Positions 1-64,000 of a stretch of 64,000 nt of DNA are shown here, piece after piece; position 1 is the stretch's first letter; every line of letters begins with the position of its first letter. Origin of the DNA: Xanthomonas euroxanthea (GTDB taxonomy: Bacteria; Pseudomonadota; Gammaproteobacteria; Xanthomonadales; Xanthomonadaceae); assembly GCF_900476395.1 (NCBI RefSeq), contig NZ_UIHB01000001.1, forward strand, positions 897,385 through 961,384, given 5' to 3'. Position numbers and translations under genes: made by a program. The notes under the pieces were generated by a model, which made no database searches, was not told where the DNA came from, and saw nothing but the letters and a program-made list of their open reading frames with translations.

Positions 1-198
1 GGTGCGGTCGCCGGCACGCCGCAGGTGGTGTTGCATGGCGTGCGCTCGGCGGTGGTGGGGTTCCATTATCGCGCGCAGTGGAGCGATGGCTGGAGCGGGG
101 GGCTCGACGCGCTGCCGGATGCGATCTCGCTGGAGCTGGACCTGGAGCAATGGGGCCGCGTACGCCAGTTGTTCCTGCTGCCGGAGGGGCGCGGATGA
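1..198 (+). CDS. gspJ: Type II secretion minor pseudopilin GspJ/XcsJ (C-terminal part)
   Basis: Only the last 65 codons are in the window, read in frame from base 1. They end in a typical GspJ tail: a residue run GFHYRAQWSDGW followed by LPDAISLELDLEQWGRVRQLFLLP, matching the family pattern of an aromatic 'Y...W' strand and an 'LP.a..l.l' strand. GspJ is a minor pseudopilin that, with GspI and GspK, caps the periplasmic pseudopilus of the type II secretion system. The stop overlaps the start of gspK by 4 bases (ATGA), so the genes are one operon. Family assignment rests on the tail and on gene order J-K-L-M-N. Confidence 0.8.
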   Translation, partial: GAVAGTPQVVLHGVRSAVVGFHYRAQWSDGWSGGLDALPDAISLELDLEQWGRVRQLFLLPEGRG

Positions 199-1187
199 CG
201 GCCTTGAATGCACGCAGGCAGCAACGTGGCGTCGCACTGCTGACGGTGCTGTTACTGGTCGCGGTGATGACGCTGCTGATGGTCGCGGTGCTGGACGATC
301 TGCGCTTTGGCCTGCGCCGCAGCGGCAACGGCGAGGCGATGACGCAGGCGCAGTGGTATGCGCTGGGCACCGAAACCGTTGCACGCGCGCGCCTGCAGGC
401 ACTGGCCAGGCGTGATCCGATGCGCACCACGCTGGAAGGCGGCTGGAACGATCAGCCGATCATCTTCCCGCTGGACGACGGCACGGTGAGCGTGCGCCTG
501 CGCGATCGCGGCGGCTGCTTCAATCTCAACAGCGTGGTCGCCGGTGCGCCCGAGCAATGGCAGCGCAGCGACGACGGCGCAGGCCAGTACCGCGCCTTGC
601 TGGACGTGCTGGGCATCGCACCGCAACAGGCACAGGCGCTGACCGATGCGCTGGTGGACTGGATCGACAGCGACAGCCAACCCGGCATACAGGGGGCCGA
701 AGACGCACACTATCTGCAATTGGCAGTGCCGCGACGCACCGGTGCGACCCTGCTGGCGGGCGTCGGCGAGCTGCGCGCCATTGCCGGCTACACGCCGCAG
801 GTGATCGCGCAGTTGCGGCCGTATGTGTGTGCATTGCCGGAGGCGCGCCTGTCGCCGGTCAATATCAATACGCTGCGCCCGCAAGATGCGCCGGTGTTGG
901 TGGCACTGACCGAAGGCGTTCTGGAACTGCCGGCCGCGCGCCGCGTCATCGCCGCGCGGCCGGCCGCAGGATGGCGCAACGTCAGGACCTTCCTGAGCCA
1001 GCCTGCGCTGATCCAGGCCGAGCCTTCCAATGCGGTGCTGGAACAGATCGCACTGCGCACCAGTTACTTCTCGCTCTACAGCCAGGTCGACCATGCAGGC
1101 GCGCAGGTGATGCTGGATGCCTTGCTGCAACAAGACCCTGCAGGGCGCGTGCGGCTGGTGGCGCGTCAATGGAGTTCCGACGAATGA
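195..1187 (+). CDS. gspK: Type II secretion minor pseudopilin GspK/XcsK
   Basis: 330 residues. The N terminus has the prepilin pattern: a short basic leader ending ARRQQRG, then the hydrophobic stretch VALLTVLLLVAVMTLLMVAV, so cleavage by the prepilin peptidase after the Gly is expected. As in other GspK proteins, the usual pseudopilin Glu at +5 is absent. The large globular domain contains the family signatures CFNLNS (around residue 110), a TDALVDWIDSD segment and INTLRPQDAPVL (helix-hairpin-helix-like). GspK sits at the tip of the pseudopilus with GspI and GspJ. The ATG at 195 was preferred over an in-frame ATG at 78 because it gives the prepilin leader and the ATGA overlap with gspJ. It also overlaps gspL by ATGA. 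Confidence 0.9.
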   Translation: MTALNARRQQRGVALLTVLLLVAVMTLLMVAVLDDLRFGLRRSGNGEAMTQAQWYALGTETVARARLQALARRDPMRTTLEGGWNDQPIIFPLDDGTVSVRLRDRGGCFNLNSVVAGAPEQWQRSDDGAGQYRALLDVLGIAPQQAQALTDALVDWIDSDSQPGIQGAEDAHYLQLAVPRRTGATLLAGVGELRAIAGYTPQVIAQLRPYVCALPEARLSPVNINTLRPQDAPVLVALTEGVLELPAARRVIAARPAAGWRNVRTFLSQPALIQAEPSNAVLEQIALRTSYFSLYSQVDHAGAQVMLDALLQQDPAGRVRLVARQWSSDE

Positions 1188-2272
1188 GTACCAGCTTGCT
1201 GTTGCTGCCCGCCGATGCCACTGCGCCGGCGATTGCCGTGCGTGTGGATGCGCATGGTCAGGTGCTGTCGCAGCGCCCGGCCAGCGCGCCGTGGGAACCG
1301 TCCGCACGTACCGTGCTGGTGGTGCCGGGCGTGGATGTACACCTGCGCTGGCTGTGCTTGCCCGGCCGCAGCATCGCGCAATCGGTCGCGGCTGCACGCC
1401 TGCACCTGGCCGAGCACCTGGCGGTCGAGACGCCGGGCCTGCATGTGGTGATCGCCGATCGCGTCGAGGCCGATGGCACGCGTCTGGTCGCTGCGGTGGA
1501 CGACGCGGTGATGCAGCAGTGGCTGGCGCGTGCAGCGCAGCTGGGTGTCGTTCCCGACGCGGTGGTGCCCGATTGCCTGTTGCTGGAACCCGGCGCGGAC
1601 GCTGCGGCAGCAGTGATGGACTGGGATGGCCGCTGGCTGATCCGCGGCGCAGGGCTGGCCTGCAGCCTGGAGCCGGAGGCCGCGCGCATGCTGCTGGGCG
1701 AACGCGCACCGGCAGCGCCGCCGGCACCTGACGCCGCGCAAGCCATTGCCGGCTTTGCGCGAGGCGCCATGCGCGCGCCGATCAACCTGCTGCAGCACGC
1801 ATTCGCCGCAAGGCCGGCCGCTGCACAGACGGTCACTCCGCGCCGTCTTGCGGTGCTGGCCGCGCTGGTGCTGCTGTCGCCGCTGGTGCTGTTGCTGGCG
1901 CAGACACTGCGCTACGAAATCGGCGCGCGCCTGCTGCAATCGCGCGCCGCCGCGCAGTTGGGCGTGCGCGATGCGGCGGCGGTACCGGCCGCATTGCAGG
2001 CACGCCGGCACGCGGGTGCGGCCGCCGATGTCCTGGCCGTGCAGCTCGGCAGCCTGTTCGCAGCGGTCGATGCCGTTCCGGCGGCGGAACTGGACCAGCT
2101 CGATTATCAGGCTGCGCAGCCGCTGCGCGGCACACTGCTGCACAGCGATGGCGCCAGCCTGCAACAGCTGTCCGCGCGGCTGGCCGAAGCAGGATGGCAG
2201 CTGCAGCCGGGCAGTAGCCAGACCGAAGACGATCGCATGCGGACACCGTTCGCACTGGAGCAGTCGCGATGA
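1184..2272 (+). CDS. gspL: Type II secretion inner-membrane platform protein GspL/XcsL
   Basis: 362 residues. GspL links the cytoplasmic ATPase GspE to GspM in the inner membrane. The N-terminal ~210 residues form the actin-like cytoplasmic domain (start MSTSLLLLPADA; segments LRWLCLPGRSIAQSV and DDAVMQQWL are typical). One membrane segment follows at about residues 222-245 (RRLAVLAALVLLSPLVLLL), then a small periplasmic ferredoxin-like domain. The ATG overlaps the gspK stop (ATGA) and the gene ends in an ATGA overlap with gspM, which shows translational coupling through the operon. Confidence 0.88.
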   Translation: MSTSLLLLPADATAPAIAVRVDAHGQVLSQRPASAPWEPSARTVLVVPGVDVHLRWLCLPGRSIAQSVAAARLHLAEHLAVETPGLHVVIADRVEADGTRLVAAVDDAVMQQWLARAAQLGVVPDAVVPDCLLLEPGADAAAAVMDWDGRWLIRGAGLACSLEPEAARMLLGERAPAAPPAPDAAQAIAGFARGAMRAPINLLQHAFAARPAAAQTVTPRRLAVLAALVLLSPLVLLLAQTLRYEIGARLLQSRAAAQLGVRDAAAVPAALQARRHAGAAADVLAVQLGSLFAAVDAVPAAELDQLDYQAAQPLRGTLLHSDGASLQQLSARLAEAGWQLQPGSSQTEDDRMRTPFALEQSR

Positions 2273-2745
2273 ATGCCTACCTGCAACGCAGCATGCAGTG
2301 GTGGCAGGCGCGCGCGCCGCGCGAGCGGCTGATGCTGGGCGTGATGTGCGCCGCACTGGCCGCGTTTGTCGGCTGGTACGCGCTCTACACCCCGTTGCGG
2401 CACTGGCACGCCCAGGCGCAGGAGCGCTATGCCGTTGCGGCGCAGCTGGTCCTGGACGCCTCTGCACAGGCATCGGCAAAAGAGCCCGCCACCGCGCCGG
2501 GCACTGCGGCGTTGGCCGAGCGCATCGCCAGCAGTGCACGCGATGCCGGCGTCAGCATCACCTTGCAGCAGCGCAGTGCAGCGGGTGGGGTGGAGGTGCA
2601 GATCGATGCGGTCAGTGCCGTCACCTTGTTCGGCTGGCTGGAGCGGCTGCGCCAGGCGCATGGCCTGGTGCCGACCCAACTGCGCATCGTGCGCGACCAG
2701 GGCCAACTCCGGGTACGCTGCGGGTTTGCGGAGCCTGCACCGTGA
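2269..2745 (+). CDS. gspM: Type II secretion inner-membrane platform protein GspM/XcsM
   Basis: 158 residues, the usual size for GspM. It has a short cytoplasmic N terminus rich in Arg/Trp (MQWWQARAPRERL), one transmembrane helix (LMLGVMCAALAAFVGWYAL), a coiled-coil-like alanine-rich linker and a periplasmic ferredoxin-like domain ending with VTLFGWLERLRQAHGL. GspM pairs with GspL to form the assembly platform. It overlaps both neighbours by 4 bases. Confidence 0.88.
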   Translation: MNAYLQRSMQWWQARAPRERLMLGVMCAALAAFVGWYALYTPLRHWHAQAQERYAVAAQLVLDASAQASAKEPATAPGTAALAERIASSARDAGVSITLQQRSAAGGVEVQIDAVSAVTLFGWLERLRQAHGLVPTQLRIVRDQGQLRVRCGFAEPAP

Positions 2746-3461
2746 CGCGCCTGCGCTGGATCCTGATCTCCCTGCTGATGGTGGGTGTCGCGCTGCTGGC
2801 ATGGCTGCCGCTGCGCCTGGTGCTGCCGCGGGAGGGCCTGCCATTCTCGGCGCTGGACGTGGAGGGGCCGGTATGGGCCGGCACCTTGCGGCAGGTGCAA
2901 TGGCAAGGCGTCGCCTTCGGCGATGTCACGGTACGGCCGCGGCTGTGGCCACTGGTGCGTGGAGAGCGCCAGGTGCACCTGCAGGCCACGCAGCTGCAAC
3001 TGCTGCTGGTGGATGGCGCGCAACACGGCATCCGCGATGCGCAGGGCCAGTTGCTGTTGCGCCAGCCAGCGGGCATGGCGTTGATCGATCTGGCATTGGA
3101 GCTGCAGCAGGTGGATCTGTTGTTCAATGCCGCCGGCTGCGTGCAGGCCGCTGGGCGGGTTGGCCTGCAAGTGCTGGCAAGTGGGGCGGGCGAGCTGCCC
3201 GGGCTACCGCCGTTGCGCCTGACCGGACAACCGCGCTGCATGGGCGATACCGCCGTGCTGACCCTGCTGCCCGACGCCGCGCTGCCTGCCGGCGTACAGG
3301 CCGATGCACAGCTGCAGCTGTGGGGCGATGGACGCTGGCAGCTGCAGTCGCGTGTCGATCCGGGGCAGGACGCGGTGCTGGGCGTGGGCCTGCAACTGCT
3401 GGGCTTTGCCGCCACCCCGGAGCGCACCTTGCTGCGCGTCGACCAGGGGCAACTGCGCTGA
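2742..3461 (+). CDS. gspN: Type II secretion protein GspN/XcsN
   Basis: 239 residues, starting with GTG at 2742 inside the gspM stop (GTGA overlap). One N-terminal membrane anchor (RWILISLLMVGVALLAWLPL) is followed by the GspN motif region LDVEGPVWAGTLRQVQWQG and a beta-rich periplasmic part. GspN is an accessory bitopic protein found only in some type II systems. The next gene is not the secretin gspD: about 725 bases without a gene follow. In the Xps system of Xanthomonas gspD closes the operon after gspN, whereas in the Xcs system C and D come first, so this operon is more likely Xcs. That assignment is inference from gene order. Confidence 0.85.
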   Translation: MTRLRWILISLLMVGVALLAWLPLRLVLPREGLPFSALDVEGPVWAGTLRQVQWQGVAFGDVTVRPRLWPLVRGERQVHLQATQLQLLLVDGAQHGIRDAQGQLLLRQPAGMALIDLALELQQVDLLFNAAGCVQAAGRVGLQVLASGAGELPGLPPLRLTGQPRCMGDTAVLTLLPDAALPAGVQADAQLQLWGDGRWQLQSRVDPGQDAVLGVGLQLLGFAATPERTLLRVDQGQLR

Positions 3462-3870
3462 GCGCAGCTTTGCTCGCCGGGCGTGGCGCGATTTTCCATC
3501 TGCACCATTCGCGTGCATGGGCACAGCCGGTGTCCTTGTCCCGGCCAACGCAGCGCCGCTTCTATCCAGTCCGCTGACATCGTTGTCGCCCTGGCGCGGC
3601 CAGCAGTCATCGCTGCAGCGCGTGGCTGCGGCGACGCGGCAGGCATGCCGCCCTCGATGACGTAGAAGCGCGCGGCACTGGACTGTGATGCCACCCACAA
3701 TGCTTTCGGTGCATCGGATGCCGCCGGATCCTTGGAGAATTGGTCTGGTTACCGGCGATTGGTCGGTGACTGGTCCTGTGACAACGATACCCGCGCCGCA
3801 CCCAAATGACCCTGCACGCACCGTCGAAGGTCTTTAAAAACAGGCCTTGGCGCGCGATCCCGGCCGGGCG

Positions 3871-3882
3871 GAAAACGCTTTC
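3871..3882. promoter_or_regulatory. LacI-type operator candidate upstream of TonB receptor 1
   Basis: GAAAACGCTTTC is palindromic in five of six base pairs around a central CG, the signature of LacI/GalR-family operators. It lies 12 bp upstream of a TTGACA -35 element. A LacI regulator (NagQ) is encoded 12 kb downstream, but this box differs from the palindrome before the second receptor, so the cognate repressor may be another protein. Confidence 0.35.
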
Positions 3883-3893
3883 GACAGTGACTG

Positions 3894-3922
3894 TTGACAG
3901 GATCTTTTAAAGACCATAAGAA
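3894..3922 (+). promoter_or_regulatory. Sigma70-like promoter of TonB receptor 1
   Basis: TTGACA at 3894-3899, a 17-bp spacer and TAAGAA at 3917-3922. The long untranslated leader to 4187 (about 260 bases) is unexplained. The right arm of the 11-bp inverted repeat lies between the -35 and -10 boxes. Confidence 0.4.
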
Positions 3923-4186
3923 TCAAATCCACTGAATTGGTATTTGCCAGTCAGGGCCGTTGATCAGCAATGACAGGCGATGACCGTCCTGGGAGGGAGA
4001 CGGCATCGGCACCCACGGGGGGCCGTACGGGGTGCTCGCAGACAACAGATCGCAGGCGGTTCCGGACGTCCGGAACTGGTGGCCTGTGCGCGTGTGGGTG
4101 GGTTGCCCAACGCCGGGATCTGTCAGCGCTGATCGATCGGAATGCCAGCCGCGTCGTCGTCCAGCCATTCCACCTCAGGATCTCCC

Positions 4187-6895
4187 ATGTCACCTGTCCC
4201 GCGTGCCGCGTTGCGTTGTTGTTCGCCCTCCTCGCTGTCCCTCGCCATTGCGCTGTCGCTGCTTGCCTGCGGCGCCAACGCGCAGGCGCAGGAATCGCCG
4301 CCGGCGGCATCGGCGCAGATTTCCCAGCTCGACACCGTCAAGGTCACCAGCTCCTACCAAAAGAGCCTGATCACCGCGATGGATAACAAGCGCGACGACG
4401 TGCGCATGACCGATGGCATCTCCGCGCAGGACATCGGCAAGTTTCCCGCCGAGAACATCGCCGAGGCAATCCAGCGCATTCCCGGCGTGCAGATCTCCAC
4501 CATCAACGGGCGCGGCTCCACCATCAGCGTGCGTGGCCTGGGCCCGCAGTATTCGGCCACCACCATCAACGGCCAGGTGATCAAGAGCGCCGACTTCACC
4601 GATGGGTTCCGCTACGACATCATCCAGCCGGAGGTGGCCGCCGGGATCGAGGTGATCAAGTCGCCGTCGGCGGACATGGATGCCGGTGGCCTGTCCGGCA
4701 CGGTCAACATCAACACCACCAAACCGCTGGATTACCAGCAGACCAAGCTGCTGTTCTCGGCCAAGACCCAGTATGCGGAATTTTCCGGTGGCTCGCCCAC
4801 GCCCAAGGGCGTGCTGACCTATATCGACCAGTTCAAGGTCGGCGGCGGCGAACTGGGCGTGTTCCTCAGTGCCGGCTACCAGAAGCTCAAGGACCGCGCC
4901 GATTATCTGTGGATCGACCGCTGGTACACGCAGGACATCGACGCCGGCACCTTGTACATCCCGCGCCGCCCGCGCTATCGCTCGATCGAGCGCGAGACCA
5001 CCCGCAAGATGTTCAACGGCGGCCTGCAGTGGAAGCCCAACGACCAGCTGGAGATGAACCTCACTGCGCTGTATTCGCAGGACAAGACCGCCAACGACAT
5101 GAACCAGCTGGTGTACTCGTTCGAGCGCACCCCGCTGACGGTGCTGCAGACCAACGGCCTGACCGCCACGCAGGTGGCGGCATCGGACTACTGGCTGGAA
5201 AACAATCGCCAGATCGAACAACACGACCTGTCCACGCAGTTGCTCAGCTACGACTTCAAGTGGAAGGGCGATGCCTGGACGCTCAGTGGCGCGGCCAATT
5301 ACACCCAGGGCAAGACCGACGAAAACGAGCGCGCCGCGATCCTGGGCCGGATTCCCTCGGCGACATTGCTGGATACCTCCAATCCCGACGCGATCTCGCT
5401 GACCACCGATGCCGACGCCACCGATGCCAGCGCCTGGGACAAGGCCAATCTGGTGCGTAGCGAGTATCCCAACGGTTCCATCCAGTCGCTCAGCAACAAG
5501 GAATGGTCGCTGCAGCTGGATGCCGAACGGTATCTGGAGCTGGGTGCATTGAATGCGGTGCGCTTCGGCGCCAAATACCGCCGCGAGACCTTCGAGCGCG
5601 ATGTGCGCCGGCGCGACTTCCTGTATCTGCTCAGGACCGGTGCCGTATCGGGCTTCGACATGTTCCCGGAACTGTCGGCCGCCAACAGCACGGTGAGCAA
5701 CTTCCTCGACGGGCAGCTCGCCTCGCAGGACAGCTGGGTCACTCCGGATATCGCCGCCTACGCGCGCTCGCTGGCGGCCGCCGGCATCAGCGTGCCGGTC
5801 CTGTTCGCGCCGCAAAGCAGCTACAGCATCGAGAACGACATTTCCTCGGCCTATGCGATGGCGCGCATCGACACCGACATCGGCAGCATGCGCCTGCGCG
5901 GCAACCTCGGCCTGCGCTACGAAAACACCAAGCGCACCACCGACACCTACCTGACCCAGGCGCAGGCCGCCAGCGACGATGCCAATGTGGTGATCGGCAC
6001 CGCGCGTGCGCCGTACGACTATTCCAACTGGCTGCCCAGCCTGAACCTGGTGCTGGACATGCGCGAGGACCTGCTGCTGCGTTTTGCCGCCGCCAAGGTG
6101 CTGGTACGGCCGATCCTGGACAGCAATACCGCCATTGCCTCGACCATTTCCACCGGCACCAATACCGGCGGCACGACGACCTATGTCGTCACCCAGGGCC
6201 AGACCGATCTGAAGGCGCTGACCGCCGACCAGGCCGACCTGAGCCTGGAGTGGTATTACGGCAATGGCGGCGCGCTCACCGTGGCCGGCTTCTGGAAGAA
6301 CATCAAGAACGGCACCTTCAACAGCATCGTCTGCCCGGCCGCCTTCAACGGCACTGCGCTGTCCAGCAACGCGGCCGGCGACTGCGTGGACAGCGGCGGC
6401 GATATCTACGAGATCACCGCCACCACCAACGATCCGAGCAAGGTCAAGATCCGCGGCTACGAACTGGGCTGGACGCAATCGCTGGATGCCTGGTTGCCGA
6501 TCGACGGCTTCGGGGTGACCACCAACTTCACCCGGGTGATTCCGCAGCGCGATACCGATTTCCAGATCCGCAACCTGTCCGAACAGACCTGGAACGCCAC
6601 CGCGTACTGGGAGAGCACGCATTATTCGGCGCGCGTCTCGCTCAACCATCGCAGCGAGTACGAACAGGACAGCAGCGACAGCTTCTTCGCGCGCGAAGGC
6701 CACACCATGAAGGCGCGCACGCAGCTGGATGCGGTGCTTGGCTACCAGGTCAACGACAGGCTGAGCTTCCAGCTGGGTGGCCTGAATCTCACCAACCGCA
6801 CCGAGGAGGCGTACAAGGACATCGCCAGCCGCTGGCAGATGACCGGTGTCACCGGTCGCAGTTACTACCTGTCGATGCAGTGGGACATGCTGTGA
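4187..6895 (+). CDS. TonB-dependent outer-membrane receptor (Xanthomonas-Caulobacter type)
   Basis: 902 residues. A signal peptide (SLSLAIALSLLACGANAQAQ) is followed by a TonB-box-like stretch DTVKVTSS, the plug domain (AQDIGKFPAENIAEAIQRIP, then GRGSTISVRGLGP and INGQVIKS) and a 22-strand barrel ending in YYLSMQWDML. The wording of the plug is typical of the large oligosaccharide-uptake receptor family found in Xanthomonas and Caulobacter. Position next to a GH2, a GH89 and the nag genes suggests it imports GlcNAc-containing glycans. ATG 4187 was chosen because it gives a proper signal peptide; an in-frame ATG at 4142 would add 15 residues. The C terminus is Leu rather than the usual Phe. 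Confidence 0.9.
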   Translation: MSPVPRAALRCCSPSSLSLAIALSLLACGANAQAQESPPAASAQISQLDTVKVTSSYQKSLITAMDNKRDDVRMTDGISAQDIGKFPAENIAEAIQRIPGVQISTINGRGSTISVRGLGPQYSATTINGQVIKSADFTDGFRYDIIQPEVAAGIEVIKSPSADMDAGGLSGTVNINTTKPLDYQQTKLLFSAKTQYAEFSGGSPTPKGVLTYIDQFKVGGGELGVFLSAGYQKLKDRADYLWIDRWYTQDIDAGTLYIPRRPRYRSIERETTRKMFNGGLQWKPNDQLEMNLTALYSQDKTANDMNQLVYSFERTPLTVLQTNGLTATQVAASDYWLENNRQIEQHDLSTQLLSYDFKWKGDAWTLSGAANYTQGKTDENERAAILGRIPSATLLDTSNPDAISLTTDADATDASAWDKANLVRSEYPNGSIQSLSNKEWSLQLDAERYLELGALNAVRFGAKYRRETFERDVRRRDFLYLLRTGAVSGFDMFPELSAANSTVSNFLDGQLASQDSWVTPDIAAYARSLAAAGISVPVLFAPQSSYSIENDISSAYAMARIDTDIGSMRLRGNLGLRYENTKRTTDTYLTQAQAASDDANVVIGTARAPYDYSNWLPSLNLVLDMREDLLLRFAAAKVLVRPILDSNTAIASTISTGTNTGGTTTYVVTQGQTDLKALTADQADLSLEWYYGNGGALTVAGFWKNIKNGTFNSIVCPAAFNGTALSSNAAGDCVDSGGDIYEITATTNDPSKVKIRGYELGWTQSLDAWLPIDGFGVTTNFTRVIPQRDTDFQIRNLSEQTWNATAYWESTHYSARVSLNHRSEYEQDSSDSFFAREGHTMKARTQLDAVLGYQVNDRLSFQLGGLNLTNRTEEAYKDIASRWQMTGVTGRSYYLSMQWDML

Positions 6896-7063
6896 TGAGG
6901 CGCGAACAAGCGCTGTGCGGCCATGCGCCGCTGCGTGCGGCGGCGGCCAGGAGTGAGTGCAACGCCGCCGCCGTGATGAAAGCGCGTTATGCCGCGGCCG
7001 TGGGAGTGGCTGCGCCGCGCGCCCCTCATTGCATGCCTGCAGTGCAGTCGAGCGGTCGCTGTC

Positions 7064-9958
7064 ATGCGCAGGCGTGAGTTCCTTGCCGGCAGCGTCTGCG
7101 CCTCGTCGCTGCTAGGCGTGCCGGTGTTGCTGCCAGGCGCAGCGAGCGCCGCAACGACGCGCCTTGGTAGCGGCGACACGGCGCGTCCCGCACCACCGCC
7201 AGCGGGCATGGATGACGGCGGCCAATGGCTGGATCTGGACGAAGGTTGGCGCTTCCATGCCGGCGATCTGGCGTTGCCGCGCCTGCTTGCGCAAGACGAG
7301 ACCTACGACAACGCCAAGGCCGGCCGCGCCTGGGGGGCGGCGGCACCGGACTTCGACGACACCGGCTGGCGGCAACTGCAATTGCCGCACGACTTCGTGG
7401 TGGAGCAGGCGGTGCGCGCCGACGCCAATATCGCGCAGGGGTATCGCCCGCGCGGGATTGCCTGGTACCGACGCACGCTGCGGCTGGACGAGTCCCTGCG
7501 CGGCCAGGCGGTGGAGCTGCGTCTGGACGGCATTGCCAGCCATGCCACCGTGTGGGTCAACGGCATGCTGATGGCGCGCAGCTGGAGCGGCTACACCGGG
7601 CTGGTCATCGACCTCACGCCGGTCGCGCGCTACGGCAATGCCTTGAACAGCATTGCCATCCGCGTCGATGCCGAGGCCATGGATGGCTGGTGGTACGAGG
7701 GCGGCGGCATCTACCGGCACACCTGGCTGGTGCTGCGTGCGCCCTTGCATATCGCCGGCGACGGCCTGGCGGCGGTGCCGCGCGAAGGCGCTGGCGATCT
7801 CTGGCAGCTGCCGGTGCAGCTGGACCTGGTCAACAGCGGTGAACAGCCTGCCGAGGCGTGGGTGGATGTGGCGCTGCGCGACCCGAACGGTGCTGTCGTG
7901 GCGAGTGGCCAGACGCAACTGCGCGTGGCTGCATTCGGCACCGCGCAGGCGACGGTTAGCGTCGCGGTGGCGCAACCGCAGCGCTGGAGCGTGGACACGC
8001 CGGTGCTGTATCGCGTGCAGGCCAGCGTGCGTGGCGCAGACGGCCGCAGCGACCGTGCCGGGTGCGAAATCGGCTTTCGCAGCCTGCGCTTCGATGCCGA
8101 CCACGGCTTCTTCCTCAATGGCCGCCCGCTCAAGATCAAGGGCGTCTGCCTGCATCAGGACCATGCCGGCGTCGGTGTGGCGCTGCCCGATGCCTTGCAC
8201 GCGTTTCGCCTGCAGCGCCTGAAAGCGATGGGTTGCAATGCCATCCGCCTGCATCATGCGGTGGCACCGGAACTGCTGCAGGCCTGCGACCGGCTCGGCA
8301 TGCTGGTGATGGCCGAGAACCGGCTGTTCAATCCCGCACCCGAGTATGTGGCGCTGCTGCGCAGCATGGTGCGGCGCCAGCGCAACCATCCCAGTGTGTT
8401 CCTGTGGTCGCTGCTCAACGAAGAGCCGCTGCAGGGCACCGCCACCGGCTACGCCATCATCGCGCGCGCCGCCAGCGCGGTGCGTGCGCTCGACGACAGC
8501 CGTCCGATCACTGCCGGCATGAACGACGGCATGTTCGCCACCCGCGGCGCGGCCGATGTAGTGGACGTGCTCGGCTTCAACTACCGCCAGTCCAACTACG
8601 ACCGCGTGCATGCCGCGCGGCCACGCACGCCGATGCTGTCCAGCGAGGACACCAGTGCATTCCAGACGCGCGGGGCGTGGTTCACCGACCTGGATGCGCA
8701 TGTGGTGGCCGAAGACGACAGCCTGGCCGCGGACTGGGGCAACACCCATCGCCGCGCCTGGCAGCTGATTGCCGAACGCCCGTTCGTCGCCGGCAGCTTC
8801 GTGTGGACCGGCTTCGATTATCGCGGCGAACCCACCCCGTTCGAATGGCCGTCGGTGGGGTCGTTCTTCGGCATCATGGACCAATGCGGATTTGCCAAGG
8901 GTGCGTATTGGTTGCGCCGCGCGTTGTGGATCGACGATGCGCCGGTGCTGCACCTGTTGCCGCACTGGAACTGGCCCGGCCGCGAAGGCCAGCCGATCAA
9001 GGTGATGGCGTTCTGCAATGCCGCGCAGGTGGAGCTGTGGCTCAACGGCCGCTCGCTGGGGAAGCAGGTGGTGGATCGGGCGCAGCTGAATCTGTGGCAG
9101 GTGGACTATGCGCCGGGCGTACTCGAAGCGGTGGCCTGGCGCGATGGCCGCGAGGTGGCGCGAACGCGGGTGGAAACCACCGGCGCGGCGGTCGCGCTGC
9201 GGCTCACGCCGGACCGCACCCGGCTACGCGGCGATGGCCGCGATGCGCAACCGGTGACCCTGGAAGCGCTGGATACGCAAGGCCGCCACGTGCCCGATTG
9301 CAATGCACCACTGACGCTGCAGATCAGCGGTGGCCGCTTGCTGGGTGTCGGCAATGGCGACCCGAATGCGCATACGCCCGATCAGGGCATGCAAGTGGCC
9401 TTGTTCAACGGGTTGGCGCAGGCAATCGTGCAGGCCGGGCGTGGCGCAGGCGTGTTACGGCTGCAGGCGCGCAGCGCAGGCTTGCGCGATGCGGTGCTCG
9501 AGATCGCGTGCGCGGCCGTGCCGCTGCCAGCCACGGTGCCGATCGTGGCGCCGGCGATGGTGGTCGAAAGCTGGCGCCACACCGCCGCCTTCGCGCAGCC
9601 GCCGGCGCCGGATCTGCCGCGCCGCCCCAATGACAACAACAGCTGGAGCAATACGCTGCCCGGTACGCTGGAAACCGCACCCGAACGCGCCGGCTACGTG
9701 CTGTACCGCACCGAGTTCACGCCGTGGCAGGGTGTGCAGACCCACGGCGGCATGCTTGACCTGGGTCGTCTCAGCGGGCCGGTACAGGTATTTCTGGATG
9801 GCCGTGCAGTTGCCCAGGCACCTGCCGGCACGCCGATTCACGTGACGCTTGCACCCGCGACCGGCGCGCGCACGCTGGCGGTGATCCTGCAGGTCGCTGC
9901 CGATCAGCCGTTTGGATTCCACGACGTCGTCACCGTGCACTACCGGAACTCGCCATGA
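7064..9958 (+). CDS. Tat-exported GH2-family glycoside hydrolase (beta-galactosidase-like)
   Basis: 964 residues. The N terminus MRRREFLAGSVCAS has a twin-arginine motif before a hydrophobic segment, so export through Tat is likely. The GH2 layout is clear: jelly-roll sugar-binding domain (DFDDTGWRQLQLPHDF, RGIAWYRRTL), immunoglobulin-like domain, TIM barrel with the acid/base Glu in SLLNEEP (E453) and a nucleophile Glu in SSEDTS (E528), and C-terminal immunoglobulin-like domains. The WTGFDYRGEP/FGIMDQCGF part resembles beta-galactosidases of the GalB type, but GH2 also holds glucuronidases, mannosidases and glucosaminidases, so the substrate is open. It is translationally coupled to the GH89 gene (ATGA overlap at 9955). 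Confidence 0.85.
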   Translation: MRRREFLAGSVCASSLLGVPVLLPGAASAATTRLGSGDTARPAPPPAGMDDGGQWLDLDEGWRFHAGDLALPRLLAQDETYDNAKAGRAWGAAAPDFDDTGWRQLQLPHDFVVEQAVRADANIAQGYRPRGIAWYRRTLRLDESLRGQAVELRLDGIASHATVWVNGMLMARSWSGYTGLVIDLTPVARYGNALNSIAIRVDAEAMDGWWYEGGGIYRHTWLVLRAPLHIAGDGLAAVPREGAGDLWQLPVQLDLVNSGEQPAEAWVDVALRDPNGAVVASGQTQLRVAAFGTAQATVSVAVAQPQRWSVDTPVLYRVQASVRGADGRSDRAGCEIGFRSLRFDADHGFFLNGRPLKIKGVCLHQDHAGVGVALPDALHAFRLQRLKAMGCNAIRLHHAVAPELLQACDRLGMLVMAENRLFNPAPEYVALLRSMVRRQRNHPSVFLWSLLNEEPLQGTATGYAIIARAASAVRALDDSRPITAGMNDGMFATRGAADVVDVLGFNYRQSNYDRVHAARPRTPMLSSEDTSAFQTRGAWFTDLDAHVVAEDDSLAADWGNTHRRAWQLIAERPFVAGSFVWTGFDYRGEPTPFEWPSVGSFFGIMDQCGFAKGAYWLRRALWIDDAPVLHLLPHWNWPGREGQPIKVMAFCNAAQVELWLNGRSLGKQVVDRAQLNLWQVDYAPGVLEAVAWRDGREVARTRVETTGAAVALRLTPDRTRLRGDGRDAQPVTLEALDTQGRHVPDCNAPLTLQISGGRLLGVGNGDPNAHTPDQGMQVALFNGLAQAIVQAGRGAGVLRLQARSAGLRDAVLEIACAAVPLPATVPIVAPAMVVESWRHTAAFAQPPAPDLPRRPNDNNSWSNTLPGTLETAPERAGYVLYRTEFTPWQGVQTHGGMLDLGRLSGPVQVFLDGRAVAQAPAGTPIHVTLAPATGARTLAVILQVAADQPFGFHDVVTVHYRNSP

Positions 9959-12378
9959 TTGCTTCATCGTTTTTCCCCTCGTCGCCTGCGCGCCTGTTCG
10001 CCGGCGCCGTACTGGGCGCGTTGCTCGCCATTCCGCATCTGGTGCTGGCCGCACCGCCCGCGCAGGCGGTACTGCAACGCCTGATCGGCCCGCGCGCCGC
10101 TCAGTTCGAGATGACGACGGCGCCGCGTGGCGATGGCGCGGACTGGTACCGCATCGACGCCGGTGGCGATGCGGTGCGCATTGCCGGCTCCTCGCAGGTG
10201 GCCTTGGCGCGTGGCGCCTATGCCTATCTCGGCCAGGCCGGTGCGGTCTCGATGAGTTGGGAGGGCGACCGCGTGGCGCTGCCGGCGCAATGGCCGGCCT
10301 ACCGCAGCGGCCAGGTGCGCACGCCGTTTGCCCACCGCGCCTATCTCAACACCTGCACCTACGGCTACACCACGCCGTTCTGGGACTGGCCGCGCTGGCA
10401 GCGCGAGATCGACTGGATGGCGCTGCACGGCATCGACATGCCGCTGGCGATGGAAGGGCAGGAGGCGATTTGGCAGGCGCTGTGGCGCGAGTTCGGCGTG
10501 GGCGATGACGCGCTGGCGGAGTATTTCTCCGGCCCCGCGTTCACCCCATGGCAGCGCATGGGCAATATCGAAGGCTATCGCGCACCGTTGCCGCAGCACT
10601 GGATCGACAGCAAGCGCGTGCTGCAGACGCAGATCCTCACCCGCATGCGCGAGCTGGGCATGCAGCCGGTGCTGCCGGCGTTTGCCGGCTACGTGCCCAA
10701 GGCATTCGCGCAGGCGCATCCCAACGCGCGCATCTACCGCATGCGTGCCTGGGAAGGCTTCCACGAAACCTATTGGCTGGATCCGCGTGATCCCTTGTTT
10801 GCCCAGGTCGCGCGGCGGTTCCTGGAGCTGTACACGCAGGCCTATGGCGCAGGCGAGTTCTATCTGGCCGACGCCTTCAACGAGATGCTGCCGCCGGTGG
10901 CCGACGACGGCAGCGACGTGGCCGCCGCCAGGTACGGCGACAGCATCGCCAACTCCGACGCTGCACGTGCCAAGGCCGTGCCGCCAGCGCAACGCGACGC
11001 ACGCCTGGCCGAGTACGGGCAGGCGTTGTATCGCTCGATCGCGCAGGTCAACCCGCAGGCCACCTGGGTGATGCAGGGCTGGCTGTTCGGTGCCGACAGA
11101 GCGTTCTGGCAACCGCAGGCGATCGCCGCGTTTCTCGGCAAGGTGCCCGACGCGCGGTTGATGGTGCTGGACATCGGCAACGACCGCTATCCCGGCACCT
11201 GGAAGGCTTCGCAGGCCTTCGACAACAAGCAGTGGATCTACGGCTACGTGCACAACTATGGCGCCAGCAATCCGCTGTATGGCGATTTCGCGTTCTATCG
11301 GCAGGATCTGCAGGCCTTGCTGGCCGATCCGGACAAGCGCAATCTGCGCGGCTTCGGTGTGTTCCCGGAAGGGCTGCACAGCAACTCGGTGGTCTACGAG
11401 TATCTCTATGCGCTGGCCTGGGAAGGACCGCGGCAGTCCTGGTCGCAATGGCTCGCGCAATACACCCGCGCGCGCTACGGCCGCAGCGATGCGGCCTTGC
11501 TGCAGGCCTGGTCGGATCTGGAAGCGGGCATCTACCAGACCCGCTACTGGTCGCCGCGCTGGTGGAACAAGCGTGCCGGCGCCTACCTGCTGTTCAAGCG
11601 TCCGACTGCCGACATCGTCGGCTTCGACGACCGCCCCGGCGACCCGCAACGCCTGCGCCGCGCCATCGATGCCTTGCTGCAGCAGGCCGGCCGCTATGCC
11701 GATGCACCGCTGTACCGCTATGACCTGATCGAAGACGCGCGGCACTACCTGAGCCTGCATGCCGACCGTCAATTGCAGGCGGTGGTGCAGGCCTACGACG
11801 CCGGCGAGTTCGCGCGTGGCGATGCGCTGCTGGCGCGCACCACGCAACTGGTGCAGGGGCTGGATGCACTGGTCGGCGGCCAGCATGAAACCCTGGCCGA
11901 CTGGACCGGCCAGGCCGCCGCGGCCGCCGGCAACGATGCCGCATTGCGTCGCGCCTATGTCGGCAATGCGCGTGCGCAGGTCAGCATCTGGGGCGGCGAC
12001 GGCAACCTGGCCGATTACGCGTCCAAGGCGTGGCAGGGCATGTACGCGGATTTCTATCTGCAGCGCTGGACACGCTTTCTGCGCGCGTATCGCGCCGCGC
12101 GCAAGGCCGGCACGCCGTTCGACGCAGCGGCGGTCAACACGCAGCTTGCAGCCTGGGAACGCCAATGGGCCGAGCAGGACGCGCTGCCGAAGCGACAGCC
12201 ACCGCGCGATCCCTTGGCCTTGCTGCGTACGTTGCTGGCGCAGGTGGATGCGCAGGATGGCGTGCAGAACGCAGCGGGAAGCGCCAGGCAAGACGCGACG
12301 CAAGGCTTCGACCAGGGCAACCTGCAAGAAATTGCGCACGGCGCCGCGCACAGCGCCACGCAAGGAACTGCGCAATGA
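9955..12378 (+). CDS. Secreted alpha-N-acetylglucosaminidase, GH89 (NAGLU family)
   Basis: 807 residues. A signal peptide (LFAGAVLGALLAIPHLVLAA) is followed by the NAGLU N-terminal, catalytic barrel and C-terminal helical domains. Family signatures are strong: HRAYLNTCTYGYTTPFWDWP, the block FYLADAFNEMLPP with the first catalytic Glu (E310) and FGVFPEGLHSNSVVYEYLY with the second region Glu (E472). GH89 enzymes remove terminal alpha-linked GlcNAc with retention; the human member degrades heparan sulfate. The last ~35 residues (ATQGFDQGNLQEIAHGAAHS) are a low-complexity Gln/Ala tail not typical of the family. The gene lies between GH2 and a HGSNAT-like acetyltransferase. Confidence 0.9.
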   Translation: MIASSFFPSSPARLFAGAVLGALLAIPHLVLAAPPAQAVLQRLIGPRAAQFEMTTAPRGDGADWYRIDAGGDAVRIAGSSQVALARGAYAYLGQAGAVSMSWEGDRVALPAQWPAYRSGQVRTPFAHRAYLNTCTYGYTTPFWDWPRWQREIDWMALHGIDMPLAMEGQEAIWQALWREFGVGDDALAEYFSGPAFTPWQRMGNIEGYRAPLPQHWIDSKRVLQTQILTRMRELGMQPVLPAFAGYVPKAFAQAHPNARIYRMRAWEGFHETYWLDPRDPLFAQVARRFLELYTQAYGAGEFYLADAFNEMLPPVADDGSDVAAARYGDSIANSDAARAKAVPPAQRDARLAEYGQALYRSIAQVNPQATWVMQGWLFGADRAFWQPQAIAAFLGKVPDARLMVLDIGNDRYPGTWKASQAFDNKQWIYGYVHNYGASNPLYGDFAFYRQDLQALLADPDKRNLRGFGVFPEGLHSNSVVYEYLYALAWEGPRQSWSQWLAQYTRARYGRSDAALLQAWSDLEAGIYQTRYWSPRWWNKRAGAYLLFKRPTADIVGFDDRPGDPQRLRRAIDALLQQAGRYADAPLYRYDLIEDARHYLSLHADRQLQAVVQAYDAGEFARGDALLARTTQLVQGLDALVGGQHETLADWTGQAAAAAGNDAALRRAYVGNARAQVSIWGGDGNLADYASKAWQGMYADFYLQRWTRFLRAYRAARKAGTPFDAAAVNTQLAAWERQWAEQDALPKRQPPRDPLALLRTLLAQVDAQDGVQNAAGSARQDATQGFDQGNLQEIAHGAAHSATQGTAQ

Positions 12379-12499
12379 ACAGATCCGCATTGCACCTGAT
12401 GCTCGTGCAGGAGCACGGTAGCGCCGATGCAAGGACGCAGGGCATAGGCAGCACCTATGCATGTCGTCCCCACCGGCAGTCACTGGGCAAGGAGCTGCG

Positions 12500-13666
12500 A
12501 TGAACGCACACCCATTCCCTGCTGCAGCTGGCACCGCAACCACACCGCCAACGCGCGAACGCTTCCTGTCGCTGGACGTGTTCCGCGGCCTGACCATCTT
12601 CCTGATGATCCTGGTCAACACCGCAGGACCCGGCGCGCAGCCATATGCACAGCTGACCCACGCGGCCTGGTTTGGCGTCACGCTGGCCGATCTGGTGTTT
12701 CCCTCGTTCCTGTTCGCCGTCGGCAGCGCAATGAGTTTTGCGTTGGCCACCCGCATGCCGCATTGCCAGTTCCTCGGCCGCGTGGGCAGGCGCGCCGCGC
12801 TGATCTTCTTATGCGGCGTGCTGATGTACTGGTTTCCGTTCTTCCGTCCGCAACCCGACGGTGGCTGGGCGTTCACGGCGGTCGATCAACTCCGCCTGAC
12901 CGGCGTGCTGCAGCGGATCGGCCTGTGTTATCTGCTCGCGGCGCTGCTGGTGCGCTATCTGCCGCCACGCGGTATCGCGCCGGTCTGCGTGGCGCTGCTG
13001 CTGGGCTACTGGGCAGCGCTGTATGCGTTCGGCCAGCCCGGCGCGGAGTTGAGTAAGACCGGCAATGCCGGGACCCGGCTGGATCTGTGGCTGTACGGGC
13101 GCGCGCATCTGTATCGCAAGGATGATGGCTTCGACCCCGAGGGCCTGCTCGGCACGCTGGCGGCCACGGTCAACGTGCTGGCCGGTTATCTGAGCGGGCG
13201 CTTCCTGCAGCGGCACGGCAAGACCGCTGCCGCCACGCGCAGCATGCTGCTGGCGGGCGCGGGGCTGGTGCTGCTGGCGCTGCTCTGGCACCCGGCCTGG
13301 CCGCTGTCGAAGAAGCTCTGGAGCGGGTCCTTCGTCGCCTGCACGGTGGGCCTGGATCTGCTGGCGCTGGGCGTGCTGGTCTACCTGCTGGAGCTGCGTG
13401 GCTGGACCGGCGGCAGCGGGTTTTTCACCGTGCTGGGGCGCAACCCGCTGGCGATCTATCTGTTCTCCGAATTGTTCGTGGTGGTGTTGCGGCTGCTGCC
13501 GGCCGGCAGCTCCGGCCTGGACCTGTACGCCTGGGCCGGCATCCGCGTGTTCCAGACCATCGCGCCGGGCCCCCTGGGGTCGCTGCTGTGCGCGCTGAGC
13601 TACACGCTGCTGTGCTGGGGCGTGGGCTGGTGGATGGACCGGCGGCGTTGGTACCTGCGGCTGTGA
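12500..13666 (+). CDS. nagX: NagX/HGSNAT-family membrane acyltransferase (COG4299, DUF5009)
   Basis: 388 residues with about ten hydrophobic helices. RERFLSLDVFRGLTIFLMI, then THAAWFGVTLADLVFPSFLF and LRLTGVLQRIGLCYLLAAL follow the pattern of human heparan-alpha-glucosaminide N-acetyltransferase, including the His in the HA(A/S)W motif (H54 here), which is the acetyl-accepting residue in HGSNAT. The human enzyme carries acetyl groups across the membrane onto terminal alpha-glucosamine so that NAGLU can remove it. NagX homologues are common in nag loci, and their role in bacteria is not settled. Start at 12500 follows an AAGGAG site at 12489. Confidence 0.82.
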   Translation: MNAHPFPAAAGTATTPPTRERFLSLDVFRGLTIFLMILVNTAGPGAQPYAQLTHAAWFGVTLADLVFPSFLFAVGSAMSFALATRMPHCQFLGRVGRRAALIFLCGVLMYWFPFFRPQPDGGWAFTAVDQLRLTGVLQRIGLCYLLAALLVRYLPPRGIAPVCVALLLGYWAALYAFGQPGAELSKTGNAGTRLDLWLYGRAHLYRKDDGFDPEGLLGTLAATVNVLAGYLSGRFLQRHGKTAAATRSMLLAGAGLVLLALLWHPAWPLSKKLWSGSFVACTVGLDLLALGVLVYLLELRGWTGGSGFFTVLGRNPLAIYLFSELFVVVLRLLPAGSSGLDLYAWAGIRVFQTIAPGPLGSLLCALSYTLLCWGVGWWMDRRRWYLRL

Positions 13667-13825
13667 CGGCATCGCCAGCCAGGCAATGGCGCAGCCACTG
13701 GGCGCCTGCACGCGCCGGTGACGGGAAGCGGGCGTCGACCACGGCGTCCAGTCAGCGGGCCGCGGGAACGCGGGTCAGCGCCTGCCGCGCTGCCGGGGCC
13801 GACTGCGGCTAATGCGCCGCAGGCA

Positions 13826-13849
13826 AATTGGTACTATATTGGACCTAAC
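13826..13849. promoter_or_regulatory. Candidate GntR (NagR) operator upstream of nagR
   Basis: AATTGGTACTATATTGGACC followed by TAA forms an imperfect inverted repeat (TTGGT ... ACCTAA), similar to HutC/DasR-type GlcNAc-regulator sites built on TGGT/ACCA half-sites. It lies about 30 bp before the nagR start, where autoregulation would be expected. The embedded TACTAT/TATATT could serve as a -10. Confidence 0.42.
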
Positions 13850-13877
13850 GAATCCAAGTCGGTCCGGAGGACAGGCA

Positions 13878-14645
13878 ATGGCCAAACCGAAAACCGAAGC
13901 CAGGACGGACACCGACCCCCGGATGGACGCGCTGACGCTGGATGCCTCCGCGCCGACGCCACTGTATCTGCAACTGGCGAGCAAGCTGGACGAGCAGATC
14001 CGCGGCGCGCAGTGGAAGGCCGGCGAGGCGCTGCCGGCCGAGCGCCAGCTGTGCGAGCGGCTGCAGATCTCGCGGGTGACCCTGCGCCAGGCGGTGGACG
14101 TGCTGGTCGAACAGGGTCTGGTCTCGCGTCGGCAGGGCGCCGGCACCTTCGTCACCACGCAGATCCAGCATCAGCTCAGCGGCCTGACCAGTTTCAGCGA
14201 GACGCTGCGCATCAAGGGCTACGAGCCCGGCACCCGCTGGCTGGAGCGGCGGCTGCGCCCGGCGCATGGCGAAGAGATCCTGCGCCTGGGGCTGTCGCCG
14301 GACGCGGCGGTGGCCTCGCTGACCCGCCTGCGCAGCGCCGACGAGCGCGTCATGGCCTACGAGCACGCAGTGCTGCCGCAACGCATCGTCGCCGACCCGC
14401 AGCAGATCGGCGATTCGCTCTACAGCTATCTGGATGCACAGGGCACCCCGGTGGTGCGCGCCCTGCAGTATTTCCGCGCGATCAATCTGCCTGCGCGGCT
14501 GGCCGAGCACCTGCGCATGAAGACCGGCGAGGCGATCCTGCACGTGGTGCGCGTGGGCTATGCGCGCGACGGCAGTGCGATCGAATTGACCGACACCTAT
14601 TGCCACAACGATTTCTACGATTTCGTCGCCGAACTGCGTCGCTGA
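13878..14645 (+). CDS. nagR: GntR/HutC-family regulator of the GlcNAc regulon
   Basis: 255 residues. The winged helix-turn-helix comes first (PLYLQLASKLDEQIRGAQWK, LPAERQLCERLQISRVTLRQ, GLVSRRQGAGTFV), then a UTRA effector domain (LSGLTSFSETLRIKGYEPGT). This architecture is shared by NagR/YvoA/DasR, which bind amino-sugar phosphates. It stands directly before nagP and is followed by the rest of the pathway, so control of GlcNAc use is the natural role. The start at 13878 has GGAGG at 13865. An upstream in-frame ATG at 13812 would add residues not seen in the fold and would run through the operator. Confidence 0.88.
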   Translation: MAKPKTEARTDTDPRMDALTLDASAPTPLYLQLASKLDEQIRGAQWKAGEALPAERQLCERLQISRVTLRQAVDVLVEQGLVSRRQGAGTFVTTQIQHQLSGLTSFSETLRIKGYEPGTRWLERRLRPAHGEEILRLGLSPDAAVASLTRLRSADERVMAYEHAVLPQRIVADPQQIGDSLYSYLDAQGTPVVRALQYFRAINLPARLAEHLRMKTGEAILHVVRVGYARDGSAIELTDTYCHNDFYDFVAELRR

Positions 14646-14691
14646 TCCAGCGCGGCGCCCCCCAACCGACAACTCAAGAGCCCGCCGATCC

Positions 14692-15969
14692 ATGACTACC
14701 GCCAGGCCCGCAAATCCCGTTGTCTCGATCGCCATCGTCGGCGTGCTGTTCTTCATCATCGGCTTCTTCACCTGGATCAACGGGCCGCTGATCACCTTCG
14801 TGCGGCTGGCGTTCGACCTCAACGAGGTCAATGCCTTCCTGGTGCTGATGGTGTTCTACCTGTCGTACTTCTTCCTGGCGCTGCCGGCGTCGTGGATCCT
14901 CAAGCGCACCGGCATGAAGAAGGGGCTGGCGCTGAGCCTGGTGGTGATGGCGGTGGGCGCGGCCGGCTTTGGCCAGTTCGCCACCCAGCGCTGGTATCCG
15001 GGCGCCTTGGGCGGCCTGTTCGTGATCGGCAGCGGCCTGGCGCTGCTGCAGACGGCGATCAATCCGTACATCAGCATCCTCGGGCCGATCGAAAGCGCGG
15101 CGCGGCGGATCGCGCTGATGGGTATCTGCAACAAGATCGCCGGCATCCTGGCGCCGATCCTGATCGGTTCGCTGGTGCTGCACGGCATCGGCGATCTGTC
15201 TGCACAGGTGGCCAGCGCCGATGCCGGCACCAAGGAACAACTGCTCACCGCCTTCGCCGCCAAGATCCACGCACCGTATCTGGTGATGTCCGGCGTGCTG
15301 CTGTTGCTGGCGATCGGCGTGCTGTTCTCGCCACTGCCGGAGCTGCGGGCCTCCGAAGCCAATGCCACGCCCGGCAGCGCGGCCGGCGTGCAGAAGTCCA
15401 GCATCTTCCAGTTCCCGCATCTGTGGCTGGGCGTGCTGTGCCTGTTCGTCTATGTGGGCGTGGAAGTGATGGCCGGCGATGCGATCGGCACCTACGGCCA
15501 CGGTTTCGATCTGCCGCTGGACAGCACCAAGATCTTCACCTCCTACACGCTGGGCGCGATGCTGCTGGGCTATCTGGCCGGCCTGGTGCTGATCCCGCGG
15601 GTGATCTCGCAGGCGCGCTACCTCAGCGTGTCGGCGGTGCTGGGCGTGCTGTTCTCGCTGGGCGCGCTGCTGACCCACGGCTATGTGTCGGTGGGCTTCG
15701 TGGCCGCGCTCGGTTTCGCCAACGCGATGATGTGGCCGGCAATCTTTCCGCTGGCCATTCGCGGGCTTGGCCGCTTCACCGAGATCGGCTCGGCACTGCT
15801 GGTCATGGGCATTGCCGGCGGCGCGATCATTCCGCAGCTGTTTGCCATTCTCAAACAGCACTACGACTTCCAGGTCGTGTTCGCTGCGCTGATGGTGCCG
15901 TGCTATCTGTACATCCTGTTCTATTCGCTGCGCGGTTACCGTGTGGGCCTGCCGGCCCAGGCCAAGTGA
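14692..15969 (+). CDS. nagP: N-acetylglucosamine MFS permease
   Basis: 425 residues, 12 predicted membrane segments. The N terminus IAIVGVLFFIIGFFTWINGPL and the FYLSYFFLALPASWILKRTGMKKGL loop are characteristic of the fucose/glucose-galactose/GlcNAc branch (FHS) of the major facilitator family, in which NagP lies. It would carry GlcNAc across the inner membrane without phosphorylation, so a separate kinase is needed. It sits 46 bp after nagR and 40 bp before nagQ. Confidence 0.87.
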   Translation: MTTARPANPVVSIAIVGVLFFIIGFFTWINGPLITFVRLAFDLNEVNAFLVLMVFYLSYFFLALPASWILKRTGMKKGLALSLVVMAVGAAGFGQFATQRWYPGALGGLFVIGSGLALLQTAINPYISILGPIESAARRIALMGICNKIAGILAPILIGSLVLHGIGDLSAQVASADAGTKEQLLTAFAAKIHAPYLVMSGVLLLLAIGVLFSPLPELRASEANATPGSAAGVQKSSIFQFPHLWLGVLCLFVYVGVEVMAGDAIGTYGHGFDLPLDSTKIFTSYTLGAMLLGYLAGLVLIPRVISQARYLSVSAVLGVLFSLGALLTHGYVSVGFVAALGFANAMMWPAIFPLAIRGLGRFTEIGSALLVMGIAGGAIIPQLFAILKQHYDFQVVFAALMVPCYLYILFYSLRGYRVGLPAQAK

Positions 15970-16009
15970 ACCGGGCGGCATGATGCGTTCCGACGAACAA
16001 GGTACACCC

Positions 16010-17077
16010 ATGCGCAGGCCCACCATCAAAGATGTCGCCGAGCGCGCCAAGGTCTCGTTGAAGACCGTGTCGCGCGTGATCAACAACGAACCTTCGGTGA
16101 TGCAGGCCACGCGCGCGCGCGTGCTGCGCGCCATTGCCGATCTGGACTACGAACCCGATCCGTCCGCGCGCAACCTGCGCAGCGGCACGCCGTTCGTGAT
16201 CGGCCTGGTCTACGACAACCCCAACCCGTACCACATCATCGGCATCCAGAATGGCGTGCTGGCCGCCTGCCGCGAAACCGGCTTCGGCCTGCAGATCCAT
16301 CCCTGCGATTCCACCTCGCCATTGCTGGCCGAAGAACTGGCCGAATGGGTACAGCGCTCGCGGCTGGCCGGCGTGGTGCTGACCGCACCGATGTCCGAAC
16401 GCCCCGAGCTGATGGCCGGTCTGGCCGCGCGCGGCATCAAGAGCGTGCGCATCATCGCCGCCACCGACGATCCGGGCGATGGTCCCTGCGTGTATATCGA
16501 CGACCGCGCTGCCGCCTACGAGATCACCGAGCATCTGGTGCAGCTCGGCCATCAGCGCATCGGCTTTTTGTGGGGCGGCCCGCAGCACCGCTCCAGTGGC
16601 GAGCGCTATGCCGGCTATGAAGCCGCGTTGAAGGACTACGGCATCACCCTGGACAAGCACCTGGTGATTCCCGGCGATTACACCTTCGACGACGGCTTCC
16701 GTGGCGCGCGCCGCCTGCTGTCGCTGCGCGAGCCGCCGACCGCCATCTTCGGCAGCAACGACGAAATCGCCGCCGGCGTGCTGGCCGCGGCCAAGTCCAC
16801 CGGCATGAACGTGCCGTACCAATTGTCGATCGCCGGCTTCGAGGACAGCCCGTTCTCGCGCCAGTCCTGGCCGGCGCTGACCACCGCCAAGCAGGCCACC
16901 GACGACATCGCACGGCACGCCGCACGCCTGTTGATCAGCCAGTTGCGCAGCGATGCCTACGACGACCAGCCCGCGCAACTGCAGAACCGCGGCTTCGTGC
17001 CGCAGTTGGTGGTGCGCGGTTCCACCGCACCGGCGCAGACGCCGGCCGCCAAATCCTTTCCCCCCGAATCCGCCTGA
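16010..17077 (+). CDS. nagQ: LacI-family transcriptional regulator of the nag locus
   Basis: 355 residues from the ATG at 16010 (preceded by AAGGT). N-terminal helix-turn-helix and hinge: PTIKDVAERAKVSLKTVSRV and DLDYEPDPSARNLRSG. The rest is a periplasmic-binding-protein-like sensor domain (GLVYDNPNPYHIIGIQNGVL; GFLWGGPQHRSSGERYAGY; AIFGSNDEIAAGVL). In-frame ATGs at 15980 and 15983 are possible earlier starts. A LacI regulator inside a nag operon with GntR-type NagR matches the two-regulator scheme known in Xanthomonas. A good LacI-type palindrome lies before the TonB receptor at 19768. Confidence 0.85.
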   Translation: MRRPTIKDVAERAKVSLKTVSRVINNEPSVMQATRARVLRAIADLDYEPDPSARNLRSGTPFVIGLVYDNPNPYHIIGIQNGVLAACRETGFGLQIHPCDSTSPLLAEELAEWVQRSRLAGVVLTAPMSERPELMAGLAARGIKSVRIIAATDDPGDGPCVYIDDRAAAYEITEHLVQLGHQRIGFLWGGPQHRSSGERYAGYEAALKDYGITLDKHLVIPGDYTFDDGFRGARRLLSLREPPTAIFGSNDEIAAGVLAAAKSTGMNVPYQLSIAGFEDSPFSRQSWPALTTAKQATDDIARHAARLLISQLRSDAYDDQPAQLQNRGFVPQLVVRGSTAPAQTPAAKSFPPESA

Positions 17078-17082
17078 GCCTG

Positions 17083-18111
17083 ATGAGCCTTCCCACCGAA
17101 ACCGAGACCTTGATGTTCCGCGAGGCGGCGCAGACTGCCGACGTGGTCGCCGCACAGTTCGCCCGTAATGCCGACACCGTTGCTGCACTCGCGCAGTCGC
17201 TGCGCGATACGCCGCCGCCGTTCGTGGTGACCTGCGCGCGCGGCAGTTCCGATCACGCCGCAACCTACGCCAAGTATCTGTTCGAAACCCAGCTCGGCAT
17301 CGTGACGGCCTCTGCATCGCCGTCGGTGGGCTCGGTCTATGCAGCGCCGCTGCAATTGCGCGGCGCGCTGTACATCGTGATTTCGCAGTCGGGCAAGAGC
17401 CCGGACCTGTTGCGCAATGCCGAGGCCGCCAAGGCGGCCGGCGCGCGCGTGGTCGCCCTGGTCAATGTGGAGGATTCGCCGCTGGCGCAACTGGCCGAGG
17501 TGGTGATTCCGCTCGGCGCCGGCCCGGAAAAAAGCGTCGCCGCCACCAAGAGTTATCTCGCCTCGCTGGCCGCCGTGCTGCACCTGGGCGCGGTGTGGAA
17601 GAACGACCCGGCCCTGCTCGCGGCGGTGGATACATTGCCGCAGCAGTTGCGCAGCGCCTGGCAGGCCGACTGGTCCGCTCTCACCGCCGGCCTGGTGCCC
17701 GCGCACAACCTGTTCGTGCTCGGGCGTGGCCTGGGCCTGGGCGCGGCGCAGGAAGCGGCGCTGAAGTTCAAGGAAACCTGCGGCCTGCATGCCGAAGCGT
17801 ACAGTTCGGCCGAGGTCAAGCATGGCCCGATGGCGCTGGTGGGGCCGGGCTTCCCGGTGCTGGTGTTCGCCCAGCCCGACGAGACCGGCGCCGGCACACG
17901 TGCGCTTGCTGCCGAATTCCGCGCCCGTGGCGCGCAGGTGTGGCTGGCCGCGCCCGATGGCGATCTGCCGCTCGTCGATGCCGTGCATCCGGCCAGCGCA
18001 CCGCTGCTGACCGTGCAGAGCTTCTACCGCGCGATCAACGCGCTGGCCCTGCAGCGCGGCCATAATCCCGATCTGCCGCCGCATTTGAACAAGGTCACGG
18101 AAACCGTTTGA
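17083..18111 (+). CDS. nagB-II: Glucosamine-6-phosphate deaminase, SIS-domain type (NagB-II)
   Basis: 342 residues with two SIS sugar-isomerase domains and no glutaminase domain, unlike GlmS. Visible SIS signatures are ARGSSDHAATYAKYL and SQSGKSPDLLRNAEAAK in the first domain and FVLGRGLGLGAAQEAALKFK with SAEVKHGPMAL in the second. This class replaces classical NagB in GlcNAc pathways and converts glucosamine-6-P to fructose-6-P and ammonia. It starts 5 bp after nagQ. The stop overlaps a possible TTG start of nagA. Confidence 0.88.
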   Translation: MSLPTETETLMFREAAQTADVVAAQFARNADTVAALAQSLRDTPPPFVVTCARGSSDHAATYAKYLFETQLGIVTASASPSVGSVYAAPLQLRGALYIVISQSGKSPDLLRNAEAAKAAGARVVALVNVEDSPLAQLAEVVIPLGAGPEKSVAATKSYLASLAAVLHLGAVWKNDPALLAAVDTLPQQLRSAWQADWSALTAGLVPAHNLFVLGRGLGLGAAQEAALKFKETCGLHAEAYSSAEVKHGPMALVGPGFPVLVFAQPDETGAGTRALAAEFRARGAQVWLAAPDGDLPLVDAVHPASAPLLTVQSFYRAINALALQRGHNPDLPPHLNKVTETV

Positions 18112-18113
18112 AC

Positions 18114-19268
18114 ATGGATGCTTCCCCGATTCAGGCGTTGTGCAACGCACGCGTGCTCACCGACGACGGCCTGCAGGATGGACTGGCCGTATTGCTGGCC
18201 GGCACGCAGATCCTGGCGATCGTGGCGGCCGACGATGCGCGTGTTGCGCAGGCGCACACGCGCGTGGATCTGGGTGGCGGCACCTTGCTGCCCGGGTTTA
18301 TCGACATCCAGGTCAATGGCGGTGGCGGCGTGTTGTTCAACAACGCGCGCGACCCGCAGGCGCTTGCCACCATTGCCGCAGCACATCGCCGCTACGGCAC
18401 CACCGGCATGCTGCCGACGCTGATCAGCGACACCGCCGAGGTCATGGCCGAGGCGATCGACGCCACGCGCCAGGCCATCGCGCAAGGCGTGCCCGGCGTG
18501 CTCGGCATCCATCTGGAAGGCCCGTACCTGAGCCCGGCGCGCAAGGGCACCCACGATGCACACAAGTTCCGCCTGCCCAACGCGCACGAGATTGCCGTCG
18601 ATACCTCGCTGGACAACGGCGTCACCCTGATCACGCTCGCGCCCGAGCGCGTGCCGCTGGACGACATCCGCGCCTTCATCGCCGGTGGCGCGATCGTGTT
18701 CGCCGGCCACACGGCAGCGACGTACGAGCAGGCGCACGCTGGCATTGCCGCCGGCGTCAGCGGGTTCACCCATCTGTACAACGCGATGTCGCAACTGACC
18801 GGGCGCGAGCCCAGCGCGGTGGGCGCCGCACTGGAAGACCCCGCTGTGTGGTGCGGCATCATCGTCGATGGCGTGCACGTGCACCCGGCCAGCCTGCGCC
18901 TGGCGCTGGCCGCCAAACCGCGCGGCAAGCTGTTGCTGGTCACCGACGCCATGCCGATGGTCGGTGCCGACAGCCCCAGCTTCGACCTGTACGGCGAAAC
19001 CATCACCGCGGTGGACGGCGTGGTGCGCAATGCCGACGGCGCCCTGGCCGGCTCGGCGCTGGACATGGCCACCGCGGTGCGCAACAGCGTGCAGTGGCTG
19101 GGCGTGGACCTGGCCGAAGCCGCACGCATGGCATCGACCTATCCTGCGCAATGCATCGGCCTGGGTGACCGGCTGGGGCGCATCGCACCGGGCTACCAGG
19201 CCGACCTGGTGCTGGTGGATGCCGATGTGCAGGTGCTCGGCACCTGGGTGGCCGGGCAGGGCACGTAA
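18114..19268 (+). CDS. nagA: N-acetylglucosamine-6-phosphate deacetylase
   Basis: 384 residues of the amidohydrolase barrel. Metal and substrate motifs are present: LLPGFIDIQVNGGGG, GIHLEGPYLSPARKG, FAGHTAATYEQ, FTHLYNAMSQLTGREP and VTDAMPMVGAD (catalytic Asp). It removes acetate from GlcNAc-6-P before NagB-II. The ATG at 18114 is taken as start. A TTG at 18108, overlapping the nagB-II stop, is an alternative two codons earlier. It is the last enzyme gene of the nag run. Confidence 0.9.
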   Translation: MDASPIQALCNARVLTDDGLQDGLAVLLAGTQILAIVAADDARVAQAHTRVDLGGGTLLPGFIDIQVNGGGGVLFNNARDPQALATIAAAHRRYGTTGMLPTLISDTAEVMAEAIDATRQAIAQGVPGVLGIHLEGPYLSPARKGTHDAHKFRLPNAHEIAVDTSLDNGVTLITLAPERVPLDDIRAFIAGGAIVFAGHTAATYEQAHAGIAAGVSGFTHLYNAMSQLTGREPSAVGAALEDPAVWCGIIVDGVHVHPASLRLALAAKPRGKLLLVTDAMPMVGADSPSFDLYGETITAVDGVVRNADGALAGSALDMATAVRNSVQWLGVDLAEAARMASTYPAQCIGLGDRLGRIAPGYQADLVLVDADVQVLGTWVAGQGT

Positions 19269-19479
19269 GAAGCATCGTTGTTGCCGTATCGTTTCTTGCC
19301 ACGCGGTACAGACGGTACCTGCGTGCACGCAAGACACCCTGCACCGCAGCATCCGCGTGCACGGCCTGACGGTAGCGGCGCCCGGCGCCCGGCGCGCGGC
19401 GGTCTGCATCTGCACGGAACACATCGCGATGGCGATCACGGTGTCATCCCGTTATCCGCGCCGCCAACGTTGCATTAGG

Positions 19480-19499
19480 CACAAATGCAGGCATTTGTG
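19480..19499. promoter_or_regulatory. Perfect 20-bp palindrome (9+2+9) upstream of TonB receptor 2
   Basis: CACAAATGCAGGCATTTGTG: nine paired bases on each side of AG. It is AT-richer than its surroundings and lies just upstream of TTGACA at 19508. It looks like a dimeric-regulator site. It does not match the LacI-type box 40 bp downstream, so a second regulator is likely. Confidence 0.5.
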
Positions 19500-19536
19500 T
19501 CGTTGAGTTGACAGCGCCGCGTGGGGAAGGCACCTT

Positions 19537-19556
19537 CGCTGATAACGTTGTCAGCG
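19537..19556. promoter_or_regulatory. LacI-type (NagQ-like) operator upstream of TonB receptor 2
   Basis: CGCTGATAACGTTGTCAGCG is a 20-bp palindrome with a single mismatched pair around a central CG, the typical form of a LacI-family site. The core TGATAACGTTGTCA resembles what is expected for a NagQ box, and the LacI regulator gene nagQ is 3 kb upstream. Repression in the absence of GlcNAc is the likely use. Confidence 0.55.
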
Positions 19557-19767
19557 ATCAGGAGCGTGCTCCGACTTCATGAAAGACGTTGCCGGCCGGT
19601 CATGCATCGGCCTGGCGCCTTGCCCCGCACGCCGCCACCGGCCTGCGGGAAGACGCTGCTCGCCGTCCGGTGTACAGGGGGACGGATCGCGGGTGTGGCG
19701 CGCGCTCTGCGCGTTCTCAAGCAACCGGACGGTTGCGACCCGACGCATCAGCCAAGAGGTCCACGCA

Positions 19768-22431
19768 ATGCTGCAAGCCCGTGTGTGTGAGTTATCCCGT
19801 GATTCCGCCAACGCTGGCGAGCGTGCGCCATGTCGCTCGCGACTGAGCGTTGCCGTTCGTCGCCTGCTGCTGGGTGGCGCTGCCCTTGCCGGTGCCAGCA
19901 TGCTTCCCGCGTTTGCGCAGGAGGCGGAACCCGCCCAGCAACAGCCGCCCGCGCAGACCAACCCATCGGTGTCCACGCTGGACGAGGTCAAGGTGGTCGG
20001 CTATCAGGCCAGCCTCGGCAAGGCACTCAACGTCAAGCGCAATGCCGATGCGATCGTCGATGCGATCAGCGCCGAAGACATCGGCAAATTCCCCGATACC
20101 AACGTCGCCGAGTCACTGTCGCGCCTGTCCGGCATCACCGTGGACCGGCAGTTCGGCGAAGGCGAGAAGGTCAGCATCCTCGGCACCGATCCGGCGCTCA
20201 ACCGTGTGCTGCTCAACGGCCAGACCATTGCCTCCACCAGCTGGGGCGGCGACCCCAACGACCCGGACAGCCGCTCGTTCAACTACAGCACGCTGGCGCC
20301 GGAAGTGGTCGGCCTGATGGAGGTCTACAAGACACCGGAGGCGCGCATCGACGAAGGTTCGATCGGCGGCACCGTGATCGTGCACACGCGCAAGCCGCTG
20401 GAGCTCGAACGCAATACGCTGACCGGTACGGTGAGCTACGGTTACAACGACCGGTCTGACGAAGGCAAGCCGAACGCGTCAGCGCTGTACAGCTGGAAGA
20501 ACCAGGATGAAACGTTCGGTGTCCTCACCTCGGTGATGCATTCGCAGCGCGTGCTGCGTCGCGATGGCGTGGAGATCTTCGGCTACGACGATGTCGCCGG
20601 CGCTGCGTTTCCGCCGGCCGTGGTCGGCAATAACACCGGCGTGTTCCCAACCTCGATCAACACCGCCTTGTTTCAGCAGACGCGCAAACGCGATGGTGTC
20701 AGCGCTGCATTGCAGTGGAAGCCGGATGCCGATTTCGAGCTCAACCTGACCGGCCTGTACGTCAAGGAAAGTTTCGACAACTACAACCAGAGCCGCTACG
20801 GGTACTGGGGCTCCAACCCTGGCGATGCGCAGGCGCTGGGCTTCGAGAACGGCGTGGCGACCTCGGGCACCTTCGGCGATCAGTCCACCACATTCCTGGA
20901 TGGCTACCTGCGCAACAGCGATGTCAGCACCGGCAGCATCCATCTGCGCGCGGACTGGCATGGCGACGGCTGGAATGCATCCAGCCAGGTGGGGTATACC
21001 AGTTCGCAAGGCGGCGCCGAGCGCATCTACGGCATCCAGTTCCGCAACCTGGCCGGTTACAGCTACGACATCGACGGGCGCCGCACCGCGATGGACTACA
21101 GCACCGACCCCACCAACGCGGCGGCGATGCAACTCAACAATGCCTCGGCCAGCCACAGCCCGCAGTACGACAAGGAGCGCTACCTGCAGCTGGATTTCGA
21201 CCATGCGGTGGAGTGGGGGCCGTTCACGCAGATCCTGACCGGCATCAAGCTCACCAATCACGCCACCGGGCAGTCGTCCTACAGCCGTACCTGGACACCG
21301 AACGACGGCAGCACGCTCGCAGATTTCTCGCCAGGCACCACGCCGTCCGGCTATCTGGACGGCCTGTCCACCAGCGCCGACATGCAACGCTGGTCCACCA
21401 TCGGCCGCGGTGCGATCGGTCGCTACATCGGTGGCCTGGAAGGCGATGCCGGCCTGCCGATCAGCTACGCCGGCAACTACAGCATCGAGGAGCAGAACCG
21501 CGCCTGGTTCCTGCAGGGCAATTTTTCCGGCGAGCGCTATCGCGGCAACATCGGCGTGCGGTACGTGCACACGCGTGATTCCACCGATGGTTTCAGCTAC
21601 GCGCCCGGTGGCGGCTACACACCGGTCAACTTCCTCAACAGCTACGGCAAGTGGCTGCCGTCCTTCAACATCGCCTACGACCTGCGCGATGACCTGATGC
21701 TGCGCCTGGCTGCCTCCAAGGTGATCGCGCGGCCGCGCTACACCAACATGACCCCGTACGTGGCCACCGACGACACCACGCTTACCGCGTCCACGGGCAA
21801 TCCCGGCCTGAGTCCGTATGAGTCCACCAACCTGGGCGCATCGCTGGAGTGGTATTTCTCCGACAGCAGCCTGCTCAGCGGCGAGTTCTTCTCGCGCGAT
21901 ATCTCCAACTACATCCTCACCACGGTGGAAGACCGGGTGTTCTTCAACAACGCCACCGGCGGCTCAAGCACCTACCAGACCTCCGTGCCGACCAACGCCG
22001 GCGATGCCAAGGTGCAGGGCGTGGCGCTCAACCTGCAGCACAACTTCGGCAACGGGTTCGGCGTGGTGGCCAACTACACCTATTCCGATTCGAAAACCGA
22101 TGGCGATTACAGCCTGCCGTACAACTCGCGCAACGCCTACAACATCAGCCCGTACTACGAGCAGGGCAAATGGAGCGCACGGGTGAACCTGGGCTGGCGC
22201 TCGGAATATTTCACCCAGATCGGTCGCCTCAACGGGCAGCAGATGACCGATGCGTTCACCCAGGTCGATGCGTCGTTCGGCTACCAGGCCACCGAGCGGC
22301 TGCGCGTGGCGCTGGAAGCCACCAATCTGCTGGACGAAACCTACTTCAGCTACATCGGCAACAAGAACCAGCCGTACTACATCTACAAGAACGGCCGCTC
22401 CTTCATGCTGAGTCTGAACTTCAAGCTGTGA
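19768..22431 (+). CDS. TonB-dependent outer-membrane receptor linked to the nag locus
   Basis: 887 residues. Signal peptide (RRLLLGGAALAGASMLPAFAQ), TonB-box-like DEVKVVG, plug (AEDIGKFPDTNVAESLSRLS, LLNGQTIAST, EGSIGGTVIVHTRKP) and barrel ending with FMLSLNFKL. Same large Xanthomonas/Caulobacter receptor type as the gene at 4187 but with a different plug. The start at 19768 follows AAGAGGT at 19754. Position directly after nagA and behind a LacI-type box makes GlcNAc-oligomer (chitin fragment or glycan) uptake the best guess. Confidence 0.9.
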   Translation: MLQARVCELSRDSANAGERAPCRSRLSVAVRRLLLGGAALAGASMLPAFAQEAEPAQQQPPAQTNPSVSTLDEVKVVGYQASLGKALNVKRNADAIVDAISAEDIGKFPDTNVAESLSRLSGITVDRQFGEGEKVSILGTDPALNRVLLNGQTIASTSWGGDPNDPDSRSFNYSTLAPEVVGLMEVYKTPEARIDEGSIGGTVIVHTRKPLELERNTLTGTVSYGYNDRSDEGKPNASALYSWKNQDETFGVLTSVMHSQRVLRRDGVEIFGYDDVAGAAFPPAVVGNNTGVFPTSINTALFQQTRKRDGVSAALQWKPDADFELNLTGLYVKESFDNYNQSRYGYWGSNPGDAQALGFENGVATSGTFGDQSTTFLDGYLRNSDVSTGSIHLRADWHGDGWNASSQVGYTSSQGGAERIYGIQFRNLAGYSYDIDGRRTAMDYSTDPTNAAAMQLNNASASHSPQYDKERYLQLDFDHAVEWGPFTQILTGIKLTNHATGQSSYSRTWTPNDGSTLADFSPGTTPSGYLDGLSTSADMQRWSTIGRGAIGRYIGGLEGDAGLPISYAGNYSIEEQNRAWFLQGNFSGERYRGNIGVRYVHTRDSTDGFSYAPGGGYTPVNFLNSYGKWLPSFNIAYDLRDDLMLRLAASKVIARPRYTNMTPYVATDDTTLTASTGNPGLSPYESTNLGASLEWYFSDSSLLSGEFFSRDISNYILTTVEDRVFFNNATGGSSTYQTSVPTNAGDAKVQGVALNLQHNFGNGFGVVANYTYSDSKTDGDYSLPYNSRNAYNISPYYEQGKWSARVNLGWRSEYFTQIGRLNGQQMTDAFTQVDASFGYQATERLRVALEATNLLDETYFSYIGNKNQPYYIYKNGRSFMLSLNFKL

Positions 22432-22613
22432 CGCATGGCCAGACGGCTGCTGTTCTGCAGCCGCCTGGTTGAATGGCGAACACCCTACGTGTGCCCCGCA
22501 TCCCTGACGTCGACCGGGTTGGGTGGTCGCCAGCCCGGAGCGGTGCAGCCACGTCCTGCCTGGCGCTCTCGCATTTTTGTTGCGTTGCTACGACGGTATG
22601 CGCGACGCCCTGG

Positions 22614-23846
22614 CTATGCGCTGGTCTTGCGCGCCGCTGCAATCGCCGCAATCCGTGCCTTCGCCAACGCCTCGCCGATTTGCGGGCCTTGCAGGCCTTC
22701 TGCGGCCAGGTCGCGCGCATTGATGGCCAGCGCAGCAGCATGCAGGCGTTTGAGTTGGTCGCGCTGTGGATACGCGGCCTCTTCGCTGCCCAGCCGGCCA
22801 CGCTTGTCGGCTTCGCACACCAGCGCGAGTTGCGCGATACGCTCGGGGCGGCGGAAGGCATCGCAGCGTACCAGCAGCTCGTGCACGGTGCGGTCTCGCA
22901 GCTCGGCCAGGCGGTGCACGTTCAGATGCTCGCGGCAGGCGGTGATGGCGAGCTGGCGATAATCCTGCGGCACCTTGAGGCGCTCGCACACTGTCTGCAG
23001 CGGGGCGACACCGCGCTGTTCGTGCATGATGTGGCGCGGCCACTCCTCCGGCGGCGTGAGCGCCTTGCCCAGGTCGTGGGTCAGTGCTGCAAAGCCCACC
23101 AGCGCATCGCCGGGCGCCAGTCGCGCTGCCATGTCGCTGACCATTTCCTGGTGAATGCCGGTATCCACCTCCGGATGAAACTCGGCACGTTGTGGCACGC
23201 CATACAGCGCATCGATCTCGGGCAGGATGACGCGCAGCGCATCGGTGTCGTGCAGCGTGCGCAGGAAGGCCGACGGCTGCGCACTCTCCAGCACGCGGCG
23301 TAATTCCTGCCACACGCGTTCGGGTACCAGGCTGTCCAGCTCGCCGCTGGCGGCCATCTCGCGCATCAAGGCGGCAGTTTCGGGCGCAAGAGTGAAACCG
23401 AGCGGCGCCAGCCGCGCCATGAAGCGGGCAGCGCGCAACACACGCACGGGATCTTCGACAAAGGCCGGCCCCACGTGCCGCAGCACGCGCGCTTGCAGAT
23501 CGCGCGCGCCGCCATATGGGTCGAACAACTCGCCGGTGTCTTCGTCGCGTGCAATCGCGTTGATGGTGAAGTCGCGGCGCAGCAGGTCTTCTTCCAGCGT
23601 CACCGACGGATCGGCATCCACCACAAAGCCGCGATAGCCGCGCCCGGACTTGCGCTCGGTACGCGCCAACGCATATTCCTCGCCGCTACGCGGATGCAGG
23701 AACACCGGGAAATCTTTCCCCACCGGTTTGAAACCCAGGCGTTCCATCTGCGCCTGATCGGCACCGACCACGACCCAGTCGCGGTCGCCAGCGGGCTGGC
23801 CAAGCAGGGCATCGCGGACTGCGCCGCCAACGAGATAGATCTTCAT
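22614..23846 (-). CDS. cca: CCA tRNA nucleotidyltransferase with HD domain
   Basis: 410 residues, the size of E. coli Cca (412). The N-terminal nucleotidyltransferase motif [16 protein letters not shown] and GDRDWVVVG carry the catalytic carboxylates. [12 protein letters not shown] and [16 protein letters not shown] are the class II CCA-enzyme motifs. A C-terminal HD phosphohydrolase domain is shown by [14 protein letters not shown]. The enzyme builds or repairs the 3'-CCA of tRNAs. The ATG giving MKIYLVGG was chosen; an ATG 14 codons earlier (23888) gives no family residues. Confidence 0.95.
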
Positions 23847-24305
23847 CGCGACATGATGCCCGATGCGGTGCGCGGGTCGAAACACCATGCATCAATTGCT
23901 GTGGGATTTCCGCGCAGCGTTTTTGGAATGCCAGGTGACGCCAACATGCAAATCTCGGCAGCTGGTCCCGATTGGTCAATGCGGGTCATTCAGTCGTAGC
24001 GCTGAGAGCGGCGGATCTGCGGCTTGGCTGCAGGGCCCTCGCCCGCTCACCATCGCGGGACACGCCGCAAGTACGTCCTTGTAGGCTCTTACGCGGCATC
24101 CATGCCGCTCAAGGTCCCGCGGCGGTGGGCGGACAGGGACCAGTCGAGATGGTCGGTGTGCATGGGGCAAGCGCTGCCTGGGACGCGTTGTTCGGTAACG
24201 GCGCGCCCACCCAGCCCCCGTACCCGTGGCCGAGCAACAACCACCCGCAACCGCGCAAGCGCGACCACTTCATCCGGCGGTGGTGCTTGGCGGCTGACTT
24301 GAAGC
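23847..24305. other. Gene-free spacer with one 102-bp hairpin repeat
   Basis: 459 bases between cca and slt, both on the minus strand. It contains repeat copy 1 (24037-24138), preceded by the flank GCGGATCTGCGG that also precedes copy 2. No terminator with a T-run is visible after either gene. Nothing else is recognised. Confidence 0.6.
24037..24138 (+). repeat. 102-bp long-hairpin intergenic repeat, copy 1 (type A)
   Basis: Outer arms starting CCTCGCCCGCTCACC and ending GGTGGGCGGACAGG, an internal GGGACACGCCGCAAGTACGT block, and an inner hairpin around GCGGCATCCATGCCGC. This copy is the most diverged type A member, with mismatches in both stems. Confidence 0.8.
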
Positions 24306-26279
24306 TCAGTCCTGCGCCGCGTTGGTGGTCGCCTGGCCTGGCGTGCACACCGGCTTCAGGCGCTTGTCCACCAGTTTGCCCATCAGGCGATCACTCAGCG
24401 GCAGCATGTCGCCGTTGAGTTGCCAGTCGTAGATCACGCTGAAAGCCAGCACGCGTGCGACGTACTCGCGGGTTTCCTTGTAGCTGATGGTCTCGATCCA
24501 GAAATCCGGCTCGAAGTTGGGGCGTTGCGATTGCCAGCGGCCGGTCGGCCCGGGGCCGGCGTTGTAGGCGGCGATGGTGAGGTAGGGCCGGCCGTAGGTA
24601 TTGAGCAACTGGCGCAGATAGGCGGTGCCGATGGCGATGTTGGTGTCCGGCTCGTACAGGCTGGTGGCGCCCGCGTAGCCGGGCAGGGCGATGCCCTTTG
24701 CCACCGCCGCGCCGGTGCCCGGCAAGACCTGCATCAGGCCCATCGCGTTGGCAGGCGAACGCGCGCGTGGATTGAAGATGCTCTCGGCACGGATCTCTGC
24801 TGCCACCCAGGCCGGGTCGATCGCATTCTTGGCCGCTTCGCGGCGAATGCTGTCGTCGTGATGCAGCGGAAAGCGCAACGCATACAGGCGTTGTTCGTCC
24901 GGCTGCTTGCCGAGCGCGAACACTGCGCGATCGAACCAGCCGTTTTCGCTGGCTACCTGCACCGCCAGCCGGCGCTGGGTGTCGTCGAAGCGGCTCGCGG
25001 CATCGTTCCACTCGGCCACCGCCCAACCCGGCCGGTCGATCTGGAACAGGGCGATGGCGCGGATCAACGCCGGATCGCGTGCAACGGCGGCCTTTGTTTG
25101 CGGATTGTCCTTGGGCTCCCACGGACACAGCCGATAGGGCTGCTGCAGGCGGTCGGCGGCCAGGAAGCCGTGGAAGGTCGGCGATTGCGCGGCTGCGCGA
25201 TACAGCGGCTGTGCGGCTGCGGCCGCGCCGGTCTTCTCGGCCAGGCGCGCTTCGAAGTACTGCCAGCGCGAATCGCTGCGCTGGGTCGCCGGCATCTTGC
25301 GGATCGCGGCCAGGGCCGCCGGCCAGTCGCCACGCGACATCGCTTCGCGCGCGCGCCATTCGTGCAGGCGCTCGTCGTATGAGGCATCGGGGACTGCATT
25401 GAGGCGCCGTGCCGAATCCGGCAGGTAGGACGCCACCGTCCACAGCGCGATCTGGTACAGCACCTGGCCGCGCTGCGCCTCGCTGAAGCCGAGTGCGCTA
25501 GCCAGCTGTGGCAGCTGCTGCTCGGCCGCGTCCGGATCGCTCTTGGCCAGTTTGGCCAGGCCGTCGACGGCGATGCGACGGCTGCGCTCGGTCTTTGGCC
25601 AACCGAGTGCACGCGGGTGCACCTTGTCCAGAAACGCGGCGTAATCGTTAGCCAATGCCAGATCGGCCGCCGGCAAGCCGCGCGCAGCCGTGCGCATCAC
25701 CGCAGGCTGCTGTGCATCGGCCGCCGCCTCCACGCGCTCCCAGCGCAGCGCCGGGGTGAGTTCGCCCCGCGCTTCCAGCCCGGCAACCACCGGATCGCAG
25801 GCATCGGGCAGGCCCTTGCCGGTGCGCCACAGGGTCAACGCGTCGCGGCTCCACTGTGCATCCAGCTTGCCGGTCGCCTGGCGCGCGGTCAGCTGCGCGC
25901 AGCGCAGGCCAAGGTTGTCGGTGGGCTTCCAGTTGGCCAGCAACGTGTTCCAGTCCTTGCGGCGTGCCACCGCCGGCAACCAGGTGCCGCGGAAGCTCTC
26001 GGCCACCGGCTGGCCTGCATAACGCTGCAGGAATCCCTGCGCCTGTGCCGTGGAGACGTTGTCGATGTTGCGCTTGAGCGTGGCAAATTCCAGCCAGCCA
26101 TAGAGCGGGTGGCGGTTCAACGCGGCCAGCTGACCGGCATCGGACTGGCCGCCCTCTGCAGCAGCGATCGCATCGCGCATGGCGGTCAGTTGCGGGTCCA
26201 GGCTCTGGGCATGCAGCGCAGTACTGCCAAGGCACAGCAAACCGACGAAAACAGTGGCAAGACGGGGGGTATAGGTCAT
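24306..26279 (-). CDS. slt: Soluble lytic murein transglycosylase (Slt70 family)
   Basis: 657 residues (E. coli Slt70: 645). A signal peptide (LATVFVGLLCLGSTALHAQ) precedes a long alpha-helical superhelix (U and L domains) and a C-terminal lysozyme-like domain. The catalytic region has AEIRAESIFNPRARSPANAM and GLMQVLPGTG, with the catalytic Glu in the RAES motif, and TNIAIGTAYLRQLL and AAYNAGPGPTGRW. It cleaves peptidoglycan glycan strands with formation of 1,6-anhydro-muramic acid in the periplasm. The ATG at 26279 was chosen for the signal peptide; 26300 is an earlier in-frame ATG. Confidence 0.93.
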   Translation of the reverse strand: MTYTPRLATVFVGLLCLGSTALHAQSLDPQLTAMRDAIAAAEGGQSDAGQLAALNRHPLYGWLEFATLKRNIDNVSTAQAQGFLQRYAGQPVAESFRGTWLPAVARRKDWNTLLANWKPTDNLGLRCAQLTARQATGKLDAQWSRDALTLWRTGKGLPDACDPVVAGLEARGELTPALRWERVEAAADAQQPAVMRTAARGLPAADLALANDYAAFLDKVHPRALGWPKTERSRRIAVDGLAKLAKSDPDAAEQQLPQLASALGFSEAQRGQVLYQIALWTVASYLPDSARRLNAVPDASYDERLHEWRAREAMSRGDWPAALAAIRKMPATQRSDSRWQYFEARLAEKTGAAAAAQPLYRAAAQSPTFHGFLAADRLQQPYRLCPWEPKDNPQTKAAVARDPALIRAIALFQIDRPGWAVAEWNDAASRFDDTQRRLAVQVASENGWFDRAVFALGKQPDEQRLYALRFPLHHDDSIRREAAKNAIDPAWVAAEIRAESIFNPRARSPANAMGLMQVLPGTGAAVAKGIALPGYAGATSLYEPDTNIAIGTAYLRQLLNTYGRPYLTIAAYNAGPGPTGRWQSQRPNFEPDFWIETISYKETREYVARVLAFSVIYDWQLNGDMLPLSDRLMGKLVDKRLKPVCTPGQATTNAAQD

Positions 26280-26457
26280 TGCGCGATGATACCGAAGCAC
26301 GCCGGCGCGCCTGAGTGAATGCGCAGCAGACCGGTGCCGACCGTCGCTGACGGCAGCGATGGGCGTGCAGTGCGGTACAGGTGCGTAACGCTCGTGCGCA
26401 CTCGTGGCCTGCCGCCGCGAAGCGGCGCAGACTACTTTTCATTGCGGCATAGCCGGC

Positions 26458-26486
26458 TTGCGGGCCGTTAAGGTTTCGTTTAAAAG
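26458..26486 (+). promoter_or_regulatory. Candidate promoter of TonB receptor 3
   Basis: TTGCGG (26458-26463), 17-bp spacer, TAAAAG (26481-26486), about 65 bp upstream of the receptor start. The TTTCGTTTAAAAG patch is AT-rich compared with its surroundings. Confidence 0.35.
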
Positions 26487-26550
26487 TGGGGGCGGACCGC
26501 AGGGCACGGGGGCGTGCGGACACTCAAGAATCCTTCTGGAGAGAGAAAGG

Positions 26551-29430
26551 ATGAAGCGTCTGATTGGCCCCCGTCGGTCATGCCTGGCCGTGCCGTTGTC
26601 CTTGTGTCTGGTTCCCTCACTCGCCTGGGCGCAACAGCCCGAGGCCGCCCCGAGCACGCGCACGCTCGACAGCGTGCAGGTCACCGGCACCCGCATCCGG
26701 ACCGCAGAGTTGCAGGGCCAGGTGCCGATCCAGACGCTCAACCGCGCCGACATCGAACGCACCGGCCTGACCTCCATCGGCGAGGTACTGCAGGAACTCA
26801 CCGCCTCGGGGTCGGCGCTCAACGCCAAGTTCAACTCGTCGGGCAACTTCGGCTTTCCGCCCGATGGCGGTGGTGTGGGCGCCGGCTCGGCGCAGGTGGA
26901 TCTGCGCCATCTCGGTTCCAAGCGCGTGCTGGTCCTGGTCGATGGCATCCGCTGGGTCAACGAATCCTCGGCCTCGGGCGTGGGCTCGTCGACCGATCTC
27001 AACACCATTCCGTTGGCGATCGTGGAGCGCATCGAGGTGCTCGAGGACGGCGCCTCGTCGCTATACGGCTCGGACGCGATTGCCGGCGTGGTCAACATCA
27101 TCACCCGGCGCAGCTTCGACGGTGCGCAGGTCACGCTCAACTACGGGCAATACGGCAAGGGCGACGGCGCCAACCAGGGCATGGACCTGGCCTGGGGTAC
27201 CAGCGGCGAGGACTTCAGCCTGTTTCTGGGGGCCAGCTACGTCAAGCAGGATCCGATCTACGCGCGCGATCGTGCGCAGGCCCGCTTCCCGATTCCGGGC
27301 ACCGGGCTGACCTTCGCCAGTTCGGCAACGCCGGATGGCCGCTTCCAGTTCGTCGACCCCAACACCGGCGTGCGCCAGAACCTCACGCCCAACGCCGGCG
27401 TTGGCACGCCGCAATACGATGGCAGTGCCGGCTGTACGCGCAGCGACGATTACCACTGTTTCGGCACCGCTGACCGCTACAACTTCGCCGAACAGAATCT
27501 GTTGCTGACGCCGTCCGAGCGCAAGGGCGTGTTCGCGCAATTTCGCTATTACTTCAACGACGACGTGCAGTGGTACGTCAAGGCGCTGGGCAACCGCCGC
27601 GAGTCGACCAACCAGGCCGCGCCCGAGCCGATCTTTCTGGGCCCCGATGCCGGCACCGGCAATCCGCTGGCCGACAACATCGTGATTTCCGCGCTCAATC
27701 CCTTCAATCCATTCGGCTTCGCGTTGAACTCGGCCACCAACCTGATCCAGATCGGCCGCCGCCCGGTGGAAGGCGGTGCGCGCCGGTTCGAGCAGCAGGT
27801 CGACACGCAGTATTTCGGCACTGGCCTGGTGGGCACCTTCGAAGGCGCGGCGCGGACCTGGTTCTGGGACGTCAACGGCATGTACAGCAAGAACAAGGCC
27901 GAACAGACCAACTACGGCAGCTACAACCTCTACAACATCAATCTGGGCCTGGGCGATCCGGCCGCATGTGCGGCGGTGGCCGGCTGCGTGCCGCTGGATA
28001 TCTTCGGCGGCGCCGGCAGCATCACGCCGGAGATGTTGCGCTGGATCCAGCCGGTGGTGCGCGACCGCAGCCAGAACGAGTTGAGCCTGTTCACCGCCAA
28101 CCTCAGCAGCGAGTTGTTCCAGCTGCCCGGCGGCGCGGTGTCGTTCGCCACCGGCTACGAGTACCGCAAGTACGAAGGGTCCTACCAACCCGATCCGCTC
28201 ACCGTGGCGGGGCGCTACAACGGTGTGCCGTCATTGCCGACCTCGGGCAGCTACGACGTCAACGAGGCCTATCTCGAACTCAATATCCCGATCTTCGCCA
28301 ACTCGTCGCTGGGCGACAAACTCGACTTGAACATCGCTGGCCGCTATTCGGATTACTCCACCTTCGGCGGTGAGTTCACACCAAAATACGGCTTGCGTTG
28401 GCAGGTCACCGATGAGTTGGTGTTGCGCACCAGTTACGCGGAGGGCTTCCGTGCGCCGACCATCGGCGAGTTGTTCGGTTCGGCGGCGCGTGCCGACCTG
28501 CAGTTGTCCGATCCATGCTCGATCGGGTTGGGCGGCACCGCGCCGCGCGGCAGCGCCGCCAACTGCGCATCGCTCGGCGTACCGGCCGGCTATCAACAGG
28601 CCAACCAGCAGATCTCGGTCACCACCGGCGGCAACGAGCAGCTGGATCCGGAGCGCTCGCGCAGCTTCAGCGCCGGCTTCGTGTTCAGCCCGGGCTTCGC
28701 CAGCAATGCCAGTTGGTCCGATCGCCTCGATCTGGAGATGACGTTCTATCGGCACCATGTCGATGGCGCGATCCAGGCGATCAACGCGCAAACGCAGCTG
28801 GACCTGTGTGTGGACACCCTGGACGCGCTGTATTGCAACGGCATCGGGCGCGCGTCCACCGGCGGCATCAATGCGTTCAACAATCGCTTGACCAATCTGG
28901 GCTCGATCAAGACTGACGGTTGGGATGTGGATTTGTTCTGGACATTGCCGGAAACGGCGTTTGGCCGTTTCAAGGTGTCCTGGCAGAACACCTTCGTGGG
29001 CCGCTACGAGGCGCTCGGTGCGGCGGGGCAACGGCAGCCGCAGGGGCCAGGCATCGAAGTGGTGGACAGCGCGATCCCGGAATGGACCAGCAACGCGGTG
29101 CTGGACTGGTCGCTGGGCCGCTGGACTGCATCATGGACCGCGCGCCACATTTCCAAGCTCACCGAGCAATGCGGCGATGCGGTGGAATTTGCGGTGTGTT
29201 CCGATCCTGCAGTGGGCATCAATCGCCTGGATGCGATCACCTATCACGATGCACAGCTGGGTTATCGCGTCGATTGGCTCAAAGGCCTGCAACTCACGGC
29301 CGGCTTGAACAACGTCTTCGACAAGGATCCGCCGCTGTGCCTGTCGTGCTCTCTCAATGGTTATGACGCGTCCACTTACGACATCCCTGGTGGGCGCTTC
29401 TGGTATGCGCGGGTCGACTTGAAGTTTTAG
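26551..29430 (+). CDS. TonB-dependent outer-membrane receptor
   Basis: 959 residues. Signal peptide ([18 protein letters not shown]), TonB-box-like [11 protein letters not shown], plug with [34 protein letters not shown] and [17 protein letters not shown], and a barrel that ends in the classical terminal Phe ([10 protein letters not shown]). The start follows GGAGAGAGAAAGG. It belongs to a different receptor branch from the two nag-side receptors (plug with VDGIR/VNIITR wording). No hydrolase, regulator or inner-membrane partner is adjacent, so its substrate cannot be inferred. Confidence 0.9.
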
Positions 29431-29486
29431 TCTGTCTGGGCAGTCGTAAAGCGGAGAGCGGCTGATCTGCGGATTTGCTGCAGGGC

Positions 29487-29588
29487 CCTTGCCCGCCCAC
29501 CATCGCAGGACACGCCGCAAGTACGTCCATGTAGGCTCTTACGCGGCATCCATGCCGCGTAAGGTCCCGCGACGGTGGGCGGGCAAGG
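29487..29588 (+). repeat. 102-bp long-hairpin intergenic repeat, copy 2 (type A)
   Basis: Arms CCTTGCCCGCCCACC and GGTGGGCGGGCAAGG pair perfectly over 15 bp. The inner stem CTTACGCGGCATCCATGC / CGCGTAAG forms a second hairpin. Confidence 0.88.
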
Positions 29589-29596
29589 ACCAGTCG

Positions 29597-29720
29597 AGAT
29601 AGTCGGTGTGCAGGGTAAGAGCGGTGATGATGCGCCTCGTTCGATCATCAAGCATCGGCTCCACGTGATGCACGCCGCAACACAGACAGCTTTTCAAACA
29701 AGCTCCGACCAACTGTCTGG
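29597..29720 (+). repeat. Spacer repeat accompanying the hairpin element, copy 1
   Basis: Similar stretches lie at 58531-58660 and 58903-59012. Shared landmarks in order: TCGGTGTGCA, TTCGATCAT, AAGCATCGGCT, TGATGCAC.CCGCA, ACAGCTTTT, GACCA.CT.GTCTGGT. It always stands to the right of a type A hairpin, so hairpin plus spacer form one larger unit. Confidence 0.7.
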
Positions 29721-29762
29721 TGAGGGCGCCGCGCCCTCGACGCTGCGAGTTTGCTGTGAGGC

Positions 29763-29864
29763 CCTTGCCCGCCCACCATCGCAGGACACGCCGCAAGTAC
29801 GTCCTTGTAGGCTCTTACGCGGCATCCATGCCGCGTAAGGTCCCGCGACGGTGGGCGGGCAAGG
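29763..29864 (+). repeat. 102-bp long-hairpin intergenic repeat, copy 3 (type A)
   Basis: Nearly identical to copy 2, including perfect 15-bp outer arms and the CTTACGCGGCATCC / GCCGCGTAAG inner hairpin. It follows the GAGGGCGCCGCGCCCTC mini-palindrome by about 25 bp. Confidence 0.88.
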
Positions 29865-30002
29865 ACCAGTCGAGTTGGGCGGTGTGCATGGTTGCAAGCA
29901 ATGCATGACGTGCGCTGTTCGGTAATGGGGCATCCGATCAGCTTCGCAACGCAACGAGATCAGAAGACGGGCTTTTAGCAAACAACCTGCAAACTTTCTG
30001 GC

Positions 30003-30105
30003 GCGGTGTCCTCACCGATTGCAGGACCGTGTGGCGGCATGGATGCCGCCACCGAGCCTATAAGAACGTACTTCCGGCGTGTCCCGCGAGCGGTGAGGGC
30101 GCCGC
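30003..30105 (-). repeat. 103-bp long-hairpin intergenic repeat, copy 4 (type B, reversed)
   Basis: Read on the minus strand it shares GCGGGACACGCCG, AAGTACGT, AGGCTC, GCGGCATCCATGCCGC and GGTCC with type A. The stem around the inner loop changes from CTTAC/GTAAG to GGTG/CACAC-type bases, and the outer arms are a different sequence that still pairs (GCGGTGTCCTCACCG with CGGTGAGGGCGCCGC). It is intermediate between the other type B copy and type A. Confidence 0.8.
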
Positions 30106-30142
30106 GCACTCGACCCGGGGCGGTGCGCCGCGTTTTCCAGCG

Positions 30143-31813
30143 TCACCCGCGCACGGGCGCATCGCCGGCCACGTAGTAGTCGGCCGTGCTGCGCGGCAGC
30201 GGCGTGCGGCCACGCATGCGGTCGGCGATCTTCTCGGCGATCATGATGGTGGTGGCGTTGAGGTTGCCGGTGATGATGCGCGGCATGATCGAGGCATCGA
30301 TCACCCGCAGGCCCTCCATGCCGTGTACGCGGCCCTGGCCGTCGACCACCGCCATGTCATCGGTGCCCATCGCGCAGGAGCAGGACGGGTGATACGCGGT
30401 CTCTGCGCGTGCGCGCACGAACGCGTCCAGCTCGGCATCGGTCTTGCAGTCCGCGCTCGGGCTGATTTCACGGCCACGATAGGCATCCAGTGCGGGCTGG
30501 GCGATGATCTCGCGGGTGATGCGGATCGCATCGCGAAATTCCTGCCAGTCCTGATCGGTGGACTGGTAGTTGAACAGGATCGACGGATGCTGGCGCGGGT
30601 CGCGCGACTTGGCATGCACGCGCCCGCGGCTGGGGGTGCGCATCGAGCCCACATGCGCCTGGAAGCCGTGTTCCTTCACCGCATTGCTGCCGTTGTAATT
30701 GATCGCGACGGGGAGGAAGTGGTACTGGATGTTGGGCCAGTCGAATTCTTCGCGCGTGCGGATGAAGCCGCCGGCCTCGAACTGGTTGCTGGCCCCGGTG
30801 CCGGTGCCGGTGAACAACCACTGCGCGCCGATGGCTGGTTGATTCCACCATTGCAGCGCCGGATACAACGACACAGGCTTGGTGCAGGCGTACTGGATGT
30901 AGACCTCCAGGTGGTCCTGCAGGTTCTGGCCAACGCCGGGCAGGTCGTGCACCAGTTGCACGTCGAGTGCGCGCAGCAGATCGGGCGCGCCGACACCGGA
31001 GCGTTGCAGCAGCTGCGGCGAGGCAATCGCGCCAGCACACACCAGCACTTCGCGGCGTGCATGCGCGTCGATGCCCTCGCTGCTGTTGCCGACCAGGTAA
31101 TGCACGCCGATTGCGCGCTTGCCGGCAAACAGGATGCGATCGGTGGTGGCGTGGGTGACGATGTGCAGGCCATCGCGCGGGCGTGCCATGTCCAGATAGC
31201 CACGCGCGGTGCTTGCGCGGCGCCCCTGCGGCGTCACCGTGCGGTCCATCGGCCCGAAGCCTTCCTGCTGATAGCCATTGAGATCGTCGGTGCGCGGGTA
31301 ACCGGCCTGCACGCCGGCGTCGACCATGGCATGGAACAGCACGTTGTTGTCGTTCTTCGGCGTGGCCACGCTGACCGGGCCTTCGCCGCCGTGATAATCG
31401 TTGGCGCCGATGTCGCGTGTCTCGGCCTTGCGGAAGTACGGCAACACGTCGCGGTAGCTCCAGTCTTCCAGGCCCGGCCGCTTGGCCCAATGGTCGAAAT
31501 CCAGTGCATTGCCGCGGATGTAGCACATGCCGTTGATCAACGACGAGCCGCCCAATCCCTTGCCGCGCCCGCATTCCATGCGTCGGTTGTCCATATGCGG
31601 CTCCGGCTCGGTCTCGTAGGCCCAGTTGTAGCGACGGCCCTGTAACGGGAACGCCAGCGCCGCCGGCATCTGGGTGCGGAAGTCCAGCCGGTAATCCGGC
31701 CCGCCGGCTTCCAGCAGCAACACGCTGACGCCCGGATCTTCGGTCAGGCGCGCGGCCAGCACGTTACCTGCCGAGCCGGCGCCGATGATGATGTAGTCGT
31801 ATTCGCGTTGCAT
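30143..31813 (-). CDS. betA: Choline dehydrogenase (GMC oxidoreductase)
   Basis: 556 residues, as in E. coli BetA. The FAD-binding dinucleotide fold is at the start ([20 protein letters not shown]), GMC signature 1 is [20 protein letters not shown], and signature 2 is [20 protein letters not shown]. The active-site region is [10 protein letters not shown] with [15 protein letters not shown] near the C terminus. It oxidises choline to betaine aldehyde at the membrane. The ATG at 31813 follows GGAG; a 14-codon longer frame has no family residues. It lies 157 bp downstream of betB. Confidence 0.93.
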
Positions 31814-31970
31814 GGGGTTCTCCTTGTTGCGGTGCCGGTGTGAAGCGGCTTTCAAGACGATTGCGCGGTGGGCGGCTGTTCTTGTTCGAAATGGCAGCGC
31901 GGTCTACAGGCTTCAGCTCGCGCAGCTCGCCGGTGTCGCCGACGACGGCCTGCCAGGTGGCGTCGGCCGG

Positions 31971-33443
31971 TCAAAACACCGACGCGTAGCGTTCCAGTTC
32001 GACCTGGATGGATTTGGTGCGGGTATAGGCCTGTAGCGTGGCCAGGCCGTTCTCGCGACCCACGCCGGATTGCTTGTAGCCGCCCACCGGCATCGCTGCC
32101 GGCGACTCGCCCCAGGTGTTGATCCAGCAGATGCCCGCCTGCAGGCGATGGATCAGGCGATGCGCGCGCGCCAGGTCGGGCGTCACCACACCTGCGGCCA
32201 GGCCGTAGGTGGTGGCATTGGCGCGCGCGATCGCTTCGTCTTCGTCGTCGTAGGTGAGCAGGCTCAGCACCGGTCCGAAGATCTCTTCGCGCACGATGGT
32301 CATCACGTCGGTGCAGTCGCTGAAGATGGTCGGTGCGACATAGCAACCTTGTGCCAGCGCGCCATCGCGCAGACGTTCGCCACCGCACAGCAGGCGCGCC
32401 CCCTCGGCCTTGCCCTGTTCGATGTAGTCCAGCACGCGCTGCATGTGCGCGGCGCTGACCAGCGGGCCGAAGGTGGTGCGCGCGTCCAGCGGGTCGCCGA
32501 TATGGACGCGTTGCACGCGTGCCAGCAGCCGCGCCTCGAAGGCGTTGCGCAGCGCGCGCGGCACGAACACGCGCGTGCCGTTGGTGCACACCTGCCCGGA
32601 GCTGTAGAAGTTGGCCATCATCGCGATGTCGGCGGCCAGATCCAGGTCGGCGTCGGCGCAGACGATCAAGGGCGACTTGCCGCCCAGTTCCATGGTCACG
32701 TCTTTCAGCGACGAACTCGAGGCACTGGCCATCACCTTGCGCCCGGTCGCGGTGCCGCCGGTGAAGCTGATCTTTTCGATCTGCGGATGCTCGGTGAGCG
32801 CGGTGCCCACGCTGGCGCCATCGCCGGGCAGCACGTTGAACACCCCATCGGGCAGGCCGGCCTCGGTGAACAGTTCGGCCAGCTTGAGCGCGGTGAGCGG
32901 GGTCACCTCGCTGGGTTTGAAGATCATCGCATTGCCGGCCGCCAGCGCGGGCGCGGCTTTCCACAGTGCGATCTGGATCGGGTAATTCCATGCGCCGATC
33001 GCGCCGACCACGCCCAGCGGCTCGTGCCGCGTGTAGAAGAAGCTGCCTTCGCGCAACGGCACCTGTGCGCCTTGCAGCGCCTGCGCCACGCCGGCGTAGT
33101 ACTCCAGCACGTCCGCGCCGGTGACGATGTCCACGCTGCGGGTCTCGCTCAGTGGCTTGCCGGTGTTGAGCGTTTCCAGTTCGGCCAGCGCGTCGTTGCG
33201 CTCGCGCAGCAGCGCCACTGCACGCAGCAGGATGCGCGAGCGCTCCACCGTGGTCAGTGCCGCCCATTGCTGCTGGCCGGCCTTGGCGCTGTCGACTGCA
33301 GCATCCAGGTCGTCGGCGCCGGCATTGTGCACATTGGCCAGCACCTCGCCGGTGGCGGGATTGACCACCTCGAAGGTGTGGCCACCGCGGGCGGGAACAT
33401 AGCGGCCGCCGATATACAGCAACTGGTCGGGGAAACGTGGCAT
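31971..33443 (-). CDS. betB: Betaine aldehyde dehydrogenase
   Basis: 490 residues, typical for BetB. Aldehyde dehydrogenase motifs: [33 protein letters not shown], catalytic Glu in [10 protein letters not shown] and catalytic Cys in [13 protein letters not shown] (the C-T-N-G-T form is typical of betaine aldehyde dehydrogenases). It converts betaine aldehyde to the osmoprotectant glycine betaine using NAD(P)+. Start at 33443 follows AGGAGG. It is 40 bp downstream of betT in the same direction. Confidence 0.94.
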
Positions 33444-33483
33444 GGCAAACCTCCTGTGGGGCGCACGCGGCAGCGGCGGCACC

Positions 33484-35463
33484 TCAGCGCGTGAGATGCA
33501 GGAACTGCAGGTGACGCTCGTATTGATCGATGATGTCGTTGATGATCTGTTCGCGGCTGTAACCGACCAGGTCGTAATCCTGGCTGCCTTCGTACAGATA
33601 CACTTCGGCGCGGTAATAGCGTTGGTTGCGCAGGCGCTGCGCGGCAAATGACGGTGTCAGGTAGCCGCGCATCACCACCTGGTAGCGGAAGCCCTGCTGC
33701 TCGCCGTGGTCGACGCTGATCTCCATGTCGTCGTCGTCCAGCCGGCTGCTGACCTGCCAGCCTTCTTCCTGCAGCTGCGCGGTGACCGCTTCGATCGCCG
33801 GGCGCACCTGGTCGTGCATGAAACGATAGACCTCATCGCGCGCCGGGAAGTGCATCGCCTGGCCTAGGCGCTGACGCCAGCCGCGGTGGTGCCGCGATTG
33901 CCCGATCAGCGGGCTGGGGCTGTAGAGCTGCGCACGCTTGCGCTGCGATTCCTGGCTGAGCGCGCGCGACAGGCCCCAGGCCATCAGCAGCAGCACCGCG
34001 GAGAACGGCAGCGAGGCCAGCACCACGGCCGATTTCAGCGCGTCCATGCTGCCGGCCAGCAACAGGCCGCCGGTCACCACCGCGGTGAGCACGCCCCAGA
34101 ACACGCGCAGCCAGCGCGGGCCATCGTCGTGCGGTTCGCCGCCGTGGGAGGACAGCGTGGACAACACCACCGTGCCCGAATCGGCAGAGGTCACGAAGAA
34201 CACGAAGCTGATCGCCACCGTCACCGTGATCACCGTGCGGCTCCACGGGTAGCCCTGCAGCAGCGCGTACAACACCGTCTCAGGTGCAGCGATGGCCTGT
34301 TGCGCCAGCGCACCCTGGCCGTGATGCAGCACCTGGTCCAGCGCGCTGTTGCCGAAGATCGACAGCCACGCGAGGGTGAAGCCGAGCGGGATCAGCAGCA
34401 CGCCGAGCACGAACTCGCGAATGGTGCGGCCGCGCGAAATGCGCGCGATGAACAGGCCCACGAACGGTGCCCAGCCGATCCACCACGCCCAGTAGAACAC
34501 CGTCCAGTTGCCGAGCCAGTCGCTGCGGCCGCCGTAGGCGTACACATCGAAACTCTTGTTGACCACACTGCCAAGGTAGTCGCCCAGATTCTGCATCAGC
34601 GCGTTGAGCAGGTACTGCGTGGGGCCGGCGAACAGCATGAACAGCAGCAGCGCGATCGCCAGCAGCATGTTGATGTCCGACATCCAGCGCACGCCTTTTT
34701 CCACGCCGGACACCGCCACCACGATCGCCGCACCCATCATCGCCACGATCAGCGCCACCTGCACCCAATGGGCGTGCGGCACCTCCATCAAGGTGCTCAG
34801 GCCGGCGTTGAGATGCAGCACGCCAAAGCCCATGTCCGCGCCCAGGCCGAACACGGTGGCCACGATGCCCAGTGCATCCACGGTGTAGCCGATCGGCCCG
34901 TTGATGCGCTTGCCGATCAGCGGATACAGCGCCGAACGCAAGGCCAGTGGCAAATTGTGGCGGAACGCGAAATACGCCAGCGCCATCGCTGCCAGCGCAA
35001 ACACGCCCCAGCCATGCAGGCCCCAGTGCAGGAACAGCAACTGCATCGCCTGCCGCGCCGAGGCTTCACCGCTACCGGTGCCGCCTTGCGGCGGTTGCAG
35101 GTAATGGGTGAGCGGTTCGGAGACGCAGAAGAAGAACAGCGTGATGCTGATGCCCGCAGCGAACAGCATGCCGGCCCAGGAGAGATAGCTGAATTCCGGC
35201 TCGTCGTGATCGGCGCCGAGCTTGATGTTGCCGTAGCTGGACAAGGCCACGCCGAGCACGAACACCAGATACACCGTCATCGCCAGCAGGTAGTACCAGC
35301 CGACATTGCGCGAGGCCCAGGTCTGCGCGTCCAGCAGCACACGGCCTGCATCCAGCGGAAACAACGACACCAGCAACGCAAACGTGCAGACCACGGTTGC
35401 CGCCAGCACGAACACCGGGCGCAGGGTGCGCACCGGCAAAGGCTGCGGCGCTACCGCACTCAT
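33484..35463 (-). CDS. betT: High-affinity choline transporter, BCCT family
   Basis: 659 residues with twelve membrane segments and a ~130-residue cytoplasmic C-terminal extension, as in E. coli BetT. BCCT signatures: [40 protein letters not shown], and the [20 protein letters not shown] tryptophan motif. It imports choline with protons for conversion to betaine. It is first in the betT-betB-betA operon. No betI repressor gene is next to it, unlike the Escherichia bet locus. Confidence 0.93.
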
Positions 35464-35508
35464 GCCGACACACTCATAAGATGCGTATCACGTGCTGTGC
35501 TCCCAACG

Positions 35509-35537
35509 AAAAACCGCCTGCGTTATCGCACAGGCGG
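35509..35537 (-). terminator. Rho-independent terminator after the endonuclease-family gene
   Basis: On the minus strand: CCGCCTG, a 10-base loop, CAGGCGG, then TTTTT. It lies 62 bp past the stop at 35600 and just before betT, so it separates the redox/DsbA group from the bet operon. Confidence 0.8.
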
Positions 35538-35599
35538 CGTCGAGGGGGTGTCATCGGTCGAGTCCGCCAGTGCGAACCCGTAGCCACTTTGCGTGGCTG

Positions 35600-36367
35600 T
35601 CAGCGCAGCAGGTGCAGCGGCACGCGGATATCCATGCCGACCGCAAGATGGTCGGAGAACGCTGCGGGAATCGCTTCGATATGTTCGATCGTCAGGCTGT
35701 CGCTGACCAGGATATGGTCGATCGCCCGGTCCGGACGCCAGCTCGGAAACGTATGCACCTCGCAGCTGGGCGGTTGCAAGCGCGTATGCCGATACAGCGC
35801 CTGCATTTCCGGCCGGTCGGCCATGCAGTTGAAATCGCCCATCAACATCGCGTTGGGATGCTCGGACAACAACTCGGCGATGAAGGCCAGCTGCGCCATG
35901 CGCGAATTGGCGCCCAGCGACAGGTGCGCCACTGCCACCGCCAGGCCTTCGCGGCCCTGCCCGAACTTGGCCAGCAGGATGCCGCGCCCGCCGATCCGGC
36001 CGGGCAGGGCATGGTCCTGCACTTCCAGCGGTTCCAGCTTGCTCAGCAAGCCGTTGGCGCTGGAGGCGACCCCGCCCATGCGGCGGTTGGGCTGGTGGCT
36101 CCAGTAGTGGAAGCCGGCGCGCTCGGCCAGATAGTGGGTCTGGTTGGTGAAGCCCGAGCGCAGGCTGCCCGGGTCGGCCTCTTGCAGGCCGACGATGTCG
36201 CGCTCGCCGGCCAGCTTGGCAATGCTGTCCAGGCTGGTGCGCTTGCTGCCCAGCGGCAACGCATGCGACCAGCTGCGCGTGACGTAATCGCTGTAACGGC
36301 GGGTGCTGGAGCCGGCCTGGATATTGGCCGTCAGCACCCGCAGGGTGCGCGAATCCGAAGCGTTCAC
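35600..36367 (-). CDS. Endonuclease/exonuclease/phosphatase-family protein
   Basis: 255 residues from a GTG at 36367. The EEP fold motifs are in order: LRVLTANIQAG, IVGLQEADPGSLRSG (catalytic Glu), VAVAHLSLGA, LMGDFNCMADRPEM (Asp/Asn) and SDHLAVGMDIRVP (Asp-His). Members include DNases, phosphodiesterases and sphingomyelinases, so the substrate is not defined. It starts 19 bases after the dsbA-like stop and has no signal peptide. An ATG at 36418 would overlap that gene by 32 bases. A terminator follows. Confidence 0.78.
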   Translation of the reverse strand: MNASDSRTLRVLTANIQAGSSTRRYSDYVTRSWSHALPLGSKRTSLDSIAKLAGERDIVGLQEADPGSLRSGFTNQTHYLAERAGFHYWSHQPNRRMGGVASSANGLLSKLEPLEVQDHALPGRIGGRGILLAKFGQGREGLAVAVAHLSLGANSRMAQLAFIAELLSEHPNAMLMGDFNCMADRPEMQALYRHTRLQPPSCEVHTFPSWRPDRAIDHILVSDSLTIEHIEAIPAAFSDHLAVGMDIRVPLHLLR

Positions 36368-36386
36368 AGGGCGGCGATCGACAGGA

Positions 36387-37202
36387 TCACTTGGCCAGCG
36401 TGGCGCGTTCGCGCGCAATCAGGTGATCGGCGATGCGCAGCATGTCCGGGAAGCTCTGGCCCTTGACCAGGTACTTGCCGTTGACGATCAGCGACGGGGT
36501 GCCGGTGAGCTTGCTGCGGGTGGCGAACTGCTTGGCACGGTTGGTCTTGGCCGACACGCCGAAGCTGCTCATGGTGTCGATGAAGGTCTTGGGGTCCACG
36601 CCGTACTTGGCGTAGAACGCGGCGATGTCCTGCACCGAATCCTTGCCGCGCTCGCCCTTGAGGGTCTGCTCGGTGTGGATGGCCTTGTACAGCGCTTCGT
36701 GGGTCTTCTCCTGCACGCCCAGGGTTTCGGCGGCGTAGAACGCACGGCCGTAGTCGTCCCACGGGCCGCCGAACATCGCCGGCACGTAGACGAAATGCAC
36801 GTCCGACGGCAGGCCGGCCTTCCACGGCCCGATCAGCGGCTGGAACGCGTTGCAGGCGGGGCAGACATAGCCGAAGACTTCGGCCACTTCGATCTTGCCG
36901 GCAGCCTGCTGGTAGGGCTGGCCGCCTTCGATATCCAGATAGTCGGTGCCGGCGACCGGCTCGGGGCCGTTCGGTGCGCGCGGTGCGGCGCTGGGCGCGG
37001 CGGCCGGCGCGGTGCTGGCGCTCTCGCCTACGGCAGGCGGCGCGGCGGGGTCGGCGGCCGGCGTGGCAGCGGCCGGAGCAGGTGCCGTCTCGGCGGCCGG
37101 CGTGGTGGCGGCAGGTGCGGTATCGGACGAGCCGTCCTGGGCCTTGCAGGCGACCAGGATCGGCAGCAGCGCCATCAGCGTCAGGGCGAAGCGGGTCTTC
37201 AT
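36387..37202 (-). CDS. dsbA: DsbA-like thiol:disulfide interchange lipoprotein, with Pro/Ala linker
   Basis: 271 residues. A lipoprotein signal (MALLPILVAC, lipid-modified Cys19) is followed by a ~60-residue Ala/Pro/Thr linker, then a DsbA thioredoxin fold with CPAC (C114-C117) in EVFGYVCPACNAFQPL and a cis-Pro loop TGTPSLIVNGKYLVKG. It oxidises cysteines in exported proteins. The long linker would let the domain reach away from the membrane. It is followed downstream by the EEP gene and preceded by a second dsbA-like gene 91 bp upstream. The ATG at 37202 is chosen over 37265, which would disturb the signal peptide. Confidence 0.9.
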   Translation of the reverse strand: MKTRFALTLMALLPILVACKAQDGSSDTAPAATTPAAETAPAPAAATPAADPAAPPAVGESASTAPAAAPSAAPRAPNGPEPVAGTDYLDIEGGQPYQQAAGKIEVAEVFGYVCPACNAFQPLIGPWKAGLPSDVHFVYVPAMFGGPWDDYGRAFYAAETLGVQEKTHEALYKAIHTEQTLKGERGKDSVQDIAAFYAKYGVDPKTFIDTMSSFGVSAKTNRAKQFATRSKLTGTPSLIVNGKYLVKGQSFPDMLRIADHLIARERATLAK

Positions 37203-37293
37203 CGGATTGGATCTCCAGCGTGGGGCGAGGAAAGGGCCGAACGGCCGCGGGGCGCATGATGCCACGGGCGGCCGTTGGTGGCGGTTACGCGGT

Positions 37294-37944
37294 TCAGCGC
37301 TTGGCAGGCGCGGCGTGTTCGCGGGCGATCAGGTAATCGGCCACGCGCAGCATGTCCGGGTAATTGCGCGCGCCGATCAGGTAGCGCCCGTTGATGATGA
37401 TGGCCGGGGTGCCCGGGAGCTTGCTGCGCTTGGCGAATTCGCGCGCCGCATCGAGCCTGGCATCCACCGCCTGGCTCTTGTAGGTCTCGATGAAGCGCTG
37501 CTGCGGCACGCCGTAGCCGGCGTAGAACGCGGCCAGTTCCTCCGGGGCGACGTTCTGGGTCGGCACGGTCTGCTTTTCGTGGATGGCCTCGAACATGGCG
37601 CGATGGCTGCGCTTGGCCACGCCCAGGATGTCGGCGGCGAAGTAGGCGCGTGCGAACGCATCCCAGAACCCGCCGAACGCCGCCGGCACCGGGGTGAAGC
37701 GCACATAGGACGGCTGCTTGGCCACCCAGGCTTCCAGGGTGGGCTCGAAGTGCGCGCAGTGCGGGCAGGTGTAGCCGAACACTTCGGTCACTTCGACCTT
37801 GCCGGCCAGTGGCGCGTACGGCTGGCCGCCGTCGATCACGATGTAGTCGTCGCCTTCCACCGGTGGGGCGTTCTTGTCGGCGGCGCAGGCCGCCAGCGGC
37901 AGCAGCACCAACAGCAGCAGGGACAGACGGGAAAGCAGATTCAT
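37294..37944 (-). CDS. dsbA: DsbA-like thiol:disulfide interchange lipoprotein
   Basis: 216 residues. Lipoprotein signal LLLLVLLPLAAC (Cys20), short linker, then a DsbA fold with CPHC (C60-C63, the same dipeptide as E. coli DsbA) in EVFGYTCPHCAHFEPTL, and the cis-Pro loop PGTPAIIINGRYLIGA. It is clearly a paralogue of the neighbouring gene (shared GGQPY, GKVEV.EVFGY, AFGG.WD, LPGTPAIIINGRYL layout) but lacks the Ala/Pro linker. Start at 37944 gives the signal peptide. Confidence 0.92.
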   Translation of the reverse strand: MNLLSRLSLLLLVLLPLAACAADKNAPPVEGDDYIVIDGGQPYAPLAGKVEVTEVFGYTCPHCAHFEPTLEAWVAKQPSYVRFTPVPAAFGGFWDAFARAYFAADILGVAKRSHRAMFEAIHEKQTVPTQNVAPEELAAFYAGYGVPQQRFIETYKSQAVDARLDAAREFAKRSKLPGTPAIIINGRYLIGARNYPDMLRVADYLIAREHAAPAKR

Positions 37945-38040
37945 GCGGGCTCCGTGGGGATGGGGAGGGGAGAGCGGGAAACGACGACGCCGGTCGCGGG
38001 ACCGGCGTCGTGACACGGTGTGGCGGTTGCGGCAGTCAGT

Positions 38041-38841
38041 TCATGAGCGTGCGGGCGTTGCTGCGGGCGGTTGCTGCGCGGCGGCCGCATCGTCGGCGCG
38101 GTCGTGCAGACCCTGCAGATAGCTGGCCAGCGCCTGGATCTCCTGCTCGGTGAGCGGGTGCGCCACCTGCGCCATGATATTGAACAGCGCCGGGTTGCGC
38201 TCCTGGGTGGTGCCGGCCTGGTATTCCTTCAGGCGCCGCGCCACGTACTCGGCATGCTGGCCGCCCAGGCGCGGATACGCCGGGCCCGGATTGCCGCTGC
38301 CGGCCGGGCCATGGCAGGCCATGCAGGCCGGCACGCCGCGCGCGATGTCGCCGCCGCGGTAGAGCTTCTCGCCGACCTCGTAGAACTTCAGCCCCTGGTA
38401 CGGCCCCTCGTTGACCACCGCGTCGTCGGCCACGCCGGCTGCGGATTTCTGCGTGGCGAAATAGGCGCCCAGGTCGCGCATGTCCTGCGCGGTGAGGTCC
38501 TTGACGAACGGCACCATCACCGCCGACATGCCGGTATTGCGCTCGCCGCTGGCGATCAGGGCGACCTGGTGCGCCACGTAGCGCTCGGTCTGGCCGGCGA
38601 TGCGCGGGTACATGGCCACCGCCGGATTGCCGTCCGGGCCGTGGCAGGCCGCGCAGGCGGCGGCCTTGGCCTGGCCGGCCTTGGCATCGCCCCAGGTGGT
38701 CTTGGACAGGTCCACCTCCAGCGGGGCAATGCGCACCGGCGGCGGATCGGGGATCGGCGTGACTGCCGATTGCGCAAACGCCACGGCGGCAATGACCGGC
38801 ACGGCGACGGCGGCGAGGACTAGCACACGAGCATGGCGCAT
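38041..38841 (-). CDS. Diheme cytochrome c4
   Basis: 266 residues. Signal peptide (VLVLAAVAVPVIAAVAFAQ) and two class I cytochrome c domains: CAACH (C63-H67) with axial Met in the NTGMSAVM loop, and CMACH (C173-H177) with NIMAQVAHPL as the second Met region. The two-domain repeat (GN.A..YPR.AGQ...Y and SGNPGPAYPRLGGQHAEYV) is typical of c4. It is a periplasmic electron carrier toward terminal oxidases. It is first in the c4-dsbA-dsbA-EEP run, 96 bp before the first dsbA-like gene. Confidence 0.9.
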   Translation of the reverse strand: MRHARVLVLAAVAVPVIAAVAFAQSAVTPIPDPPPVRIAPLEVDLSKTTWGDAKAGQAKAAACAACHGPDGNPAVAMYPRIAGQTERYVAHQVALIASGERNTGMSAVMVPFVKDLTAQDMRDLGAYFATQKSAAGVADDAVVNEGPYQGLKFYEVGEKLYRGGDIARGVPACMACHGPAGSGNPGPAYPRLGGQHAEYVARRLKEYQAGTTQERNPALFNIMAQVAHPLTEQEIQALASYLQGLHDRADDAAAAQQPPAATPARS

Positions 38842-38985
38842 CAGCTAAAGCTCCGTATGGACCCGGCCCGCGCGCGTTGGGTGCTGGCTGTGGCAGGCGT
38901 GCTTTGATTATCGACACGCCTTTGCGCCAGGGTCAACGAACAGTGCAGCAAAACCGTCAGGCCCCGAACGTGCGATCCTAGGGAG

Positions 38986-39609
38986 ATGTCGCTCCTTATC
39001 GAACAAGCCCGCTACCACCTGTCCGCCCATAACGCCCGGCAATTGCCGGACGATGGCGGCTACGAGGTCGCCTTCGCCGGCCGCTCCAACGCCGGGAAAT
39101 CCAGCGCGCTCAATGCGCTGACCCGCCAGAACGCCCTGGCCCGCGTGTCCAAGACCCCTGGCCGCACCCAGCAGCTGGTGTTCTTCCAGATCCAGCCCGA
39201 GCGCTATCTGGTGGATCTGCCCGGTTACGGCTACGCCAAGGTGCCGCAGGACCTGCAGGCACATTGGCAGGCCTTCATCGACCGCTATTTCCGCACCCGC
39301 GAGGCCTTGCGCGGGCTGGTGGTGGTGATGGACATCCGCCATCCGCTCAAGGATTACGACCTGCAGATGCTCGGCTATGCCGCCGAACGCGGCCTGCCCG
39401 CGCACGGCTTGCTGACCAAGGCCGACAAGCTCGGCCGTGGCCAGCAGATGCAGACCCTGCAGAAGGTCAAGAAGGAAGTGACCTCGCGCTTCGGCGACAG
39501 CGTGACCGTGCAGACCTACTCCGGCGAGTCGCGCCAGGGCGTGGACGAGTTGCGCGGCATCGTCGGCGGCTGGCTGGGCCTGGACGTAGCGGCGCCTGCC
39601 GCAGAGTGA
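38986..39609 (+). CDS. engB: Ribosome biogenesis GTPase EngB (YihA/YsxC)
   Basis: 207 residues. G1 is GRSNAGKSS (32-40), G2 region TPGRTQ, G3 DLPGYG and G4 TKADK; the family fingerprint YLVDLPGYGYAKVP is complete. It acts in large ribosomal subunit assembly and is usually essential. It is divergent from the cytochrome c4 gene (144-bp spacer) and ends at an intrinsic terminator. Confidence 0.96.
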   Translation: MSLLIEQARYHLSAHNARQLPDDGGYEVAFAGRSNAGKSSALNALTRQNALARVSKTPGRTQQLVFFQIQPERYLVDLPGYGYAKVPQDLQAHWQAFIDRYFRTREALRGLVVVMDIRHPLKDYDLQMLGYAAERGLPAHGLLTKADKLGRGQQMQTLQKVKKEVTSRFGDSVTVQTYSGESRQGVDELRGIVGGWLGLDVAAPAAE

Positions 39610-39656
39610 GCCGGGCCGGGCTGGCGGATGACGCCTGGCCTTGCAGACAGCCCATA

Positions 39657-39683
39657 ACGGCGAGCCAGGGCTCGCCGTTTTTT
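39657..39683 (+). terminator. Rho-independent terminator of engB
   Basis: ACGGCGAGC, loop CAGG, GCTCGCCGT, then a run of six T. It stands 47 bp after the engB stop and touches the stop codon of the convergent hydrolase gene. Confidence 0.9.
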
Positions 39684-40657
39684 CATTGTGGCACCGGGCC
39701 GAACTCGGTCGGCACCCAGGCGAACGCGGCGCCCTCGCGGCGGACATGGCCCAGGCCCGGGAACGGCAGATGCGCGCCGGCCACCCACCAGCGGCCGTCG
39801 GCGGCCTGCGCCAGCAGGCGACGCCGTGAGGCGATTGCCTTGGTGCGATCGCTGTCGGCCTCGAACGATGCGTCCGGCTGGGCAAACTGCACGGCGTGGT
39901 AGTGCAACACATCGCCCCACACCAGCAGGGTGCTGCCAGCGCCGCCGTCGAAGCGGTAGGAGACGTGGCCGGGCGTGTGGCCCTGGCTGTCCAGGGCGGT
40001 GATGCCGGCCGGCAATGTGGTTTTGCCCGGCTGGAAACGGCGCAGCCGACCCTGGGCCTGATAGGGCGCGACGGCCGCGCGCGCCAACGGGAAGGCGAAC
40101 TGCAGCGTCGGCGCGGCAGCGGCCTCCGAGGCGGGATCCAGCCAGTACGCGGCATCGGCGTCGGACAGCCACACCGTGGCGTTGGCAAAGGCCGGTGTGC
40201 CCTGCGCATCGAGCAGGCCGCACAGGTGGTCCGGATGCGCGTGGGTGAGCAGCACATCGTCGACCTGGGCGGGGTCGACACCGGCGGCGCGCAGGTTGGC
40301 CAGCACCTGGCCCAGGCCGGGCCCCAGGCACTGCGCGGTGCCGGTATCGACCAGGCTGAGGTGGCTGCCGTCCTGGATCAGGTAGGCGTTGACTGCGGTC
40401 TGCAGCCCCTTGGCGTCTTCAGGCACGTAGCCTCGCGCAAGCAGGCGGTCGCGCTCTGCCGGGTCCACATTGGACAGTTGTTGACGCGTCAGCCCCACGC
40501 GGCCATCGAACAACGCGGTGACGCGCAGCGTGCCAATGCGCTGCAGGTAGAAGCCGGGAACCTGCGCGTGGGGGGATGCGGGCGCAGCGGCGTGCGCCAG
40601 CGTGGCGCTTGCGGCCAGTAGCAGCGGCACCAGCGTACGCAGGACGGAAACAGACAT
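39683..40657 (-). CDS. Exported metallo-beta-lactamase-fold hydrolase
   Basis: 324 residues. Signal peptide (LRTLVPLLLAASATLAHAA) and the MBL fold: NAYLIQDGSHLSLVDTG, the zinc motif LTHAHPDHLCGL, GHTPGHVSYRF and VWGDVLHYHAVQF. The family covers lactonases, phosphodiesterases and other hydrolases. Here the substrate is not known. ATG 40657 is used because it starts the signal peptide and has GGAG upstream; an in-frame ATG at 40744 would add 29 residues. It is 104 bp downstream of an AraC regulator in the same direction, which may control it. Confidence 0.85.
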   Translation of the reverse strand: MSVSVLRTLVPLLLAASATLAHAAAPASPHAQVPGFYLQRIGTLRVTALFDGRVGLTRQQLSNVDPAERDRLLARGYVPEDAKGLQTAVNAYLIQDGSHLSLVDTGTAQCLGPGLGQVLANLRAAGVDPAQVDDVLLTHAHPDHLCGLLDAQGTPAFANATVWLSDADAAYWLDPASEAAAAPTLQFAFPLARAAVAPYQAQGRLRRFQPGKTTLPAGITALDSQGHTPGHVSYRFDGGAGSTLLVWGDVLHYHAVQFAQPDASFEADSDRTKAIASRRRLLAQAADGRWWVAGAHLPFPGLGHVRREGAAFAWVPTEFGPVPQ

Positions 40658-40761
40658 GAGCAACTCCAGGACAGGCGGCAACCGCCGCGATGTCGCCATG
40701 CTGGCGGCAGCGAGCTGCGCGATTCGCTCAATGCGCTGCGCCAAGCGCTCGCGTTGGCGCC

Positions 40762-41598
40762 CTAGCGGCTATTGCCGATGCTGGCCGGGTCCAGCCCGTA
40801 GCGCTGCTGGAAGCGCTGGCTGAAGCTGCGGGTGGAGCGATAGCCGGCGCGCGCGGCCACGGTCTTGAGCGGCCAGCGCGTGCTGTAGAGCAGGGCCATC
40901 GCGTGCGCCAGCCGCGCATCGGTGATCAGTTCGCGCAGCGAGCGTTGTTCGGCGGCCAGGTGCCGGCGCAAGGTGGCGCCACTGATGCCCAGGCTGTCTT
41001 CGATATCGCGCGAGCGCCACGCCCGCTGCGGTTGCGCGACGATCAGCGTACGCACCTGCTCGGCGATGCTTGGCGCCGGCGGCAGCAGCAGGCCGCCATG
41101 GCCGCGACGGCAGACGTGGATGACCAGTGAGGCCAGCGCCAGGCGTGCTTCGGTATACAGGCCGCGTTGCAGCGCATCGCGCCATTGCCGCAGCGGCAGT
41201 GCGACATCGATCGCCGGCAGCCGCGCGATGTCGGCGCCCGCCTCGGGCAGCGGCTCGTTCCACAACGCGCGCGCAGCGGCCAGTGCCTCCTCGCACAGGG
41301 GTACCACCGCGCTCATGTAGAGCCCGGTCTGCGGGTCGGGCGTGTTGATCAGATCGATCCGGCAACGGCGCGTTGCCAGGAACAGATCGCCCGGCACGAG
41401 TTGCAGCGACTGGGTCGCGCTGCGCACCTGTTGGCGGCCCTGCAGCACAATCGCGAACTGCGGCTGGGTCAGGTCCACCGAGCGCGCCCCGTGTTCGCGC
41501 CGTGCGCTCACGCAGGCGTAGCCGTCGGCGCGCTCGCAGTGCATCAGAGTGGTCATCTGCGCGAGCAGGGCGTCGGTGGGGGTGGGCGCAACGGTCAT
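40762..41598 (-). CDS. AraC-family transcriptional regulator
   Basis: 278 residues. The N-terminal half is a cupin-like sensor region (QPQFAIVLQGRQQV, LVPGDLFLATRRCRI) and the C-terminal ~100 residues form the double helix-turn-helix (WRSRDIEDSLGISGATLRRH, LITDARLAHAMALLYSTRWP, AARAGYRSTRSFSQRFQQRY). The organisation matches the YqhC-like AraC_N group. The metallo-hydrolase gene just downstream is the likely target. No effector can be inferred. Confidence 0.87.
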   Translation of the reverse strand: MTVAPTPTDALLAQMTTLMHCERADGYACVSARREHGARSVDLTQPQFAIVLQGRQQVRSATQSLQLVPGDLFLATRRCRIDLINTPDPQTGLYMSAVVPLCEEALAAARALWNEPLPEAGADIARLPAIDVALPLRQWRDALQRGLYTEARLALASLVIHVCRRGHGGLLLPPAPSIAEQVRTLIVAQPQRAWRSRDIEDSLGISGATLRRHLAAEQRSLRELITDARLAHAMALLYSTRWPLKTVAARAGYRSTRSFSQRFQQRYGLDPASIGNSR

Positions 41599-41910
41599 GG
41601 CCGGGCGATGCTACAGGATCGCGGGTGCGCGGCCTGGGTGATCGAACGCCGTGCATCCTGCCTGCGGGGATTTGCGGGTGTCCGCGTTCAGCGTGAACGG
41701 CTGCGGCCTGCCGCACCCTCCGTCATGCCTGCCCTCGGGCGGTGGTGTCGCGCTTGCTGCTGCGTCGGCCACGCCGTGCGCATGGATGGAAATCTCAGAC
41801 CCGGTCGATGGCAGCAATTCTTTCCATGCCCTGCGGTTATAGTGCGGGCCTTGCGGTGGCAGGGGAGGATCCCCACATCGTTCCCCTAAATTTTTCCTGC
41901 GAGCCTGCCC
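41599..41910. other. Divergent spacer between araC-like gene and gshA
   Basis: 312 bases without a gene. A weak -10-like TTATAGT (41837-41843) is the only promoter-like feature seen for gshA. An AT-rich patch CCCCTAAATTTTTCC lies at 41883-41897, with an in-frame stop (TAA 41887) that blocks any longer gshA frame. Nothing else is recognised. Confidence 0.5.
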
Positions 41911-43275
41911 TTGTCGAGTCCCAGCCACGTTGCCGAAACGCCGATCACCGAACGCGCGGAACTGGTCCAGGTGCTGGCCTCCGGCGAGAAGCCCAGTGCT
42001 GACTGGCGGATCGGCACCGAGCACGAAAAGTTCGGCTTCCAGCTCGACGACCTGCGCGCGCCCACGTTCGAAGGCGCGCGCGGCATCCAGGCGCTGCTGA
42101 CCGGCCTGACCCGCTTCGGCTGGGAGCCGGTGCAGGAAAACGGCCACACCATTGCGCTGCTGCGCGACGGCGCCTCGGTGACGCTGGAGCCGGCCGGCCA
42201 GCTGGAGCTCTCCGGCGCGGCGGTGGAAACCCTGCATCACACCTGCGTGGAAACCGGCACCCATCTGGACGAAGTGGCCCAGGTGGCCGGCGAGTTGCAG
42301 TTGGGGTTCCTGGGCATGGGTTTCCAGCCGAAGTGGCGCCGCGACCAAATGCCGTGGATGCCCAAGGGCCGCTACCAGATCATGAAGAACTACATGCCCA
42401 AGGTCGGCTCGCTCGGCCTGGACATGATGACCCGCACCTGCACCGTGCAGGTCAACCTGGATTACGCCACCGAAGCGGACATGGTGAAGAAGTTCCGCGT
42501 GTCGCTGGCGCTGCAACCGATCGCCACCGCGTTGTTCGCCGATTCGCCCTTCACCGAAGGCAAGCCGAACGGCTACCTGAGCTACCGCTCGCACATCTGG
42601 ACCGACACCGACGCCGATCGCACCGGCATGCTGGATTTCGTGTTCGAAGACGGCTTCGGCTACGAGCGCTACGTCGATTACCTGCTCGATGTGCCGATGT
42701 ATTTTTCCTACCGCGACGGTGTCTATGTCGACGCCAGCGGGCAGAGCTTCCGCGATTTCATGCAGGGCCGGTTGCCGGCACTGCCGGGCGCGTTGCCGAC
42801 GCTGCGCGATTGGTCCGATCACATGACCACCGCGTTCCCGGAAGTGCGTCTGAAGAAGTACCTGGAAATGCGCGGCGCCGACGCCGGCCCGTGGGATCGG
42901 CTGTGTGCGCTGTCGGCATTCTGGGTCGGCTTGCTCTACGACGACACCGCGCTGGATGCGGCCTGGGATCTGGTCAAGGATTTCAGCACCGCCGAGCGTC
43001 ACGCGCTGCGCGACGGGGTGCCCAGGCAGGCACTCGGCCTGCCGTTCCGCGACGGCACGCTGCGCGAGCTGGCCGTGGAAGCGGTCAAGATCGCCCGCGA
43101 GGGCCTGCGCCGGCGTGCGCGGCTGAATGCCGATGGCCAGGACGAGACCGGCTTTGTGGACGTAATCGCCGAGATCGCCGAGAGCGGTGTGACCGCCGCC
43201 GAGCGCAAGCTGGCGCTGTATCACGGCGCATGGAACGGCGACATCGATCGGGTGTTCCGCGAGTTCGCGTACTGA
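41911..43275 (+). CDS. gshA: Glutamate-cysteine ligase, plant/proteobacterial type
   Basis: 454 residues from a TTG at 41911. There is an in-frame stop eight codons upstream, and the next in-frame Met lies far inside the conserved part, so a non-ATG start is required. The GCS2/plant-type family is seen in [59 protein letters not shown] and [12 protein letters not shown]. It makes gamma-glutamylcysteine for glutathione. The glutathione-dependent formaldehyde operon 8 kb away uses this product. The gene is convergent with the kinase at 43403. Confidence 0.9.
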
Positions 43276-43402
43276 GTGCTTGCGGAGTGCCGCAGCCGTA
43301 GCGCCTCGCCGGGCTGTCGCGCGGCGCGTTGCTGGCAGGCATGGACCCGGGCGCGGCGGTACCGCCGAGCGCGCGTGCGCAAGACCGCATTCCCGCCCGG
43401 CT

Positions 43403-44923
43403 TTAGCGCCGCTCCGGCATGCACGGCAGGCGCACCGTCACCCGTAGGCCGCCACCTGCTGCACGGTTGTCCAGGCGCAGGTCGCCGCCATGCGCCAGCA
43501 CGATGCTGTGCGCCACCGACAAGCCCAGCCCGATGCCGCCGGTGTCGCGATTGCGCGAGGACTCGCCGCGCACGAAGGGCAGCAGCAACTGGTCGCGCTG
43601 GGTCGGGTCGATGCCGGGGCCGTCGTCGTCGATCCACAGCACGCCGTCCTCGCCATCGCGCTGCAGCTGCAGGCGCGCGCGCTTGCCGTACTTCAGCGCG
43701 TTCTCCAGCAGATTCATCACCGCCCGACGCAATGCCAGCGGGTCGCCATCCAGGGTGATTTCCGGGCCGGGCAGCAGTTCGGCATCGGCACCGATGTCGG
43801 TGGCATTGTCGACCACGCTCTCCACCAGCAGGCGCAGATCCAGCGGCGCGCGCTTGCCGCGGTGGCGATCGTTCTGGATGAAATCCAGCGCGGCGGAAAT
43901 CATCGCCTTCATCTCGTCGATGTCGGCCAGCGCCTTGTCGCGCAACGGCGGCTGCAGACCGTCCAGGCGGAACGACAGGCGTGCCAGCGGCGTGCGCAGG
44001 TCGTGCGCGATCGCCGCCACCATGTGGGTGCGTTCGTTGATCAGGCGATTCAGGCGCGCCTGCATCGCATTGAACGAGTCGGCCGCGCGCACGATCTCCG
44101 GCGGGCCGCTGCGTTGCAGTGCGGCCGCATCCGGATTGCGGCCCAGCCGGTCGGCGGCCTCGGCAAAGCGCTTGATCGGCGCTGACAGCGCACGCGAGAA
44201 CCACCACGCCAGCGGCACGTTGGCCAGCAGGCCGGCCAGGAACAGCAGCACCACGTGGGTCTTGAACTCGGCCGACAGCTGCCGTGGCGGCGATTCGACC
44301 GTACGCCAGCGGCCATCGGGCTGCTGCAGCGCGGCGGTGAAGCCATCCAGCAACGGCACGCCCGGGGTCAGCCGCTCGCTTTCCCAGGCGGCAGGGGGAG
44401 CGTCCGGACCCAGCCTGTTGCCGACCGGCGGGGTGCCGGGGGCACGATCGCCCGGCCAGGCGCCTGCCGCTGGCGGCGATCGCTGCGCGGCATCGCGGCG
44501 ATTGCCGGCGGGGCTGGCATCGCCGCCAGCGGCCCCGGGGCGCTGCGGCTGGTCGGGCATTTGCGGCCGCGCCATGCCGAGCTGCGGGCCCTGGCGATCG
44601 TCGGCGCTGCGGTAGAAGCGCACGCGCTGTTCGGGGACATCCAGCCAATGGGCCAGCAGCATTTCCGCAAACCCATCGCGCACATGGCCTGCCGGCGGCA
44701 GCGGGGCCTGGGCCGATTCGCGTACCGTCAGGGTCTGGGTGCCGGCCGGCATGCGGGTGGACAGCAGCGCCACCACCTCCGGTGGATGCACCGGCGGCTC
44801 GTAGACCGGGGTGCGCATCACCAGCAGCGCGATGCCGACCGCCTGGGCGGTGAGCAGCGCCACCGCCAGCAACACGAAGGTCCGGGCAAAGATCGACAGC
44901 CCGCGACGTGCCGGTTTGCTCAC
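43403..44923 (-). CDS. Sensor histidine kinase, EnvZ-like
   Basis: 506 residues, GTG start overlapping the regulator stop (GTGA), so the pair is translationally coupled. One N-terminal membrane helix (RTFVLLAVALLTAQAVGIALL), a ~200-residue periplasmic part that is Pro/Gly/Ala-rich and looks disordered (RPQMPDQPQRPGAAGGDASP), a second helix (HVVLLFLAGLLANVPLAWWF), HAMP, HisKA with AIAHDLRTPLARL, and an HATPase domain (NLLENALKYG, DDDGPGIDP, GGIGLGLSVA). The stimulus is unknown. Confidence 0.9.
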   Translation of the reverse strand: MSKPARRGLSIFARTFVLLAVALLTAQAVGIALLVMRTPVYEPPVHPPEVVALLSTRMPAGTQTLTVRESAQAPLPPAGHVRDGFAEMLLAHWLDVPEQRVRFYRSADDRQGPQLGMARPQMPDQPQRPGAAGGDASPAGNRRDAAQRSPPAAGAWPGDRAPGTPPVGNRLGPDAPPAAWESERLTPGVPLLDGFTAALQQPDGRWRTVESPPRQLSAEFKTHVVLLFLAGLLANVPLAWWFSRALSAPIKRFAEAADRLGRNPDAAALQRSGPPEIVRAADSFNAMQARLNRLINERTHMVAAIAHDLRTPLARLSFRLDGLQPPLRDKALADIDEMKAMISAALDFIQNDRHRGKRAPLDLRLLVESVVDNATDIGADAELLPGPEITLDGDPLALRRAVMNLLENALKYGKRARLQLQRDGEDGVLWIDDDGPGIDPTQRDQLLLPFVRGESSRNRDTGGIGLGLSVAHSIVLAHGGDLRLDNRAAGGGLRVTVRLPCMPERR

Positions 44924-45648
44924 AGACGCGAAACGCCCGGCAGCAGCATGTAGCCTTCGTTGCGCACGGTGCGGATCAACTCGGTATGCACGCGCTCGTT
45001 GATCTTGCGGCGCAGGCGGCTGATCTGGCTGTCGATGGCGCGGTCGTAGACGTCGGTGTCGCGGCCACGGGCGTAGTCCAGCAACTGGTCGCGGCTCAGC
45101 ACCCGCTGCGGATGCTCGACGAAGGTGCGCAGCAGCGCGAACTCGCCATCGGACAGGTTGATGAAGATGCCGGTGGGGTCGCGCAGGTCGCGGCGGACCA
45201 CGTCCAGCCGCCAGCCGGCAAACTCGTAGACGTTGCCGCGCTGGTCGGCCTGCTCGCTGCTGGCCTGGCTGCGGCGCAGCAGGGCGCGCACCCGCGCCAG
45301 CAACTCGCGCGGATTGCAGGGTTTGGCCAGGTAATCGTCGGCACCCACTTCCAGGCCGATGATGCGGTCGGTGTCGTTGCCCAGCGCGCTGAGCATGATG
45401 ACCGCAGGTGAACCACGCTCGCTGGCCAGCGCCCGCGCTGCGCTCAGGCCGTCTTCTCCCGGCATCATCACGTCGAGTACGATGAGGTCCGGGCGGCGCT
45501 GCGCGATGCGCTTGCGCATCTCCGCCACGTTTTCGGCAACCTCGACCTGGTAGCCGTGGGCGCTGAGGAACTCGCCGATCAGCTTGCGCAGGTCCGGGTC
45601 GTCGTCGACCACAAGAACGCAGGGTTGTTGCATGTCCATGGAGGTCAT
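44920..45648 (-). CDS. OmpR-family response regulator
   Basis: 242 residues. Receiver domain with acidic pocket VLVVDDDPDLRK, phospho-acceptor LIVLDVMMPGEDG, Thr/Ser in VIMLSALG and Lys in YLAKPCNPREL. The C-terminal winged helix shows LSDGEFALLRTFVEHPQRVL and VYDRAIDSQISRLRRKI. Several starts are possible (ATG 45648, 45639, 45633, 45699); none has a strong ribosome site and the receiver begins right after 45633, so 45648 is a compromise. The kinase gene follows with a 4-base overlap. Confidence 0.9.
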   Translation of the reverse strand: MTSMDMQQPCVLVVDDDPDLRKLIGEFLSAHGYQVEVAENVAEMRKRIAQRRPDLIVLDVMMPGEDGLSAARALASERGSPAVIMLSALGNDTDRIIGLEVGADDYLAKPCNPRELLARVRALLRRSQASSEQADQRGNVYEFAGWRLDVVRRDLRDPTGIFINLSDGEFALLRTFVEHPQRVLSRDQLLDYARGRDTDVYDRAIDSQISRLRRKINERVHTELIRTVRNEGYMLLPGVSRL

Positions 45649-45776
45649 CGTCGGTGGCGCGGAGCTTGGCCCGCGCAGGGTGGTGGCTACCGGATACATG
45701 GTGCTCGCAGTTGCAAGGCTGGAGCACGCATCATAATGATTGAATTTGTCAACCTTTGGCACACGCGTGACGCACC

Positions 45777-46877
45777 ATGACAGAACGGAACATCGTGCAG
45801 GAAACCGGGCAAACGACACTGCGCCGCTGCAATGGCGAGTGTACGCATGACAAGGCGTTTCCGATGATGCGGGTGATCAGCCGCGACAACGGCGTGGGCC
45901 TGACCCGGGACATGGTGCTGATGGCGCAGACGCTGCGCGCCGGCGGCATCCCGGTGCAGGAAGTGGGCTTCACCAGTCAGCGGCTGCACGACACCGCGCG
46001 CGAAGCCCGTCTGTGGGCCAGTCGCGCGCTGTTCGGGCGGGTGCCTGTGCAGATCTTTTCCGAGCGTGTGTATGCGCGCTGCCTGCCGCTGGGCCAGACC
46101 AACCTGCTGGTGCCCAATCCGGAGTGGTTGTTGCCCAAGTGGCTGCCACGGCTGCCGCAGTTCGACGCGGTGCTGTGCAAGACCCATCACGCGGAGCGGA
46201 TTTTTCGCAGCCTGGGCTGCACCACGCGCTTCATCGGCTTCACCAGCCCGGATCGCCACGATGCGCAGGTCCCGCGTCAGCGTGCGTTCTTCCACCTGGC
46301 CGGGCGCAGCACCGCCAAGGGCACCCAGGTGCTGCTGGAGACCTGGCAACGGCATCCGGAGTGGCCGCTGCTGACGGTGGTGCAGAGCCCGCGTACCGCC
46401 GGCAAGCCGGTGGTGGCGCCGAACATCGACCACCGCGTCCGCTATCTCGACGATGCCGAACTGCGGCGGCTGCAGAACGCGCATCTGTTCCATCTGTGTC
46501 CGTCCGAGGCCGAAGGCTTCGGGCATTACCTGATGGAAGCGCTGAGCGTGGGCGCGGTGACCCTGGCCACCGACGGTGAGCCGATGAACGAACTGGTCAG
46601 GCCCGAGCACGGCGTGTTGATCCCGGTGGCCGAGGTGCGCCAGCGGCGTCTGGCGTCGTACTACTACGTGGATGCGGCGGGCATCGCGCAGGCGGTGGAA
46701 ACCGCGCTGGCGTTGCCGCAGGCGCAGCTGGATCGGTTGTCGGCCAATGCGCGCGCGTTCTACCAGGCCAACAATGCCGCATTCGCAGCGCGCTTTCGCA
46801 GTGCGGTGCTGGCGTCGTTGCCCGCAGATGTGGCGGACGTCAGCGCGGGCGTGGCCCCGGCAATCGTCGAAAACTGA
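45777..46877 (+). CDS. Glycosyltransferase, GT4-like (family 1 fold)
   Basis: 366 residues from ATG 45777. The GT-B fold is suggested by GVGLTRDMVLMAQTLRAGG (N-terminal nucleotide-free lobe), AFFHLAGRSTAKGTQVLLE (start of the donor lobe) and the donor-binding motif HLCPSEAEGFGHYLMEALS with an E-x7-E-like spacing. Neither donor nor acceptor can be read from the sequence. The true start could be ATG 45864 or 45867 (MMRVISRDNGVG), since the fold seems to begin there. No membrane segment. It is a single gene, divergent from the two-component pair. Confidence 0.8.
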   Translation: MTERNIVQETGQTTLRRCNGECTHDKAFPMMRVISRDNGVGLTRDMVLMAQTLRAGGIPVQEVGFTSQRLHDTAREARLWASRALFGRVPVQIFSERVYARCLPLGQTNLLVPNPEWLLPKWLPRLPQFDAVLCKTHHAERIFRSLGCTTRFIGFTSPDRHDAQVPRQRAFFHLAGRSTAKGTQVLLETWQRHPEWPLLTVVQSPRTAGKPVVAPNIDHRVRYLDDAELRRLQNAHLFHLCPSEAEGFGHYLMEALSVGAVTLATDGEPMNELVRPEHGVLIPVAEVRQRRLASYYYVDAAGIAQAVETALALPQAQLDRLSANARAFYQANNAAFAARFRSAVLASLPADVADVSAGVAPAIVEN

Positions 46878-47111
46878 CACGTTCGCCCGGCCTGGCCTTC
46901 ACCACGGTCCGGGCATATCGCCTGCAGCGCCCGGTGCCCGCGTGGTTGCAGGCCTTGTGCGCTGCGTGACGGCGTACGCCAGCGGGCGGCGCGCAGCGGC
47001 AAATGCACGACATGGCGCGATGCGAGGCTCTCCCTGACCAAGCGGGGACGTCCCGCAGTGCCATGTGCGTGCAGGACGCGCATGTGCGCCATCCAGCCAG
47101 GGAGATCGACG

Positions 47112-47411
47112 ATGGTCCAGACACGCACCACAGCCGCCATCACCGCACTGCTGGCAGTGCTCGGCCTGGGCGGCTGCGCCAGTGTCTGCGGCGCGCCTGC
47201 CGGCGGGCCACCGCCGCCGCCTGCGCCGCCACAGGCACAGCGTGGCCCGCCACCCCATGATTCCGACTTCGACGCCGCGTTGCAGGCCTGTGCCACCGTG
47301 CAAGGCATCGCATGGGCTGCGCCTGACGCATCGTCCCTCGGCCCGCCATCGCCAGCGCTGTTGCAATGCCTGCAGGCCCAAGGATTCGGGCCGCCGCCCC
47401 GGCATGGCTGA
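47112..47411 (+). CDS. Small predicted lipoprotein of unknown function
   Basis: 99 residues. Start ATG 47112 with GGAG at 47101. The signal ends in LLAVLGLGGC, a good lipobox, so Cys21 would be lipidated. The mature part begins with a Pro-rich stretch (GGPPPPPAPPQAQ) and then has DFDAALQACATVQGIAW and ALLQCLQAQGFGPPP with two conserved-looking Cys. I do not recognise the family. GC and codon use match the neighbours. Confidence 0.65.
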   Translation: MVQTRTTAAITALLAVLGLGGCASVCGAPAGGPPPPPAPPQAQRGPPPHDSDFDAALQACATVQGIAWAAPDASSLGPPSPALLQCLQAQGFGPPPRHG

Positions 47412-47766
47412 TCCTGCTGGTCTTGGAGATCACGTCCACCGTCGCTGCCAGCTACCCGCGGCGATGCTGCAGCTGGTGAACTTCGCACGTGCGACAGTCG
47501 CCCTGCTCGCTGTAATGCGCGACCCGAGCGAAGCGGACGCTTGCCGCGCTTGGCGGTCTCTGCACCGGAGGTCCGGCAGCCGGCAGGCCGAATTAAACGA
47601 TTCCCCTCGGCTTCGCTTCAGCCGTCTTGTCCGCACGCGCGGCACCGGCAACAACCCGCTGTGTCGAGCACGCTACTGACAAGCCCTTCGCCATCGAGTG
47701 CGCACTGTGGGGGCTCACCCGGTACGAATGATCGATCACGATGGGCGCAGGCCAGGGCCGGACACG
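47412..47766. other. Spacer before the large sensor kinase
   Basis: 355 bases between the small lipoprotein and the kinase. Short open frames are present on both strands but none shows a ribosome site or a recognisable domain. No clear promoter or terminator is seen. In-frame codons upstream of ATG 47767 (from 47698) do not look like a protein domain. Confidence 0.4.
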
Positions 47767-50700
47767 ATGAGTGCCATGCCCGACAACACCAGGCAGGACA
47801 ACGCGGCACTGCAGGACGAACTCGCCGGCATGCGTCGCCTGCATGCCTTGCAGGTCAGCCTGGCGGCACAGGCCGACGCCCGTATCGCGCTGCAGGACAT
47901 CACAGCGCTTGCCTGCGTCTTCGCGCGTACCGACTGCGGCTGCGTGCAACTGGTCAGCGCACACAACAGTGAGATGGAGTTGCGCGTCTATCGCGGACAT
48001 GACGAACGCAGCGCCTTCGTCCAGCAATTCCTGAAAGACGGTTTCCAGGCCACCTGCGACACCGTGCGGCGCGAACGCCGGCAGTTGGTGATCGAGGATA
48101 TCGAAACCTTCACCCCGTTGAAGGGAACGCCCGATTACGAGGCAGCGCTGTGCAGCGGCATCCGTGCTGCCCAGTTCACCCCGTTGTTCAATCGTGCCGG
48201 TGGCCTGCTGGGATTGCTCGGAACCCAGTTCACCGTGCCGTATCGGCCCGCGGAACACGAACTCAGATTGCTCGAACTGCTCGCATGGACGGCGGCCGAC
48301 TACATCGAGCGCCATCGGGCCGAACTGGCATTGCGCACCAGCGAGTCGCGGCTGGCCGCGCTGTCGGCGGCAAGTTCCGAGGTGCATTACCGCATGAGCG
48401 CGGACTGGGACGAGATGCACCAGCTGACCGCCGGCACGCGTGCCGTCGATGCGCCGGCGACCAGCCGTTCGTGGATCATGGATTACATTCCCGCAGAGGA
48501 TCAGGCGCTGGTGCGCAGCAGGATCGATGCAGGAATCCGCTCGCGCAGCGCGATCGTGTTCGAGCACCGGGTACGACGCGCCGATGGCAGCATTGCGTGG
48601 ATGGCGACCAAGGCGGTCCCGGCGCTGGATGCGGAGGGACGCATCACCGAGTGGTTCGGTGCCGGAACCGACGTCACGGCGCGCAAGCAGGCCGAGGAAT
48701 GCCTGCACGATAGCGAGGCGCGGCTGACGTTCGTGCTCGACCAGGTCCCCATCGGGATCGGCCTGTTCGATCTGCAAGGTCGCTTCACCTACCGGAATCC
48801 ACAACTGCGGGACCAGCTGGCTGCGCGGGTCCCCTCGTGCGCGCCGCCGCTGGAGCAGCCGCGCGCCGGTGTCGATCAGCAAGGGCAGGCGGTCGCGATC
48901 CAGGACTTTCCCTGCGCCCGCGCGCTGCGTGGCGAAGACACGATCGCGCCGGTGGATTTCCTCGACCCCCATGACGCTGCACAGCGCTGGTTGCGGATTA
49001 CCGCAGTGGCGCTGCGCGAAGCCGGCCGCGTCACCGGTGGCGTTGCAGTGTTGCAGGATGTCACTGCGCAACGCCGGGTGCAGATGGAAGTGGGTGCGCT
49101 TGCCGAGCGCAATCGCGACATTCTCGAAAGTATTTCCGACGCGTTCTATGGCGTCGATGCGGACGGACGCTTCACCTACATCAACCAGAAGGCCGAGTTG
49201 CTGTGGGGGCGCGCGCGCGATCAATTGCTCGGGACCTTGCTGTGGGAACAATTCCCCGATTCGATCGGGTCGCTGCCGTATCAGGCCTATGTGCAGGCCT
49301 CGCAGACCCGCCAGGTGGTCAAGCTGGAAACCGTGTCGCCGGCATTGGGGTACTGGGTGGATGTCAGCATCTACCCCACCAACGATGGCGGAATGTCGGT
49401 CTACTTTCGCGACATCTCCGACAAGCGCCGGGCCGACGAGCGGCTGCGTGCCAGCGAAGAACGCTTCCGCACCGCGTTGACGATCGAAACCGTCGGCGCG
49501 ACGTATTTCGACATGGGCGGTCGCCTCACCGATGCCAACGACACGTTCTTGAAGATGAGCGGCTACAGCCGTGCCGACGTGGAAGCGGGCAGGCTTTCCT
49601 GGCAGGCGCTGACGCCACCCGAATTCAGGGGCGTGTGCGAGCAGGCCTTCGAGGAGCTCAAGAGCAAGGGAAGTGCCACGCCTTACGAGCGCCAATATCT
49701 GTGCAAGGACGGAACCCGGCGCTGGGCCCTGTTTGCGTCCAAGTGCCTGCCGGATGGCACCGGCTTCGAGTTTGTACTCGACATCACCGACCGCAAGCTC
49801 ACCGAGGCGGCGCTACGCGAGGTGCAGGACCGCAATGCCTTCCTGCTGAAACTCTCCGACGCCTTGCGGCCGCTGCCCGATCCGGCCGCCATCCAGGCCG
49901 AGGCCGCGCGCGTGCTCGGCGAGCATTTGAACGCCGGCCGCGCCTACTACGTGGACGTGGATGCCAGGGCGCACCAGTACGTGGTCGAACGCGACTGGCA
50001 TCAACCCGATGAAACCAGTCATGCGCGTCGCTTCGCGTCGACGGACTGGCCGATGCCCTGGCTGCTCGACGCGCAGACCTGGGTGGTGCGCGATGCCGTC
50101 GCTGACCCTGCATTGCCCGACGATCGGCGCCCGGCCGATGCGGGCCACGAGATCGGCGCGCTGATCGTGGTGCCGCTGATCAAGGGCGGCCAGCTGGTGG
50201 CCACCTTCGTGGTCAATCAACGGACCGCGCGTAACTGGAGTGCGGCCGAGATTCGCCTGGCGGAGGAGACCGCCGAGCGCACCTGGGCGGCGCTGGAGCG
50301 TGCGCGCGCACAGGCCGCGCTGCTCGAAAGCGAAGAGCGCTACCGGGTGATCGTGGAGAGCGCGCTCGACTACGCAATCTTTACCACCGATACGCGCGGG
50401 CATATCCAGACCTGGCCGCCGGGTGCCGAAGCGGTCTTCGGCTGGACCGCCGAGGAGGCGATCGGCCAGCACATCGCAATGACCTTCGTGGCCGAGGACC
50501 GTCTCACCGGTGTGCCGCAGCGCGAGATCGAGCAGGCGCATTACACCGGCGGCGCGCCGAATGTTCGCTGGCATCAACGCAAGGATGGCCGGCGCGTGTT
50601 CATCGAAGGGGCGACGCGGCCGCTGCGCGACGGCAGCGCCGAGCCGCTGGGCTATCTCAAGATCGGCCAGGACGTGACCCGGCGACGGCAGTGGGAAGAT

Positions 50701-51345
50701 CGCCAGCAGGTGCTGCTGGCCGAGCTGCAGCACCGCACCCGCAATCTGATGGGGGTGGTGCGTGTGGTCTTCAATCGCACGCAACGCAGCAGCACGACCA
50801 TCGCCGAGCTGACGCTGATCTATAACGACCGCCTGGACGCCCTGGCGCGTGTGCAGGGGCTGCTGTCGCGCCTGAACGAAGGCGATCGCATCCTGTTCGA
50901 TGAATTGATCCGGGCCGAGCTGTCGGCGATGGGCGCGATCGATGCGCACGGCCATGGCGACCGCGTCACCCTGGACGGCCCGGACGGCGTGCGTCTGCGC
51001 TCCAGCACCGTGCAGACCTTCGCACTGGCCCTGCACGAGCTGGCCACCAACGCCACCAAATACGGCGCGCTTGCACAGGCCGGCGGACAGTTGCAGGTGC
51101 GTTGGCGCTTGCTGCGTCCGGCCCAGGGCACCCGCCTGCGCATCGAGTGGAGCGAGACCGGCGTGCACATGCCGGCGCCTGGCGAGGCGCCGCAAGGGTC
51201 CGGCTACGGCCGCGAGTTGATCGAACGTGCGCTGCCGTACCAATTGCAGGCCGAGACCACCTACGTGATGGGGCCGGACGGGGTGCGCTGCACCATCGAA
51301 CTCCCGGTGTCGGAGAGCATGCGCCTGGACAGCGACGAGGGCTGA
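47767..51345 (+). CDS. Multi-sensor HWE-family histidine kinase (GAF-PAS4-GAF-PAS-HWE)
   Basis: 1192 residues, cytoplasmic, no membrane segment. Approximate order: GAF (25-190), four PAS/PAC units (about 200-315, 320-440, 455-570, 575-690; PAC endings such as WFGAGTDVTARKQAE and VYFRDISDKRRADERL), a second GAF (705-860), a fifth PAS (870-985), then the kinase core. The phospho-acceptor is H989 in AELQHRTRNLMGVV and the ATP-binding region has LALHELATNATKYGAL and SGYGRELIERALPYQL, the HWE/HisKA_2 pattern. No response regulator is adjacent. Starts at 47767 or 47776 are equally possible. The cues are probably soluble ligands, redox or light, but the sequence does not say which. Confidence 0.88.
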   Translation: MSAMPDNTRQDNAALQDELAGMRRLHALQVSLAAQADARIALQDITALACVFARTDCGCVQLVSAHNSEMELRVYRGHDERSAFVQQFLKDGFQATCDTVRRERRQLVIEDIETFTPLKGTPDYEAALCSGIRAAQFTPLFNRAGGLLGLLGTQFTVPYRPAEHELRLLELLAWTAADYIERHRAELALRTSESRLAALSAASSEVHYRMSADWDEMHQLTAGTRAVDAPATSRSWIMDYIPAEDQALVRSRIDAGIRSRSAIVFEHRVRRADGSIAWMATKAVPALDAEGRITEWFGAGTDVTARKQAEECLHDSEARLTFVLDQVPIGIGLFDLQGRFTYRNPQLRDQLAARVPSCAPPLEQPRAGVDQQGQAVAIQDFPCARALRGEDTIAPVDFLDPHDAAQRWLRITAVALREAGRVTGGVAVLQDVTAQRRVQMEVGALAERNRDILESISDAFYGVDADGRFTYINQKAELLWGRARDQLLGTLLWEQFPDSIGSLPYQAYVQASQTRQVVKLETVSPALGYWVDVSIYPTNDGGMSVYFRDISDKRRADERLRASEERFRTALTIETVGATYFDMGGRLTDANDTFLKMSGYSRADVEAGRLSWQALTPPEFRGVCEQAFEELKSKGSATPYERQYLCKDGTRRWALFASKCLPDGTGFEFVLDITDRKLTEAALREVQDRNAFLLKLSDALRPLPDPAAIQAEAARVLGEHLNAGRAYYVDVDARAHQYVVERDWHQPDETSHARRFASTDWPMPWLLDAQTWVVRDAVADPALPDDRRPADAGHEIGALIVVPLIKGGQLVATFVVNQRTARNWSAAEIRLAEETAERTWAALERARAQAALLESEERYRVIVESALDYAIFTTDTRGHIQTWPPGAEAVFGWTAEEAIGQHIAMTFVAEDRLTGVPQREIEQAHYTGGAPNVRWHQRKDGRRVFIEGATRPLRDGSAEPLGYLKIGQDVTRRRQWEDRQQVLLAELQHRTRNLMGVVRVVFNRTQRSSTTIAELTLIYNDRLDALARVQGLLSRLNEGDRILFDELIRAELSAMGAIDAHGHGDRVTLDGPDGVRLRSSTVQTFALALHELATNATKYGALAQAGGQLQVRWRLLRPAQGTRLRIEWSETGVHMPAPGEAPQGSGYGRELIERALPYQLQAETTYVMGPDGVRCTIELPVSESMRLDSDEG

Positions 51346-51605
51346 CACTGCGTGCTGCGTGCTGCGTGCTGCGCCTGCACATGCCGGCCAGTGCCGTGCT
51401 GCAGTGCGACGACAGCGGCTGCCGGCGCGCGGAATCCGCAGCACCCCGATACAACGCGTCGACCACCTGCAGCGCCTGGGTGGACGTGCAGCGCCATGGC
51501 TGACGCGAAAGGTGTCGCAGCGGACGACCGGCCCCGGCTGCGGCGGACCGGGCTTTGTTCGGGCAGGCGTGTTCGCAGGCGTGGCTTTTTTCGAGCAGAT
51601 CCATA

Positions 51606-51620
51606 TACTACCCCCCAGTA
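51606..51620. promoter_or_regulatory. FrmR/RcnR-type operator
   Basis: On the minus strand this reads TACTGGGGGGTAGTA, an exact TACT-G6-N-AGTA site as known for RcnR/FrmR-type CsoR-family repressors. The flanking ATACT...AGTAT extends the symmetry by a base on each side. It ends 16 bp before the frmR start, so autorepression of the operon is expected. Confidence 0.75.
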
Positions 51621-51636
51621 TTTGACCGGGGGCGCC

Positions 51637-51912
51637 ATGCCGCATTCGCCACAGGAGAAAAAGCGGGCGCTTGCGCGCGTGCGGCGCCTGCGCGGGCAAT
51701 GCGACGCGCTTGAGCGCGCGCTGGAGGCGGGCGCAGACTGTGCGCCCGTCCTGCAGCAGATCGCCGCGATCCGGGGTGCCGTCAATGGACTGATGTCGCA
51801 GGTGCTCGAAGCGCATATCCGCGAAGACTTCGGCCACGCCGCCGCTTCCGATGCGCAGCGTGCCGAGCGGGTGCAGGAATTGCTCGGGCTGGTCCGGTCC
51901 TACCTCAAATGA
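51637..51912 (+). CDS. frmR: Formaldehyde-responsive repressor FrmR (CsoR/RcnR family)
   Basis: 91 residues, all-helical CsoR-family repressor (KRALARVRRLRGQCDALERA, QQIAAIRGAVNGLMSQVLEAH). Pro2 and Cys35, the pair that formaldehyde cross-links in E. coli FrmR, are both present, and His60 is kept. It represses the operon through the G-tract operator just upstream and lets go when formaldehyde reacts. It is followed 63 bp later by adhC. Confidence 0.9.
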   Translation: MPHSPQEKKRALARVRRLRGQCDALERALEAGADCAPVLQQIAAIRGAVNGLMSQVLEAHIREDFGHAAASDAQRAERVQELLGLVRSYLK

Positions 51913-53085
<1,173 letters not shown>

Positions 53086-53150
53086 CCGTACGGCCAGAAT
53101 CGGCGCGCGGCCGCTTCCGCGCACGTGGTACCCGATACTCCGGGAGGTGC

Positions 53151-53729
53151 ATGATGACCAGCGTCTCGATTCATCCTTCGGTAGACAGTGGTATAGCGCG
53201 TGGAGGTGCGGAAAGTTTTCAGGGCGGAACCCTTGCGTGCCACTGCGCCAGCGACAAGGTGACCGTGGACGTGGCTGCGCAGACCGCGCACAACCACGCC
53301 TGCGGCTGCAGTAAATGCTGGAAGCCGGAAGGCGCGACATTTTCGGTGATTGCAGTGGTGCCGCGCGACAAGGTCACGGTGACCGCGCATGCGGAAAAGC
53401 TCAAGGTCGTCGACGAAACTGCGGCGATCCAGCGGCATGCATGCACCGGCTGCGGCGTGCACATGTTCGGTCGCATCGAAGACAAGGAGCACGCGTTTTA
53501 CGGTCTGGACTTCATCCATACCGAGTTGTCGCAGCAGTCGGGCTGGTCGCCGCCGGGCTTTGCGGCGTTCGTGTCCTCCATCATCGAAACCGGCACGCCG
53601 CCGGCTGCCATGGACGGCGTGCGCGCCCGTCTCAACGAGCTCGGGCTTACCCCGTACGACTGCCTGTCGCCGGGATTGATGGATGCACTGGCTGCCAACG
53701 TGGCACGCAAGAAGGGCCTGCTGCACTGA
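53151..53729 (+). CDS. gfa: S-(hydroxymethyl)glutathione synthase (Gfa)
   Basis: 192 residues with the Cys-rich Gfa/Mis12-type zinc fold: [28 protein letters not shown] and [15 protein letters not shown]. Gfa promotes condensation of formaldehyde with glutathione. Two consecutive ATGs (53151, 53154) follow GGGAGGT; either may be used. It lies between frmA and the esterase gene, forming the complete three-step pathway. Confidence 0.92.
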
Positions 53730-53787
53730 TCGCCCCACCCCGCGGCCGGCACGCATGCCGGCCGCAGGTTCTTATCGAAGGAATCTC

Positions 53788-54618
53788 ATGGAACGTATCG
53801 AACACCATGCCTGCTTCGGCGGCTGGCAAGATGTCTATCGGCATCAATCGCAGAGCTTGAACTGCAGCATGCAGGTGGGCGTCTATCTGCCGCCGCAGGC
53901 CGCCGATGGCCCGCTACCGGTGCTGTACTGGCTCAGCGGCCTGACCTGCACCGAACAGAACTTCATCAGCAAGGCCGGCGCGCAGCGCTACGCGGCCGAG
54001 CATGGCGTGATCCTGGTCGCCCCCGACACCAGCCCGCGTGGCGACGATGTGGCCGACGCGGACGGCTACGACATCGGCAAGGGCGCCGGCTTCTACGTCG
54101 ATGCCACCGAGCAACCGTGGGCGGCGCATTACCGCATGTACGACTATGTGGTGAACGAATTGCCGGCGTTGATCGAAGCGCACTTTGCCACCACCGGTGC
54201 GCGCGCGATCAGCGGCCACTCGATGGGCGGCCATGGCGCCCTGACCATCGCATTGAAGAATCCGGGCCGCTATCGCAGCGTGTCGGCGTTCTCGCCGATC
54301 GTCGCGCCCAGCCTGGTGCCATGGGGCGAGAAAGCGTTTGGCCAGTATCTGGGGCCGGACCGCGCAGCGTGGAAAGCGTACGACGCCACTGCGTTGATCG
54401 CACAGGCACAGGAGCGCCTGCCGTTGTTGATCGACCAGGGCGATGGCGATGAATTTCTCGAGAACCAGCTGAAGACGTCGCTGTTTGAACAGGCCGCCAA
54501 GGCCGCCGGTTATCCGGTCACGGTGCGGCTGCAGCCCGGTTACGACCACAGCTATTACTTCATCGCCAGCTTTATCGGCGAGCACATCGCACACCATACC
54601 GCGGCGTTGCGTGGTTGA
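53788..54618 (+). CDS. frmB: S-formylglutathione hydrolase
   Basis: 276 residues, alpha/beta-hydrolase of the esterase D family. Nucleophile elbow AISGHSMGGHGALTIAL, oxyanion region LYWLSGLTCTEQNFISKAGA, catalytic Asp in LLIDQGDGDEFL and His in QPGYDHSYYFIASF. It splits S-formylglutathione to formate and glutathione. ATG 53788 has GAAGGA upstream; a longer frame from 53683 runs back into gfa. Last gene of the frm operon. Also named fghA. Confidence 0.95.
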   Translation: MERIEHHACFGGWQDVYRHQSQSLNCSMQVGVYLPPQAADGPLPVLYWLSGLTCTEQNFISKAGAQRYAAEHGVILVAPDTSPRGDDVADADGYDIGKGAGFYVDATEQPWAAHYRMYDYVVNELPALIEAHFATTGARAISGHSMGGHGALTIALKNPGRYRSVSAFSPIVAPSLVPWGEKAFGQYLGPDRAAWKAYDATALIAQAQERLPLLIDQGDGDEFLENQLKTSLFEQAAKAAGYPVTVRLQPGYDHSYYFIASFIGEHIAHHTAALRG

Positions 54619-54742
54619 TCGTTTTGGGCAAGCGGGTGGTGCTGCGTGCCATGAGACGGCGCATGGCGGTGGTGCGCATCGCGTTGCGTTGCCGCGCTGC
54701 CGTATTGCGCGCGCCGTGGCATGAGTAAGGTGTCGAGCTGAA

Positions 54743-54916
54743 CTCCCTTCTCCCCCCCCAGAGAAGGAGCCCCGCAGGGGCGGATGAGGGGAGGGCCGAA
54801 GCCCGGCGGAGGGGAGGCCAGCTGGTAAAACGGCTGACGTGCGGCCTGGCTCCCTTCTCCCCTGGGGAGAAGGTGCCCCGCAGGGGCGGATGAGGGACGG
54901 GCGACGCCCGGTGGAG
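54743..54916 (+). repeat. Two tandem copies of a ~70-bp GC-rich intergenic repeat
   Basis: Each unit runs CTCCCTTCTCCCC, GAGAAGG.GCCCCGCAGGG, GCGGATGAGGG, then G..CGA.GCCCGG.GGAG. Unit 2 adds a perfect CTTCTCCCCTGGGGAGAAG hairpin (54854-54872); unit 1 has decayed at that point. The units are spaced 107 bp apart. Confidence 0.7.
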
Positions 54917-54964
54917 CGGGTAGCTGGCCTTGCAGAGCAGCCGATCTGCGCGTGGCTGCGGGGC

Positions 54965-55066
54965 CCTTGCCCGCCCACCCTCGCGGGACACGCCGCAAGT
55001 ACGTCCGTGTAGGCTCTTACGCGGCATCCATGCCGCGTAAGGTCCCGCGAGGGTGGGCGGGCAAGG
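54965..55066 (+). repeat. 102-bp long-hairpin intergenic repeat, copy 5 (type A, perfect)
   Basis: The outer arms pair perfectly over 25 bp (CCTTGCCCGCCCACCCTCGC + GGGAC with its exact complement), and the inner CTTACGCGGCATCC/GCCGCGTAAG hairpin is intact. Where copies 2, 3 and 6 have mismatches (ACCATCGCAGGAC) this copy has restored pairs. Confidence 0.9.
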
Positions 55067-55173
55067 ACCAGTCAGGATGGTCGCTGTGCATGGTGCAAGC
55101 AGGGCATGACGGCGTTGCCTGGATGACCGCGCGTCCAGCCAGCGCGCAGGTTGATGCGAACCACCAAGAACGG

Positions 55174-56583
55174 CTAACGCGCCACCTGCGCCGCAAGCCT
55201 GCCCAGTCGCCGCATCGCGCGCTCCAGCGTATCGCTCCACGGCTGGCCACAGGTCAGGCGCAGGTGATCTGCGTAGTCGCCACGGCTGGAGTACAGATGG
55301 CCGGGCGAGGTGCCGATGCGTTCTGCCAGCGCGGCTTCGAACAGGGCTTGCCCGCTGCCGGCGTCGGGCAATTGCAGCCATAGCGATAATCCGCCGGCCG
55401 GGTCGCCCACGCGTGTGTCCTGCGGCCAATGCCGCACGATCGCATCGCGCAGCCGCTGCCCGTTGTCGGCCAGCGTGCGGCGCAGCTTGCGCAGGTGCCG
55501 TTCCAGATCGTGTTGCGCCAGATAATCGGCCAGTGCCAGTTGCGGCAGGCTGGCGCTGCCGACAGTGGAAAAATACTTGGCGCGCACCAGGGCGTCGGTC
55601 CAGTCGCCACCGAGCAACCAGCCCACACGCAAGCCGGGCGACAGCACCTTGGAGAACGAGCCGCAGGTGATCACGTTGGCATGGGTGTCGAAGTGGCGCA
55701 GCGGCCGCGGGCGCTGGCCCGACCAATCCAGTTCGCCATAGATGTCGTCTTCGATCACCACCGTGCCATGGCGGGCGCAGCTGTCGAGCAATGCGCACTT
55801 GGCGCTGTCGGGAGTGAGGCTGCCGTTTGGATTGTTGAAGTTGGGGATCAGCACTGCCGCACGCACCGGGGTGCGCTGCAGCAGCGCATCCACACGTGCG
55901 ACATCGATACCGTGGCCGGGGCGATTGGGTACCTCCAGCACCTTGAGGCGCAGTGCAGCCACCGCCTGCAGGATGCCGTGATAGGTGGGTGTTTCCACCA
56001 GCACCACATCGCCTGGCGCGGTGAGCGTGCGCAGCGCAAGGCTGATCGCTTCCATCGCGCCGGCGGTGATCACCACTTCGTCGGCATCGACGGTGGTTGC
56101 GCAGTGTGCATACCGCTGTGCGATCTGGCGGCGCAATGCGGCGTGGCCCTGCGGCGGTGCGTAATCCAACGCAGCCGTGCGCTGGCGACGCAACTGCCGC
56201 GCCAGGGCTGCGGCCAGGTGCGCGGTGGGCAACAGCGCAGGCGCGGGCGTGGCGGTGTGCAGCGGCACCAGGTCGGTACGCGCCAGGGTTTGGAGCACGC
56301 GCTGCAAGGCCGGGTTGTCGACCATGCCCGGTTTGCGCCGACGCGGGAGGAGGGCTGCGGCCGGCAATGCAGATGCCGTGCCGCGCACGAAGTAGCCCGA
56401 GCGCGGGCGCGCCTGCACGCGGCCTTCGCGTTCGAGTTGCAGGCAGGCCTGCACGGCGGTGGCGGTGCTGATGCCGTGGTTGGCAGCCAGTTGCCGGATC
56501 GAGGGCAGGCGCTCGCCGGCACGCAGGGTGCCGCCTTCGATCTGCTGCCGCAGCTGCGTGGCCAGCGATTCATACAGCAGCAT
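55174..56583 (-). CDS. MocR-type regulator (GntR DNA-binding domain fused to aminotransferase)
   Basis: 469 residues from ATG 56583 (GGGAGGT upstream). N-terminal winged helix (YESLATQLRQQIEGGTLRAG, LPSIRQLAANHGISTATAV) and a class I aminotransferase-like domain with the PLP lysine in TCGSFSKVLSPGLRVGW and LIPNFNNPNGSLTPD. MocR proteins sense amino acids or PLP through the fused domain. It is divergent from the EamA exporter at 56957, which is its likely target; two 14-bp direct repeats lie in between. An earlier ATG at 56652 would run over those repeats. Confidence 0.9.
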   Translation of the reverse strand: MLLYESLATQLRQQIEGGTLRAGERLPSIRQLAANHGISTATAVQACLQLEREGRVQARPRSGYFVRGTASALPAAALLPRRRKPGMVDNPALQRVLQTLARTDLVPLHTATPAPALLPTAHLAAALARQLRRQRTAALDYAPPQGHAALRRQIAQRYAHCATTVDADEVVITAGAMEAISLALRTLTAPGDVVLVETPTYHGILQAVAALRLKVLEVPNRPGHGIDVARVDALLQRTPVRAAVLIPNFNNPNGSLTPDSAKCALLDSCARHGTVVIEDDIYGELDWSGQRPRPLRHFDTHANVITCGSFSKVLSPGLRVGWLLGGDWTDALVRAKYFSTVGSASLPQLALADYLAQHDLERHLRKLRRTLADNGQRLRDAIVRHWPQDTRVGDPAGGLSLWLQLPDAGSGQALFEAALAERIGTSPGHLYSSRGDYADHLRLTCGQPWSDTLERAMRRLGRLAAQVAR

Positions 56584-56956
56584 CTGCAGGATACCTCCCA
56601 TCTGTATTGGTCGATTTGCAGCGTATCTGAATCTGTCATGGTCGTGTGGCACGTTGCAGACTGGGTGTGCCCGGTGAGTACGTCGGGTGTGTGTTCCCTT
56701 CTGTGAGGTTGGCCGTGCTGCTTGCTGCGTTTGTTGTTGCCCGCTATTTCCGCCCTTCCGATGGCGGTGGCGAGGGTCCGCTCACCCAATCGATCGATGC
56801 CGCGCATGCACCACGCTGGGCACAGCGGCTGGTCAGCACGTGGCTCACTGCGCTGCAGGGCCTTGCGCGGGGCGGCGAACTGCAGTGCCGGGTCGCACCG
56901 CGGCACGTCAACGTGCGCGGCAGTGCCGTCCAGTATCTGCAGGGAACCATTGCGCC
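56584..56956. promoter_or_regulatory. Divergent control region between MocR gene and DMT exporter
   Basis: 373 bases. Direct repeats of 14 bp lie at 56600-56613 and 56631-56644. The rest is without recognised features. Several open frames run into the exporter gene from upstream (e.g. from 56687) but carry Cys/Arg-rich text without domain character and are not accepted. Confidence 0.5.
56600..56644. promoter_or_regulatory. Two 14-bp direct repeats, probable MocR binding sites
   Basis: ATCTGTATTGGTCG (56600-56613) and ATCTGTCATGGTCG (56631-56644), 12 of 14 identical and 31 bp apart, i.e. three helical turns on the same face. MocR regulators such as PdxR and GabR bind spaced direct repeats. 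The first repeat ends 17 bp upstream of the MocR start codon. Confidence 0.6.
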
Positions 56957-57883
56957 ATGAGCACGCCCGTGCCTGTGCAAGCGGCATCGGCCGGCGCTGG
57001 GCGACGTGCGATCTGGCAATTGCTGGTTGCCGAAGTGTTGATCGGATCGGTCGGCGTATTCGTGCACGAAAGCGGGCAGGATCCGGTGACGGCGGTGTTC
57101 TATCGCTGCCTGTTCGGCGCGCTGTTTCTCAGCGTGTGCGGGGTGATCGGTGGGCAGCTGCGAGGACTATGGCGCGAGCGTGCGCTGTTGCGTGATGCCA
57201 CCATCAGCGGCGTGCTGCTGGTGTTGAACTGGGTGGCATTGTTCGCGGGGATGGCGCGCTCGTCGATCGGCGTGGCGACCATGGTCTACCACGTGTTCCC
57301 GTTCGTGATGCTGCTCCTGGCCGCATTGTTGCAGGGCGAGCGCACGCGGCGTGCCGATCTGGGCTGGACGCTGCTGGCATTCGTCGGCGTGGCCTGCTCG
57401 GCAAATCCGGCACGCTTGTGGCAGGCGGCGGATCGTGGCTACCTGATCGGCATTGCGCTCACGCTGTTGGCAGCGTTGCTATGCGGTGCCTCGTTGCTGA
57501 TGTCGCGTCGCATCAGCCGTGAGCGGCCGCTGGCGGTGGTGACCGTGCAGTGCTGGGTCGGCACGTTCCTGCTGGCCGGGTTTTCCAGCGGCGCCGTATT
57601 GCATCCGGGCCTGCATTGGCTGTGGCTGGTGGGCCTGGGCGTGATCCATAGCGGCATCGTCTATGTGCTGTTCTATTCGTCCTATCGCCATCTGCATGTG
57701 GCCACGATCGCGGTGCTGGCGTTCGTGTATCCGCTGGTGACGCTATTGCTGGACTATCTGCTCTACGGCCACGCATTGGTGCCGGTGCAGTGGTTGGGCC
57801 TGGCGCTGATCGTGGTCGGCACGCTGGCGGTGAATCTGAAATGGCGCTGGCCGCGGCGGGTGGCACACAGTGCACCGACCTGA
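56957..57883 (+). CDS. DMT-superfamily (EamA) transporter
   Basis: 308 residues, ten membrane helices in two EamA repeats (ISGVLLVLNWVALFAGMARS with IGVATMVYHVFPFVMLLLAA in the first; GLGVIHSGIVYVLFYSSYRH with VATIAVLAFVYPLVTLLLDY in the second). Typical of amino-acid or metabolite exporters. The neighbouring divergent MocR regulator suggests an amino acid or vitamin-B6-like substrate. The ATG at 56957 was chosen; preceding in-frame codons are not membrane-like. Confidence 0.87.
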   Translation: MSTPVPVQAASAGAGRRAIWQLLVAEVLIGSVGVFVHESGQDPVTAVFYRCLFGALFLSVCGVIGGQLRGLWRERALLRDATISGVLLVLNWVALFAGMARSSIGVATMVYHVFPFVMLLLAALLQGERTRRADLGWTLLAFVGVACSANPARLWQAADRGYLIGIALTLLAALLCGASLLMSRRISRERPLAVVTVQCWVGTFLLAGFSSGAVLHPGLHWLWLVGLGVIHSGIVYVLFYSSYRHLHVATIAVLAFVYPLVTLLLDYLLYGHALVPVQWLGLALIVVGTLAVNLKWRWPRRVAHSAPT

Positions 57884-57922
57884 GGATGTTGCCGCCGCGC
57901 TGTACGCACGGCGGCAATACAG

Positions 57923-58261
57923 TCAACGCACGTCGCGCAGTTCCCAGTGGTGCCCGGCCAGGGCCTGCATGCGCTGCTTGAGCAGGTCGCCGGGGATGCT
58001 GGTGGTGGCGACCAGGTCGATCCGCAGGTCGCCCTGCTTGCCGGTCACCGTCGCCGAGGGATCGGTGACGCCCAGGCTGGGGTCCACCGCATCCGGGTCG
58101 GCCTGCAGCAGGCGCCAGCGATCGAACCAGGCCGGATCACGCAAGGCGGCCTGCAACTGTTCGGCAAAGGCCTCGGCACCATGGGCGGTGAAGCTCACGC
58201 TCGCATCGCCGCCACGGGCGAGCTTGGGGTCGGGCAGGCTGATCGAGTAGCTGACAGGCAT
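57923..58261 (-). CDS. Conserved hypothetical protein, 112 aa
   Basis: 112 residues, ATG 58261 (an in-frame ATG at 58333 exists but adds 24 residues of low quality). No signal peptide or membrane segment. The sequence has ISLPDPKLARGGDASVSF, HGAEAFAEQLQAALRDPAWF and DRWRLLQADPDAVDPSLG followed by a TVTGKQGDLRIDLVATTSIP strand region. I do not recognise a family; mixed alpha/beta and a small soluble domain are likely. It is convergent with the exporter and stands alone. A hairpin TTGCCGCC / GGCGGCAA (57889-57917) lies in the 39-bp spacer. Confidence 0.65.
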   Translation of the reverse strand: MPVSYSISLPDPKLARGGDASVSFTAHGAEAFAEQLQAALRDPAWFDRWRLLQADPDAVDPSLGVTDPSATVTGKQGDLRIDLVATTSIPGDLLKQRMQALAGHHWELRDVR

Positions 58262-58421
58262 GTGCAAGGACTCTGATGGATGACGCCGGCACGTTAGTGC
58301 AGCGGCAGTGAGCGTTCCGTCGACAGGCCGCACACGTGGGAGCCTCCAGGTGCGCAGTTACGGCCTGCTCCGCCAGTAGCTAGGGCGCCGCGCCCTCGAC
58401 GCTGCGGGTTTGCTGCGGGGC

Positions 58422-58523
58422 CCTTGCCCGCCCACCATCGCAGGACACGCCGCAAGTACGTCCATGTAGGCTCTTACGCGGCATCCATGCCGCGTAAGGT
58501 CCCGCGACGGTGGGCGGGCAAGG
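58422..58523 (+). repeat. 102-bp long-hairpin intergenic repeat, copy 6 (type A)
   Basis: Same sequence layout as copies 2 and 3, with the 15-bp outer arms CCTTGCCCGCCCACC / GGTGGGCGGGCAAGG and the inner CTTACGCGG hairpin. Confidence 0.88.
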
Positions 58524-58530
58524 ACCTATC

Positions 58531-58660
58531 GAGTTGGTCGGTGTGCATGGAAGAGCAGTGCTGGATGCGCCTTGTTCGATCATTGAAGCATCGGCTACAG
58601 GTCTGATGCACACCGCATGAGAGACAGCTTTTTTAGATGAGCGCCGACCACTTGTCTGGT
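58531..58660 (+). repeat. Spacer repeat accompanying the hairpin element, copy 2
   Basis: Shares TCGGTGTGCATGG, TTCGATCAT, AAGCATCGGCT, TGATGCACACCGCA, GACAGCTTTT and GACCACTTGTCTGGTG with the stretch at 29597-29720. Confidence 0.7.
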
Positions 58661-58763
58661 GCGGTGTCCTTGCCGGTTGCGGGACCGTGTGGCGGCATGG
58701 ATGCCGCCACCGAGCCCCCAGGGATGGGTTCACGGCGTGTCCCGCAAGCGGTGAGGGCGCCGC
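58661..58763 (-). repeat. 103-bp long-hairpin intergenic repeat, copy 7 (type B, reversed)
   Basis: Outer arms GCGGTGTCCTTGCCGGTTGC + GGGAC pair with GTCCC + GCAAGCGGTGAGGGCGCCGC. The inner hairpin is TGGCGGCATGGATGCCGCCA. Read in reverse it aligns to type A at GCGGGACACGCCG, GGCTC, GCGGCATCCATGCCGC and GGTCCCGC. Confidence 0.82.
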
Positions 58764-58793
58764 GCCCTCGATGCTGCGAGTTTGCTGCGGGGC

Positions 58794-58895
58794 CCTTGCC
58801 CGCCCACCGTCGCGGGACACGCCGCAAGTACGTCCCTGTAGGCTCTTACGCGGCATCCATGCCGCGTAAGGTCCCGCGATGGTGAGCGGGCAAGG
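58794..58895 (+). repeat. 102-bp long-hairpin intergenic repeat, copy 8 (type A)
   Basis: Outer arms CCTTGCCCGCCCACC and GGTGAGCGGGCAAGG (one mismatch), CGCGGGAC / GTCCCGCG perfect, inner CTTACGCGG hairpin intact. Confidence 0.88.
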
Positions 58896-58902
58896 ACCAA
58901 GC

Positions 58903-59012
58903 GAGTTGGTCGGTGTGCATGGCAAGAGCAGTGCTGGGTGTGCCTTGCTCGATCATGAAGCATCGGCTCCGGATCTGATGCACACCGCACGACAGACAGC
59001 TTTTCAGATGAG
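58903..59012 (+). repeat. Spacer repeat accompanying the hairpin element, copy 3 (truncated)
   Basis: Carries TCGGTGTGCATGG, CTCGATCATGAAGCATCGGC, TGATGCACACCGCA and GACAGACAGCTTTTCAGATG, then stops within GAGCGCCGCGCCCTCGACC, where the array ends. Confidence 0.65.
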
Positions 59013-59428
59013 CGCCGCGCCCTCGACCGGCAGAGCGTTGCTACAGCTTCATAACGCCCCTGACTCAAAAGCTGGTCGTCCTGAGTTGGCGCCGGAGGGT
59101 GTGGATGAGCCAGAAGTCGTGGTTGCCTGGAACGGCTGCATGGTCGGGATACCCGACTGCACACCGTCGCTGCGCAGCATTTATGCGGAATTTACGCGAG
59201 GGCTGTCGCAGGTCCATAGCGACTTTACGTAGCCGGGGAAGACACTGCGCAGGTTGGCGGAGCGGTTCCGCCCTGGACGATTCCGATGCATCCCTTGACC
59301 TGTCTGCTCCATCGCCGCTGCGCGCGCGGTGCGGCAGCGCTTTGCCTCGTCGGCCCGCAGATGCTGCATGCGCCGCCGCACACCGTCTCCATCGCGCCGC
59401 GTTGCGCGCGTCTCTAGGAGTAGCCGAC

Positions 59429-59521
59429 ATGCCTGCCTGGTTGTCCCTGTTGTGCGGCGTGGCCGTGCTCGTTGCCGCTGCGTACCTGTTGTACGTGGTC
59501 CTGCGCCCCGAAGACTTCTGA
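59429..59521 (+). CDS. kdpF: K+-transporting ATPase small subunit KdpF
   Basis: 30 residues, a single membrane helix (LSLLCGVAVLVAAAYLLYVV) with the KdpF ending VLRPEDF. KdpF stabilises the KdpABC complex. ATG 59429 has TAGGAG at 59415. The stop is 15 bp before kdpA. Such genes are often missed because of size; the match to E. coli KdpF (29 aa, ending RPE.F) is good. Confidence 0.88.
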   Translation: MPAWLSLLCGVAVLVAAAYLLYVVLRPEDF

Positions 59522-59536
59522 TGCGAGTGCGCTCCA

Positions 59537-61351
59537 ATGATTGAAACTCTCCTTGTCTATGCGCTGGCCATCGTGCTGGCCTGGCCGCTTGGCCGCTATC
59601 TGGCGGCGGTGATGCGCGGCGCCCCGATGCGTGGCGATGCGCTGTTCGGCTGGATCGAACGGCCGCTGTATGCACTGCTCGGCACCCGCCCGCAGCAGGG
59701 CATGTCGTGGCGCGGCTATGCGGTGGCGTTTTTGCTCAGCAACCTGGTGGTCGGCCTGCTCACCTGGGCAGTGTTCATGACCCAGGCGTGGCTGCCGTTC
59801 AACCCGGACGCCGTCCCGAACATGCGCTGGGATACCGCGCTGCACACCATGGTGTCGTTCGTCACCAACACCAACCAGCAGCATTACTCGGGCCAGGCGC
59901 AGTTGTCGTATCTGGCGCAGATGACCGGCATCGTCGGCCTGCAGGTGGTGACGCCGATGATGGGCCTGGCGTTGGCGGTGGCGACCTTGCGTGCATTGTT
60001 CGGTGGGCGAGTTGCCGCAACGGTGTCCGATGCCTCGCTGCTGCCTCATGCGGCGGCGGGCGCCAAGTCACTGGCGGCTGGGCCGGACGAGCCGGAGCTG
60101 GGCATGCCGCGCCAGGGACGGCAGCCGTCAGGTTCCGGCGTGGAGGACCTGCCGGACGCGGATGTCGGCAATTACTGGGCCGATGTGATCCGCGCCAGCG
60201 TGCGCGTCCTGCTGCCGTTGTGCCTGCTGTGGACGGTGCTGCTTGGCTGGCAGGGCGTGCCCTCCACGTTGCAGGGTGCGGCCACTGCCGTACCGCTGGA
60301 CAGCAGTGCCGGCATGCCCAAGCAGACCATACCGGTCGGGCCGGTTGCGGCGATGGTCGCGGTCAAGCAGCTCGGCACCAATGGCGGCGGCTGGTACGGC
60401 CCCAACAGTTCGGTGGCGCTGGAAAATCCCACGCCGCTGAGCAATCTGCTGGAGACGCTGGCGCTGGTGCTGTTGCCGATGAGCGTGGTGTTCATGGTCG
60501 GCTACCTGACCGGGCGCAAACGTCTCACCGCCCTGGTATTCGGCACCATGCTGACGATGTCGGCCGCGTCCACCGCGCTGTTGGTGTGGTCCGAAGCGCA
60601 TTCGGCCAGCGCCAGCTCGCCTGCCCTGATGGAAGGCAAGGAGGTGCGCATCGGCGCGGATGCGTCCGCGTTATGGGCGGCGTTGACCACACAGACCTCC
60701 AACGGCTCGGTCAACGCGATGCACGATTCGCTGGCGCCGTTGAGCGGCCTGGTCACGCTGGTGGACATGCTGATCAACGCGATCTGGGGCGGCGTCGGCT
60801 GCGGTTTGCAGCAGTTCGTGGTGTATCTGCTGCTGAGCGTGTTTCTGGCCGGTTTGATAACCGGGCGTACGCCGGAGCTGTTCGGCCGCAAGATCGAAGC
60901 GCGCGAGGTGCAGCTGCTTGCGCTGCTGATTCTGCTGCAGCCGTTGGTGGTGCTGGGCTTCACCGCGGTGGCGCTGGCGGTGCCTGCATGGACGGCCAAT
61001 TCCAATCCCGGCTTCCATGCGATCAGCCAGGTGTTCTACGAGTACACCTCTGCCTTTGCCAACAATGGCTCCGGTTTCGAGGGGCTGGGTGATGCCACGT
61101 ACTGGTGGAACCTGAGTTGCTCGGTGGTGTTGGCACTGGGGCGCTATCCGGCATTGATCCTGCCGCTGATGGTGGCCGCGCGCATGGCCGTGAAGCGGCG
61201 TGCGCCCGAGTCGGCCGGCAGCCTGCAGGTCGAAACACCGACCTTTGCGCTGACCCTGATGGCGATCGTGCTGGTACTCACCGTGCTGCAGTTCATGCCG
61301 GCACTGGTGCTGGGTCCTATCGCTGAACACCTCGCCCTGGCGGCGTCCTGA
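59537..61351 (+). CDS. kdpA: K+-transporting ATPase, potassium-binding subunit KdpA
   Basis: 604 residues (E. coli KdpA 557). The four selectivity-filter loops are visible: FVTNTNQQHYSG, GTNGGGWYGPNSSVALENP, FANNGSGFEGL and GRYPALILPLMVAA, along with WGGVGCGLQQF and AGLITGRTPELFGRKIEARE. The extra length is mostly a ~45-residue polar insert (about 155-205, SLLPHAAAGAKSLAAGPDEP) in a cytoplasmic loop. It forms the K+ channel-like subunit of a high-affinity P-type ATPase. The start is MIETLLVYALA. Confidence 0.96.
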   Translation: MIETLLVYALAIVLAWPLGRYLAAVMRGAPMRGDALFGWIERPLYALLGTRPQQGMSWRGYAVAFLLSNLVVGLLTWAVFMTQAWLPFNPDAVPNMRWDTALHTMVSFVTNTNQQHYSGQAQLSYLAQMTGIVGLQVVTPMMGLALAVATLRALFGGRVAATVSDASLLPHAAAGAKSLAAGPDEPELGMPRQGRQPSGSGVEDLPDADVGNYWADVIRASVRVLLPLCLLWTVLLGWQGVPSTLQGAATAVPLDSSAGMPKQTIPVGPVAAMVAVKQLGTNGGGWYGPNSSVALENPTPLSNLLETLALVLLPMSVVFMVGYLTGRKRLTALVFGTMLTMSAASTALLVWSEAHSASASSPALMEGKEVRIGADASALWAALTTQTSNGSVNAMHDSLAPLSGLVTLVDMLINAIWGGVGCGLQQFVVYLLLSVFLAGLITGRTPELFGRKIEAREVQLLALLILLQPLVVLGFTAVALAVPAWTANSNPGFHAISQVFYEYTSAFANNGSGFEGLGDATYWWNLSCSVVLALGRYPALILPLMVAARMAVKRRAPESAGSLQVETPTFALTLMAIVLVLTVLQFMPALVLGPIAEHLALAAS

Positions 61352-61362
61352 GAGTTTGAGCA

Positions 61363-63411
<2,049 letters not shown>

Positions 63412-63414
63412 GTC

Positions 63415-64000
63415 ATGACGATTTCTTCGAAAACCGGTACACCCGCTGCGCTGCCGTTGCGCGACGACGGCGCCCTGCGCGGGGCAGTAATGCTGGCGCT
63501 GTTCATCCTGCTGGGTCTGGGCCTGAGCTATTCGCTGGTCGCCACCGGCATCACCGGCGCGCTGTTCCCGGTGCAGGCGCATGGCTCGCTGCTGCGCGAT
63601 GACGCGCGGGTGGTCGGCTCGGCCCTGGTGGCCCAGCCGTTTGCCGATGCGCGCTATTTCCAGCCACGCCCCTCGGCCGCCAAGTACGACCCGACCGCGG
63701 CGGCCGGCAGCAACCAGGCGCGTTCCAATCCCGACCTGCAGACCCGCATTGCCGCCACGCGCGCCGAGGTGGCGGCACGCGACGGCATCGCGCCGGAGGC
63801 AGTTCCCGGCGAATTGCTGACCCAGTCCGGCAGTGGCCTGGACCCGCACCTGAGCCCGGCCGCGGTGCAGGTGCAACTGCGCCGCGTCGCCACCGCGCGC
63901 GGCTGGCCGGAACGGCGCGTCGCCGCGCTGGTCCAGGCCGCCACCGAACAGCCACAGTTCGGCCTGTTCGGGCAGCCGCGGGTGAATGTGCTGGCGCTGA
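63415..64000 (+). CDS. kdpC: K+-transporting ATPase subunit KdpC (truncated by window end)
   Basis: 195 codons are in the window and no stop is reached; the family is about 190-215 residues, so only the tail is missing. One N-terminal helix (VMLALFILLGLGLSYSLVAT) and the family motifs ARYFQPRPSAAKYDPTAAAG, SNQARSNPDLQTRI and LLTQSGSGLDPHLSP are clear, with the C-terminal GLFGQPRVNVLALN. KdpC stabilises the complex and raises ATP affinity. It starts 3 bp after the kdpB stop. Confidence 0.95.
   Translation, partial: MTISSKTGTPAALPLRDDGALRGAVMLALFILLGLGLSYSLVATGITGALFPVQAHGSLLRDDARVVGSALVAQPFADARYFQPRPSAAKYDPTAAAGSNQARSNPDLQTRIAATRAEVAARDGIAPEAVPGELLTQSGSGLDPHLSPAAVQVQLRRVATARGWPERRVAALVQAATEQPQFGLFGQPRVNVLAL

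What the first reader, a model, noticed from the sequence alone, without database searches (positions are those of the whole stretch)
7064..13666. Bacterial operon pairing homologues of two human lysosomal enzymes, NAGLU (GH89) and HGSNAT (NagX)
A secreted alpha-N-acetylglucosaminidase (catalytic Glu in DAFNEMLPP and FPEGLHSN) is directly followed by a membrane protein that keeps the HGSNAT signature including the reactive His (H54 in THAAWFG). In humans these act in sequence: HGSNAT puts acetyl on terminal alpha-glucosamine, NAGLU then removes alpha-GlcNAc. The bacterial order is the same pathway in one operon, with a TonB receptor, a GH2 enzyme and GlcNAc catabolism around it. A plausible plant target is the head group of glycosyl inositol phosphoryl ceramides, where alpha-GlcN or alpha-GlcNAc is 1,4-linked to glucuronic acid; this would explain why both a glucosamine acetylase and an alpha-GlcNAc hydrolase are needed. 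The substrate is my hypothesis.
Basis: partly seen in the sequence, partly recalled or inferred. Interest (0 to 1): 0.82.

Follow-up and report, generated by a model that had tools for sequence, protein, structure and literature searches.

The report
Paired glucosamine acetylase and glycosidase genes
Plant-associated bacteria carry side by side the relatives of two human lysosomal enzymes that acetylate and then remove a terminal glucosamine, and the genes around the pair in related bacteria suggest that it helps them eat the sugar heads of plant membrane lipids.

Summary
A secreted GH89 alpha-N-acetylglucosaminidase (9955-12378) is followed by NagX, an HGSNAT homologue (start 12461 or 12500, end 13666), in a TonB receptor-GH2-GH89-NagX cassette before a GlcNAc catabolism core. 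The pairing is not chance. Of the 80 best GH89 loci kept from 564 found in public genomes, 66 are Pseudomonadota, and NagX lies within about 4 kb in 65 (the miss is cut by a contig end); 14 Bacteroidota loci lack it. In 35 genus genomes the cassette is whole in 16 and absent from the nag locus in 19, with six switches on a tree (four forced), while the GlcNAc core stays. The substrate guess gains independent support: in 49 alphaproteobacterial loci the pair lies beside GH115 alpha-glucuronidase in 18 and inositol-catabolism genes in 7; eight genomes carry NagX, GH115 and IolD within 16-30 kb, three of the five clusters read further also GH92 mannosidases and a phosphatase. This fits a plant GIPC head group. 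The window's genome lacks GH115 and IolD, so for Xanthomonas the substrate is an extrapolation. No activity was measured; published genetics supports NagX acting on free glucosamine.

The parts
4142..6895 (+). TonB-dependent receptor (TBDR1), first gene of the cassette; predicted outer-membrane importer of the glycan
   Evidence: TIGR01782 731 bits over 310; present and absent with GH89-NagX in the genus; a TBDR-length family recurs about 3 kb upstream in 40 of 49 alphaproteobacterial GH89-NagX loci, one representative checked in Pfam (L130:7066-9822)
7064..9958 (+). GH2 enzyme, predicted periplasmic (Tat-like N-terminus) beta-galactosidase
   Evidence: Pfam GH2 domains; NCBIfam GalA 1044 bits over 900; N-terminus MRRREFL
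9955..12378 (+). GH89 alpha-N-acetylglucosaminidase with Sec-like N-terminus; Glu310 and Glu472
   Evidence: NAGLU_N, NAGLU, NAGLU_C over cut-off; human NAGLU 4xwh E 3e-105; residues read
12461..13666 (+). NagX / HGSNAT homologue, membrane protein; likely start 12500; His54 in a loop without Lys/Arg
   Evidence: HGSNAT_cat over cut-off; HGSNAT 8vkj E 2e-22; His54, Asn40, Asp64, Arg132, Glu214 invariant in 17 of 17; hydropathy
13812..14645 (+). GntR/UTRA regulator (NagQ-like), start of the conserved GlcNAc core
   Evidence: Pfam GntR and UTRA; kept in 19 of 19 genomes without the cassette
14692..15969 (+). NagP-like MFS permease
   Evidence: NCBIfam gluP over cut-off, NagP_SO3503 355 bits below its cut-off of 625; found in 35 of 35 genus genomes
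15941..17077 (+). LacI-family regulator (NagR-like)
   Evidence: Pfam LacI, Peripla_BP_3
17083..18111 (+). NagB-II-like glucosamine-6-phosphate deaminase
   Evidence: SIS domains; NagB_SO3506 360 bits, below its cut-off of 430
18108..19268 (+). NagA N-acetylglucosamine-6-phosphate deacetylase
   Evidence: TIGR00221 321 bits over 226

Best explanation
The cassette is a periplasmic 'acetylate, then cut' module. TBDR1 imports an oligosaccharide; GH2 strips a capping hexose (probably beta-galactose). NagX carries acetyl from cytoplasmic acetyl-CoA, by way of its reactive His, to the exposed amino group of a terminal alpha-glucosamine, and GH89 then cuts off the alpha-GlcNAc, which goes on through NagP, NagA and NagB-II (no kinase gene is in this cluster; I did not search the genome for one). 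The most likely natural substrate is the head group of plant glycosyl inositol phosphoryl ceramides, Hex-GlcN(Ac)-GlcA-inositol-P, or the inositol phosphate glycan released from it. Shown by computation: families, catalytic residues, conserved linkage, presence and absence as a unit, and recurrent GH115 and inositol-catabolism neighbours in relatives. Inferred: cellular location, direction of acetyl transfer, order of reactions, substrate, and that Xanthomonas uses the same substrate as its alphaproteobacterial relatives.
For: Linkage: NagX near GH89 in 65 of 66 Pseudomonadota loci among the 80 kept; in a sample of 396 Pseudomonadota the 7 genomes with this type of GH89 all carry NagX in the cluster, against a NagX relative anywhere in 35 of the other 389 (Fisher 9e-8). 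Unit: cassette whole in 16 and absent from the nag locus in 19 of 35 genus genomes, core kept; 6 switches on a core-gene tree, 4 forced by starred branches. Separate lineages: GH89-linked NagX needs 3 changes on the NagX tree, 3 forced. Not a by-product of nag clusters: 37 of 49 alphaproteobacterial loci show no NagA, NagB or NagP match in the locus. Substrate: GH115 in 18 of 49 alphaproteobacterial loci (0.4 expected from 73 genome-wide copies) and IolD in 6 (0.05 expected). IolB, IolD, IolE and IolG over equivalog cut-offs, one representative each. Eight genomes have NagX, IolD and a GH115 on one contig within 16-30 kb; of the five of these read further, GH92 in 3, a phosphatase in 3, a sugar ABC importer in 4 and an aldehyde dehydrogenase in 4. 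Controls: 12 NagX loci without GH89, 11 loci of the divergent GH89, 17 gammaproteobacterial GH89-NagX loci and 14 Bacteroidota loci had 0 GH115 and 0 IolB/D/E. Chemistry in print: barley GIPC include HexN-HexA-IPC, HexNAc-HexA-IPC and Hex-HexN(Ac)-HexA-IPC, the free-amine B series having the largest share (PMC12201980, passages); the GlcN form is thought to arise by deacetylation (PMC9113257, passages); a bacterial GH89 can cut GlcNAc alpha1-4 GlcA (PMC8225759, passages).
Against: No activity was measured. The window's genome has no GH115 and no IolD over cut-off, and none of 17 gammaproteobacterial loci shows them, so the substrate evidence comes from relatives (GH89 about 57%, NagX about 58% identical). 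24 of 49 alphaproteobacterial loci have neither GH115 nor an Iol gene within the locus, and GH92 and phosphatase are in only 3 of 49 each. Price et al. find NagX needed for growth on free glucosamine in five bacteria; C. vibrioides DSM 9893 has a single NagX at E 1e-6, the GH89-linked one, so that role may apply to this very type. Eight NagX rows without GH89 beside them fall inside the group of the GH89-linked ones. With the broad Pfam model the association is weak: in the order HGSNAT_cat is in 27 of 34 genomes with GH89 and in 119 of 215 without. 14 of 14 Bacteroidota loci have GH89 without NagX nearby. Marine Alteromonas have the pair. Physical linkage alone can cause co-loss, and kinship inflates the Poisson figures.
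Confidence: 0.55

Rival explanations
1. NagX acetylates only free glucosamine in the periplasm so that it can enter through NagP as GlcNAc (Price et al. 2022); its neighbour GH89 merely supplies GlcNAc to the same pathway, or cuts alpha-GlcN first and NagX acetylates the product.
For: Fitness data of five bacteria, with NagA involved in four and NagP or another sugar transporter in four (PMC9007349 section 7); C. vibrioides DSM 9893 has only the GH89-linked NagX; the cassette sits on a GlcNAc cluster in Xanthomonas.
Against: The genus lacks NagX whenever it lacks GH89, GH2 and TBDR1 at this locus, on several branches, while keeping NagP, NagB and NagA; 37 of 49 alphaproteobacterial pairs show no NagA, NagB or NagP in the locus; 12 NagX loci without GH89 lack GH115 and IolB/D/E. 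None of this excludes a double role.
Confidence: 0.25
2. The pair works as described but on another alpha-GlcN(Ac) glycan: GPI anchors or fungal inositol phosphoceramides (GlcN next to inositol), or a bacterial or algal polysaccharide.
For: Inositol catabolism, mannosidases and phosphatases also fit GPI or fungal head groups; marine Alteromonas and Rheinheimera carry the pair; glucosamine is one of the known first sugars on inositol in GIPC (PMC6151786, abstract in the listing).
Against: GPI and GlcN-core fungal lipids have no glucuronic acid (recalled), which leaves GH115 in 18 of 49 loci unexplained. But GH115 is known from glucuronoxylan, so it could instead point to a mixed plant-wall island.
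Confidence: 0.25
3. NagX is a sugar permease rather than an acetyltransferase, like MurT of Tannerella or NagF of Stenotrophomonas as their authors read them.
For: NagF, 35% identical to MurT, is reported as a GlcNAc permease on mutant growth (PMC13055268, passages); Price et al. note a distant relation of NagX to MurT.
Against: Five residues of the human acetyl-CoA site (named in PMC11357348, passages) are invariant in 17 of 17 NagX rows; Price et al. argue against transport.
Confidence: 0.05

Closest known systems
Human lysosomal HGSNAT plus NAGLU step of heparan sulfate degradation
   Same: Same two families with their catalytic residues; amino-sugar acetylation paired with removal of alpha-GlcNAc.
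   Different: Two genes in one bacterial cassette; [quoted passage not shown] neighbours in relatives point to an inositol glycan; no heparinase and no sulfatase over cut-off among the neighbour proteins scanned.
NagX glucosamine pathway (Price et al. 2022, PMC9007349)
   Same: Same protein family, conserved His, NagP and NagA downstream.
   Different: Here NagX travels with GH89 and TBDR, often GH2; our protein scores 137 bits against a cut-off of 480 for NCBIfam NagX_SO_3504.
Xanthomonas GlcNAc utilization locus (NagQ, NagP, NagR, NagB-II, NagA)
   Same: The core downstream of the cassette is this locus.
   Different: The cassette is an accessory block absent from the nag locus of 19 of 35 genomes of the genus. 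The 2014 paper on this locus that I looked for was not held and the 2010 one I saw only as a reference; NagQ and NagR in two Xanthomonas species were seen in passages of PMC5343134.
Bacterial GH89 enzymes CpGH89 and Bt3590
   Same: Same GH family.
   Different: CpGH89 targets GlcNAc alpha1-4 Gal, for which a Trp-bearing loop is thought important (PMC8225759, passages); in my reading of the alignment no Trp stands in our enzyme at the matching stretch, and our enzyme scores higher against human NAGLU than against CpGH89 (356 against 228 bits).
Fungal GIPC phospholipase C (Botrytis, PMC11496612)
   Same: Acts on the same plant lipid; releases inositol phosphate glycans that could feed the bacterial pathway (passages).
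   Different: A phospholipase of a fungus, not glycan catabolism.

Membership tests
GH89 (NAGLU) | Three NAGLU domains over Pfam cut-offs | tested here: met
   415, 172 and 66 bits
GH89 (NAGLU) | Two catalytic glutamates | tested here: met
   E310 and E472 aligned, invariant in 8 of 8
GH89 (NAGLU) | Hydrolysis of terminal alpha-GlcNAc | not testable with these tools
   needs an enzyme assay
HGSNAT / NagX | HGSNAT_cat domain over cut-off | tested here: met
   42.3 bits over 22
HGSNAT / NagX | Reactive His and acetyl-CoA Asn conserved | tested here: met
   His54/H297, Asn40/N286
HGSNAT / NagX | Transmembrane acyltransferase fold | not tested
   structure prediction was asked for 12 times (first, last) and the machine was always busy; sequence match E 2e-22 only
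NCBIfam NagX_SO_3504 equivalog | Score over the curated cut-off of 480 | tested here: not met
   136.7 bits
GH2 beta-galactosidase GalA (NF041462) | Score over the curated cut-off of 900 | tested here: met
   1044 bits
GIPC head-group utilization locus (proposed here) | alpha-glucuronidase and inositol catabolism linked to GH89-NagX | tested here: not met
   not met in the window's genome: no GH115, no IolD over cut-off; met in 8 alphaproteobacterial genomes

The most novel reading that the evidence does not exclude
Plant-associated bacteria own a dedicated pathway for the head groups of plant GIPC sphingolipids, built on the same acetylate-then-hydrolyse logic that human lysosomes use for heparan sulfate, and joined to NagX of separate lineages. 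The fullest version read (TBDR, GH2 or none, GH92, NagX, GH89, GH115, phosphatase, sugar import, inositol catabolism) sits in Asticcacaulis and Caulobacter, partial versions in Sphingomonas and Novosphingobium; Xanthomonas keeps a short version that harvests the hexose and the amino sugar.
Probability: 0.45. Interest if true: 0.88.

Novelty: new variant of a known kind. Interest (0 to 1): 0.8.

Why it matters
GIPC are the predominant glycosphingolipids of plant membranes (abstract in the listing), yet none of the papers listed in my searches describes a bacterial route for consuming their head groups (each listed 12-15 papers, of 20 to 437 found). If true, the finding gives genes, an order of steps and laboratory-friendly relatives (Caulobacter, Sphingomonas) to test it, offers enzymes for analysing GIPC glycans, gives the GH89-linked NagX family a physiological acceptor beyond free glucosamine, and supplies compact bacterial models of two enzymes whose human versions fail in Sanfilippo syndrome types B and C.

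Tried and rejected
My first reading of the order-wide HGSNAT listing was that outside the genus the two families lie 75 kb or more apart. That was wrong: the listing was cut off, and tblastn on fetched regions showed NagX next to GH89 in the sister genus (4 of 4 regions).

Chance or nag-cluster bystander: rejected, because 37 of 49 alphaproteobacterial loci show no NagA, NagB or NagP (30 of 49 none of the five core genes) and GH89-linked NagX falls in separate lineages (replacement of one NagX by another could also explain that).

GH89 as such predicts NagX: rejected. The order sample has 25 GH89 genomes outside the genus and its sister genus; in the 11 of them whose regions I read, GH89 is 27-31% identical and no NagX lies in the region. 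14 of 14 Bacteroidota loci have none nearby, though all 14 genomes hold NagX relatives.

Three genus genomes without GH89 (G013, G014, G025) have another strong HGSNAT_cat match elsewhere; the window's NagX does not match those regions at 1e-5, and they were not placed on the NagX tree.

A NagR-type operator recalled from memory gave about as many matches as chance (4 against 2.4 expected). The word ATTGGT stands conserved before both TBDR1 and the GntR gene, only a lead to shared control.

Recurrent ORFs without any family match may be frames antisense to real genes; at least one overlaps a GH2 gene (L153). They were dropped.


Full report
What is there. On the + strand: TBDR1 4142-6895, GH2 7064-9958, GH89 9955-12378, NagX to 13666 (start 12461 or 12500), then GntR (NagQ-like) 13812, NagP 14692, LacI (NagR-like) 15941, NagB-II 17083, NagA 18108-19268 and a second TBDR 19579-22431. 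GH2 carries a Tat-like and GH89 a Sec-like N-terminus, judged by eye. NagX shows eight separate hydrophobic stretches at the threshold used, some long enough for two helices; His54 lies in a loop without Lys or Arg and the C-terminus is basic, which fits a periplasmic active site (inference).

Catalytic residues. GH89 keeps both glutamates. PMC11357348 (passages) names residues of the human acetyl-CoA site: H269, N258, D279, R344, E471 and D469 in its numbering correspond to our His54, Asn40, Asp64, Arg132, Glu214 and Asp212 (by the alignment and an offset of 28). The first five are invariant in 17 of 17 rows and Asp212 nearly so. The human H586 is a Ser in our row.

The cassette is a unit. 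Of 35 genus genomes GH89 is in 16, and in all 16 an HGSNAT_cat match lies within about 2.5 kb on the same strand. NagP is in 35 of 35. Mapping the window's proteins onto regions of the other 34 genomes showed TBDR1, GH2, GH89 and NagX together in 15 of 15 regions with GH89 and none of the four at the nag locus in 19 of 19 without (tblastn 1e-5), while the five core genes are in all 34. In 15 of the 19, only 295-391 bases separate the matches of the upstream secretion gene N and NagQ, against about 10.4 kb in the window; four of 19 have another arrangement. A core-gene tree with four outgroup genomes needs 6 switches, at least 4 forced by starred branches. The outgroup carries the cassette at the same place, which favours losses, but the counts do not tell gain from loss.

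Beyond the genus. NagX was found in 65 of 66 Pseudomonadota loci, the 66th (L112) being cut at the GH89 end; 60 of the 65 are on the strand of GH89. It was found in 0 of 14 Bacteroidota loci (the NagX model was built from eight GH89-linked proteins). In the phylum sample of 396 genomes 9 have a GH89, 7 of this type and 2 about 28-30% identical. All 7 have NagX in the cluster and are the seven best NagX scorers, while 35 of the other 389 have a NagX relative (Fisher 9e-8). The NagX alignment contains some of these seven, so the score order is biased. With the broad Pfam model the link is weak in the order: 27 of 34 genomes with GH89 and 119 of 215 without have a match. A NagX tree of 59 rows puts GH89-linked NagX in an alphaproteobacterial-Xanthomonas group and in a separate Alteromonas-Rheinheimera group (3 changes, 3 forced; quick tree, some long branches); eight rows without GH89 beside them lie inside the first group.

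What the neighbours say. Among the 49 alphaproteobacterial loci, GH89 and NagX are in 49, a TBDR family in 40, GH115 in 18, GH2 in 16, GH29 in 11, IolB and IolE in 7, IolD in 6, GH92 in 3 and a phosphatase in 3; 25 of 49 have GH115 or an Iol gene. Family identity rests on one or two representatives each: Pfam GH115 and GH29, NCBIfam IolD, IolB, IolE and IolG over equivalog cut-offs; the rest is tblastn. Genome-wide there are 73 GH115 copies in these 49 genomes, so 0.4 loci would be expected by uniform scatter against 18 seen; IolD over cut-off is in 11 genomes, 0.05 expected, 6 seen. These figures ignore kinship and gene islands; the arrangements differ between Asticcacaulis, Caulobacter, Novosphingobium and Sphingomonas, which argues for repeated association. 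GH115 copies fall in two score classes (395-441 and 466-510 bits); in six loci checked by contig (L114, L117, L127, L129, L130, L148) the linked copy is of the lower class. In eight of the 11 genomes with IolD, namely G661, G662, G663, G667, G668, G676, G678 and G682, NagX, IolD and a lower-class GH115 share a contig within 16-30 kb.

Five of these eight were read further (L216-L221). GH92 is in 3 (G668, G682, G676), a phosphatase in 3 (histidine acid type in G668, alkaline type in G682 and G676), a sugar ABC importer in 4, an IolA-type dehydrogenase in 4 and IolG in 3 (tblastn). Family scans on some of these proteins confirm GH92, both phosphatase families, IolG over cut-off in G668, a methylmalonate-semialdehyde dehydrogenase over cut-off in G682, and an importer that scores below every specific cut-off, so inositol as its cargo is a guess. 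G661 and G663 show no GH92 and no phosphatase in the stretch read.

Controls. The same tblastn set found no GH115 and no IolB, IolD or IolE in 12 NagX loci without GH89, in 11 loci of divergent GH89, in 17 gammaproteobacterial GH89-NagX loci, or in 14 Bacteroidota loci; GH92 is near GH89 in 13 of 14 Bacteroidota.

Why GIPC. Plant GIPC head groups run from inositol phosphate through glucuronic acid to mannose, glucose, GlcN or GlcNAc and further hexoses and pentoses (PMC9113257 passages; PMC12201980 passages). In barley the free-amine B series Hex-HexN-HexA-IPC has the largest share. Each sugar has a matching enzyme: GH2 for the hexose, NagX plus GH89 for GlcN or GlcNAc, GH92 for mannose, GH115 for glucuronic acid, phosphatase and Iol for inositol phosphate. 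The exact linkages (alpha1-4 to GlcA, alpha1-2 to inositol) are recalled. That a bacterial GH89 can cut GlcNAc alpha1-4 GlcA is in print (PMC8225759 passages). A free amine on the sugar would explain the need for an acetylase. Inositol phosphate glycans accumulate in infected plants (PMC11496612 passages).

Limits. The window's genome has no GH115 and no IolD over cut-off, so Xanthomonas would take only hexose and amino sugar, if it uses this substrate at all. Published fitness data tie NagX to free glucosamine (PMC9007349 section 7). Because C. vibrioides DSM 9893 has one NagX at E 1e-6, the GH89-linked one, the NagX of the C. crescentus data is probably of this type (inference; another strain). 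A double role is plausible. No structure could be predicted. That the pairing and the GIPC reading are not in print rests on the listings in an open-licence library (the pair GH89 and HGSNAT: 0 papers); the Xanthomonas GlcNAc papers themselves were not read.

Noticed in passing
window 78-3458: Upstream genes are type II secretion components K, L, M and N. In the genus their identity to the window (about 75-95% or about 50%) largely goes with presence or absence of the cassette, with exceptions (L080, L087, L094), as if blocks had been exchanged.
   Followed up: partly
L164-L183 (Bacteroidota): 13 of 14 Bacteroidota GH89 loci have GH92 within the locus and no NagX nearby. In Confluentibacter (L176) a NagX of 491 bits lies about 25 kb away on a contig of the same length. 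In one Flavobacterium the gene after GH89 joins a glucosamine-6-phosphate isomerase domain to a PIG-L de-N-acetylase domain (L164:12093-14015).
   Followed up: partly
genomes G659-G707: GH115 copies split into two score classes, about 395-441 and 466-510 bits; the GH89-linked copies checked (six) are of the lower class.
   Followed up: partly
window 4059-4076 and 19480-19499: Palindromes GTTCCGGACGTCCGGAAC before TBDR1 and CACAAATGCAGGCATTTGTG before TBDR2.
   Followed up: no
window, upstream of 4142 and of 13863: The word ATTGGT is conserved before both TBDR1 and the GntR gene in 18 aligned sequences, a possible shared operator half-site.
   Followed up: no
G023, L072, L078: One genus GH89 match contains an in-frame TGA, and NagX matches are split in L072 and L078; these copies may be broken or mis-sequenced. 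Left as they are.
   Followed up: no
L068, L048, L049: NagP is only 65% identical there against 87-98% in most relatives mapped, as if replaced.
   Followed up: no
PMC13055268: Stenotrophomonas NagF, related to MurT, is read by its authors as a GlcNAc permease; if it is a NagX relative (not tested) the family may need re-examination.
   Followed up: no
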